A stretch of DNA of 64,000 bases from Solanum dulcamara (taxonomy: Eukaryota > Streptophyta > Magnoliopsida > Solanales > Solanaceae). The DNA is taken from contig NC_077245.1 of the NCBI RefSeq assembly GCF_947179165.1, positions 20,249,740-20,313,739 of the forward strand. The letters are read 5' to 3'. The notes under the pieces were generated by a model, which had not been told where the DNA came from, did not search any database, and saw only the letters and a program-made list of their open reading frames with translations. This document shows positions 1 to 64,000 of this stretch, piece by piece. Position numbers and translations under genes: made by a program. The stretch's first letter is position 1; each line of letters begins with the position of its first letter.

Positions 1-375
1 TGGCACGACCCTACACAAATAAGGAAGTAGTCACCGGAAAAAATGGGGCTACGCAAATCAGATATGAAAAATAGTCATCGAAAAAATGGCACAGTGCTAC
101 ACAAATCGGGTATGAAAAATAGTCATCGAAAAAATGGCACAGTTCTACACAAATCGGGTATGAAAAATAGTCATCGAAAAAATGGCACGGTGCTACACAA
201 ATCGGGTATGAGAAAGTAGTCACCGAAAAGATGGCACGGTACTACACAAATAAGATATGAGAAAATAGTCTGAAAAAATGTACGATACTACGCAACTTAA
301 ATATGAGAAGGTAGTCAACGAAAAGATGCACGGTGCTATGCAAATTAGATATAAGAAAATTGTCACCGGAGAGAT
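1..375 (-). repeat. 48-bp tandem repeat array in copia leader
   Basis: About eight head-to-tail copies of a 48-bp unit; the middle ones, starting near 86, 134, 182 and 231, are close to identical and the edge copies are diverged. Because 48 is divisible by three, the minus strand stays open through the array and would read a 16-residue repeat containing FDDYFSYPIC. It lies just downstream, on the minus strand, of a copia LTR and primer-binding site, so it is in the leader or early gag zone of that element. Translation is doubtful. The array may continue left of the window. Confidence 0.85.
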
Positions 376-502
376 ACATGGTGACCCAACTTTTGCTAAC
401 ATAATCATTGGCCAGACAGGCGGCATATACGGGTAATAGCCGCCCGCCGGTAGCGGAAGCTCTTTGATTCTCTACCAAAATCGTAGAGGCTCTGATACCA
501 TA
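376..502 (-). mobile_element. Ty1/copia leader with tRNA-Met primer-binding site
   Basis: Read on the minus strand, TGGTATCAGAGCC (500 to 488) is the standard initiator tRNA-Met primer-binding site of plant copia elements and sits two bases after the LTR end. The following minus-strand leader runs toward position 1. No protease, integrase or RT is visible, so the body lies left of the window or is deleted. Confidence 0.8.
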
Positions 503-711
503 TGAGAAATATAAGAGAAAAATATTATTGAATTGTGTATCTACATTATTACATTGAGACCCTATTTATAGACACTAGATTAGACTCATTTTCTAATTAG
601 GACGCTACAATACAATCCTTTTCTAAGTAGGATTCTAATACTATTCCTATTCCTATTCCTATTCTAAGTAGGATTGTATATATTTTTCTTATTCCTATTC
701 CTATTCTAACA
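503..711 (-). repeat. Ty1/copia 5' LTR (minus strand)
   Basis: A 209-bp LTR. On the minus strand it opens TGTTAGAATAGG, has short tandem copies of a TAGGAA-type hexamer, a TATA-like CTATAAATAGGG near 575, and closes with TTTCTCA just before the primer-binding site. The TG...CA ends and the adjacent PBS fix the boundaries. The right-hand target duplication cannot be checked because the other LTR is not in the window. Confidence 0.75.
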
Positions 712-1155
712 CTATAGATTACACCAAAACTCCAAAAACCATAAACTTTTGTATTTAAGTTGTTGTGCACCAACTTTCTTCCCTTTAAAGCATCTCACGT
801 TTCTTTCCTTCCATAAATTCTGGCATATACATGCAGGATGGTGCATCAAGTCTTGTTTTAATGGTTGTGAAACCCTAAGCAGTCATTTGGTTAGTGAACA
901 AGTTATACTAAGATTATAATGTGAAGGTTATAGTATGGGGATTATATAGTTTAGAGATTATTTAATGGATATGCTATTTCTTGTAGATGTTTGGTTCATT
1001 AAATTAGAAATGGGATATATTCGAGTTATGAGATATAATACAAAACATATGTTTTGTTTAAAATTAGATAAATTTGGATAAATTCTTATGTTCAATTTTA
1101 ATCTTGTTCTTCTTAAATGACTTTGGTATAATCTTCTTAAAAATGACATTAGGAG
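712..1155. other. Intergenic, no gene seen
   Basis: AT-rich DNA with no supported gene. It runs up to the left target duplication of a SINE. Confidence 0.5.
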
Positions 1156-1368
1156 AGCACTCAAGGGTGTGGTCTAGTGGTCAATGAAGTGGTTGAGAGC
1201 CATGAAGTCTCATGTTTAAATTCCAGTGAAGACAAAAACATTAGGTGATTCTTTCCCTCTTGTCCTAGCCTTGGTGGACAAAATTACCTAATATCTGTTG
1301 CTGGTGGAAGGTGGCAAGAATTAGTGGAGGTGCACGAAAGCTGATGCGGACACCACAGTCATAAAAAT
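1156..1368 (+). mobile_element. TS-type SINE with target-site duplication
   Basis: tRNA-derived SINE of the Solanaceae TS type. An A-box-like GTGGTCTAGTGGTC lies near 1169 and a B-box-like GTTTAAATTCC near 1213, followed by the typical TS body (CTTGGTGGACA, GTTGCTGGTGG) and an A-rich tail. It is flanked by 15-bp direct repeats, AAATGACATTAGGAG at 1141-1155 and AAATGGCATTAGGAG at 1369-1383 (14 of 15 identical), which fixes both ends and shows insertion by LINE-type machinery. Confidence 0.9.
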
Positions 1369-1895
1369 AAATGGCATTAGGAGAAGAACTTTTAAGAAGC
1401 ACATTTTGTCATTTGGTTGCATTATCTCGGGATTTGCTAATTTAGTAATTGTTATCCCACATTGAATGTAGTATAAAAAGAATACGACAACTATGGTATA
1501 AATAGTCAAGATTACATAAGCCATGACCAACACATTCAACCAAACATGCGATAATATAATCTCACTTTTATCCCTACTTTATTATCCTAACCTTCAATTA
1601 AACGCCCCCAAAGGTCCTTGGGTTAGAATATGAAAGCCAATAGGAAATATTCATATATAACCAGGGTTGTTCAATAATTTTAAATGGTGAATCTTAGATT
1701 AGTCAAGCCAATGATGAGATGGTTACACCAAAAAAAAGTAATAAAGATAATAAAAGACCAAAAGGATGATTTTACTTGGGTTGTCTCATCAAAGTTCCCT
1801 TGATGCCATTGCGAATATAATTAGTCCTCTAGTGGACTTGTAACCTATTTTTGTGACAGGTAATGGACATTGTTTTGGCAGGATAGGAATGAACT
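1369..1895. other. Intergenic, no gene seen
   Basis: AT-rich DNA with no supported gene or RNA. The first 15 bases are the right target duplication of the SINE. Confidence 0.5.
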
Positions 1896-2097
1896 TAGAG
1901 CCTGTTTGGATTGGCTTAAAAGTTGGTCAAACCAGTTTTTAAGTTATCTTTTAACTTTTAAAAGTGTTTGGCAAATCAAAAAAGTGTTTAAAATAAGTTA
2001 AATTTACAAAAAGAAGTCAAAAGTTAAAAGTTGGTCCCCCTACTTTTCTTTTTGACTTAAAAGTCATTTTTTAAAGACAATCCAAACGGGCTCTTAA
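1892..2097. mobile_element. MITE with GTTTGGATT terminal inverted repeats
   Basis: About 205 bp, non-coding. The left end CCTGTTTGGATTGGCTTA is mirrored by AATCCAAACGGGCTC at the right end, and the interior is an imperfect palindrome of AAAAGT/ACTTTT blocks. A related element lies at 16867-17092. The target duplication is not clear, so the superfamily is left open, though this type is common in Solanaceae introns. Confidence 0.7.
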
Positions 2098-2937
2098 GAG
2101 TACAAATATTTTGTTGTCGAGCTTTTATTATGATTATTGGCATTGGTCTGGTCAGGTCTTTTATCGTTGTTGAGCATTAAGACACATACTTAGCCTTGTG
2201 CTCTTTCCAACCATTCCTAAACCCTAGTTTTGTTGACATTATCCAGCTCGGTATAGAATAAGCAGTCATCACAACCGTAATACCAAACGTGAGTCGGAGT
2301 AGAAGCTTGCATGGAGCAATATTATGGAGAACGATATTGTTATTCACTAGTGGCTTTATCTTATGTTAAGCCACGACACTTGTAATATGATATTGCTATT
2401 ATTCCCGAAGGAAAACATAAACTATCTAGGAAAGCCAACTAAATGATCAATTAAGGTCATGATTTGAGGAAGCAAGGTATATATAGGATTGCAACCTTAC
2501 CTTAAGTCTAATTCAATGCATTGCCTAATCTCTCACCTGTTGTGTTTAAGTTAATGTCATTAGTTATGGACTCTTAGTTTCCCCTTTAGTTTTACTAATT
2601 AACTAGGTCTTAATTAGCCATTAATACTCCCCCGATAAAACGGGATACTATCCTTGTTAACTCTCTCAAGTTCAACCAAAACGCATTAATTTTATCCAAT
2701 TATTATGGCTACAATGTGAAGGCCTTACACATAGTCTTAATCGTGGTAATTTAGATTATGTTAATTCTTTAAATAATTCAATTCCTTATTGATTAATCTT
2801 GACCCAATCTTAAATTTCTTCTTCCGAGTTCAAACCAAAGTAAATGAATTTTTTCAAGAGTTGATAGGACTCAAAGAATCAATACAATGCATGATTAATT
2901 GAATAACAATTAAACCAAACACAATTGGTAAGAAAAA
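2098..2937. other. Intergenic, no gene seen
   Basis: About 840 bp of AT-rich DNA without a supported ORF, RNA or repeat boundary. Confidence 0.4.
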
Positions 2938-3050
2938 AATCGCAACAACATACCCAGTATAGGGGAGGGTAGAGTGTAGGTAGACCTTACCCCTACCTCG
3001 TGGAGGTAGAGCGGTTATTTCCGAAAGTCTCTCGACTCAAGTAACGCTTA
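2938..3050 (-). mobile_element. RTE-type LINE 3' tail (minus)
   Basis: The reverse complement carries the 3'-terminal block of Solanaceae RTE LINEs: a pyrimidine-rich CTCTACC stretch after the AAGGTCTRCNTACA motif, ending in a degenerate TTG tail. It matches the ends near 29000-29097 and 10680-10815. It is only a 3' fragment with no coding part. Confidence 0.65.
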
Positions 3051-5150
3051 TCAAAGTAGTGTGAAAAGGAAAGGAAAATAAAAAAAAAGTAAAGAAGACA
3101 TAGCAAATAGTACGGAATGTATTACATAACATTCAAAAAAAGAGGAATAGTAAAAACAATAAAACAATGTGATGTTCAAAAATAGAAACAATAGGTAGTA
3201 ACAGAAATCGAAGGACAAGAAACTACGAGAATAGTGCTAATACTACCGGTCTAAGAGGAGAAACAGGTACGGTGCACCAACTACCACCAAGCCTATCCCA
3301 CTGGAAATATATTAAAATGTTAAATAAACAAAGAAGAGTTTGTTCACAACCCTAGTTGTGGAGCTTATAAAACAACTATCTTCCAATCCATACTAATCTT
3401 CCAAATATGATAATAACAAGGATGGGATTAAAGATAGAGAGTTTTCTCTAGAAAAACTCTAAGCATTGTGTCTTCTTCAATCCAATGTGCAGGAAACTTA
3501 AATCTTACTCCCAAGCTCTGATTTGCAACCATAGATAGTTTCCCGAACGTCCAAGATGAGTATTTATATGATTGGGGATAATGACCTACAAAATTCTACC
3601 AAAAACACCCCTCCAATCCTGATATCCTTTAGTGCTAAGATTTTCGGCCATAGGTTGTGATAGCAAGTGTATTCCTGATTTAGGTCAGGTCTCTTTGTGC
3701 TTTGATCGTAGTTAGAGGCATGTGATCCGCAATGCTGCATTTTCCTAATTTGACCATTCCCTCTATGCTGTGTCTGTCACATGCCCTGCAATCACAGCAA
3801 CACTCAGATTCTTCCAGTTTCTTCTTTTGGCTTAATTTTTATTTGTTCTCTCTTATTGTCCTCCAAACATCCCCCAAATTATATAAAACCTGAAAATGCC
3901 GACAAAATAGTTGATTATTGATCTAAATTCTTATACTAAAACACCAGAATATTAAGTAAATGATACTTATAAGTTGGTTAATCCCATGGACTTTTGTCCT
4001 GTTTCTGTTAATAATTTCTGTATCTGTTCCCCATTTTGTCGTTTGGCGACACTGCTCTAATGCACTCTCTGTCATCAAACTTTATTTGGGACAAAGTGCA
4101 CTATTCATCCTTAATCTGTTGATCAAACTACTTCCTGAGGTTTTTACTCCTCCAAGCCCCCCATCCATTTGGCTTTCATCTATTGATAGAATATTCTTTT
4201 GTTGATTTTCTATCAAATGATAAAATATTATTTTTTTGTACTTTTTTTTTCCTCCTTGTTTGCTTATATTCTCACCGAGCTTCTCTATTTTGCTTCTCCT
4301 TTTTCCTGCTTCTTGCCACCATGATGTCCCGCTTTTTTAAATGTAGCTGCCGCAATTTTTGATGTCTCCTCCTCGCTACCCATTCCCAACGAGCAGTTCA
4401 TCTTGTGCAAGCTTTATCTTTCTCAATTAATTTTACAACTATCAGATGTATTAGGGCAATACCATTAAAACTGGAGGTCTTAACTCCTAATAGTGTTTCT
4501 ACTGGATCTCACAACTTAAAATGATTATGGAGGAAACCGTGGGTGGGAAGAAGCTTACAAAAATAAATCTATTAACTCTGTAGATTCACTTATTTATGCG
4601 ATGATGAAGAACTGTAAATCGAGGGAAATGATCTATTTTCATGCATTTGGGACATGCATGATGATATTAAATAAGAGAATTTCAGCTAATTGCAACTATA
4701 GTGGTAGCTGGAGAGAAAATCTTGACTAATTTCTTTGCTTTTACCATGTAGATTTTAACATCCTAATGCAGAGGACTTTGAGCTCAGAAGTATTTATGGA
4801 AGGTCCATATCTGTTAAGGAAAGGCAAAAGAATGATATTTAATCTCTTGACAGAAAAATAAAGGAATGATGGCAATACATTGATAATCCCTCATCATTGG
4901 TCTAGTAATGTCAAAACAATTATCAATGTGTTATTTTTTTTTTCATTTCAAAAAAATAATACATTGATAATTTGATTTTTCATTGATAGAACAATGATTT
5001 TTTTGATGAATTAAGATGTTATATTAGCAAGGCATCAAGTGATGCAGAGTAGTTACATTAGAGAGTCATGGTTAACTCTTGAGAACAAAAACTCCTTTTT
5101 TAAGTCAGGGAGTTAACCAGAAAGCAAAAAATGGTCTCTAAATCATAGTG
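3051..5150. other. Intergenic, no gene seen
   Basis: About 2.1 kb of AT-rich sequence. A short plus-strand open frame at 3960-4205 has no recognisable domain and looks like chance. No tRNA, rRNA or repeat boundary is evident. Confidence 0.4.
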
Positions 5151-5860
5151 AGTGAGCTGATGAAATCTAAAAGGGGAATTGTATCATTTACTGGGGATAG
5201 ATTGTTCTAACTAAATAGGTTAAAAAGACAAAAAGTTTTCAAACTACTGCTAGGAGTTGAGATGCCATCAAAACATCTGAGATTCCTTTCTCTCTCTAAA
5301 TACACCAAAAAATACACGTGGGAATCATCTGCCAGGTCTTCTTGATGGAACTGTCAACTTCTTTTATTCTCCAGCTTTCCACTGCTTCTTTGACATCCTG
5401 GGGAAGAGTCCAAATTATACCTAGTAGTGAGATGAACATATTCTAAAGATCTTTTGCCACTGGACAAAGCAGAAACAAATAATTCACCGACTCGAAGCTT
5501 TTGTGGCACATGAAGCATCTGTTCACTAGCTGAAACTTCCTCTTATTTAGGTTGTCGAAGGTAAGGATAGCATTTCTGAGGGATGTCTAGATGAAACACT
5601 TGATTTTTGGTGGTAGCTTAGTCTTCCAAATTAGTTTCCAAGGCCAATGGTCTATCGTATCATTTGATAAGCACAATTTACTGTATCCTTCTTTCATGAT
5701 TCCGAGCCCCGCTGTGACTTGCCAAGGAGAAAGAAACCTATTTTGAATGATTTCTGGGTTTGTGCTGGAGTGGAAGGGGTCGTTGAAGCATCCAATCAAG
5801 CATTTTCTTAAGAAGTTGTTTGCTCCTTCGTTTGTGTTTGTGTTCCCATATAGAACAATG
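5150..5860 (-). pseudogene. L1-type LINE fragment, zinc-binding RT C-terminus
   Basis: On the minus strand a broken reading frame encodes the C-terminal zinc-binding domain of plant L1-like reverse transcriptases. One open piece (5799 to 5587) contains WPWKLIWKTKLPPKIKCFI; the frame then continues with a CFMCHKSFES.NYLFLLC-type zinc motif down to about 5250. It is interrupted by stops and lacks the endonuclease and RT core, so it is a dead fragment. It resembles the LINE copies at 13990-16450 and 17430-18170. Confidence 0.75.
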
Positions 5861-5870
5861 ATGAGGGATA

Positions 5871-5991
5871 CAAGCTTGTAGTGTCATAAGAAGTTACTGC
5901 TCAAGCTTGTAGTGTTTCCAAGTGTATTTTGCTTAAGAAGCTTGTAGTGTCATAACTTTGAGCAGTAACTTCTTATGACACTACAAACTTG
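5871..5991. repeat. Inverted repeat, 34-bp arms
   Basis: The arms 5871-5904 and 5958-5991 are reverse complements at 33 of 34 positions, separated by a 53-bp spacer. The spacer has a further partial copy of the AAGCTTGTAGTG motif. A transcript from either strand would form a strong hairpin. It may be a small fold-back element or the relic of an inverted duplication. Confidence 0.85.
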
Positions 5992-6413
5992 CCATGTGTC
6001 TTTTTTAGCACTATGATTGTTCTTCTACAGTTATTTGCATTTTCTTTGCTTACTTGCTTGCCGATCCAACGGTAAACTCATATTCAGGATTGGTTTCTTC
6101 AGTTCCTGCCCTTTGAAACTTGTAAATTATAATGAATCTTGCTAAACTGATATAAGTGTCCTTGCAATCTATAGAAAGAGAGAAGTTGGTACAATGGTTG
6201 GTCCTATTTAAGAAGAGGATAAAGTATTTATGGCAGCTTGCTGGTGATTGGGGGAATTAGAATGCCAAAGGGTAGGGAGAACAAGAAGAAAATAAAGAGA
6301 AGCTGGGAGCCTGGGTAATATCAAGAACAGAAAGATGAGAAAGAATGGAAAAAGAAAAAAAAGGAAGAGACTCTTTCTGTGAGAATTTGAAGTAAAAGTC
6401 AGTAGACAGTGGA

Positions 6414-6750
6414 TGTGTTTGGTATGGAATTTTACATTTTTCTTGGTTGGTCAAAAATTTTTGGAAAGCATTTTCTCTAGGAAAACAAGTTGCTTTAGAA
6501 TGAGGAAAATGACTTCTTTGGTGGAAGTAGTGAACATAAGTTCCATAAGTGGTATTCTACATTGATTGTCTACTCCCCCTCCACATCTCCACCATCCCCA
6601 CACCCCTACCACCACATCCATCCATGTCACTTAATGTTTGTCTAGATTATATACAAATGCTTTTGGGATAATATTTTATTCTTGCTTACAAAACACAAGA
6701 ACATAAGAAAGCCACTTATTTTTTAGAACATTTTTCTCATACCAACCCCC
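6414..6750. mobile_element. Probable MITE with TTTGGTATG / CATACCAA ends
   Basis: The left end GTGTTTGGTATGGAATTTT is mirrored by TTTTTCTCATACCAACC at the right end, and both inner edges have AAAATG/CATTTT-type blocks. There is no coding potential. The ends and target duplication are not resolved. Confidence 0.4.
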
Positions 6751-7652
6751 CCTCCCTTCTCCCCAGCATGCGCGTTCTACTCACACATCAGGTGGTGCTT
6801 ACACCTTTGCATATTAGTGCGTCACAATTTTTTTTAGCAAGTTCTAAATTGTGTCAAAGGTAAGTAATGCATTTAGCAAACTCTTTAATTGCACAATTAA
6901 TAGAGCATCACAATATCATTCAAACTAATCTTTGCCTTTTATCTCTACATTTACTGAGATTCATTTTGCCTTACATCCTCCCAAAGTCTTTGAATCTCAT
7001 ATTTAGAAGTGTAGTACCAAGTAATAATTGATGATAGCATCTCTAGTTTCCGTAATTGTCCCTCCATTATATTGGCTCTCTATAATTGAATTACTTATTA
7101 TGATAGATCAGGTTTCACGTCTAACAGCTGTTCCGGATTTCATGTTTGAGAGTTGTTTTCCACCAAATTATGTATGGAGACACCGAGGTATGGAGGAGTG
7201 GGTGTTATGGTTTGCTTACCTGGTTCTGCGGTTTGGTACAATAGTCTCTTTCACCAATAAATTTACAGTGTGTCCTTTTGGTTTTTGATATGGTGAATCT
7301 TACCCCACCTCCCCCAACATTCTGCCTAGAAATCAACAGTGGCCATAATTTGAATCAATTTTTTACCTTATCAATAAAAAGAAATCAGCTGTGTCCATTT
7401 CCCACTTTACTCCCTTGCATGACTTGGAACTCCCAACCTTTTGGTTGCAAGTGCCCGTACCATTGGAGCAACCCTCACTATCATTGTGAATTGGGATCAC
7501 TCAACTATTATGAGTTGCCAAGTCCAGAAGCATTACACTTTGGGCTTCTCTTTTTAAATAAGTAATATAGCTATTACTTTTTGGTTGGCTATGATTTTCC
7601 TCCAAGCCTCATTTTCAGCCCAATCTGAGATTCGTATGATTTTCTATTGCAG
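6751..7652. other. Possible intron upstream of the ARF exon
   Basis: Non-coding. It ends in TTTTCTATTGCAG, a good polypyrimidine tract and acceptor directly before the ARF exon. No B3 DNA-binding or ARF-domain sequence is seen here or anywhere in the first 7.6 kb on the plus strand. Small open frames at 7028-7288 and 7278-7565 have no recognisable similarity. Confidence 0.4.
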
Positions 7653-8336
7653 ATCACTTGGGATGAACCAGAAGTTCTGCAGCATGCTAATAGGGTGAAT
7701 CCTTGGCAAGTTGAGTGTATTCTTCCATACCCACAGCTTCATTCTGGATTTCCTCCATCAAAGAAAATAAAATTGTTGCCTAATGGGTTGCTACCTGATG
7801 GAGAGAGAAACTTCGTCCCTATGACAGGGTTGGGTAATTCTACGATTGGACTCGGTAGCCCATCATTGGGCAATTGTACATCTTTTCCTGCGGGCATGCA
7901 GGGAGCCAGGCAAAATCAAGTTTGTGTATCAAGTTTATCCAATGTTAAAAGCAATAATAACCTTGGGTTGTGCACTAACAATAGCTTAGATGAAGAAATC
8001 AAGACAAAGCTTGAGAGTGTATCCACCAAACTGAATATCGGCAGTTCATATTCAGACAACTTATCACCGGATAGTCAGAGTAGTGTGCACTTTGGGGATA
8101 ATGAGCTGGTTACAAAACCAGGTTCTAGCTCTTTGACAAAAGATCCTATCAGTTCTTTCCAGTTATTTGGTAAGGTCATCCATGTTGAACGTGTTGAAGA
8201 AGGTTTTGATGGTTTTGGTTTCTCTGAAAGTGATAACATTCAAGTGTTTAAAGAGATAGATGGTCCATCCAACTCAAACGTCTCTCCGAATAAACCTTTC
8301 CAGCTTTTTGACAAATCTGATGTCCAACATGAATGA
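7653..8336 (+). CDS. Auxin response factor, ARF10/16/17 group (partial)
   Basis: This exon encodes part of a transcription factor that binds auxin-response elements in the nucleus. It starts after a good acceptor (TTCTATTGCAG), is open for 227 codons, and begins ITWDEPEVLQHANRVNPWQV, the end of the ARF domain followed by the start of the middle region. The WDEP..LQ..RV.PW pattern and an intact miR160 site (codons 80-87, GMQGARQ) place it in the repressor ARF10/16/17 group. A Ser/Asn-rich middle region follows, with SSFQLFGKVI near residue 167, a motif found ahead of the PB1 domain in ARF10/16. The frame then stops at 8334-8336, and no PB1 domain is found downstream. The B3 exon expected upstream is absent within 7.6 kb. 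It is either a truncated relic, a gene with a very long first intron, or an ARF17-like gene without PB1. Confidence 0.8.
   Translation: MTWDEPEVLQHANRVNPWQVECILPYPQLHSGFPPSKKIKLLPNGLLPDGERNFVPMTGLGNSTIGLGSPSLGNCTSFPAGMQGARQNQVCVSSLSNVKSNNNLGLCTNNSLDEEIKTKLESVSTKLNIGSSYSDNLSPDSQSSVHFGDNELVTKPGSSSLTKDPISSFQLFGKVIHVERVEEGFDGFGFSESDNIQVFKEIDGPSNSNVSPNKPFQLFDKSDVQHE
7892..7912 (+). promoter_or_regulatory. miR160 target site in ARF exon
   Basis: The 21-base stretch contains GCAGGGAGCCAGGCA, fully complementary to the 5' part and cleavage centre of miR160. Compared with perfect pairing it has one G:U-type change in the 3' part and one terminal mismatch, as in functional ARF10/16/17 sites. In frame it encodes GMQGARQ. 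Any transcript would be expected to be cleaved by miR160, between the bases pairing with miRNA positions 10 and 11. Confidence 0.93.
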
Positions 8337-8512
8337 GCCTCAGCTGGTGAAGCATGTTCATTATGAGATAGCTATAATCTGTAATTGCCATCAATTGGAA
8401 AGCTGTACAGGTAAACACTACTTATCTGGACTATGCCTTGACAGAACAGATGGAGCTATTAGAACCTGCAGATTTATATCTTGACTCTTTATGCTATATA
8501 TCAGATGGTTTT

Positions 8513-9075
8513 TTCTGGTTCATTTTATTTTTATCTGAAAATGTGAGATTTTCAAGTACGAATATTAGAGTTGTCCCTCAAAATTTGTTTTCTAATTTGG
8601 ACTGCTTGCTAGGCTGTTGGAAATGGAACAGTGGCTGCTACAAATACTATTATTCTTGTATAATAAGAACTAAAGAGAGCTCCCATTTTTCACTTCTGAA
8701 GAGTAAGCTTGCTCCGATGGTTGGGACATTATGGTTATTTCTAGTAGGACAGTAGAAACTCATGAAATTGAGATAGTTTTCTTTTTATAAATTTAATGCA
8801 TGTTATTTCCGGTTCATTTTATTTTGAGTCTGAAGAAGTGAGATTTTCAAGTACTAATGTTAGAGAGTTAAATTTTTCTAAACTGAGATGACATGCTACG
8901 CTGGTAGAAGTGGATCACTGGTTGCTACACTTACTATCATTCTTGAGTTAATAATTAGACTTAAAGAAAGCTTCCAATTTTCAGTCTTGAAGAGTCAGCA
9001 TGATCAGCAGTTTGGGATATTCTAGTTACTGTTCAAACGATTGCAAGTAACTTCATGAAATTGAGATAGTGGAGT
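8513..9075. repeat. Imperfect tandem duplication, about 290-bp unit
   Basis: Two diverged direct copies, about 8513-8765 and 8807-9075. Shared landmarks in order are GGTTCATTTTATTTT, GTGAGATTTTCAAGTAC, GAAGAGT..GC.TGATC and TGAAATTGAGATAGT. The sequence is non-coding and lies in what would be an intron or 3' flank of the ARF exon. A donor-like CAG/GTAAAC at 8409/8410 precedes it. Confidence 0.75.
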
Positions 9076-10679
9076 TTGAAATGCTCTGTGCGGTTCCTTG
9101 GTTTGTTTGCTATTACAACAAAAGGTTATATTTAATCTGTGTTCTGTGTCATGACCTAGTGTGTTTTTGAATTAATCGTGATTTTGTTTGTGTTAGGCTC
9201 GCACTTCAGTTTGTTTTACTTGTTACTTTACTAATGAAAAGCATTCAGTTGGATTTTTTGGAACTTGGGACATGTTTTTTGTCTTCCTAACCCTCTGTTA
9301 TAGCTTTCGATTACAGTTGAATAATGATTTATGGAGATGGATGTTGCTGATTCTTCATACAGTGTGCTCTGTTGCAGTTACCTGTCTTTACTCTCTTCTA
9401 ATTCTTTGCAGGTATCCAAGGGAGGAGTTGATTCCAGCAGTGGTTCCATTGTGGATGTTTGCTTTCTCTTCAATATTCAGAACTAATGTAGGCTTTAGTT
9501 TCAGATGTCAAGTAAATCTGTGTTTGCTTCATAATGATGCCAGTACAAGAGATTGTATTTTATATGGTCATGTTAGTACGTGTCTTTGAAAAAGAATCTA
9601 ATATCCAGTTAGCCTTTTAGATGCAAGTTAGAATTTGCTAATGAATGGTAGATGCTTTTTGATTGAGTTAACGAATTTGTCGTGGTATCCTATCTACATT
9701 GGCCAATCTTTCTTGTTTTGGTAACTTTTTCCAGGTTTAAATACATCTCTTACAACTTCCAATTTCACTAGTCACACATACTTCTTTTACTTTCAAAATG
9801 CATTTCCAAATCATCCCATTTCAACTGATGCACAGTAGAAACTTATAACTTGGGGAGGGAGGGATTTAGATCAATATACGCATTGGGTTGACTTATTTAT
9901 CCCATGAAATACAGGGTTGTGTTCATCCTTTTGTATCTTTTTCTCTGTTCATTTTCCTTTTCCACGTTTACTTCATTGGTTTTTGAATGTAGTCCGATGA
10001 CCATTGCTTGATTCAATTAACTATTTAAAGTTGTACATTTTGCATTGAAGCAAAGGATGGTATTATCGATAATACTCCTGTAGTCATAATTATAACTCCT
10101 ACAACCATGTTTGTGAATCAAGATTTACCGTAAAGAGTCATGAACCTTAAACTAAACCGTGTTTTTCATGTGATTGTATTGAGCGAAAGACTTGCGTTGA
10201 AAACACTAAATTGTTTTTTTGGAATGAAAAAATGAAGGTGCATATACCTACCATTTTCGAATCTTTTATGCAAATTAAACTTGCATTAGCCTTCACAAAT
10301 GATATGTCAGTTTCTTGTTTAGAATTCTTCAATGTTTTTTTTCGGTCCTCTTTTTTATTTTTCTAACTACGTTGAAGTGGACATGGATAAAACCACTATT
10401 CTGTACTTTGACCCTTCTTTCTGGTGGCCAGAGTGTACTGATGGTTATGAGTTCATCAACTTTGGCTCAAACTTTATAATTGTGTTAGAAAATTATTTAT
10501 TCCAAACCCAGTAAGTAAAAACAAAAAAAGAAGAGTGTTGACTTTGATTTCCTCATGAAAGACCGCATCTAGACCAAAAGCTAGTCAAAATGAGTTTCAG
10601 CATATATATATGACCAAAATGAAGTTGGAGGTAAATGTCAACTTATTAGATTCCCTCTAGGATAAAATATGCATTGATG
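9076..10679. other. Intergenic or intronic, no gene seen
   Basis: An acceptor-like TTCTTTGCAG at 9401-9410 is followed by about 24 open codons (SKGGVDSSSGSIVDV...) before a stop. No PB1 or other ARF motif is in it, so it is not called as an exon. The rest is AT-rich without support for a gene. Confidence 0.4.
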
Positions 10680-10815
10680 ATTGTTGTCGAGGGTCTTTCG
10701 GAAACAGCCGCCCTACCTTTCAAGATTGGGGGGGGAGGGGTTAGGTCTGCGTATACTCTACCCTCCCCAGACCCCACATGGTGGGACTATACTGGGCTTG
10801 TTGTTGTTGTTGATT
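10680..10815 (+). mobile_element. RTE-type LINE 3' tail (plus)
   Basis: A 3'-terminal fragment of a Solanaceae RTE LINE: GGTCTTTCGGAAACAGCC, a G-run, GGTCTGCGTATACTCTACCC, CCAGACCCCACATGGTGGGA and a closing (TTG)n tail. There is no coding region. The TTG tail ends exactly where the left arm of the inverted repeat at 10812 begins. Confidence 0.8.
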
Positions 10816-11123
10816 TGGTTGGTGTCCACTTTTCTGGTGCACATTAGAGTTAAAGTTAATACCAATTACAAGGATATTGTTAATAATCATTTTAAGAAAT
10901 ACCAAGTATAAGAATGAATTTGGTTCTTCATCTACTATATCATATCATCTGACAACTGAAACCACATAAAATCACATGTCCACATCCGACCCAAATGAGA
11001 AGGAAAAACTAACTCCTCTTCTACTCGGTCATAAAATATATCATATATCTATATTTTTAATGTGCATAATTGGTATTAACTTTAACTCTAATGTGCACCA
11101 GAAAAGTGGACACCAACGAAATC
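10812..11123. repeat. Inverted repeat with 57-bp arms
   Basis: The arms 10812-10868 and 11067-11123 are reverse complements at 56 of 57 positions with a 198-bp AT-rich spacer. Near identity means the inversion or fold-back insertion is recent. There is no coding content. The left arm abuts the tail of an RTE fragment. Confidence 0.9.
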
Positions 11124-12246
11124 ATCATTTCAAAAACTAACTCCTCACACTTACATCACCATCCAGTTCACATCTTAGCCCTCTAGCTGACAGATCCCTC
11201 ACCCATATAATATACTCAAATTCAAGAGCTATTCGACATAGATGTAGCTTGCATAATGGAACAATCAGGGATATATCTATATTTTTAACCACAGAAACGA
11301 TGCGCCTCATCTACTTCTCTACCTGAATTTGCAAACCACAGATCTTCTATCACAAAGAATCAGAGATTTTGAAACCAGACATCTTTTAGCTTAAGAAAGA
11401 TTTCCTTACTCCTAGCTAACATCATTCTTTCAAACCCTTTTGGTTTTGACAAACCTCAGTCATTAAGTAAAGCGATACACTCACCCTTGGACTCCAAACC
11501 ATAATAGAGATTTCCAAATGAGCTTCAGAGCATTCAAGATTCCCCAACTGAGCACTTACAGGTACCTTTAGTTCTCCAAGGTGTTTTTACTGAAAAACAC
11601 ATGAAGCCTCCCTGGATTAACCAATTAACCAGAATGTCACTAATATGTATGCAAAATCTGGGAGACATTACATGCTACTACCAAAAATTAAAGGAGTCAT
11701 TACTAAACAGGACGCAAAACAACATTGAATAGTGAATAGCGATGCCATTGTAGACCAACCTTCACAACTGGGGCCTTGTTTATTTTGTACAGCACATGAC
11801 AATATCCTATTAGGAAAAGATGTTTTTAAGGGATTGTGGTGGAAGAACTGATTTTCAACAGAGAAGAAAGTTTGATGAAGCTAGTGCTACGTTGCCAGAT
11901 TCAGTACTTTGAATCCTCAGAATGCAACATCTTGTTTGAAGAAGAACATGAACATGCACAGCCATATTTGTTATTTCAAGCCTCAGATCCAGATACTTCG
12001 GAGAAACACCAAAATGTATCATGATCCTTTACTTTAATGAGTCAGTCCAAGTGTATGACGAAATTATCCTACATCAACTTTAACATATCAAACGAGTATC
12101 TAACAAAGCATAAAATCTCATGTTGGAATTACATACACAGCTCTCTTTTTTATTAAATAGTACACACAAGTAGTGCTAAATTACGGTGTCTTCTGCCATG
12201 CAGAAATGCATACATTGTGTTAGATCAAACTATATGAGTTATACCT
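11124..12246. other. 3' flank of the CoaE gene, no gene seen
   Basis: AT-rich. An open frame at 11836-12024 (plus) has no recognisable domain and is not called. The minus-strand 3' UTR of the dephospho-CoA kinase gene should start at 12246 and run downwards; its poly(A) site is not obvious. Confidence 0.4.
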
Positions 12247-20057
<7,811 letters not shown>

Positions 20058-20234
20058 CTGAAATAAGTTGCAGGTTCATTACCAATAAAAAAAATTAACA
20101 CAACTTCTGTTGGCACCCTAAATTATCAAGTAGTATAAAATTACAGATCCCTATAGTGAGGTAGAAACATTTTCAAGATAAAAGAGACAAATATGAACAT
20201 GAAATTTAAATTGGTGGAGAACACAAAAAATAAT

Positions 20235-21440
20235 GTAACGGACCACACTTTTGTGCTATGGTTTGAACCATTCAGCGTATGTGATTTGACTGGACCCAGA
20301 AAATTGTGGTGGTTCTTAGGTGTTTATAGGACCTATATATTTTATGATTGGTGAAGTGCTATGTAAGTATGGAGTTGATTAAAGATTGAAAAGATCAAGT
20401 TTGAAGGTGTTGAGCTATGTATGGTGCGGAAGTACAATCGTACATTGCATGTACAGGGCATACCTTGTGTCGTGGTTCGGCAATGGTGTGAAGAAGCTAT
20501 GATTTAGCAAGGGAGGAGCCATGAACATATGGTACATGGAATGTACGAGCCGTAACTTGGTCGTAGGTGCAAGGCGAGGCACATTCGGTGGAAGGTACGA
20601 ACCGTATGTTGCTTCTCATGCAAGGTCCAACTTTAAACGAGTTTATCTCCCAATTTACGAAGAATTAGAGGGTGTGTCATCTACCAAATTGAAGGTCATT
20701 GAGTCTAGTTTCCAGCAAATCAAGCCATTAATCAGAGTCCAGAGCAAAAAGTTACGCACATTTTAGTAAAGACTAAGAAGTCAAAATCGTGCCCACGTTT
20801 TGCTTTCGTGGAGACGTTTCTAAGGAGAGATGAACATGAAATTTTTCTAAGGACACAAAACTGAAACTTGGTACACGAAATTGAGAATTTTTCCTTTTAA
20901 AGTCTGGACGGTATTCATCTCTTCATTTCCCCCAAGTCCAAAAATTTTTCTAGAGAGAGGGAGCACAACCAAGGCTTCAAGAACACTCCAAGGTGAATTT
21001 TTGTGGTGTTTTTGAGTTGATTACAAGTCCCCAATACTCTTATTAAAAAGATTAAACCTTGGGAATTCATAGATTCTTGCTCGAGTCTTCATCATGACCA
21101 AGAAACCCTAGAATCCGAAATTCAAGATTTGGATACCAAAATGTAAGAGCTTCATCCTACACTCAAATAAGGTTATGAACTTGATATTTGTAAGCCATGG
21201 GTTCTTTATTGTTAATTGATGACTATGATAGAGAATGAAGAAATTACTTGAATGAATAATGGTTGTTGGGAGTAATTGTTGGATTCATATGTAATGGAGG
21301 AGGTTGTTATATGTTTAAATGTAGTAGTTGTATCTTTTATTTGCAAGGGAAAAGGGTTGGGGTGGTAAAACACCATTGATGGACGTTGTGAAGCTTTGTG
21401 CCCACTAGGTTTTCAACGAAATGTCGAAGTTGGACATAGA
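20235..21440 (+). mobile_element. Truncated LTR fragment in CoaE leader intron
   Basis: It begins TGTAACGGACC, like an LTR start. It contains a block around 20640-20745 (CTCCCAATTTACGAAGAATT...) that recurs in diverged form at 24495-24600, and a leader-like stretch near 20930-21000 rich in CCAAGTCCAAAAATTT and CACTCCAAGG. No retroviral proteins and no clear target duplication are seen. The right border is approximate. Confidence 0.5.
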
Positions 21441-21710
21441 AACAAGCCATAGATTCTTAAAGATCTGATATCTTGCTACTTTATCAGTGAAATCACAGTA
21501 TCACACATAAATGCTCAGCAAAAAAAGTGGAATAAAATCTTTAAATGGTTCTCAAGAAAACATATTCAACCACAACATTTATATCATTGAAGTACTGGAG
21601 AAAATGAAGCTGAGAAATTGAAAAGACATAAATTTTGTACCTCAAATATCTCAATGGAGGTTCTACAACCACCATCATAAATTTACTTGACGGCAAGAGA
21701 GAAATAGTAC

Positions 21711-21830
21711 CTTGACGCTGGTCGGATTCGAGGTCGGAATCGCCGGAGGCTCAGTCGGAATTCAGAGGACAGAAATCGGAATCGCCAGAAGAGTGGAGAA
21801 TAGGAAATACAGAATTTTGGGACAATGGAA
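21711..21830 (-). other. Probable CoaE 5' UTR first exon
   Basis: A locally GC-richer stretch whose minus strand ends CAGCGTCAAG followed by GTACTATTTC, a good splice donor at 21711/21710. Repeated CGATTCCGA motifs are typical of a plant leader. The 1.65-kb leader intron down to 20058 holds an LTR fragment. The upstream end is a guess; cDNA would settle it. Confidence 0.5.
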
Positions 21831-22597
21831 ATGCAACAATTTTTTATTTTTTTTAAAAAATATTACTATCTAAAATAAAACCTATAAGCTACAAATATGG
21901 GAAGGATGTCCGGAATATCTCTAAATTAATACTCTGTAAATTTTAAAAAATGATTTTAACTTGAATCAGTGAAAAAATTACTGATTTCAATAATATATTT
22001 TTGAAAGATCCTATATAAATATATGGTATCATTAATATTATAAAAATATCTAAGATAATTTAGTGATATATGATTCTAGTATTTTTTATTTTTTTGTTAA
22101 AGTTTAAATCTAGTTGAAACACATCTCTAACTTTTCTTATTGCATTCAAAAAATTTAGTGTTGTCTTCTCAAACTGCATCAAAAATTGTGAAGAGTTTTA
22201 GATGTAATAAGTATTTCCTTACGCGTAACTGGTTCAGAAGGTATTATATCGTCTTCAATTTTATCATTAACATAGCTTTCTTCGATGGTATCTGTAATTT
22301 CTTCTGAGCCCTAGACTTCTGAACATGTATCATTTTCACTCGGTTAATCGAATATGCTATTGACATCTATTTTATTGCGGTAACCGAAATCATTAATCAT
22401 GACCTCAAGTTCATGAATATCATTTTTCACAAGTAGGTTCATTTAAATTCCTTGAGGGTTCATCCCCGAACGATATAATCAAAATTAACCTTTATTGAAT
22501 CACAAAAAAATACTCTTTAAATTAACAAATATAAAGTACTCAATTAAATAATACATCTACAAAGTAATAACATTTCATGATTCCGATAACATTAATT
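21831..22597. other. CoaE upstream region, no gene seen
   Basis: AT-rich and presumably includes the CoaE promoter. No distinct element is identified. Confidence 0.4.
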
Positions 22598-22742
22598 TAG
22601 AACTAGGAGGTCACGGGTTCAAGCCTTGAAAACAGCCTCTGGCAGAAATGCAAGGTAAGGCTGCGTACATTACACCCTTCTCCGAACCCCGCGCATAGCT
22701 GAAGCTTTAGTATACCGGACTGTCCTCTTTTTTTTTTTTTAA
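22598..22742 (+). mobile_element. Au-type SINE
   Basis: A tRNA-derived SINE: AGGTCACGGGTTCAAGCC (B box) near 22609, then AAACAGCCTCTGGCAGAAAT, GGTAAGGCTGCGTACA, CCCCGCGCATAGC and a closing T-run at 22730-22740. This is the Au SINE layout. The A-box side is shortened. It is not a functional tRNA gene. Confidence 0.85.
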
Positions 22743-23096
22743 TTATAGTCAATCTTCTTACTCCTTAAGTTGGTTAAACGGTAGAATCAACATCGATCCT
22801 CACTTTGTCTTTCGCTAGAGCAGAAACAAAATGATAGATGAAAAATAGGAGCATTCGTAAATTGGTATTATAACTTGAATGAAACGAGAAATATACTTAG
22901 ATGAAATATGCACAAATGTTGGATTGACATTTCTGACACTTGTACGAATTTTTTTGCCAGAGCATAAACATTAGCATAATAACAATAAGTTGATTGCTAA
23001 AAATAAAAAACCAAATTGAGATGGGAAAATATTTTATGTTTTGGTGGAGAATCTGGACACTAATTACCTTCATTGATTTTGGTAAAATTGTTATCA
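22743..23096. other. Intergenic, no gene seen
   Basis: AT-rich stretch between two SINEs with no supported feature. Confidence 0.4.
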
Positions 23097-23442
23097 TGTG
23101 ACCATAAGGTCACGGATTCAAGCCTTGAAAACAGCCTCTGGTAGAAATGCAAGGTAAGACTGCGTATAATAGACCCTTGTGGTCGGGCCCTTCCTAGTGG
23201 CGGAGCCACATGATATCAAGGGGTTCATCCGAACCCCCTTTGGCGAAAAATTATACTATTTATACATGATTAAAATATTTTTTATGTATAAATAGTAGAT
23301 GTCGAACCCCCTTCGGCTAGTTCATGTGTCTACTTTTTCAAATTTTAAACCCCCTTATTAAAAATTCTGGTTCCGCCACTGGCCCCTCCCCGAATTCTGT
23401 GCATAGTTGGAGTTCAGTGCACCAGACTGCTTTTTTTTTTTT
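23097..23442 (+). mobile_element. Au-type SINE split by a hAT MITE
   Basis: The same body as the SINE at 22598: AAGGTCACGGATTCAAGCC near 23107, AAACAGCCTCTGGTAGAAAT, then GGTCGGGCCCTTCC. The sequence is interrupted at 23195 and resumes at 23382 with GCCCCTCCCCGAATTC, GTGCATAG, GTGCACCAGACTGC and a T-run. The insertion removes nothing from the SINE. Confidence 0.85.
23195..23381. mobile_element. 187-bp hAT MITE inside a SINE
   Basis: The ends TAGTGGCGGAGCC and GGTTCCGCCACTG are inverted repeats. The flanks GCCCTTCC (23187-23194) and GCCCCTCC (23382-23389) form an 8-bp target duplication with one mismatch. The interior is AT-rich with GAACCCCCTT/GAACCCCCTTCGG repeats. It is smaller than, but has ends like, the element at 32112-33111. 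Confidence 0.88.
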
Positions 23443-23914
23443 ATAGAAAAAACTAACTATGCATGATTGCTATAGCCTTTAATTCACCTTCCTCTAATTA
23501 AGAGCAAAGACGTTGTGAACAACACGTACTACGTATGAAAGCAATCATTCTTCATGTTCTTGAGGGGTACTGGATTTCAGTATCTGCACATTTGCATGAT
23601 TGCATCACAGATTTAAAAATGACCAGAGGGTGAGTATGGAAATGAAGCATACTTCAACAAATGAAAGTTAAAATGAGAATGTGGATGTCAATGAAGTGTT
23701 CAAATCTGAGTTCTTAGTGAATTTCACCCACTCCGTCAGATTTTTAACAATCTTTAATTAATGGATGAAATTTGTTAATGTTTAGATATTTGAAGGATTT
23801 TTTTTTGTTAACTATGATATTACAAGGATGTTCTTTAAATTTAGAGTATAGATCAAAAATATTTTTAGCCAAAAACTCTCGAGATATGCGATAATATTAT
23901 AGCACGGATACATA

Positions 23915-25210
23915 CACAATAAAAAGGCAGAAAATTCTGTAAGTATCTTGAATCGAAAAATAGATTCAATTGAATCCTTGTATCAGTATGTATTAGCCTG
24001 ACTGTATTAATTTCGTCATTGATACACAAAGACAAAAAAATTAAAAAAGAGCTACCATATATATCAATATGTATTAGTCCAATAACAGCTAATACATATT
24101 TTATCAATTTTTCCATATACACACAAAGATAAAAGCTTGAGAATATCACTAAATTAATTCTGTCATTAATACACAGACAAAAAAAATTGATAGTCTGTAT
24201 CAATATGTATTAATCTGGTAACAATTGATACATACAATATGAATTTCTCCATTGATACACAAAGATAAAAGTGTAAAACCCCATTCGTTCGAAATATTTA
24301 AATCAACTCGTACATTTAGAGCAGGACTGAGAATGCTTAATATGCTAAAAATGATGGGTTATGCGGTATTTGAACCGCACAAAGGTCGATCATTAGGTTT
24401 TGAAGTCAAGCAACTTGTGAAACAAAAGTCGGCAAAAGTTAGTGCAAATTACTTTCATATATTCTATGAAATTTGGGTTAAATGTCTCTAAGTTTTTCTC
24501 CCAATATATGAAGATTTAGACGTCCCACTACCTATCAAATAGAAGGACTACGAGACCAATTTTCAACTCATTCACCTGTTTGCCATACAACTTCAAAATT
24601 GAGAGATTGTAAAAGCAACACGTGAAGTGGGCTCCTAGGTCGGTCAAGATGTGTTCATATAGTTGACCCCCTTCACTTTATTTCATTCTTCTTCGTCCCA
24701 AAGAACTGAAAACAATCCAAGAATCTAAAAATACAGTTTAGACCTTGAAATTTTCTATATATCTTGTGATTTAAAAAAATTAATCAGGCAATCTTCATTG
24801 TTAGACTCACGAGTATCTTTAATCTCAAAATAGATTGCTCAATTGAATCCTTATATCAATATGTTTGATCTAAAAAGACAAAAATTTTAAAAAATTTCTA
24901 TCGTCATACCAATATGTATCGGTCTGATAACAACAGATACACATTATATCAGTTCTGTCATCTATACATAAAGACAAAAGCTTTCGTACCAATATGTATC
25001 GGTCTGATAACAACCGATACACATTATATCAGTTCTCTCATTTATACATAAAAACGAAAGCTTAAGAAAATTGTTATATCAATTTCGTTATTGGTACACA
25101 AAGAAAAAAACTTGAAAAATTAGTAAGTATCAGTTTGATAACAATAATACATATTGTGTGGATTTTTTCATTGATACACAGAGACAAAAGTTTGAGAAAA
25201 TTGTTAATAA
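23915..25210. repeat. Diverged tandem array (ATACACAAAGACAAAA motif)
   Basis: Irregular tandem units of about 110-130 bp. Each has a TATCAATATGTATTAGTCTG-type block, a GATACATATTATATCA block and an ATTGATACACAAAGACAAAA block. There are about eight copies, the best pair being 24898-24976 and 24982-25053. The array is interrupted at about 24272-24760 by an LTR-like fragment. It is non-coding. Confidence 0.8.
24272..24760 (+). mobile_element. LTR-like fragment inserted in tandem array
   Basis: It begins TGTAAAACCCCATTCG, as an LTR would. It shares a diverged block with the fragment at 20235-21440 (CTCCCAATATATGAAGATTT here). It is cut off after about 490 bp, where the flanking array resumes. 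There are no retroviral proteins. Confidence 0.5.
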
Positions 25211-25849
25211 AATTTAAAAGAACGATTGCGCGATTTAAGAAAGAAACAAAATCATCTACGGTGTAAAGAGAGAATTAAAGAAAATTAAAGAAATGAAATT
25301 TGGAGAAAGAACTAATTGATAGATATTAGGAGTGTTTAAGCTTTAAAAAGGGGGAAAGATTTTAACTGTCAAATTTTCTATAAAATGGTAATTACGCTAC
25401 ATTTGGTAATATTTTAAAAATTATATTTATGTATTGTAAATATAATAATTATGTTTGTTTAGCTAGGTAATTTCTTCTTAAAAAAATTAGTCATCGTTTA
25501 AAATGAGTTATACAAGTAAAATGAATTTATTTTGAATTTATGTCTAATATAAATTGTTGATCAAGCTAATTAGTCAAATCTTGAATCTTAAAATTATGAA
25601 GAATTCTACTCACAATAAATTGTCTAAGAGGAAAAGGAGCTTGTTGGTAAGCCGACGTGAACGGTAACTCCGACGTGAACAGTACTCTGAAGTGAATAGT
25701 ATTTTCCGGCAGCAACCAGGTTTATTTTAACTGGAGTTGGTACCTCTAGTTTCCGGTTTCCATATCTTCCCATATCTATTCTTTGTTTATACACTTGTAG
25801 TTACATTTTGCTTACTTTAGACGTTTGAATAATTTATTAGTTCATACGC
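25211..25849. other. Intergenic, no gene seen
   Basis: AT-rich. GACGTGAACAGTA-type short repeats occur at 25650-25700. No gene is supported. Confidence 0.4.
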
Positions 25850-25959
25850 GTTTTCGTGGCTTTGGGTGATGGTAGACTAGGGTCATGTTCTCGCTCAGGG
25901 ACGGGGACGAGGGTAAGGAGGGGTAAGTGGGTTAAAGGAGCGTCTAGACTGAGAGTAGG

Positions 25960-26560
25960 TTCTTAGAACATTGAGACGTTAACGGGAAAATCCATAGAGC
26001 TAGTTAAGATTCTAAAAAAGATGAAGATTAATATAGCTTGTTCCAAGAGACCAAATGGGTAGGCTCTAAAGCTAAGGAGGTAGACGGGTATAAGATTTGA
26101 TTCTCTAGTAGATCGAAGTATAGGAATGGGGTAGTCATTTTAGTAGACATTAATTTAAGGGATCAGGTGGTGGAGGTTAGGAGAGTCACTGATAGGATGA
26201 TGTTAATTAAGGTGGTCGTTGAAGGGATCACGTTGAACATTATTAGTGCTTATGCACCGCAAGTGGGCTTAGGCGATGAGGCTAAGAGGCATTTTTGAGA
26301 GGATTTGGACGAATTAGTGGGAGACATACCGCCTACTAAGAAGCTTTTCGTGGGAGGGGATTTCAATGGGCACATCGGGTCTATTTTGGGAGGGTATGAT
26401 GATGTGCATGGAGGCTTTGCCTTCGGAGACAAAAATAGAGGAGGAGTTTTACTTTTGGATTTCGCAAGAGCTTTTGGGTTGGTGATAGCCAATTTGAATT
26501 TCCCAAAGAAGGAGGACCACTTGGTAACCTTCCTAGTTAAGTGGCTAAGACCCAGATAGA
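25960..26560 (+). pseudogene. RTE endonuclease domain (broken)
   Basis: In pieces across frames it reads LTGKSIELVKILKK, VDGYK, then ISAYAPQVGLGDEAKR and KKLFVGGDFNGHIG. ISAYAPQ and GGDFNGHIG are AP-endonuclease motifs that contribute metal-binding and catalytic residues. An in-frame TGA at 26297 (HF*EDLDELV, normally a Trp codon) and other lesions break the frame. Confidence 0.85.
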
Positions 26561-26726
26561 TTTTCTACTCCTTAGGAAGGATGATAAAGGTTTGTGCAAA
26601 GACTGTAAGGTCATTTCGATCGACAACCTTACAACCCGATATAAGCTCTTGGTGATGAATTTAGAGATCAAGATGACGAGGAAGAAGAGGGTCGGGGATG
26701 ACTGACCTAAGATCAGATGGGGGAGT

Positions 26727-27437
26727 TTGACCACGGCTAGTGCCCTGGAGATGGAAGAGAAATTGAAGGATATGGGGGTCTGGGATAGTAGTGGGGATAC
26801 GAATAGTATGTGGAATAGGACGGCTAGTTGTATTAGGGTTGTAGCAAGGGAAGTGTTGGGAGTCTCGACAGGTAGTCATAATCGACATCGAGGGGACTGG
26901 TGGTGGAATAGAGAAGTACAAGGAAAGGTGGAAGCAAAGAAGATGGCGTATACGAAGTTGATAGAAAGCAAGGATGAGGTGGAGAAGTGGACGAATAGGG
27001 AACTTTATAAGATAGTGAGAAAGGAGGGGAAGTTGGCGGTTTCGACGGCAAAAACGGCAGCTTATGAACGCCTTTATGCTGAATTAGAAGAGAAAGGTGA
27101 GGATAGGAAATTATTCAGGCTAGTCAGGGCGCGGGAGAGAAGGGCACGCGATGTGGATCAAGTAAAGTGCATTAAGGATGAGCATGGAAAAGTATTGGTA
27201 GAGGAGACCCTCATGAGACAGAGATGACAATCATACTTCCATAAACTCTTGAATGAAGAAGGGGACAAAGAGATTGTGTTGGGAGATTTGGAACATACAG
27301 GGAAGCGTCACAATTTTGGGGGTTGCAAGAGTATTACGGCCGAAGAGGTTAAGGGTGTTGTTCGTAGGATGCGCTGGGAAGAACGACCGAACCTGACGAG
27401 ATTCCTGGGGAATTTTGGAAAAGCGCGAGCTCAGTAG
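26727..27437 (+). pseudogene. RTE endonuclease-RT linker (broken)
   Basis: A charged linker with two open pieces, 26727-27227 and 27249-27437. It contains DWWWNREVQGKVEAKKMAY and the SITAEEVKGVVRRMRW segment that leads into the RT. A TGA at about 27226 separates the pieces. Confidence 0.7.
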
Positions 27438-27598
27438 GTTTGGAGTGGCTGACTAGGTTATTTAATGTCATTTTTAAGATGGCAACGACGTCGAAGAATG
27501 GAGGCCGAGCGTAATGATCTCCCTATACAAAACCAAGGGGGATATCCTAGAGTTACAACAACTATAGAGGTATCAAGCTTCTAAGCCATACTCTGAAG

Positions 27599-28366
27599 GT
27601 GTGGAAAAGAGTGGTGGAGATGAGGGTGAGGAGAGGCGTGTCTATTTCAGAGAACCAGTTTGGATTTATGCCGGGACGCTCAACTACAGAATCCATCTAT
27701 CTTATAAGAAGACTGGTGGAGCAATATAGGGAGAGGAAAAGGGACTTTCATATGGTATTCATCGACCTAGAAAAGGCTTATGATAAAGTTCCACGAGAGA
27801 TACTATGAAGATGTCTGGAGGCTAAAGATGTACCTGTGTCATACATTAAGGTGATCAAAGACATGTATGAGCGTGCCAACACCAGGGTAAGGACAGTACG
27901 AGGGGACTCAAAACACTTCCCAGTTGTAATGGGGTTGCATCAAGGACCAGTTCTCAGTCTATTTTTATTTACCTTAGTGATGGATGGATTGACGCGACAA
28001 ATTCAAGGTGAGGTGCATTGGTGTATGCTTTTTGCGGACGATATAGTCCTGATCGATGAGAATCATAGTGGAGTTAACGCTAAGCTGGAGGATTGGAGAT
28101 ATACCTTAGAGTCTAAAGGGTTTAAGCTAAGTAGGACCAAGAAAGAGTACTTAGAGTGCAAGTTCAATGAGACACCTCAGGAGGTTGGTGCGGAAGTTAG
28201 GCTTGGTGACCACGCCATCCAAAAGAAAAGTAGTTTTAAGTACCTTGGGTCTATCGTGCAAGGTAGCGGGTATATTAACGATGATGTCACACATCGTATT
28301 GGGGCAGGATGGATGAAATGGAGGCTCGCTTTCGGTGTGCTATGTGACAAGAAAGTGTCACCATAA
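27599..28366 (+). pseudogene. RTE reverse transcriptase core (broken)
   Basis: Contains [40 protein letters not shown] and the catalytic [10 protein letters not shown] box near 28030, where the usual YADD is FADD. A TGA after REIL at about 27806 breaks the frame before the second half. Beyond the box, [16 protein letters not shown] is the conserved thumb start. Confidence 0.88.
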
Positions 28367-28772
28367 CTTAAGGGCAAGTTCTACAAAGTGGTGGTTAGAC
28401 CGGCCAGTAAAGGTCTCTCACGTTCAAATGATGAAAGTTATCGAGATGAGAATGTTGAGATGGATGTGTGGGCAAACTATAAGCGACAGGATTAGAAACA
28501 AGACTCTTTGGGATAAGGTAAGAGTGGCCTCGGTGGAAGACAAGATGCAGAAAATGCGACTAAGATGGTTTGGGCATGTGAAGAGAAGAGACACAGATGC
28601 CTTAGTGCGGAGGTGTGAGAGATTGGCCATGGATGGTTTCAGAAGAGATAGGGGTAGGCCGAAGAAATATTGGGGAGAGGTGATTAGACAGAACATGGCG
28701 CAGCTACAATTTACTGAGAACATGACCTTAGACAGGAGGGTGTGGAGGACCCACATTAAGGTAGAAGGCTAG
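28367..28772 (+). pseudogene. RTE C-terminal region (frameshifted)
   Basis: It lies in another frame from the RT core. It contains [32 protein letters not shown] and [15 protein letters not shown], the conserved tail of RTE proteins. The frame change is around 28365. It stops at 28770-28772. Confidence 0.85.
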
Positions 28773-29182
28773 TACATAGTCACGTTATTCTAACTTATTA
28801 GTAGGCGCATTAGCGCACTATAATTTCTTATGCTCTGATTTCTGCTATTATCTATTACTTTCTGTACTTTGATTACTCTGTTTTATCTATATCACTCTTG
28901 TTATTTACTTTACCATATCTCTCTGAACTTCTTAACTTCTTATCCTTATCTAACCTCTTTTTATGCTTTTATGCTTTTATTGAGCCGATGGTCTTTCAAA
29001 AATAGTCGTCCTACCTTGGTAGGAGTAAGGTCTGCGTACACTCTACCCTTCTTAGACCTCTATTGTCGGACTTCACTAGGTTGTTGTTGTTGTTTTTGTA
29101 ATCTTGAGAAGAGCCTCTTTAAAGCAAAATCATGGGCTAGCTTTGGAAACCAACCCATAGGCTTCCTACAACCCATATAAAC

Positions 29183-31766
29183 TGTAATGTCTCAATTCTT
29201 GTGAAATTATTTTTTAATATGAATTGACCGCTTTGTCTTTTCCCTTAGTGTTTTTATACTTTATCTGTGTTGTGAAAATGGTTGGTGTGATTTTTGATGC
29301 AATCACGTGAAATTTTGGTGAATTTTAGATTTGAGGAGAAACTTTAGTAAGATAGTTAACATTGGTCAATATTTTGAGGTTCGAGTATCGGATGAAAATT
29401 CTGTCAGTTCCATTCCATCCAGAATATTGTGTTTGGTCTAGTTGAGTATTGGGTTGGAGCAACGAGATCGTAGAATATGTTTTGGAAATTTAGATTAAAA
29501 GTTGAGTTTTAGGCTTAAAAGAGGTTCGGGAGGGTATTTTTGACATAACGATCTTTTTTCAGAAATTTAATACTTTCATTGAGTCCGAAATATCGAATTC
29601 AGTGTGGTAGCATATTCAATTTATTTTTATCGAACTACGAACGATTTTCAAGGATTCAATAAGAGGAATTCTTGAGTTGGCATTGCTGTTGTTTTCTACT
29701 ATCTGGTGTGTGCTACTTTACCCTTGGCGATCGCGACATGTAGGCTCTCTTCAAGATGTAGAGTCCCCAATACTCTTTGCGATCCCGGCAAGGATCTCAC
29801 GTTTGCGATAAAGAGTCTCCAACATCCTTTGCGATTGGGTCCAAGAGCTCGCATTCGCGATGAGTCGGGCCCTTGTGCTGCGCGATCACGGAGTTAGTAG
29901 CCCACGGTTGTGATAACTAGATTTATGTACCTGAACATTGACTTTGGAAATTCTTTTCATTTTTCACATTCTACCATTTTCACTCGGTTTGTAGCTTAGG
30001 AGAGATGTTTTTGAAGTGAAGTTTTGAGAAAACTCTTTGGAGTAAGTTAATTTATCATTCCTAAATCAATTTCTATCAATTTCATCTTTCAAAAACATTT
30101 AAAAATCAAGATTTCAATGTGGGTTTTAGGATTTTCTCCCTAAATTAAAAAATTGGTAATTTCATGGTTTCTAACCTGTTTGTTGCTCGATTTTGATGAG
30201 TTTTTCAACCACGTGCCCCTCTTGATGTGTAGAATCTGAATTTTCAATAAAGTTCTAGTTTTACCCTTTTTATTTTCGAGGCGATTATTAGATGATTTTG
30301 ACCGTGATTCTAAAACCTTGCAAGACGGGTATCGTTGAACTTCTTTTAATGAACACTTTCTATTTTTGATGGTTGGGAATCTTTTTGAAGTCGGTGTTTG
30401 AGAGTAAAGCTCCGGTTAGAGTGTTTAGGTGAAGTTTCGACCTTCGAGATAGGTTTGACTGTCTTTTTTGAGACTGAGATTGGGTAATTGATCATATAGG
30501 CTTTGGGATGGGATCGTAAGGTGGTTTGGGATTGTTGTTTATATTTTAATGTCCGTGAAGGGGCTTGATTATATTGTGTTGCCTGTGGGGGGGCTTATTT
30601 GTGCGGTTTAGCCCGTGTGGGGGCCTTATTTGTTATTATACTTGGTTGTGAGCATGTGATTCATGATTTGACTATGAGAGAGGCTTATAATACTATTTTC
30701 CTTGCAATGCCCGCTTGAGGGGTTGAGGAATTTTAATCACACTTGAGTAATGAAACAATTTCAAAATGGGTGAACACTTCATTCAATGTATTCCTTCCCA
30801 TTACTATCTATTTGAGGGTGTATATCATGTTTAGAATGAGTTTTGAGAACTTTGAACCATTTTGTACATATTGAGTTGATTGTTGACTCCATGCTATGTA
30901 TTGTGATTCATTTATCCTCATTCGTCATATCATGGATCTTGAAAAGTTGAGAAATGTGGAAATTCTTCCTGAGAAAGAAAATGAGACACATTTTATTTCC
31001 TTGACCACGAGCTAGGTGGCAAGTTGATGAGCTATTGGGATTGTGATTGGTATATGGACTGCGAGTCTCCCATGGCTCCTTGTCTGGAAGCCTTAGCTCG
31101 ACAAGGTGTAAACGACAGGTTGTGCGATAGCCTTGATTCCACCATACCACCACATCATTGTATCACTTCATTGCATTGCAGTGATCTTTGAGTTATTTGA
31201 ATTGTTTGATGCTATATGATACTGTTGACCTTATGTGTTTACTTTACTCGCATCGTTTCTTATGAATTGTCAGCACCAATGTCGGACTTTTCTGTATGCA
31301 GGTGAAAGCATTTCTTAATTTATTTCATAAGTTTGTTGATTCCTTATACTCAGTTGACCAAACCTACTAAGTACTTATGGATTGTATTCACCCCTACTTC
31401 TATGTCCTTTTTGATGCAAATTCTAGTCAGGTTACCACACGTAGCATTTGATCACCTCTAGCGAATAGACACAGTTTAGATTGGTGGTGTGATCTTGTGT
31501 TCCAAATCACCATTAGTTCCATCTATCATTTCAGTTTCTGTTATTTTTCGAAGACTTATGATGTATTTCAGATTCAGTTGTTGTATTAGATACTTTTTAT
31601 ACTTATGATACTAGGTTTTGGGAGAATAATTCATTGTACTTCTTTTCATTATGATTATGGCCTGACTTCCCCTTCGGAAGTCTCGTATGTGATTTATTGT
31701 TCGCTTACACATCAAATTGAGTTTTGAAATGTGTGTCATCATGACCTCGATTTTTAGGTCGTGACA
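29183..31766 (+). mobile_element. Solo LTR (2584 bp), Ty3/gypsy-like
   Basis: It starts TGTAATGTCTCAA and ends TTAGGTCGTGACA, the TG...CA form of large Ty3/gypsy chromovirus LTRs. The 5-bp flanks are TAAAC (29178-29182) and CAAAC (31767-31771), 4 of 5 matching. There is no internal region, primer-binding site or second LTR, so it is a solo LTR left by recombination. It inserted 85 bp downstream of the RTE tail. Short open frames inside are not genes. The lineage is an inference. Confidence 0.75.
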
Positions 31767-31771
31767 CAAAC

Positions 31772-32111
31772 ATCTAATGAAACACATTTATTCTTATATA
31801 AGAAATCAAATTAATTTGCCAAGCATTTAGAAAAAAAATAACTGATTTTATCATATATATTTATATTAGCTAGCGATTATAAATATTTAATATCGTAATA
31901 GCTAAATGTATAACTTCCTCTTCATGTATTGGTTCTCAAAAATGAAGTGTAGACCTAAAATTAATGATTTGTTTTCATGAATTGGTACATATAATATGTA
32001 ATTATCATACAAAACTTATGTTTCATTTAATTATTATTTGCAATCTCTCCGTTACTTTAATAACTATACTTTCAAAAATATTGTGCATTAAGCAATATCC
32101 TATAACATATC
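31772..32111. other. Intergenic, no gene seen
   Basis: AT-rich spacer between a solo LTR and a hAT-type element. Confidence 0.4.
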
Positions 32112-33111
32112 CAGTGGCGGATATATGATTTTAAGGTCATGGGTGCTCCCTTAATTACAATGGAGATATATATAATTATCCATATATAAATAATATAAGT
32201 TTTTGCCATCTGCCTAGCTCCGACCCTGCTTAACTATCCATCAAAAAATGTAAGGGCATAAATTTAATAATGTCATAAAAAAAACAATCATATTTGAATA
32301 TGATAGCAAAAACAGTCAATGAAAAGGCTACAGTAATATAATTTTGAATAAATAAAGGAAAAATGAAAAGTTTTATCTTGTATAAGCTTTATTTTAGGAA
32401 AAATAGCAAAACGACAGCAAGTGAAAAGAAAAAAAATCAACATAGAGAGTAAGGGAGAAAAAAAAAGTCTAAGTGAATACAATTTTCCCTCCGTTTCGTT
32501 TTACTTGTAAACATTGCATTTTTTTAGAGTCAATTATACTAATTTACTTGTAAACGTTGCATTTTTTAGAGTCAATTATACTAATTTTCAAAGCTAAATT
32601 AGATTACATTAATTCCATATGTTAAAATAAAAAGTTAGACATTCAAAAATTATATGAAAAGTGATACAAAATGCAATTTTTTTTATATCAAATAATGAAA
32701 AAAATAGATTTTAAAATGTTAGTCAAATCATATTGGTTGACTCTCAAACATAAAACTATGACAATTAAAAAAGAAACAGATGGAGTAATAAATAAGGAGA
32801 GGAGTTGGTTTTTAAAATTTTAAAAATGTGCTAACTTGGAAGCGAACACAGATGGAAAAGCTAAGAAGGAGAGAAGAGTTGATTTTAAAATTAAAAAAAG
32901 TGTGTTGACCGGAAATCGAATCTAGACGCAAAAGTTATGAATGCCCTTAAGCACCCACAAACAATCACTGCACTAATCAAACCATTTTTATATGGGTTCT
33001 CGTTCTTTTATTTTATACACTTTCTATCAATATCAATATAAATATATATAGTTCGATACAATATTAATGGGTGCTCGAGCACCCGTAAAGACCTATGTGG
33101 GTCCGTCCCTA
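32112..33111. mobile_element. 1.0-kb hAT-type element
   Basis: The left end CAGTGGCGGATATATG is mirrored by GGGTCCGTCCCTA. The flanks AACATATC (32104-32111) and AACATACC (33112-33119) match at 7 of 8. There is no transposase. The ends resemble the 187-bp MITE at 23195. A Stowaway-like MITE is nested inside at 32487-32785. Confidence 0.75.
32487..32785. mobile_element. Stowaway-like MITE
   Basis: The left end CCCTCCGTTTCGTTTTACTT and the right end AAGAAACAGATGGAG are inverted repeats of the CTCCCTCCGT type, followed by TA. There is an internal tandem copy of ACTTGTAAACATTGCATTTT near 32513 and 32547. The left TA duplication appears mutated. It is nested in the hAT element. Confidence 0.7.
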
Positions 33112-33184
33112 AACATACCATATATCATTCTGTATGTGTCAGTTATTTCTCCATTCAATTTTCTCTCTCATTATCCAAAAATCT

Positions 33185-33325
33185 ATATATGATTTTCTTC
33201 TTTTTCTTTTTCAAATCGTGTCTTTCTCATGATTTTGACTTCTAAATCATGAGTGATTAAGAAAAATGAAAAAGATAAATGATGAATATGTGGTGGAGCA
33301 ATGAATCTGATGCCAACAATGAATC
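33185..33325. repeat. Repeat unit copy 1, left part, split by solo LTR
   Basis: Contains AAATCATGAGTGATTAAGAA and GGTGGAGCAATGAATCTGATG. The unit continues after the solo LTR at 35887-35950. A second copy of the unit lies at 35951-36790. The function is unknown and it is non-coding. Confidence 0.75.
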
Positions 33326-35881
33326 TGTAACATCTCAAAAATTTCTATGCCAAGACTCAAACTATTCTTCTTATGCGTATAGGGTCAAACTCGATGATTT
33401 ATAGTTGTATTTATGAGTTAGGATCAATTTCTAAGTATTTTAAGAGTATTAGATGTGTTTTAGGGTCATAAGGAATCTCTAACACTAAGACGAATCCAAA
33501 GAATTTCTATCGGCTAAGTTTCCAAATGATTTCGTATAAGGGTCAACTTCAAACGACTATATCTCCTAACATATACAGAATTGGGTGGACTATGACCTAT
33601 AAAATTAAAGATCTTTGAGGCTTTTTTCCAAAGCCACCAAGATTGCAATTTTTGGAGTTCGGAGGCAAAAGTTATGGTCATTTTACTACAAACTATCACT
33701 GCAGCGATTTCAGGCCTGGCGCTAGAGTGGCGCCCGACGCCACTATAGCGCCCAAAACTAGCCTCAGTAGTTGGGTGCTGGTGAGGTGCGCCACTATAGC
33801 GCCAATAGGGTTTTGAGCCCATTTTCCAGATTTTAGGGGCATTTTAGTCTTCTCTTGTGTTTTAATCAAAAGTGGTGTCGTTTTGGAGGCTGAATCCTCC
33901 TATCTAAAGACCCCAGACCCTTCAAAACCCTCATTTATTTCACTCTAACTTCTCCAACAAAAACTCTAACCTTTCAAGTTTCTCTCAATTTTTCTTTCTC
34001 CATCTCCAAGAAGATCAAGCCTCCATTTCTTTTCAAGTTTTTCATTCAAGAGTTGACTCCTCAAGGTATGTGGGTTTTCATCCATTGGGTTCTTCCACCC
34101 ATGAAGCCCAAATATTTTCTCAACCTAGCATTTCAATTCAAAATGATGAAATCTTATGGGTTTTTACATGATGGTTCCAAATGCATAAATTATGTTATAT
34201 TTGAAGTTTATTTACTTATATTGATATATATTGACTCTCAATTCCAAGTGATGAGTTTTTATGAATTTTCATACTAGGATTTCAAATGTATAGATTCTTG
34301 AATATTTGAAGTTTGTTTGTCTATGTTGACTTATGGTGATTCTTATTTACATGAAATGGATGATTTATCAAGGTCCCTCAATGAAGGCTTGAAAGTAGTT
34401 TTAAAGTATATTGGTGGGTTGTTTTAAGATGTTTTAAATGATAAATTCTTTCACTCTCATGCATGCATGCTAGTATTGATTTAAATGACTTGAAGGTTGA
34501 TTTATTTGGACCCACCTAGTTTCTTATGATAAAGCAAAATTGAAATGAATGTTTGACAATGTCTACAAATAAGTTTAAAGGTGCTCTTTGCAAATAAGTT
34601 TTGTGAACGATGAATCTATAATGTTCAAGTAAGTTAATGATAGGGTGAGTTAAGGACCTAAAGATATTTTATGGATAAAGATGTGTGATGAAGAAATATC
34701 TACACTCATATCGCATGAGACAAAGTTAAGGAGCTATTCTATGACTTTGTTCTTATGAAGAATGGACGGGTAGTAGATATGGCCCCTCCCACACGATGAT
34801 TGACTTTGTGCTTTATGGTTTGTCTATTCCGTTGAGACTTTACCTAGCACCGAGTGGACCTTGGGATAGGCAATCTCTCCCGTAGCAAAGGCAAGAGACC
34901 CGTAGGAAGATCCCACAGTCCTATAACTACGTGCCACCATAGGAAAAAAGATCACCCGTTAGTAGAGGCTTGATTCCTTAGAAAGGGTCACTCGTTAGTA
35001 GAGGCTTGATCCCTTAAGTAGCTTAGTGGATCCACTTAGGCATATAGGAGTCTACCTTGGCAAGTAGTCTTCCCCTTTCCTCCGATGTATGGGTAAATAT
35101 TGGGACTCCATGTTGGTTAACGGTGGCTCTCACAAAGGTACAAGGTCCCTCTTCCAATGTTTAAGATATATCATATGATGTCTACTATATCTATCAAAAA
35201 GTAAAGTATATGCTCTCACAAAACTAAATATTTCTTTCAAAAGGTTTATGGTACTTTGCAAGTATATGATTTCTTATAATGACTCATGACTACCTCTAAA
35301 ATATTTAAGTTTCTTTTATGAATCATGATGGTTTTCATATTTCATTGACTAAGCTTCATAACTATAAATGGTATTTCAAATGAATACAGGGTTCTAGTAT
35401 GGTCCCTTTTTTCACCTTATTGTATAATGATATATTGCATTACATACTCACATATTTAGTACATTGAAAGTATTAACGCATATTTTTGGCTACATGATAT
35501 CACCATGTAGGAACCGACATTGCTCCTCGACCTCCTCCACGTGGCTAGCTCGAGTTAGTTTGAAGATTGCTTGTGGTGAGTTCCCATGTTTCGGGAACAA
35601 CATTCTTTTTATTCTAAGCTTATGTTATGTAGAATAGTAAGACTTTTATTAAGGCATTTCTTGATACTTATTTTGAGGGTGAGCTAGGAACTTGTCTTAG
35701 CCCCCGCCAAGTCTATTAGTAGAGGTATGTTTGGACACAAATGGAAAATGTTTTTATTTCCACTTATTATTGTTTACCACTACCAATGAAATGCTTAATG
35801 AATGCTAAAAGGCTTGGGTGAGGTACCTCCGAGTGTCTCATTCGCCGTGTCACATCTAGACCTTAGGCTTGGATCGTGAAA
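33326..35881 (+). mobile_element. Solo LTR (2556 bp) with perfect 5-bp TSD
   Basis: It starts TGTAACATCTCAAA and ends GGATCGTGAAA (the expected GTGACA with one change). It is flanked by GAATC at 33321-33325 and 35882-35886. A related uninterrupted copy of the target sequence at 36700-36790 reads GTGAATCTCTCTTC across the same point, confirming the insertion site. There is no internal region or partner LTR. The lineage looks Ty3/gypsy, chromovirus-like, by its ends only. Confidence 0.88.
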
Positions 35882-35886
35882 GAATC

Positions 35887-36790
35887 TCTCTCCCATTATA
35901 TTCTTCGACAAGATGATTGTTTATTGCTTAAAATTTTAATGATGGGTCATCTGTTGATTTTCTTCTCTTCACTTTTCAAATCACATCTCTCCCCCCTCTC
36001 CTCCGTGATTTCAATTCGTAAATCATGAGTGATTAAGAAAAAGGGAAAACATGAAACACACATTGAAGTGAGCATGATATGGTAGATAACAAAAATCATA
36101 TTGAAATCAAAATTTTTAAAACCACAATGAAATATTATGGAATTTTGTATGTATTTTTAGAAAAAAATTGGCATTCAATACAATATTTGATATTTACAAA
36201 AACAAATATTGAAATATCAAATACCGTACCAAAGTATATGATTACATATAAAATTCATATACATGTAACTATATAATAGTAGCAAATATATAAATAGTAA
36301 CTAATATTTAAATGTTGAAATTTTGACTACTCTATCTTAATTTCAATGTTCTTTTTGAGTGATTGATTAATTAAGAGAATTCTTTGTACTTTATTTTGAA
36401 TATGTTTAAATGTGTAAGGTATTAGTATGATATAATTAAGACGTTTCTTGAAAAGACAAAGTCATAATTCTTCATTATACAAATATATTTAAGTTGAGCA
36501 AACTATGATATCCGATTTATCGTAGTGTAAAATATCAAAATCGAACTTTAAAATATCGAACCATAGCAAATTAATTTAATATGGTAATGATATAGCATTT
36601 TTAAAAATTAAAAAACAAAATTACTTAATCGAATAGTACAATACTGTACCATGTCCACCCCTAAACGCACGAAGGCTACGACGAATCTGCGGTGGAGTAG
36701 TGAATTTGACATCGACAGTGAATCTCTCTTCTATGCCATTCTCCATTAAGTTGGTCATTTATTGTTCATAATCTTCATTATGGGACATCT
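35887..36790. repeat. Repeat unit copy 1 (right part) and copy 2
   Basis: 35887-35950 completes copy 1. Copy 2 starts near 35951 (GATTTTCTTCTCTTCAC), has AAATCATGAGTGATTAAGAA at 36018, is opened by about 580 bp of AT-rich DNA (36075-36655), and resumes with GCGGTGGAGTAGTGAATTTG and TTATTGTTCATAATCTTCAT. It is a tandem duplicate and non-coding. Confidence 0.7.
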
Positions 36791-36889
36791 TTTGTTTTGT
36801 GTATCACTCAACTTCACAAGATGTTAGTGTTATTGAAAATAAAATTTACAGATGTGATTTCGGATAGTAACGACATTAATGTCGTTGAT

Positions 36890-37301
36890 GAATTTGAATG
36901 TATTTGCTCTTAGATATAATTGTATCAAGTGTATTTGTTCCTATCAAATGTATGTGTTATTTGTTATATATTTGTATCAATATAATTATGTGTATTATCT
37001 CTTGGTTATACATTTATATCAATGTATTAAAATAAATTTGTTTGTTATATATTTATATCAATATTGTTGGGTGCATGTATCTGCTTCATTTGCATCAATG
37101 TATTAAAGTATATACATATATTCCTGGTTATACAATTGTATCAATATAGTTGAATGTATTTGCTTCTAATTATACATTTGTATTAATGTATTAAAGTGTA
37201 TCTATTCACCATTATATATTAATGTCAATGTATATTTGTATCTGTATCATTAAATACATATATCAAAAAAGATTATGAATAATTATAAAAGTTGTTTGTA
37301 T
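36890..37301. repeat. AT-rich tandem array (TATACATTTGTATCAATG)
   Basis: Irregular units of about 60-75 bp built on a TATACATTTRTATCAATGTA core. They resume at 48294-48350 on the far side of the gypsy element, showing that the element inserted into this array. The open frame at 36879-37106 is a by-product of the repeat. Confidence 0.75.
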
Positions 37302-37306
37302 CATGT

Positions 37307-38169
37307 TGTAAACATTAGAATTATATTGGATTTAAATCCGTAAATTAATTTAAACTATATTAAATTCAAGAAAATAGTCCAAATGATGTGGCAATCCAAG
37401 TCAAATAAATGATTCACTAAAAGCACACCATGTGTCAAAGTTATGTGGCAATCCAAGTCAAATTAAATGAGTCATTAGAATCATGTCATGTGCCAAAATT
37501 ATGTTGCAATCTAAGTCAAATTAAATAAGCCACTAAAATCATGTCACGTATCAAAGTTATGTGGCAATCTAAGTCATATTAAATGAGCTACTAGAATAAT
37601 GTCACGTGTATATGTGACACGTTCTGACCAATCAAATTAAAGCTCTTCACCAAAGAAATCTGATTGGTCAGTTCAAACCAACCAATCAAATCACACCCTC
37701 ATACCACTCTCTACAACTATAAATAGGGGTCCTCATTATTCTCAGAGGGGGAAAAAAGAACAAAAAGCAAGAAGAAAGCTCGTTGATCAAAGGCTGCAAA
37801 TTCTCTACAAAGCTACAAAGTTCAAGTAATCAAATTCAAGTTAATGTTCAAGATCAAGAACAAAGGCAAATATCAAAAATTTGGAGATCAAGTTACTTGT
37901 TCATATTTATTATTCGTCATAACCGTACAAGTGTTATTGACGAATAATTCAAATCCAAATTTGAAGACGAAGATTCAAGATCAAGCTATTCAAGCCCTTG
38001 ACTCTAAATCAAATTCTAGTTCAACATATTCAATATTACTTGAAGAATCAGAGAATTATCATAGAGATTGTAACACGCACTATATTTTGAAATCAAATAT
38101 TACTCTTGGTTACTCCAATTTTTCGTCTTGATTATTTATTTTTCTCGGCTCGAAAATTTGTTGTTTACA
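37307..38169 (+). repeat. 5' LTR of Tat-type element
   Basis: 863 bp, TGTAAACA...TGTTTACA. It holds four tandem units of about 58 bp (GTGGCAATCCAAGTCAAAT start) at about 37388-37610, a TATA box CTATAAATAGG at 37718 and a short open frame (37844-38131) in the transcribed leader, which is likely not a gene. Confidence 0.93.
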
Positions 38170-38174
38170 AATTT

Positions 38175-38192
38175 TGGCACGCCTAGTGGGAC
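38175..38192 (+). other. Primer-binding site of Tat-type element
   Basis: TGGCACGCCTAGTGGGA lies a few bases after the 5' LTR end. It is the TGGCRCGCC.RGTGGGA type often seen in plant gypsy elements. The primer tRNA was not determined. Confidence 0.6.
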
Positions 38193-38245
38193 AATCTCTA
38201 CCTTTCATCTCTTTACATCTATCATCAAACTTCAAGAATACTTAA

Positions 38246-39612
38246 ATGGCATCTAAGAAGTTTGACTCTAGGACTATTGTTGCTAAGGCTACTGATTCCA
38301 AGTTTTCCTCTGAGGTGGAGAACATACTGGATGCTACTATGGGAAGTTTGGGATCCATCACTAGGAACAAAGCAAACTTGCTAGGACAACAAGCACTTCA
38401 AGTGTCGTCCGCATCAGTTCCTATTTTTGATCTTCCATCTTCAAAGGAGGAAAGATTCTTTCCGAATGAATTGGAAGAAGGAAAGAATATAGCTGATATT
38501 GTTGAAAAGACGTTGGCTTGACTTAGTCTTTTTAACACAAGAAATTACACTATTCAAGATAAAGATGATGTCTTAATCACTAGATTTTCCCCAGTCACTC
38601 CGCGTAACTTATTTCAAACAAATTTCAATTTGAGGAAAAATCCGTTCTTTACTCCATCATCCATAACGTCCATCCAGGCGATGATGACTAACGCCTCAAC
38701 TGTTGAAGAACAACCGACGAGTTTGACAAAGGCAATTGAAGGTCTAACAAAATATGTGCAAGATCAGATTAATCGAATTGTCAAATTGACAGACAGAGAT
38801 AAAAATGTTATGGAGGGAGACTCAATTCATGCACCTAGAAAACGTTCCATGATACAAGAAAAGGGAGATTTAGTTACAAAGCAAACAAATATGGGTGATG
38901 AGCTGCAAGTATCCGCTGAAGGAGGAATTCTCATTCATCAACTGAAGGACTTCATTATGGAAACTATCAAAGATAAGTATGAAATTTCTTCAATGTCATC
39001 ATTTATGTATGCAAAGCCATACACTTCAAGAATCGATGTTTTGAAGATGCCTGCAGGTTATCAACCTCCAAAATTTCAATAATTTAACGAAAAGGGAAAT
39101 CCAAAGCAACATATTGCCTATTTTGTTGAAACTTGCAATAATTTTGGAACATATGGAGATTATCTAGTCAAACAATTCGTGCGCTCCTTACAAGGAAATG
39201 CCTTTGACTGGTATACAGATCTTGAGGCTAGCTCTATTGATAGTTGGGAACAACTTGAGCATGAATTTCTCAATCATTTCTATAACACAAAGCATACTGT
39301 GAGCATGGTTGAACTCACAAATACACGTCAATGAGAGGATGAACATGTCATCGAGTTCATCAACTGATGGAGATATACAAGTCTCAATTGTAAGGATAGG
39401 CTTAGTGAAACTTCCGGAATAGAAATACGTATTCAAGAAATGCGTTGGGGACTTCGTTATATCCTACAGGGTATTAAACCCAAATCATTTGAGGAACTAG
39501 CCACACATGCTCATGATATGAAGTTGAGTATGTCTGCAAGCGGGATTGAAGGACCACTTATTTATGGGCCTCACAAGGGAAAAGACAAAATAAAGGTAAA
39601 GAAAGGATGAAA
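38246..39612 (+). pseudogene. Tat-type gag (broken)
   Basis: It starts MASKKFDSRT at 38246. A TGA at 38519 and a TAA at 39080 interrupt it. The capsid part reads YVETCNN-like, VRSLQGNAFDWYTDL, SWEQLEHEFLNHFY and GLRYILQGIKPKSFEELA, the retrotransposon gag signature of this group. Stops in-frame at 39332 and 39365 are further lesions. Confidence 0.85.
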
Positions 39613-39643
39613 ATTAGCACCTAAGTTTGGAAATAAGGAGTCG

Positions 39644-41011
39644 ATGAATGTTAATGTCGTGCCTTTGAAAGTGGCTACAAATCTATGCAAGAATCAAAGG
39701 GTGAAGACCACGACTTTTCAGAATAACACTGGTAGAAAATTGACTTTGAAGGAAATGCAGGCAAAAGAGTATCCTTTCTTGGACTCAAATATCCTAGCAA
39801 TTTTTGAAGAGCTTCTGGCATTAAAACTCTTTGAGCTACCTGAAATGAAGCGTCTAGATGAGGCTGGGAGGACTAATGATCCAAATTACTGCAAATATCA
39901 CCGTTTGATGGGCCATCATGTTGAAAAATGTTTTATCTTTAAGGAAAAGATCATGGACTTGGCCCATGACGGAAAGATATTGCTTGAAGACGAGAAAGAG
40001 AGTTCAAATCAAGTCTCTGTCACTTTTGGTTCACTCAACCCCATAGTTCTTTGCAACTTTATTGAAATACATGATTATGGTGATGTCCTAGCCACATCAC
40101 CACTAAAAATGATTAAATTTGGTGACTTCAAATCGATAGATGTTAACGTATCATCGCTTGTTCTTTCAATGAATAAAGTAATATGGGAAGATAAACCTTT
40201 AGAGGAAAACCAATCTTGTGATGCTTATACCGATGATGAAAGATGGATCCTAGTGACATGACAAAGATGTTGTAAAATGAGCTTGCAAAGAGATCCAAGT
40301 AAGCAAGTGACAAGAGCAAAGAGGAAGAAACTACCTAAAACTCAAAGGGTAAAGAAGAATATGAAGAAGTCAAGAGTTGGGGGGAATTACTATCAAAAGC
40401 AACGTTATCTTATGACAATAGAGGAATTCTTGCCAAGTTGGTTTCGTAAAACGATTTCTCATTGGGACAACAAGGCCTCGTGTTGTAACATTGATAAAGA
40501 AGAGACAATGGGGGAAGGCTCGTCGTCATCGTTACTTCTATCACATGAAGGCCCTATCAAGTCTCACTCTGAAGAAGTGGACACTTGTGATGCGAAGTTT
40601 ACATTCACTAATGATGATCTTTTATTAGGTGAAGTGTTGCATAATCGTCATTTATATATGGTAGGTTTTGTGCATGGACATAAAGTAAATAGGATCATGG
40701 TGGATAATGGATCTGGGGTCAATATTCTCCCTATTCGTACTGTGAAGGAACTTGGAATCCCGATAAATAAATTATCTGAAAGTCGTCTGATGATTCAAGG
40801 ATTTAACCAAGGGGGGCAGAGAGCCATTGGTGCTGTCAAATTAGATATAACGATAAGAGATATGTGTTCGAGTGCATGGATGCACGTTATTGACTCAAAG
40901 ACCTCGTATAATATCTTGGTAGGAAGGCCATGGATACATGAGAACAAAGTGGTACCGTCCACCTACCGTCAATGTTTCAAATACTTTGAAGAAGGGTTCA
41001 AAAGAAGGTAG
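39644..41011 (+). pseudogene. Tat-type gag end and protease (broken)
   Basis: The first part carries CKYHRLMGHHVEKCF, the CCHC-like knuckle of the group (Cys, His and Cys visible). The second part has RIMVDNGSGVNILPI near 40691-40735, the aspartic protease active site, here DNGSG instead of the usual DSGSS/DxGSS. Two open pieces (39644-40261 and 40277-41011) are separated by stops. Confidence 0.8.
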
Positions 41012-41109
41012 TTATTGATGATGAACCTTTCAAAGAGACAGAAGCGCACTTTGTTGATGCAAAATTCTACTAAAAGAATCATGTTTCAAAAGAAGTCAAA
41101 ATTGATAAC

Positions 41110-42315
41110 GTGATATCTACTGATGCCACAAACAAGGTTGATGTAGCACCTAATAATGCGAGGGTCATGATTGAAAAGAATAAAATGCTTTCAGATATGA
41201 GTAAAGTACCTTATACAAGTGAGGCATCTTCAAGTAAGAGAATGATTCCTATTTGTCACTATGTACCAAAGATAAACAAGGTCAAGATCCTACCCTCTGA
41301 GTTGCAGAGTTGCAAGTTGACATTTCCTATCAAGCAAATTGATGCAATCAAATCACCTTCAAAAATGATAGAAGGATTTATTAGACCATCAATTCATGAT
41401 TCATATGAATCACTTCCTAAAAAGCGTACAAATGAGGGTTTTGACCCAAATGCATATAAGTTGTTGGTGAAAGCAGGATACAATCCCAATGAAGCTTTTA
41501 AAGTAGGGATTCCAAATGAAGTTATTGAAAAGGCAAATTATGGCCTAAATCCAACTCAAAGAATGATGATAGAGAGAGGGTATATTGTCAAGCAATCATG
41601 CGAAGGCTTGGGTTACAAACAAATGTCGCCAGTTCGAATCTCTATAAAAAGAATGAGCATCAACTACATTACCCCTGTGGAAGAACCTATGATGTTCAAC
41701 AAGAAGCCTTTTGTGTTTGATCGACTTAGTGACATGACTCCTAACATTTCTGCATTTGATCGGCTAATCAAATCAACTTCAAAAACTTCAGTGTTTGATC
41801 GGTTGGGACCAATGAAGAAGAAATACAAGTGTCAAGGAAATTATAAAATAATAGAAGAACGGGTACATGCTCGAGAGCATAATTCACCCAAGAATTTCCC
41901 CAGTTTGATTCCTTCTAGAATGAGGGGAGAAAAAAAACTTGTAGTTTCATATGGAGATTTCCTGAGAGCAAGAACTCATACCATAGTTCACACTAGGGAG
42001 CGAGATGAAGATGAAGAAAGTGTGGGATTATCAAATCACATTATAATTTGTGATGAGGAAAGTATTTCACTATATACAAAAATTGAGGATGGGTTTGTTG
42101 ATATTCATGCATGTCATCACATATCTCTTAAAGATGGTGATCCTCAAGAAGATGAGGATGCTGAAGATGCGCCACCTGAACTCGAGAAAGGGATAAAAAA
42201 TACCATTGATGCATTAAAGGAAGTAAATCTTGGGGTTGATGATGATATAAGGCCTACATATGTAAGTGCTTCATTGGATGACGATGAAGAGAAGAAATAT
42301 ATTGAGCTGTTATAG
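41110..42315 (+). pseudogene. Protease-RT linker of Tat-type element
   Basis: A 401-codon open piece. It has KAGYNPNEAFKVG, YGLNPTQRMMIERGY and GLGYKQMSPVRI, then FVFDRLS and SVFDRLG repeats. These are characteristic of the linker in Solanaceae gypsy elements; no enzyme is encoded. It ends at a TAG just before the RT. Confidence 0.75.
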
Positions 42316-42317
42316 AA

Positions 42318-43214
42318 TTTAGGGACGTATTTGCTTGGAGTTACAAAGAGATGCCAGGATTAGACCCTAAAGTTGCAGTTCATCGTCTTGCCGTGAAATG
42401 AGGCACTCGTCCTGTTAAACAAGCTCAACGTCACTTTAGACCTGAACTGGTTCCTTTGATCGAAACTGATGTTAACAAGCTCACTGAAGTAGGTTTCATT
42501 CGTGAAGTCAAATATCCTACATGGATTTCAAGCATTGTATTTGTAAGAAAGAAGAATGGCCAAATACGAGTTTGTGTTGACTTTAGAGATCTTAATAATG
42601 CATGCCCTAAGGATGAATTTCCTCTTCTATTCTCTAGGCTTATGATTGATGCCACAACTGGATACGAGATAATGTCTTTCATGGATGGTTCATCTGGATA
42701 CAATCAAATTCGCATGGCACCAAGGGATGAATAACTTACTGCATTTCGCACGCCTAAAGGTATATATTGCTACAAAGTAATCCCTTTTGGTTTAAAAAAT
42801 GTTGGGGCTACTTATCAACGAGCCATGAAAAATATCTTTGATGACATACTTCATAAAACCGTTGAGTGCTATATTGATGACTTAGTAGTAAAATCAAGGA
42901 AGAGTGATGACCATTTGCAAGATTTGAGAATGGTGTTCGAACGACTTCGAAGATACCAACTCAAAATGAACCCTTTAAAATGTGCCTTTGAAGTTACTTC
43001 GAGAAAGTTTCTCGGTTTTATTGTTCGACATCGAGGAATCAAAATTGACCAAGATAAGATAAATGCTATTTTGAAGATATCTGAGCCAAAAAATATTCAT
43101 AAGTTAAAAAGCTTACAGGGAAAATTAGAATATCTTAGGAGGTTTATATCAAATCTAGCCGAGAGATGTCAACCGTTCAGTCGCCTTATGAAGAAAGATG
43201 TTCCTTTTGAATAG
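42318..43214 (+). pseudogene. Tat-type reverse transcriptase (broken)
   Basis: Contains FIREVKYPTWISSIVFVRKK, RVCVDFRDLNNACPKD, MDGSSGYNQIRM and the catalytic YIDDLVVKS box near 42870. A TAA at 42732 splits the palm. RKFLGFIVRHRGI and KIHKLKSLQGKLEYLRRF-like sequence form the connection. Two open pieces, 42456-42734 and 42825-43214. Confidence 0.9.
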
Positions 43215-43720
43215 GACCAAGCTTGTACCAATGCTTTCAAGAACATAAAGTCTTATTTGATGAAGCCTTCAGTACTTGTAGCTCCTATACGTGGAAAACC
43301 ATTGATTTTATGCATTACAGCATAAGAAAGGTCAGTAGGAGCACTTCTCGCATAAGAAAATAATGAAGGGAAAGAAAATGCCCTGTATTACTTGAGTAGG
43401 ATGATGACACAAAATGAGATCAAATATTCACCTATTGAGAAGTTATGTCTGGCACTCGTATTATTGATTCAGAAGATGAAGCACTACTTCCAAGCTCATA
43501 TTATACAACTTGTCTCTAAAGCGAATCATATCAAGTTTGTCATGTCCAAGCCTGTCTTAAGTGATCGACTAGCAAGGTGGTACCTCCAATTTTAACAATT
43601 TGAAATTGTGTATATATCTCAGAAGGCAGTAAAAGGACAAGTGCTAGCAGATTTCTTGGCCAATCATCCAATTCCGGACCTTTTCTCGAAAAAAAAAATC
43701 TTGCAACTACGAAAACAATG
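43215..43720 (+). pseudogene. RNase H attached to RT (broken)
   Basis: Reads ACTNAFKNIKSYL, PLILCITA, ENALYYLSRMM, EIKYSPIEKLCLAL and DRLARWYLQF, the order expected after a gypsy RT. It has several in-frame stops (43213, 43323, 43353, 43593). Confidence 0.8.
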
Positions 43721-43769
43721 ATTAGGAGTTATCTGACGAAGACGTAATGCTAGTGGAAATTCAGCCACC

Positions 43770-44200
43770 TTGGAAGATATATTTTGACGGTGTTGCACAT
43801 CGTGAAGGAGCCGGTGCTGGATTGGTATTTATCACTTCACTCTAACACAACACTGCTCCAATAATGTTGCTGAATATCAAGCACTCTTACTTGGGCTTGA
43901 AATGGCCATTGATATGAAACAATTGCAAATACAAGTTTTTGGGGATTCCAAGTTGGTGATCAATTAAGTCTTGGGTAATTATGAAGTAAAGAAGCCTAAG
44001 TTACTCCCATACTGCAATTATGCTCAAAAGATGATAGGATGGCTTGAAAAGGTGACTATTCAACATGTCCCTAGAAAGGAAAATAAGAATGCTGATGTGT
44101 AGGCAGCTTTAGCTTCTGCATTAGTATCGCCTGATGAAATGCAAGTTGTGGTTTGCCAAATATGGATAACTCCGCCTCCAGATGAGTATGAAGAAGAATT
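43770..44200 (+). pseudogene. Second, Tat-specific RNase H (broken)
   Basis: Reads NVAEYQALLLGLEMAIDMK, QVFGDSKLVIN, KMIGWLEKVTIQHVPRKENK and NADV*AALASALVS. The AEYxALLxGLE and GDSxLVxxQ motifs are those of the extra RNase H of the Tat lineage. There are stops at about 43965 and 44100 and a frameshift before 43870. Confidence 0.85.
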
Positions 44201-44279
44201 TTGACAAGTTATCGCCACTTCAGAGGCTGAAATTGAAGATTGGCGACAACCAATAATAGATTACTTATGTTATGGAATA

Positions 44280-45482
44280 TTGCCAGAAAATCTTCAAAGA
44301 AGGACAAAAATCCGACGACGAGCCCTTCATTTTCTTTATTATAAAAATACACTTTACAGGCGGTCGTTCAATGGAGTTCTTTTACGATGTTTTGGGGCAG
44401 ATGAATCTACTCAAGCTATGCAAGAAACACATTCTGTAGTATGTGGAGCACATCAATCTGGGCCAAAACTTCATTTTCACATAAAAAGGATGGGATATTA
44501 CTGGAAAACCATGGTGAAAGATTGTCTGGATTACGTCCGAAGATGTAAAGCTTGCCAATTCCATGTGAATTTTATACATCAACCCCAGAAGTATTGCACC
44601 CAACTATTATCTCATGGCCATTTGAAGCTTGGGGTTTGGATGTTGTTGGACCATTGCCTAAGTCCTCTGGTGGACATTTGTACATCCTGGCTGCAATTGA
44701 CTACTTCTCAAAATGGGCAAAAGTTGTTTCTTTTTGAGAAGTGAAGAAAGAGAATGTCGCTAACTTCATTTGATTCAATATTATCTACCGTTTTGGTATT
44801 ACTCGATACATATTGACAGATAATGGCAAGCCATTTGATAACAAGTTAATGACAAAGATATGTGATCTTTTTGTCTTCAAGCAACGCAATTCCTCTATGT
44901 ATTATGCGGCTGCTAATGGTCTCGCTGAAGCATTTAACAAGACGCTCTGCAACTTGTTGAAGAAAGTTGTTTCCAAGTCTAAGAGAGATTGGCATGAAAG
45001 AATGGAAGAGGCTCTTTGGGCATATAGGACTACGTATCGCACGCCAACACAAGCGACTCCCTATTCTCTTATTTATGGAGTTGAAGCAGTCCTTCCACGT
45101 AAGCGTCAAATCCCATCATTGCGCTTGCTATTCAAGAAGGACTCACTAATGAAGAAAATGCTCGGTTACGCCTTGAAGAATTGGAGGCTCTTGATGAAAA
45201 AAGACTAGAGGCCCAATAAAGTCTGGAATGTACCAAGCTCGTCTAGCTCAATCTTTTAATAATAAGGTTCGTCTTAGATGCTTCCAAGTGGGTGATCAAG
45301 TTCTTGTTATAAGAAGACCTATTATTACTTCTCGTCGGTCTAGAAGCAAGCTTTCTGCTAAATGGGATGGATCATATGTGGTACAAGAAGTATACTCAAG
45401 TGGCGCTTACAAACTGGTCGACTCAGAAGGATTGCGCATTGGCCCCATTAATAGAAAGTTCATAAAGAGATACTATCCTTGA
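44280..45482 (+). pseudogene. Tat-type integrase (broken)
   Basis: The zinc-binding HHCC part reads HQSGPKLHFHIKRMGYYW, VRRCKACQ. The catalytic core reads AWGLDVVGPLP, RYILTDNGKPFDN and NGLAEAFNKTLCN, the three acidic positions being visible. The C-terminal part at 45228-45482 contains VLVIRRPIIT and LSAKWDGSYVVQEVYSSGAY. Frameshifts near 44570 and 45208 and a TGA at 44736 break it. Confidence 0.88.
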
Positions 45483-46078
45483 AGAAAAGAAATATGCTCC
45501 TTAAGGTACAAACTGCATGTTACTCCTAGCCCGTAAGAGTATAAACTGTGCACGACATCAAAAAAAATATATCCGCTAGGTTGAAAATCTCGAAAGAGGC
45601 GTCTAGGCAAAAGTTAGTACACAAAAAAAAATCACTCTTTCAAAACTACTTTATGACTTGATCCTCTTCACTGAGGTACGTAGGTGCTTGAAATTACATT
45701 CTGAGTTCAGTCGCATGGGTATCCAAAAAATACATAGTCTCTCTTGACCCTTTTCGCCGAGGTCCGTGGTGCTTAGAGTTACATCCTAAGTTTAGTCTCA
45801 TAAGTTCAAAAGAAAAGGGACACGTTATTATTTGAGCATCACAATATTCTTGTAGATTGTCATATATAACGTGTGAATTAGAGAAAGCCAATCAAGACAG
45901 AATTTGAATTGACTTCAAAGAAATATTCATACAAATATGTAAAGTTATTAATTGTGATTATTGTACACAGTGTAGTTCTATGAATCTTCTTTTCGACTTC
46001 TCTACGCTGAGATATGAGTATTTTTAATAAAATCATGCGAATATGAATCTGTCATTTTTCCTGCATGTAAAGTATTTG

Positions 46079-46690
46079 TCTTAGACAGTGTAAAAAATCT
46101 TTGGCTTGGGCTATGGGATGCCTTTGGCTCAGACGGTGTAAAGTCTTTGCCACAAATCATATAAAGTCTTTGCCTCAGACGGTGTAAAGTCTTTGGCATA
46201 AACTATGTAATGTCTTTGACTCAGACGGTATAAAGTCTTTGCCACAAATCATATAAAGTATTTGCCTCAGACGGTGAAAAGTCTGTGGCTTGGACTATGT
46301 GATGCCTTTGACTCAGACGGTGTAAAGTGTTTGCCACGAATTATATAAAGTCTTTGCCACAAATCATATAAAGTTTTTGCCTCAGACGGTGTAAAGTCTT
46401 TGGCTTGGACTATGTGATGCCTTTGACTCAGACGATGTAAAGTCTTTGCCATAAATCATGTAAAGTTTTTTGCCTCAGACGGTGTAAATTCTTTGGCTTG
46501 GACTATGTGATGCCTTTGACTCAGACGGTGTAAAGTCTTTTACATAAATCATGTAAAGTTTTTGCCTCAGACAGTGTAAAGTCTTTGGCTTAGACTATGT
46601 GATGCATTTGATTCAATCGGTGTAAAGTCTTCGTCAAAGATAATGTAAAATTATTGGCTCAAACAATGCAGCATCTTTGACTCCAATAGA
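46079..46690. repeat. 46-bp satellite with 92-bp higher-order unit
   Basis: About 13 subunits of 46 bp, each starting TCAGACGGTGTAAAGTCTTT. Two subtypes alternate: one continues GGCTTGGACTATGTGATG, the other GCCACAAATCATATAAAG. It sits in the 3' non-coding part of the Tat-type element, where such satellites are often found. Confidence 0.88.
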
Positions 46691-47028
46691 ATAAAAGTTC
46701 ATTGTATATGAAGTAATATTTTCACTTGCAAAAAAAATGGCCTAAATAAAAAAAACGTACCTCGTATCTTGATGAACTCAAGAGTGTATGCAAAAAAGAG
46801 CATCAAAATTGTCAATGCCAATGATAAAAATAAATAAAATGAGAGAGTATATTTATAGACAAATAGTGATGGTGAGGGAGTCCTTCTCCCAAAGTAACTA
46901 TAATTACTTTTTGGGTTAGGACTCTAGTGGATTGGTACAAATTTATTCTCTCCAAATCCTAATTGATTGTGAAATTGTGAAAAATTTGGGCTATCCGTAT
47001 TCTAAAAGGAGCGTGTCCTTTCTCTAAT

Positions 47029-47031
47029 TGG

Positions 47032-47073
<42 letters not shown>

Positions 47074-47170
47074 TGGTTAACAAATGTCTACTCTTTATTT
47101 TGTTGATCTCTATCATATTCTAATTGTTCAAATCTAGTAATAAATAAATAATAATAATAATAATAATAAA
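47029..47170. repeat. ATT/AAT microsatellites
   Basis: (ATT)n at about 47029-47072, then (AAT)n at about 47148-47170, inside the 3' region of the Tat-type element. No function is evident. Confidence 0.9.
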
Positions 47171-47360
47171 AAATTAAAAAAGTGATCAAGTTCGAGTCTC
47201 ATTATTTACTCCAACTATGTCACTCTAATTGGAGGAACGTATTAATTTAATATGTTCATGGTGCATATTAAATTGCACAACATACTATTATCGTTTAGTT
47301 AATACTTCAAGCCTAGTCTTTGTATAAAATACTCTGACAAGACTTGCAGTAGGAGGCATT

Positions 47361-48288
47361 TGTAAACATTAAAATTATATTGGATTTAAATCCATAAATT
47401 AATTTAGACTATATTAAATTCAAGAAAATAGTCCAAATGATGTGGCAATCCAAGTCAAATAAATGATCCACTAAAAGCACACCATGTGTCAAAGTTATGT
47501 GGCAATCCAAATCAAATTAAATAATCCACTAAAATTATGCCACGTATCAAAATTATATGGCAATTCAAGTCAAATTAAATGAGCCATTAGAATCATGAGT
47601 TGTGCCAAAATTATATGGCAATCCAAGTCAAATTAAATAAGCCACTAAAATCATGCCACTTGTCGAAGTTATGTGGCAATCTAAGTCAAATTAAATGAGC
47701 TACTAGAATAATGTCACGTATATATGTGACATGTTCTGACCAATCAAATTAAAGCTCTTCACCAAAGAAATCTGATTGGTCAGTTCAAACCAACCAATAA
47801 AATCACACCCTCATACCACTCCATACAACTATAAATAGAGGTCCTCATTATTCTCAGAGGGGGGGGGGGGGGAAAGAACAAGAAGCAAGAAGAGAGCTCG
47901 TGGATCAAAGGCCGCAAATTCTCTACAAAGCTACAAAGTTCAAGTAATCAAATTCAAGTTAATGTTCAAGATCAAGAACGGAGGCAAATATCAAAAAATT
48001 GGAGATCAAGTTACTTGTTCATATTTATTATTCGTCATAACCGTACAAGTGTTAGTGACAAATAATTCAAATCCAAATTTGAAGACAAAGATTCAAGATC
48101 AAGCTATTCAAGCCCTTGACTCTAAATCAAATTCTAGTTCAACATATTCCATATTACTTGAAGAATCAGAAGATTATCATAGAGATTGTAACACGCACTA
48201 TATTTTGAAATCAAATATTACTCTTGGTTACTCCAATTTTTTGGTCTTGATTATTTATTTTTCTCGGCTCGAAAATTTGTTGTTTACA
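47361..48288 (+). repeat. 3' LTR of Tat-type element
   Basis: 928 bp, TGTAAACA...TGTTTACA. It is 65 bp longer than the 5' LTR because it has five instead of four 58-bp units and a 13-base G-run after CTCAGA where the 5' LTR has a short one. The TATA box CTATAAATAG is near 47829. Confidence 0.93.
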
Positions 48289-48293
48289 CATGT

Positions 48294-49000
48294 ATTTGAA
48301 TGTATCTATTCTTTGTTATACATTTGTATCAATGTATTTTTTGTATTTATAGTAGTGAAATTTATAAATCTATATATCAAAGATGATTAAGAACAATTGA
48401 AAAAGATATTTATATCACTATAATAGGCAAATCGAGGTTTCACCAAAGTTTATAGTACATGTATCACTTCATATGAAAAAATTTGAGAAATTTCGATTGA
48501 ATTTTGAATAGTGTTTCAAAATTTGAAGCGTGATATTAAAGTATTCATGTTTAAAGTTGAAGTTTTGAGCTTTAAGAGTCCAATTATTAAATAAAAGACT
48601 GAAAAATTAATTACACATGATTTACAAGAATTTTTCTTTTAAAAAAGATCTTCTCACACCACCTACGCAAATCACTTCTGTTTGTAATAATATTTAGGTC
48701 AAATCCATCGGTGACCCCTTAAAGTTGGCACTAAGTTTCACTTAGACACTTCAAGTGGGCGATGTTTACTTTAGACACCTTATGTCAGGTTGAAGACTTC
48801 TTTAAGGATTATAATTGATGTTTTATTTTATTGTATGATTTACAATATGTTGTTGTTTTTATGTACTTTTGATTATCATATTTTTTTTACGTTTATCTAT
48901 TTAAAAGGAAAAAAAATGTTTTCTAGCAATATTGTTACTTATTTTATCTTTTATAATGTATTTTTATTTTATAAAGATAAATAAATTCCTTAGTCTTCAA
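48294..49000. other. Far side of the AT array, then intergenic
   Basis: 48294-48350 continues the TATACATTTGTATCAATGTA array. The rest is AT-rich with no supported gene; the open frame at 48790-48984 is low-complexity. Confidence 0.5.
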
Positions 49001-49132
49001 TTGGATCCAAGATGAATAATGGAGATATGTGTCTTTTGGATAGTGTCACAACTCATACGATATTAAAAGAAAAGAAATATTTCTGTCATTTGATTATGAA
49101 AAAATGTCAATATAATATCCGGTAGTACAAAA

Positions 49133-49870
49133 TTGATTGAAGGCTCTGGAAGAGCGGCTTTATTACTACCTGGAGGAACTATATTGGTAATTGATAATGC
49201 ATTGTATTATAGTAAGTCTCAAAGAAACTTGTTAAGTTTCAAGGTTATTCGCCAAAATGACTATCATATTGAGACTGCGAATGAAGGAAAGGTTGAATAC
49301 CTTTATATTACAACAATAAATATGGAGAAGAAAATTGTGCACGAAAAATTACCTGCACTTTCTTCTGGATTGTACCGTACAAATATTAGTACTGTTGAAT
49401 CACATGCCATTGTAAACAAAAGGTTTACTAATTCTAATGATTGTATCATTTGGCATGACCGGTTGGGCCATCCCGATTATACTATGATGCGCAGAATTAT
49501 TGAAAATTCACATGTACACACTTTGAAGAATCAGAAAATTCTTCAATCTAAGGAATTCTCTTGTGTTGCTTGTTCCCAAGAAAAACTGATTATTAAATCA
49601 TCAGCAACTAAGGTTGGGATTAAATCTCCTGCGTTTCTAGAACGTATACAGGGTGATATATGTGGGTCAATTTACCCTTCATGTGGACCATTTAAATATT
49701 ATATGGTCTTGATAGATGCATCTACAAGATGGTCACATGTGTGCTTATTACCAACTTGCAACATAGCTTTTTCGAGATTGTTAGCTCAAATTATAAGGTT
49801 AAGAGTACAATTTCCATATTATGCAATAAAGACAATTCGTCTTGATAATGTTGGTGAATTTACATCTTAA
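49133..49870 (+). pseudogene. Copia protease end and integrase N-terminal part
   Basis: Contains GSGRAALLLPGG, LSFKVIRQNDYHIET, IWHDRLGHPDYTMMRRII (the H of the zinc domain), FSCVACSQEK, ERIQGDICGSIYP and YYMVLIDASTRWSHV. It reaches IRLDNVGEFTS, where the usual DNG/AGEF is present as DNVGEF, then a TAA at 49868. Confidence 0.85.
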
Positions 49871-49975
49871 TCCTTTAATGATTATTGTATGTCGGTTAGA
49901 ATAAAAGTTGAGCATCCGGTCACTCATGTCCATACTCAAAATGGTCTAGCAGAATCATTGATTAAACGCCTCTAA

Positions 49976-50566
49976 TTGATAGCTAGACCATTGCTAATGA
50001 GGATAAAACTTCCTATTTTAGTATGGAGGCATGCTATTTTGCATGCAGCAACACTTGTGCGCATAAGACCAACAATTTTTCATGAATTTTCCCCATTACA
50101 GTTGTCTTTTGGAAGGAAGCCAAATATATCTCATCTTAGAATATTTGGGTGTGCGGTATATGTCTCAATTGCTCCACCGCACCACACAAAGATGGGTCAC
50201 CAAAGAAGGTTGGAAATATATGTTGGGTATGAATCTCCTTCTATTATAAAATATTTGGAACCTATGACTGGAGATTTATTTACGGCAAGATTCGTTGATT
50301 GTCATTTTGATGAATCGGTATACCCAACATTAGGGGGAGAACATAAGCAATTGAAAAATAAGATAGATTGGAATTCATTATCACTATCTCATTTAGATCC
50401 TCGAACAAATCAATGTGAGCAAGAAATTCAAAAGATGATTTATTTACAGAATATTGCAAATCAACTGTCGGATGCATTTAATAACCTTCCACGGGTTACT
50501 AAATTGCATATCCCAGCTGCTAATGCTCAAGTTCGAGTTGATGTTCCGGTAGGACAACTTGTTTAG
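49976..50566 (+). pseudogene. Copia integrase C-terminal part
   Basis: Reads LPILVWRHAILHAATLVRIR, FSPLQLSFGRKPNISHLRIF and GCAVYVSIAPPHHTKMGHQR, the standard integrase end of copia polyproteins, followed by a variable Ser/Asn-rich link. A stop at 50564 ends this piece. Confidence 0.85.
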
Positions 50567-51034
50567 ACAAATGAATCTAGACCATGCTTAAAACGTGGAA
50601 GACTAATTGGTTCTAAAGATAAAAATCCTCGGAAAAGGAAAGGAATAAATGATCAAGATGATCATAATTTGGAGGCAAGTGCTCAAGAAGAGCCCAGAGA
50701 CACAATAAATGGTGATATCACAAAGGAGGTCCAAGTACCTGAAAATAATGAGGATGAAGAAATCTCAATAAGTTATGTCTCAACATAAAAATGGTGGAAC
50801 CGAAATAATATTGTGGTTGATAATATTTTTGCTTATAATGTTGCCATTGAAATAATGCAACAAGATAAGGATCTTGAACCAAAATCTGTCTATGAATATA
50901 GACAGAGAAATGATTGGCCAAAATGAAAGGATGCAATTAAAGCAGAGTTAACTTCACTTGAAAAATGTGAAGTTTTCAGATCAATAATCCGAACACCTGA
51001 AGGTGTCAAGCTAGTAGGGCACAAATAAATTTTT

Positions 51035-51393
51035 GTGCATAAACGAAATGAAAAGGGTGAAGTCATAAGATATAAAGCACGACTTGTAGCCCAAGGTTTT
51101 TCGCAAAGACCTGACATTGACTATATGAAAACATATTCCCCTGTGGTGGATGCAATTACCTTCAGGTATCTAATAAATTTGACAGTTCATGAAAAGCTTG
51201 AAATACACCTAATGGACGTGGTCACTGCCTATTTATATGGCTCATTGGACCACGATATTTTTATGAAAATTTTTGAAGGATTCAAAGTGCCTGAAGCATA
51301 CAAGGATTCTCGAGAAACTTGCTCAATAAAGCTTCAGAAATCCTTATACGGGTTGAAACAATCAGGGCGCATGTGGTACAAACTATTATTAGT
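51035..51393 (+). pseudogene. Copia reverse transcriptase, 5' part
   Basis: Reads YKARLVAQGFSQRPDIDYMK, TYSPVVDAITFRYLI, LMDVVTAYLYGSLDHDIFMK and SLYGLKQSGRMWYKLL. The catalytic YVDD box is missing because the element is cut just downstream. The last residues of the open frame (after 51385) come from the flanking repeat. Confidence 0.88.
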
Positions 51394-53892
51394 GGTAATG
51401 TATGTCACATTTTTACAATGAGTGTTGAAAGAAAATTTATCTTATAAATAAATAACAACATATCCAATATAGTTTTATAAGTGAGATATTGAGAGGATGG
51501 TGTGTACACAATCATGTTCCTATCCTATGAAAATCGATAGATTATTTTTGAAAGAAAAATTTAGTTACTTAATATAAATTGTGTGAATAAATCTTTTTCT
51601 CTATTGTTATAAGTATTTTTCTAATTTCGTCATTGCTTAATAAATCATATAAGAGAAGAATTTTTTAAAATTTTTACTTCTCTACGTTTTTTTGGTATAA
51701 TTCATAAATATACACTCAAACTTGACTTAAATGATAACTCAATATTTCAACTTTGAGTATGCACTTCTAAACACCACAACTCATCTCCATTATTTCAGTT
51801 GAACACTCCAACTTACAAAAAGATCATCTAGACCCATTCAAAATTTAATGTGTCACATCATCATCGAGTGTATAGAGACATGATAAAGTCGAGTTGAGGT
51901 ATTTAGTTGCTAGAAGAGACCAATTTGAAGTGTTTAGATATGTACTTCTAAAGTTGGAGTACTTACTTACCAACTACGTTCAATTAAACGTCTGTTTATG
52001 TATTATGCCTTTATTTTCTCATTCTAATTTTAAATAATTAGTGCTTAGATAAACTATTATTAATTAGTGGCAATGCGTGTTACCTTTTTTACAACACGCG
52101 TTAAAAAAAATCAACTAACAAATAAATAACATATCAAATATAATCTTACATGTAGGATATTGATGGCAAGTGAAAGGCAAAAAAATGAAAAAAGTTAGAT
52201 CAACATTGGACACATGTCCTTTTTTAATTGGTCAATAATTTTATTTTTTAATATTTTATTTGATTTTCTTCACTTATTTTGATATCAGTCCAAAATAAAG
52301 TTATTTTAAAATACAATACATTTGGAATTATATTTGAAATCAAATAAAAAGAAAAAGCAAGTAAAATAGAAAGAATAAATAAAATCAATAGAAAAAAGAA
52401 AAAAAATGAATGAGGGTAAAAAAAATATGAAAAAAATAAGAAGTTTAAATACAAGGCAAAGAAAATAAGAATATTTTTTAAAAAAATTAAAAATAAAAAT
52501 AAACATGTGGCGGCATGTGTTACACAACACAACCAACTTACTTGATTGAAGGTATCATGTCAGCACAAACAATGCACGAAAATACAGAAAAAATGAGTTT
52601 GAGGGGACTAATAAAACCTAGTTAAATTTAGGTGTGTCGTTGAGATTTCGAGCATAGTTTTGAGGGGAAGGGGGGTTACTTGTGTTTCTCCCTTCTTTTT
52701 TTCTCAATCGAATTTTGAAATAAATAATGGATTAGACGACCTATTATTAGTGTAACGTATGTCGCGTTTTTCGATAATGCGTGTCAGATTTTTCACAATG
52801 CGTGTCACACTTTTTACAACGCGTGTTGAAAGAATATTCATCTACCAAATAAATAATAACATATCCAATATAATTTTATAAGTGACGAGAGGGTCGTGTG
52901 TATACAATCTCATTTTTACCTTATGAAAATAAATAAATTATTTCTGAAAGAAAATTTTAGATATTTAATATAAATCAAGTGTAAATAAATATTGTTCTCT
53001 AATGTAAAAAGTATTTTTCTAATTTCACCGTTGTTTAATAAATCAAATAAGAGAAGAAAATTTTCTAATTTTTACTTCTCTCCGTATTTTCTTAATACAT
53101 AATCATACACTCAAATAATAATTAAATATTTTAACTTTGAATATGAACATATAGAAACCGCAACTTATCTCCATTGTATTAGTTGAATGCTCTAACTTAC
53201 AAAATGATCACCTAGACACCTCTAAAAATTTATGTGTCACATCATCATCGAGTTTCTAGAGACACAGTAAAAATAAATTGGAGTGTTTAGTTGCTAGTTG
53301 AGACAAAGCCAAAATATTTAGATGTATGCTTTTAAAATTGGAGTGTTTTTAGTTGCCAACTACGATCAATTTGAGTGTCTGTTTATGTATTGTGGTTTTT
53401 TTTCTCATTGTAATTTTTAAATAAATAATGCATTAGACAAATTTTATTAGTAATAACGCGTGTCACATTTTTCACAACGTGTGTTGAAAAAAATAATCCA
53501 GATAACAAACAAATAGTAACATAGCAAGTGTAATTGTACATATAAGATATTGAAAGTATGGTGTGTACTCATTCTTATCCGTTATCTTTGAAGATAAAAA
53601 GACTATTTCCGATAAAAATTAAATAAGTTGCTTAATATCATATCGAGTATGAATAAATATTTTCCCCCTATTGTAATGAGTATTTTTTTCAATTTCATCA
53701 TTGCTTAATAAATCAATCACGAGAAGAAAATTTTCTAGTTTTTACTTTTCTATATTTTTTTCTCAATCTAATTTTTAAATGAATTATGCATTAGACAAAC
53801 TATAATTAGTGGTAACGTATGTCACGCTCACGCTTATTACAAAAGCATGTCAGAATTTTCATGTGTTTGAAAGAAAATTCATCTAACAAATA

Positions 53893-54545
53893 AAGAGAAA
53901 AAACCTAAAATAGTCCCTTATTTTTGGGTCAAGACTCAAAGTCATCATTGAGTTTTCATATAAAGCACTAATAGTCCCTCATATTTATAATATTGATGCA
54001 CTTTTGGTCCCCCCCTAAACTTTTGCCTATTTTTTTAATATTGATTTTGTCCACAATTTCATATATGAAATGTTCAATTGTCTTTTTATATATTTAGCAG
54101 AAACAATAATTTCATGTGAGAAAATGTGGAAAAAAAATGCCTTGTTCTTTTAGTAAAAATATTATTGAAGCTATAATTCGAAAGGTTCATCACGTCGATT
54201 TCACGCGTAATAGTACAAAAATATCTTTTCTTGCAATGTCATATGTCAAAGTTTTCTTAGTTTAGTGACAATAAAATTTCTTTTGAACAGAATAAAGTGT
54301 TTTTCTTCTCACCTTCTCTCACATGAAGTTATTAATACTAGTAAATATATATAAAAAGATGATTGAACATTCCATATATAAAATTGTTGATAAAATTAAT
54401 TTTAAAAAATAGGTAAAAGTTTGGGGGAGGACCAAAAGTGCACCAATATTACAAACATGAGGACTATTAGTGCTTCATGTGAAAACACAAGGATAACTTT
54501 GAGTGTTAACACAAAGATAAGGAACTATTTTGGGCTTTTTCTCTT
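53893..54545. mobile_element. Element with about 200-bp terminal inverted repeats
   Basis: The left end AAGAGAAAAAACCTAAAATA mirrors the right end, and the mirror extends about 200 bp inwards (CACTAATAGTCC, TGCACTTTTGGTCC, TTTTTATATATTTA blocks). No transposase is seen. The long TIR suggests a Mutator-like or fold-back element; a possible 9-bp duplication is not exact. It interrupts a unit of the 690-bp array. Confidence 0.8.
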
Positions 54546-55404
54546 ACAAAAATTATAGCCAAGAAAATAATAAGATAAAATATAGCCAAATTCGCTATTT
54601 AGTCACCATTTATCTCTATTTAGCCACGATTAAATTGTGGCTAATTAACATTATTTTTATTTTTATTAGTCACGAGTTACTTTTACTTTTATTCTGTAAA
54701 AGTGAGATATTAAAAGGATAGTGTGTACATAATTTTACCTTTAACTTATGCAATAAATAGATTGTTTTCAAAAGAAAAATTCAACTACTTAATAAAAATC
54801 AAGTGTTAATAAATATTTTTCTCTACTAAAATAAATATTTTTTCTAATTTCATCATTGCTTGATAAATCAAACAAGAGAATGAAAGTTCCTAATTTTTAC
54901 TTCTCTACGTTTTTCTGACATAATACATAATTATACACTCAAATTTGATATCAATTGATAATTCAATATACCAACTTTGAATATGCATATCTAAACAACA
55001 TAACTTGTCTTCGCTGTGTCAGTTGAACACTCCAACTTGCAAAATGATCTCCTAGATACCTCCAAAAATTTATGTGCTACGTGAGCATCGAGTGTCTAAA
55101 AACACAATAAAAACAAGTTGGAGTGTTTAGTTGCTAGTTGACACTATGTTAAGATGTTTAAATATGTATTGTTAAAGTTGAAGTGCTTACTTCGCCAATC
55201 AATTGAGTGTCCATTTATGTATTATGTGTTTCTTTTTTTCTCATTTTAATCTTGAAATAAATAATGTATCAGACGAATTATTATTCATGATAAGTCGTGT
55301 CACGTTTTTCACAATGTGTGTTGAAAAAAAATTAAGCTTATAAATAAATAATAATATAATAAGTATAATCAAACAAATAAGATATTCGAATTATGGTGTG
55401 CACT

Positions 55405-55740
55405 TATTCTTATCTGTATCTTTGAAGGTAGATAAACTATTTTCAAAAAAAATTAAATCAATTGCTTAATATAATATTGTACTCATTCTTATCCGTATCT
55501 TAAAGGTAGAGAGACTATTTTCGAAAAAACTTAAATCAATTATTTAATATAATTTTGTACTCATTCTCATATGTATCTTTGAAGATAGTAAGACTATTTT
55601 CGAAAAAATATAAATCAATTGCTTAATATAATATTGTACTCATTCTTATTTGTATTTTTAAAGATACAGAGACTATTTACGTAAAAAATTAAATCAATTG
55701 CCTAATATGTAGAAAGACTATTTCCGAAAATAAATAAATA
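55405..55740. repeat. 77-bp minisatellite
   Basis: About four units of 75-80 bp: TTGTACTCATTCTTAT, GTATCTTTAAAGGTAG, GAGACTATTTTCGAAAAAAT, TAAATCAATTGCTTAATATA. It forms the end of the last unit of the 690-bp array. Confidence 0.85.
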
Positions 55741-55854
55741 AATTGCTTAATATAATTTTGAGTGTGATTAAACATTTTTTTTCTCATACCAAAAAGAACT
55801 AGGGAAAAAAGTTTTATATAAATATACTTTTTTGGACTAGATAGTTTTTCTTAA

Positions 55855-55965
55855 TATTTCCTCATAAATGATTTAATTTGTGTAGATTCTCTCTCTAATA
55901 AAGCATAAACATTTTCCCCTTTGCCAACAAACACACATTACCCTTTTCCTCTCATTCTTCTCCTT
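55855..55965 (+). repeat. Upstream segment of eIF4G-like gene, copy A
   Basis: A direct copy of 56917-57024 with over 90 percent identity. Shared order: ATTTCCTCATAAATGATTT, GTAGATTCTCTCT, AAGCATAAACATTTTCCCCT, CCAACAAACACACATTACCC, TTTTCCTCTCATTCTTCTCC. Copy B sits at the normal place just before the leader, so copy A is likely a displaced promoter duplicate. Confidence 0.9.
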
Positions 55966-55983
55966 CTTTTTCTCTTTCTCAGA

Positions 55984-56913
55984 GTTTTTGGCTAAAAATA
56001 TTCCTTAACTATGAGATAAACTTAAAGTATATCCTTGTACTATAAAAATGAACAAAAAACATTTCTTATCTAAGTCAAAAATTGTAATATTCATCCTTTT
56101 GTTAGTTTCTTGGCAAAAACTAACGACTATGATCTAAAAGTCAATAGTTTGACCTGACAACTTGGATTTAAGAAAAGACAAAATTCAAAGTTGAATAAAC
56201 AACATAAAATACTACATACAACTTGCTTAGTTTTGTCATCTACCAATCAATTGATTCAAATCCAATTTGCCAATTGCACACTTAAGCCAAAAAAGAAAAA
56301 TATATATCAAAGAATAAGTCTTAATAGATATGAACAAAACAATCAAAGCTACAATTGAAGCATTGAAATAAAAGAACTGACAGTAATAAATACAATGAAA
56401 AACTTATTTAAAAAGAAAAAAACTGTATATTGACAAAGTAAATTATCCCTTTTATGCAATTGTTGAAACATTCATATCATAAAGAGTTCGGTTGAAAGAT
56501 TATACAGAAATAGAGTTTCTTGTACTAAGAATTTTCACTAAAGCCTTTACTTCCGTTGAATCCTCTACTGTCTTTTTTCATTCGATCCGTTTTCATTTCT
56601 GTTGTCTGTTGGCCCTCACTACTTGATCCAGATGAGTTTTAGCTCATATTCACTCATCGGATTACTGTACTGATCACTGCTGCAAAAAAGTCGTCACACG
56701 TCGATTACAAGGTTGAAGATGAAAGATACAAAAAATAGAGCGGGGGAGGAAGGAAGAAAAATGACCATAGCCATTAATTTTTGTCAAAAAATTAATGGAA
56801 AAATGAATATTGTAATTTTTAATATAAATAAAGAATATTTTTTATTTATTTTTATAATACATAGGATGTACCTTGAGTTTGTCCCACGGTACAGGATGTT
56901 GCTAGCCAAAAAC
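55984..56913. mobile_element. 930-bp TIR element between promoter copies
   Basis: The left end GTTTTTGGCTAAAAATATTC and the right end TGCTAGCCAAAAAC are inverted repeats. Similarity runs about 75 bp inwards (TATCCTTGTACTATAAAAAT against ACATCCTATGTATTATAAAAAT read in reverse). There is no transposase. The open frame at 56713-56928 is spurious. No clear target duplication; the flanks are the two promoter copies. Confidence 0.7.
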
Positions 56914-56916
56914 TTT

Positions 56917-57161
56917 ATTTCCTCATAAATGATTTAATTTGCGTAGATTCTCTCTAAAGCATAAACATTTTCCCCTTTACCAACAAACACACATTACCCT
57001 TTTCCTCTCATTCTTCTCCTTTCTCTTCCTCATTTTTCGTTTGCACTGTGGTCATGGCTTGCACCAATCATCATTCTCATTGAAACCCTAAGTTCGGCAC
57101 TCTTTTTTTCTTTTCAGGTAAGCAGCCACTGTGACTATTACTGTTTCTAGGGTTTGTATTT
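56917..57161 (+). promoter_or_regulatory. Promoter-proximal copy B and 5' leader of eIF4G-like gene
   Basis: 56917-57024 is copy B of the repeated segment. A CT-rich leader follows, with TTTTTTCTTTTCAGGTAAGC at 57101-57120, which could act as acceptor or donor, and the first ATG of the long frame is at 57162. A transcription start near 57000 is plausible but not shown. Confidence 0.55.
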
Positions 57162-60100
57162 ATGTCCTACAATCAATCAAGGTCTGACACTCGCGAGTCG
57201 TCTCAGAAGAGAACCGGCCGATCCGGTAGCTTTAATCAGCACCGCGGCGATAGAGTTGATGCTGACAGGTGGCAGCGTGGAACTGCTTTCCAAAATTGTT
57301 TAATGCCATCTCCTCAGACACCTGCGCAGAATATGCACAAAGCTGAAATAAAGTATGAAGTAGGTAAAGTAACGGATGAGGAACAAGCCAAGCAGAGACG
57401 GCTGAAAGCTATCTTAAATAAGGCGACTCCCCAGAACTTCGAAAAAATATTCCAGCAAGTGAAAGAAGTCAATATTGATAATGTTGTCACACTCAATGGA
57501 GTAGTTTCTCAGATATTTGACAAAGCTTTGATGAAGCCAACTTTTTGTGAGATGTATGCCAACTTATTTCAACACCTAGCAGCGGAGTTGCCTGATCTGA
57601 GTGTGGACAAAGAAAAAATCACTTTTAAGAGGTTACTTCTAAACAAATGTCAGGAAGAGTTTGAGAGAGGGGAAAGAGAAGAGCTAGAAGCTAATGTGAC
57701 TAATGAGGAGGGCGAAGTAAAACTGTCAGCAGAGGAGAGGGAGGAAAAAAGAGTCGAAGCACGGAGACGAATGTTGGGCAATATAAGACTGATTGGTGAA
57801 CTTTACAAGAAGAGAATGTTGACAGAGAGAATTATGCATGAGTGCATCAAGAAGTTGTTAGGTGACTATCAAAATCCTGACGAGGAGAATGTTGAAGCTT
57901 TGTGTAAGTTGATGAGTACAATTGGCGAGATGATAGATCATGCCAAAACAAAGGAACATATGGATGCATACTTCGATAGGTTGGAAAAGTTGTCAAATAA
58001 CATGAAACTTTCTTCTAGGGTGAGGTTTATGTTGAAGGATTCAATTGATCTAAGAAAGAACAAATGGCAGCAAAGGAGAAAAGTAGAAGGGCCTAAGAAG
58101 ATCGAGGAAGTGCATAGGGATGCTGCCCAAGAACGACATGCACAAGCTACTAGGCTTGCTCGTACTCCTAGTCTGGGAGGTTCTAGTAGAAGGGGTCAAC
58201 CTGTGGATTTTGATCCCAGAGGAGGGAGTATATTGTCTTCTCCGGGCTCCCAGATGGGGGGTTTCTGTCCTATGCCTCCACAGGTCCGTGGCTATGGCAT
58301 GCAGGATGTACGGGCGGATGAGAGGCATTCTTTCGAGAATAGGACATTATCACTTCCCCTGACCCAGAGGCCTCTTGGTGATGATCCGATCACACTTGGA
58401 CTCCCAGATGAGGAACAAGCCAAGCAGAGACGGCTGAAAGCTATCTTAAATAAGGCGACTCCCCAGAACTTCGAAAAAATATTCCAGCAAGTGAAAGAAG
58501 TCAATATTGATAATGTTGTCACACTCAATGGAGTAGTTTCTCAGATATTTGACAAAGCTTTGATGAAGCCAACTTTTTGTGAGATGTATGCCAACTTATT
58601 TCAACACCTAGCAGCGGAGTTGCCTGATCTGAGTGTGGACAAAGAAAAAATCACTTTTAAGAGGTTACTTCTAAACAAATGTCAGGAAGAGTTTGAGAGA
58701 GGGGAAAGAGAAGAGCTAGAAGCTAATATGACTAATGAGGAGGGCGAAGTAAAACTGTCAGCAGAGGAGAGGGAGGAAAAAAGAGTCGAAGCACGGAGAC
58801 GAATGTTGGGCAATATAAGACTGATTGGTGAACTTTACAAGAAGAGAATGTTGACAGAGAGAATTATGCATGAGTGCATCAAGAAGTTGTTAGGTGACTA
58901 TCAAAATCCTGACGAGGAGAATGTTGAAGCTTTGTGTAAGTTGATGAGTACAATTGGCGAGATGATAGATCATGCCAAAACAAAGGAACATATGGATGCA
59001 TACTTCGATAGGTTGGAAAAGTTGTCAAATAACATGAAACTTTCTTCTAGGGTGAGGTTTATGTTGAAGGATTCAATTGATCTAAGAAAGAACAAATGGC
59101 AGCAAAGGAGAAAAGTAGAAGGGCCTAAGAAGATCGAGGAAGTGCATAGGGATGCTGCCCAAGAACGACATGCACAAGCTACTAGGCTTGCTCGTACTCC
59201 TAGTCTGGGAGGTTCTAGTAGAAGGGGTCAACCTGTGGATTTTGATCCCAGAGGAGGGAGTATATTGTCTTCTCCGGGCTCCCAGATGGGGGGTTTCTGT
59301 CCTATGCCTCCACAGGTCCGTGGCTATGGCATGCAGGATGTACGGGCGGATGAGAGGCATTCTTTCGAGAATAGGACATTATCACTTCCCCTGACCCAGA
59401 GGCCTCTTGGTGATGATCCGATCACACTTGGACTCCCAGATGAGGAACAAGCCAAGCAGAGACGGCTGAAAGCTATCTTAAATAAGGCGACTCCCCAGAA
59501 CTTCGAAAAAATATTCCAGCAAGTGAAAGAAGTCAATATTGATAATGTTGTCACACTCAATGGAGTAGTTTCTCAGATATTTGACAAAGCTTTGATGAAG
59601 CCAACTTTTTGTGAGATGTATGCCAACTTATTTCAACACCTAGCAGCGGAGTTGCCTGATCTGAGTGTGGACAAAGAAAAAATCACTTTTAAGAGGTTAC
59701 TTCTAAACAAATGTCAGGAAGAGTTTGAGAGAGGGGAAAGAGAAGAGCTAGAAGCTAATGTGACTAATGAGGAGGGCGAAGTAAAACTGTCAGCAGAGGA
59801 GAGGGAGGAAAAAAGAGTCGAAGCACGGAGACGAATGTTGGGCAATATAAGACTGATTGGTGAACTTTACAAGAAGAGAATGTTGACAGAGAGAATTATG
59901 CATGAGTGCATCAAGAAGTTGTTAGGTGACTATCAAAATCCTGACGAGGAGAATGTTGAAGCTTTGTGTAAGTTGATGAGTACAATTGGCGAGATGATAG
60001 ATCATGCCAAAACAAAGGAACATACGGATGCATACTTCGATAGGTTGGAAAAGTTGTCAAATAACATGAAACTTTCTTCTAGGGTGAGGTTTATGTTGAA

Positions 60101-63100
60101 GGATTCAATTGATCTAAGAAAGAACAAATGGCAGCAAAGGAGAAAAGTAGAAGGGCCTAAGAAGATCGAGGAAGTGCATAGGGATGCTGCCCAAGAACGA
60201 CATGCACAAGCTACTAGGCTTGCTCGTACTCCTAGTCTGGGAGGTTCTAGTAGAAGGGGTCAACCTGTGGATTTTGATCCCAGAGGAGGGAGTATATTGT
60301 CTTCTCCGGGCTCCCAGATGGGGGGTTTCTGTCCTATGCCTCCACAGGTCCGTGGCTATGGCATGCAGGATGTACGGGCGGATGAGAGGCATTCTTTCGA
60401 GAATAGGACATTATCACTTCCCCTGACCCAGAGGCCTCTTGGTGATGATCCGATCACACTTGGACTCCCAGATGAGGAACAAGCCAAGCAGAGACGGCTG
60501 AAAGCTATCTTAAATAAGGCGACTCCCCAGAACTTCGAAAAAATATTCCAGCAAGTGAAAGAAGTCAATATTGATAATGTTGTCACACTCAATGGAGTAG
60601 TTTCTCAGATATTTGACAAAGCTTTGATGAAGCCAACTTTTTGTGAGATGTATGCCAACTTATTTCAACACCTAGCAGCGGAGTTGCCTGATCTGAGTGT
60701 GGACAAAGAAAAAATCACTTTTAAGAGGTTACTTCTAAACAAATGTCAGGAAGAGTTTGAGAGAGGGGAAAGAGAAGAGCTAGAAGCTAATGTGACTAAT
60801 GAGGAGGGCGAAGTAAAACTGTCAGCAGAGGAGAGGGAGGAAAAAAGAGTCGAAGCACGGAGACGAATGTTGGGCAATATAAGACTGATTGGTGAACTTT
60901 ACAAGAAGAGAATGTTGACAGAGAGAATTATGCATGAGTGCATCAAGAAGTTGTTAGGTGACTATCAAAATCCTGACGAGGAGAATGTTGAAGCTTTGTG
61001 TAAGTTGATGAGTACAATTGGCGAGATGATAGATCATGCCAAAACAAAGGAACATATGGATGCATACTTCGATAGGTTGGAAAAGTTGTCAAATAACATG
61101 AAACTTTCTTCTAGGGTGAGGTTTATGTTGAAGGATTCAATTGATCTAAGAAAGAACAAATGGCAGCAAAGGAGAAAAGTAGAAGGGCCTAAGAAGATCG
61201 AGGAAGTGCATAGGGATGCTGCCCAAGAACGACATGCACAAGCTACTAGGCTTGCTCGTACTCCTAGTCTGGGAGGTTCTAGTAGAAGGGGTCAACCTGT
61301 GGATTTTGATCCCAGAGGAGGGAGTATATTGTCTTCTCCGGGCTCCCAGATGGGGGGTTTCTGTCCTATGCCTCCACAGGTCCGTGGCTATGGCATGCAG
61401 GATGTACGGGCGGATGAGAGGCATTCTTTCGAGAATAGGACATTATCACTTCCCCTGACCCAGAGGCCTCTTGGTGATGATCCGATCACACTTGGACTCC
61501 CAGATGAGGAACAAGCCAAGCAGAGACGGCTGAAAGCTATCTTAAATAAGGCGACTCCCCAGAACTTCGAAAAAATATTCCAGCAAGTGAAAGAAGTCAA
61601 TATTGATAATGTTGTCACACTCAATGGAGTAGTTTCTCAGATATTTGACAAAGCTTTGATGAAGCCAACTTTTTGTGAGATGTATGCCAACTTATTTCAA
61701 CACCTAGCAGCGGAGTTGCCTGATCTGAGTGTAGACAAAGAAAAAATCACTTTTAAGAGGTTACTTCTAAACAAATGTCAGGAAGAGTTTGAGAGAGGGG
61801 AAAGAGAAGAGCTAGAAGCTAATGTGACTAATGAGGAGGGCGAAGTAAAACTGTCAGCAGAGGAGAGGGAGGAAAAAAGAGTCGAAGCACGGAGACGAAT
61901 GTTGGGCAATATAAGACTGATTGGTGAACTTTACAAGAAGAGAATGTTGACAGAGAGAATTATGCATGAGTGCATCAAGAAGTTGTTAGGTGACTATCAA
62001 AATCCTGACGAGGAGAATGTTGAAGCTTTGTGTAAGTTGATGAGTACAATTGGCGAGATGATAGATCATGCCAAAACAAAGGAACATATGGATGCATACT
62101 TCGATAGGTTGGAAAAGTTGTCAAATAACATGAAACTTTCTTCTAGGGTGAGGTTTATGTTGAAGGATTCAATTGATCTAAGAAAGAACAAATGGCAGCA
62201 AAGGAGAAAAGTAGAAGGGCCTAAGAAGATCGAGGAAGTGCATAGGGATGCTGCCCAAGAACGACATGCACAAGCTACTAGGCTTGCTCGTACTCCTAGT
62301 CTGGGAGGTTCTAGTAGAAGGGGTCAACCTGTGGATTTTGATCCCAGAGGAGGGAGTATATTGTCTTCTCCGGGCTCCCAGATGGGGGGTTTCTGTCCTA
62401 TGCCTCCACAGGTCCGTGGCTATGGCATGCAGGATGTACGGGCGGATGAGAGGCATTCTTTCGAGAATAGGACATTATCACTTCCCCTGACCCAGAGGCC
62501 TCTTGGTGATGATCCGATCACACTTGGACTCCCAGATGAGGAACAAGCCAAGCAGAGACGGCTGAAAGCTATCTTAAATAAGGCGACTCCCCAGAACTTC
62601 GAAAAAATATTCCAGCAAGTGAAAGAAGTCAATATTGATAATGTTGTCACACTCAATGGAGTAGTTTCTCAGATATTTGACAAAGCTTTGATGAAGCCAA
62701 CTTTTTGTGAGATGTATGCCAACTTATTTCAACACCTAGCAGCGGAGTTGCCTGATCTGAGTGTGGACAAAGAAAAAATCACTTTTAAGAGGTTACTTCT
62801 AAACAAATGTCAGGAAGAGTTTGAGAGAGGGGAAAGAGAAGAGCTAGAAGCTAATGTGACTAATGAGGAGGGCGAAGTAAAACTGTCAGTAGAGGAGAGG
62901 GAGGAAAAAAGAGTCGAAGCACGGAGACGAATGTTGGGCAATATAAGACTGATTGGTGAACTTTACAAGAAGAGAATGTTGACCGAGAGAATTATGCATG
63001 AGTGCATCAAGAAGTTGTTAGGTGACTATCAAAATCCTGACGAGGAGAATGTTGAAGCTTTGTGTAAGTTGATGAGTACAATTGGCGAGATGATAGATCA

Positions 63101-63949
63101 TGCCAAAACAAAGGAACATATGGATGCATACTTCGATAGGTTGGAAAAGTTGTCAAATAACATGAAACTTTCTTCTAGGGTGAGGTTTATGTTGAAGGAT
63201 TCAATTGATCTAAGAAAGAACAAATGGCAGCAAAGGAGAAAAGTAGAAGGGCCTAAGAAGATCGAGGAAGTGCATAGGGATGCTGCCCAAGAACGACATG
63301 CACAAGCTACTAGGCTTGCTCGTACTCCTAGTCTGGGAGGTTCTAGTAGAAGGGGTCAACCTGTGGATTTTGATCCCAGAGGAGAGAGTATATTGTCTTC
63401 TCCGGGCTCCCAGATGGGGGGTTTCTGTCCTATGCCTCCACAGGTCCGTGGCTATGGCATGCAGGATGTACGGGCGGATGAGAGGCATTCTTTCGAGAAT
63501 AGGACATTATCACTTCCGCTGACCCAGAGGCCTCTTGGTGATGATCCGATCACACTTGGACTCCAAGGTGGTCTTGCAAAGGGAATGTCTTCCAGTGGCC
63601 AACCTGCAGGACCAAGCATTGATAGTATGTCAAGTTTTGAAGACTCGAGAAGGATGACACATGCCCAAAATGGCTATGGTTCTTTGCCAGAGCGCCCCGT
63701 TATGGTTCAAGAGAGGAGCTTATACCCAAATACATGTCTGACCGATTATCGTCAACATGATCAATCAAGTACACCAGAAAGGAATGTGACTTATGTGAGC
63801 AAGGAGTGTGGATTTGATACATCTTGGCCTACTTCACCACTTGTAAGAAGTGGAGGGCCAACTTCCACACAAAATGTGGCTCCAGACAAGATGTGGCCAG
63901 AAGAACGTCTGCAGGACATGTCTATGGCTGCTATCAAGGAATTCTACAG
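57162..63949 (+). CDS. eIF4G-like factor with six tandem MIF4G domains (partial)
   Basis: Scaffold protein of cap-dependent translation initiation by family; the MIF4G domain normally binds eIF4A and RNA. Start MSYNQSRSDTRESSQKRTGR is the conserved plant eIF4G N-terminus, but after about 30 residues it passes directly to DRWQRGT and MPSPQTP, which lie just before MIF4G, so the long N-terminal part with the eIF4E-binding motif is missing. Residues 72-2134 are six near-identical 344-residue units, each a MIF4G domain (LKAILNKATPQNFEKIFQQV ... SSRVRFMLKDSIDLRKNKWQ) plus a Gly/Arg-rich linker. A single C-terminal linker follows to AAIKEFY, where TTCTACAG/GTACTTTC is a splice donor (63949/63950); the open frame runs on only to a TGA at 63963-63965 in the intron. 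MA3 exons should lie beyond the window. No frameshift or stop occurs. A normal plant eIF4G has one MIF4G. An assembly artefact must be excluded. Confidence 0.88.
57375..58406 (+). repeat. MIF4G tandem unit 1
   Basis: Residues 72-415. Its left border (GTAACG/GATGAGG) is the native sequence of the gene. It shows no difference from the six-unit consensus. Confidence 0.95.
58407..59438 (+). repeat. MIF4G tandem unit 2
   Basis: Residues 416-759. It has one difference from consensus: G to A at 58728, Val to Met in EANVTNEE. The junction CTCCCAGATGAGG at its left border is the same as at all later borders. Confidence 0.95.
59439..60470 (+). repeat. MIF4G tandem unit 3
   Basis: Residues 760-1103. 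It has one difference: T to C at 60025, Met to Thr in KEHMDAYF. Confidence 0.95.
60471..61502 (+). repeat. MIF4G tandem unit 4
   Basis: Residues 1104-1447. No difference from consensus was seen, so it is apparently identical to unit 1. Confidence 0.95.
61503..62534 (+). repeat. MIF4G tandem unit 5
   Basis: Residues 1448-1791. One synonymous difference: G to A at 61733 in the Val codon of LSVDKEK. Confidence 0.95.
62535..63563 (+). repeat. MIF4G tandem unit 6, most diverged
   Basis: Residues 1792-2134. It has four differences: 62890 (Ala to Val), 62984 (synonymous), 63385 (Gly to Glu in the linker) and 63518 (synonymous). Its right border passes to the native CTCCAAGGTGG. As the unit joined to the unique C-terminal part it is probably the oldest copy. 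Confidence 0.95.
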
Positions 63950-64000
63950 GTACTTTCTGAACTGATTATTATTTACTTTCATTTTATTTATATTGGTCTG
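63950..64000 (+). other. Start of next intron of eIF4G-like gene
   Basis: It begins GTACTTTCTG and is AT-rich to the end of the window. The acceptor and next exon are outside. Confidence 0.7.

What the first reader, a model, noticed from the sequence alone, without database searches (positions are those of the whole stretch)
57162..63949. eIF4G-like gene with six in-frame tandem MIF4G domains
The sequence shows one open frame with six copies of a 344-codon unit, each a full MIF4G domain plus linker. Known plant eIF4G and eIFiso4G proteins have a single MIF4G. The N-terminal eIF4E-binding region is missing, so a translated product would be a multivalent, cap-independent MIF4G array that could bind several eIF4A molecules or compete with normal eIF4G. 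That role is inference. I know of no described protein of this form.
Basis: partly seen in the sequence, partly recalled or inferred. Interest (0 to 1): 0.93.

Follow-up and report, generated by a model that had tools for sequence, protein, structure and literature searches.

The report
Six-MIF4G eIF4G duplicate in bittersweet
Bittersweet nightshade carries a copied eIF4G translation-factor gene that lost most of its front part and now holds six nearly identical MIF4G domains in one open frame; it would make a protein predicted to bind the helicase eIF4A but not the cap-binding factor, and databases hold similar predicted arrays from many unrelated plants.

Summary
In detail: an open frame at 57162-63965 holds six 1032-nt units, 0-6 differences apart. 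The genome is Solanum dulcamara, chromosome 9. The frame is only the first coding exon: it ends at a GT donor (63949|63950) and two MA3 exons follow outside the window, 2437 aa in all. It is not a retrocopy but a DNA-level duplicate of the chromosome 4 eIF4G gene, with 5' flank and 3' introns kept. A 4226-bp deletion removed most of the N-terminus, including the eIF4E-binding motif; the MIF4G segment was then amplified. The form is not unique: 27 of 299 database proteins examined carry 2-4 MIF4G domains, none with the eIF4E motif pattern; copies cluster within 15 plant lineages. Against function: the unit evolves as if neutral (12 nonsynonymous:2 synonymous; parent 2:9), 7 of 8 derived MIF4G changes hit near-invariant sites, and no matching protein was listed. 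If translated, it would be a cap-uncoupled multivalent eIF4A binder, perhaps with weakened sites (L17A). Expression is untested.

The parts
57162..63949 (+). First coding exon of the duplicate eIF4G gene: exon-1-derived start, fused MIF4G exon, six units, linker, up to the GT donor at 63950
   Evidence: ORF; donor identical to the parent's, and the same splice pattern on C4 reproduces the C-terminus of P0005
57162..57252 (+). Piece of eIF4G exon 1 (MSYNQSRSDTRESSQKRTGRSGSFNQHRG...)
   Evidence: alignment to C4 exon 1
57253..57255 (+). GAG shared by both sides at the junction of a 4226-bp deletion relative to the chromosome 4 parent
57256..57374 (+). Single-copy segment before the array (DADRWQRGTAFQ...KYEVGKVT)
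57375..58406 (+). Unit 1: MIF4G + tail + linker
58407..59438 (+). Unit 2 (1 private change, V to M)
59439..60470 (+). Unit 3 (1 private change, M to T)
60471..61502 (+). Unit 4 (identical to unit 1)
61503..62534 (+). Unit 5 (1 synonymous difference, the base also found in the parent)
62535..63566 (+). Unit 6 (4 private changes besides the array boundary)
63567..63949 (+). Linker to MA3, with a -1 and a -2 indel that together restore the frame
   Evidence: alignment; translation
51378..57161 (+). Upstream flank duplicated with the gene (about 55981-56915 has no match in the parent)
   Evidence: BLASTN C4x vs C9x; start coordinate approximate

Best explanation
This is the first coding exon of a young, structurally intact duplicate of the eIF4G gene that lost its eIF4E-binding N-terminus and gained six tandem MIF4G domains, and its product would likely be a cap-uncoupled, multivalent binder of eIF4A. 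Shown: the chromosome 4 eIF4G locus, from roughly 5 kb upstream to about 1.5 kb downstream (about 14 kb), has a collinear copy on chromosome 9, interrupted by insertions. Relative to the parent, 4226 bp between exon 1 and the MIF4G part are missing at a shared GAG. A 1032-nt segment stands in six in-frame copies. Two MA3 exons with intact splice sites follow, giving a 2437-codon frame. Inferred: amplification by unequal crossing over. Also inferred: if translated, the six MIF4G domains plus MA3 would engage eIF4A (and perhaps eIF3 or RNA) without eIF4E, titrating it from normal eIF4F in the manner of PDCD4 or supporting cap-independent initiation in the manner of DAP5. The unit no longer shows the ancestral eIF4G constraint, and all six copies carry L17A next to the eIF4A contact region, so each site may be weak and the gene is probably dispensable.
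For: ORF and units. Parent at 95% aa and other copies in the genome. Collinearity, deletion and junctions. Spliced frame of 2437 codons with its only stop at the end; the same splice pattern on C4 reproduces the C-terminus of P0005. Six MIF4G. Predicted HEAT fold, best PDB match human eIF4G-HEAT1 in a complex with eIF4A (8huj_B, E 6.1e-13). Human eIF4A-contact residues R764, T773, Q783 and D982 correspond to the same residues R9, T18, Q28, D222 of the unit; S767 and Q779 correspond to A12 and K24, as in the C4 parent; S738 was not mapped. The contact list is from PMC7470955 section 15; the mapping is mine, through. Precedent for an eIF4G relative without eIF4E site, DAP5: PMC10746786 passages. 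Precedent for tandem eIF4A-binding domains, PDCD4: PMC3850090 passages. Recurrence. No excess of C-to-T decay in the duplicate (28 vs 30 transitions).
Against: No expression evidence. C9-branch changes in the unit match neutral expectation (12 N: 2 S, P(N>=12) 0.42). 7 of 8 C9-derived MIF4G changes are at sites at least 98% conserved in 171 other eIF4Gs, slightly more than chance would give (P 0.05). No S. dulcamara protein for this locus appeared among the 120 listed hits or. L17A (human L772) could damage eIF4A binding. About 0.94 kb near the leader has no match in the parent, and about 0.2 kb of what looks like the parent's 5'UTR intron is missing.
Confidence: 0.55

Rival explanations
1. 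A non-functional duplicate in an early stage of decay: the open frame survives only because the copy is young, and no protein is made or needed.
For: Unit evolves at neutral proportions on the C9 branch; changes fall on near-invariant sites; two frame-shifting indels in the linker; no protein of the locus among the listed hits; with 30 random substitutions the frame stays stop-free in about 30% of simulations.
Against: No stop within 2437 codons; the deletion, the unit length and the paired indels all keep frame (each about 1 in 3 by chance, judged after the fact); splice sites are intact and MA3 has few changes (3 N: 3 S); no C-to-T decay excess. In apple, a comparable array is found in two Malus species and their first copies group, though with modest support (84/85).
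Confidence: 0.38
2. Antiviral or regulatory decoy: the MIF4G array is kept because it soaks up eIF4A or viral proteins that target the eIF4G MIF4G domain.
For: A norovirus VPg binds the MIF4G/HEAT-1 domain, and the same paper cites evidence for the VPg of a plant virus, RYMV (PMC4703368 passages); arrays recur in many plants, in this sample always without the eIF4E motif pattern.
Against: No selection signal, no expression data, no infection data; relaxed constraint in the arrays examined is equally expected for decay.
Confidence: 0.1
3. Assembly artefact: false expansion of a shorter array.
For: Units nearly identical, two of them wholly; reads not inspected.
Against: Units 2, 3, 5, 6 are each distinguishable; array of 6.2 kb against 12-20 kb HiFi fragments at 27x, assembly QV 57.2.
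Confidence: 0.04
4. Retrocopy or reverse-transcribed circular RNA of eIF4G.
For: Six head-to-tail copies without introns between them; the frame looks intronless from the window alone.
Against: The parent's MIF4G lies in one 1055-codon open frame, so no intron is expected inside a unit; both 3' introns and about 5 kb of 5' flank are kept.
Confidence: 0.01

Closest known systems
Canonical plant eIF4G (here P0005 on chromosome 4)
   Same: Exon 1 start, MIF4G, tail after MIF4G, MA3, 3' intron positions
   Different: One MIF4G versus six; eIF4E-binding motif and long N-terminus missing in the duplicate; constraint relaxed
Malus predicted proteins P0001 (4 MIF4G), P0124 and P0125 (2 MIF4G)
   Same: Exon-1-like start, no eIF4E motif pattern, tandem MIF4G, MA3 kept
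   Different: Separate place in the domain tree; 321-residue spacing; 2-4 units
DAP5/eIF4G2 (animals)
   Same: eIF4G relative without eIF4E and PABP sites, MIF4G plus MA3 (PMC10746786 passages)
   Different: One MIF4G, has a W2 domain; a studied, working factor
PDCD4 (2 MA3; 4 MA3 in land plants)
   Same: Works-like analogy: tandem eIF4A-binding domains that hold eIF4A outside eIF4F (PMC3850090 passages)
   Different: MA3 instead of MIF4G repeats; different family
UPF2
   Same: Three tandem MIF4G domains in one protein (PMC3936715 abstract)
   Different: MIF4Gs with separate roles in NMD; not an eIF4G derivative

Membership tests
Plant eIF4G | MIF4G domain of the eIF4G type | tested here: met
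   Pfam six times; inside the Solanaceae eIF4G clade (100/99) of the domain tree
Plant eIF4G | C-terminal MA3 region | tested here: met
   spliced exons align end to end with the P0005 C-terminus; Pfam itself was not run on these exons
Plant eIF4G | eIF4E-binding motif before MIF4G | tested here: not met
   pattern absent; the segment lies in the 4226-bp deletion
Plant eIF4G | Single MIF4G under strong purifying selection | tested here: not met
   six copies; 12 N: 2 S on the C9 branch against 2 N: 9 S on the C4 branch
Plant eIF4G | Function in cap-dependent initiation | not testable with these tools
   no expression or biochemical data
DAP5/eIF4G2 | C-terminal W2 domain | tested here: not met
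   C-terminus aligns to P0005, whose listed domains are MIF4G and MA3 only
DAP5/eIF4G2 | MIF4G without eIF4E site, cap-independent initiation | tested here: inconclusive
   anatomy fits; activity untested
PDCD4 | Tandem MA3 domains | tested here: not met
   the repeats are MIF4G
UPF2 | UPF2-type MIF4Gs and UPF1-binding region | tested here: not met
   95% identity to eIF4G; UPF2 MIF4G-2 only a weaker fold match, E 7.1e-4; UPF1-binding region not searched for
Retrogene | Loss of parental introns and flanks | tested here: not met
   introns A and B and flanks kept

The most novel reading that the evidence does not exclude
Plants repeatedly convert eIF4G duplicates into cap-uncoupled MIF4G arrays, a MIF4G counterpart of PDCD4, that titrate eIF4A or viral proteins; bittersweet holds the longest one found here, with six units.
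Probability: 0.14. Interest if true: 0.87.

Novelty: new variant of a known kind. Interest (0 to 1): 0.6.

Why it matters
eIF4G is the hub of cap-dependent translation and a host factor that plant RNA viruses use. A locus that drops cap binding and multiplies the helicase-binding module, and the sign that such arrays arose separately in many plant lineages, gives a natural test of what MIF4G valency does when uncoupled from eIF4E. If the arrays prove silent, they still show a recurrent mutational route in eIF4G duplicates and a caution for genome annotation.

Tried and rejected
Retrocopy or circular-RNA origin: my first idea from the window alone; rejected by the retained introns and flanks.

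Selection from pairwise dN/dS: the C4-C9 total is 0.42 and rejects neutrality (P 0.003), but polarising with the chromosome 5 paralog shows that the constraint sits on the C4 branch; so I do not use it as evidence for function.

An eIF4A-binding mutant of eIF4GI at the leucine equivalent to L17 (I recall L732A with L729A and F737A): not found in the library, so the expected effect of L17A rests on recall and on the neighbouring contact residues in PMC7470955.

Papers on tandem-MIF4G eIF4G proteins: I saw none in the listings (14 listed of 16; 0; 5; 10 of 37; 12 of 24; 10 of 17); UPF2 is the only tandem-MIF4G protein I recognised there. Titles and abstract starts only, and the library lacks most subscription papers.

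Rfam scan: 0 matches. The bacterial-type promoter scan found nothing and is not informative for a plant gene.

The first ORF-survival simulation was wrong, because the ancestor was out of frame; redone. The three-way flank alignment misplaced exon 1 of C9; I use only its first 1200 columns. P0141 was left out of the domain tree by oversight (27 of the 28 multi-domain proteins are in it).
Full report
Observation. The window holds one open frame at 57162-63965 (+), 2267 codons. It contains six units of exactly 1032 nt, starting at 57375 and ending at 63566. Units 1 and 4 are identical, units 2, 3 and 5 differ from unit 1 at one base each, and unit 6 at five, one of which is the array boundary. 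Pfam reports six MIF4G domains, and a MIF4G model built from 15 plant eIF4Gs reports six full-length matches of 450-452 bits.

Origin of the window. It is G000:C9:20249740-20313739 in a 942-Mb genome. The parent-like protein P0005 is named Solanum dulcamara and lies on a contig of 82469251 bases, the length of C4. The published assembly lists chromosome 4 at 82.47 Mb and chromosome 9 at 77.01 Mb, as C4 and C9 are (PMC10585204, sections 5 and 6 read). It was built from 27x HiFi with 12-20 kb fragments, QV 57.2. The 6.2-kb array is thus within single-read reach, and differences among units argue against a false expansion. I could not view reads.

The gene is longer than the window. The frame ends at GAATTCTACAG|GTACTTT, a donor identical to the parent's. 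Two further exons follow at C9:20314883-20315077 and 20315171-20315501, with intact splice sites. The spliced frame has 2438 codons including one stop, at the end, so 2437 aa; the same splice pattern on C4 reproduces the C-terminus of P0005 exactly. These exons encode the MA3 region (named from P0005's Pfam entry).

How it arose. BLASTN shows on chromosome 9 a collinear copy of the chromosome 4 eIF4G locus from about 5 kb upstream of the ATG to about 1.5 kb downstream of the stop, with introns, interrupted by insertions on the C9 side. So it is not a retrocopy. Relative to C4, 4226 bp are absent between exon 1 and a point 5' of MIF4G, with GAG shared at the join (57253-57255). The missing part includes KKYSRDFLLKF (seen), which I recognise as the eIF4E-binding YxxxxL-phi motif (recalled; PMC3352336 passages place a 4E-binding site before HEAT-1 in plant eIF4G). 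The repeat junction joins CTTGGACTCC to CAGATGAGG without overlap when the parent's bases are used. All units share nearly all of their 33-37 differences from C4, so most changes came before the amplification or were spread by conversion. Unequal crossing over is my inference. The linker after unit 6 has a -1 and a -2 indel that restore the frame after about 20 codons.

Constraint. Amino-acid differences in the unit were polarised with nine Solanaceae eIF4Gs: 15 are C9-derived (one, Q344P, is the unit junction) and 4 C4-derived. Eight C9-derived changes lie in MIF4G, and 7 of 8 are at sites at least 98% conserved among 171 other full-length eIF4Gs; such sites are 119 of 221 (P(>=7) 0.05). With the chromosome 5 paralog as outgroup, polarisable nucleotide differences are 12 nonsynonymous: 2 synonymous on the C9 branch and 2: 9 on the C4 branch; 5 nonsynonymous and 3 synonymous sites stayed ambiguous. 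The two branches differ (Fisher P 0.001). The C9 ratio fits neutrality (P 0.42); the C4 ratio does not (P 2.6e-5). The outgroup is an old paralog, so single calls may be wrong. This tells against an ancestral-type function. The MA3 exons have only 3 nonsynonymous and 3 synonymous differences. Of 58 transitions in the body, 28 run C to T or G to A from C4 to C9 and 30 the other way, so there is no sign of methylation decay in C9. The 5' flank differs more (79 of 1165 columns) than intron A (23 of 773), which may reflect gene conversion in the 3' part; unexplained.

eIF4A surface. PMC7470955 (section 15, part 1 of 2) lists putative human eIF4GI contacts S738, R764, S767, T773, Q779, Q783 and D982 with eIF4A, transposed from the yeast structure and partly tested. 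By my mapping through, R9, T18, Q28 and D222 are as in human; A12 and K24, at the S767 and Q779 positions, are as in the C4 parent; S738 lies outside the mapped part. L17A (L in 171 of 171 other eIF4Gs) is human L772, directly before T773; L25I is next to the Q779 position. Among 68 domain copies of multi-MIF4G proteins, six others have P at this column (P0122 both, P0129 second, P0189 three), one has a gap, and the rest outside this array have L. I recall that mutation of this leucine together with neighbours disrupts eIF4A binding, but found no paper. The predicted fold of one unit (mean pLDDT 64.8, MIF4G blocks mostly 60-85, residues 263-344 below 50) matches human eIF4G HEAT-1 in a complex with eIF4A best (8huj_B, E 6.1e-13).

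It is not alone. Three protein searches listed the 120 best hits each of 1255, 1291 and 1642; the union held here is 299 proteins. Of 300 (299 plus the window's), 28 have two or more MIF4G matches that cover at least 144 of 221 model positions. None of the 28 has the eIF4E motif pattern, against 150 of 172 single-domain proteins of 1500 aa or more and 66 of 96 shorter ones (Fisher P 7e-21 and 6e-12). The sample is biased to close and, short relatives, and the pattern is a crude regular expression. In a tree of 95 domain sequences from 27 of the 28 multi-domain proteins and 29 single-domain ones, copies from one protein or genus form a clade with support at least 95/80 in Solanum, Malus, Vitis, Citrus, Corylus, Oxalis, Sarracenia, Acacia, Medicago, Daucus, Bidens, Tagetes, Amaranthus, Musa and Nicotiana (15 plant lineages), and in the sponge Ephydatia. 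The Nicotiana protein is eIFiso4G-like, and no single-domain eIFiso4G or sponge protein was in the tree, so those two are weak tests. Tetracentron, Olea, Humulus/Cannabis, Rosa and Mikania do not meet the standard. Conversion inside arrays could mimic part of this, but the Vitis, Citrus, Corylus and Daucus arrays group with the single-domain eIF4G of the same genus with starred support; for Malus (97/76) and Solanum (91/0 with C4, inside a Solanaceae clade of 100/99) that grouping is weaker. Eight of 27 database proteins start like eIF4G exon 1. Apple has 4-unit (P0001) and 2-unit (P0124) forms, and Malus baccata a 2-unit form (P0125). MIF4G copies deviate more at 119 conserved sites (best copy per protein 2-17 in 25 proteins, the two iso4G-like and the sponge protein left out) than full-length single-domain eIF4Gs (median 0, maximum 3) or shorter ones (median 1, mean 3.1). 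Relaxed constraint is therefore common to the arrays in this sample. All are predicted proteins; fused gene models cannot be excluded.

Function. The anatomy predicts a cap-uncoupled scaffold or titrator of eIF4A. Precedents: DAP5, an eIF4G relative without eIF4E and PABP sites (PMC10746786, passages), and PDCD4, where two MA3 domains together compete for eIF4A (PMC3850090, passages). UPF2 shows that tandem MIF4G domains can work in one protein (PMC3936715, abstract). Whether this gene is expressed is unknown; no S. dulcamara protein of this locus was among the 120 hits listed (candidates of 1247-3967 aa) or (451-1435 aa), although an exact match should rank near the top. The decay rival is not far behind a working protein.

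Noticed in passing
G000:C6:75643000-75652000 (L039, minus strand, about 6724-5371, 5105-3935, 2126-1606): Two to three eIFiso4G-like MIF4G sets in tandem, split by introns, matching the three-MIF4G Nicotiana sylvestris protein P0189: a possible second MIF4G array in the same genome, or neighbouring gene copies.
   Followed up: partly
P0139, P0198, P0211 (database proteins): Retrotransposon Gag-type domains fused to eIF4G-derived sequence (all three are listed with MIF4G; starts shown): possible capture of eIF4G by retrotransposons, or model fusions.
   Followed up: no
P0290 (Ephydatia muelleri, 1928 aa): A sponge eIF4G-like protein with four MIF4G domains: tandem MIF4G outside plants.
   Followed up: partly
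G000:C6 about 10472275-10476958 (L024, L025): A third, partial duplicate with eIF4G 5' flank and exon 1, in the first 1200 alignment columns 6.0% from C9 and 8.0% from C4.
   Followed up: partly
window 55899-57028: About 0.94 kb without match in the parent, between two copies of a 74-bp direct repeat (55899-55972 and 56955-57028, 95%) near the leader; 55981-56067 also has an inverted match at 23793-23879.
   Followed up: no
G000:C9:20304000-20324000 versus C4: Divergence from the parent is uneven: 5' flank 6.8%, intron A 3.0%, second MA3 exon 0.9%; perhaps gene conversion.
   Followed up: no
window 46054-46729: Tandem array with a 23-bp period (92-bp higher order).
   Followed up: no
window 7629-8336; 26706-28366; 38522-44744; 49100-50566: By eye: an auxin-response-factor-like exon, a LINE-like reverse transcriptase, and broken Gypsy- and Copia-like fragments (names recalled, not searched).
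   Followed up: no
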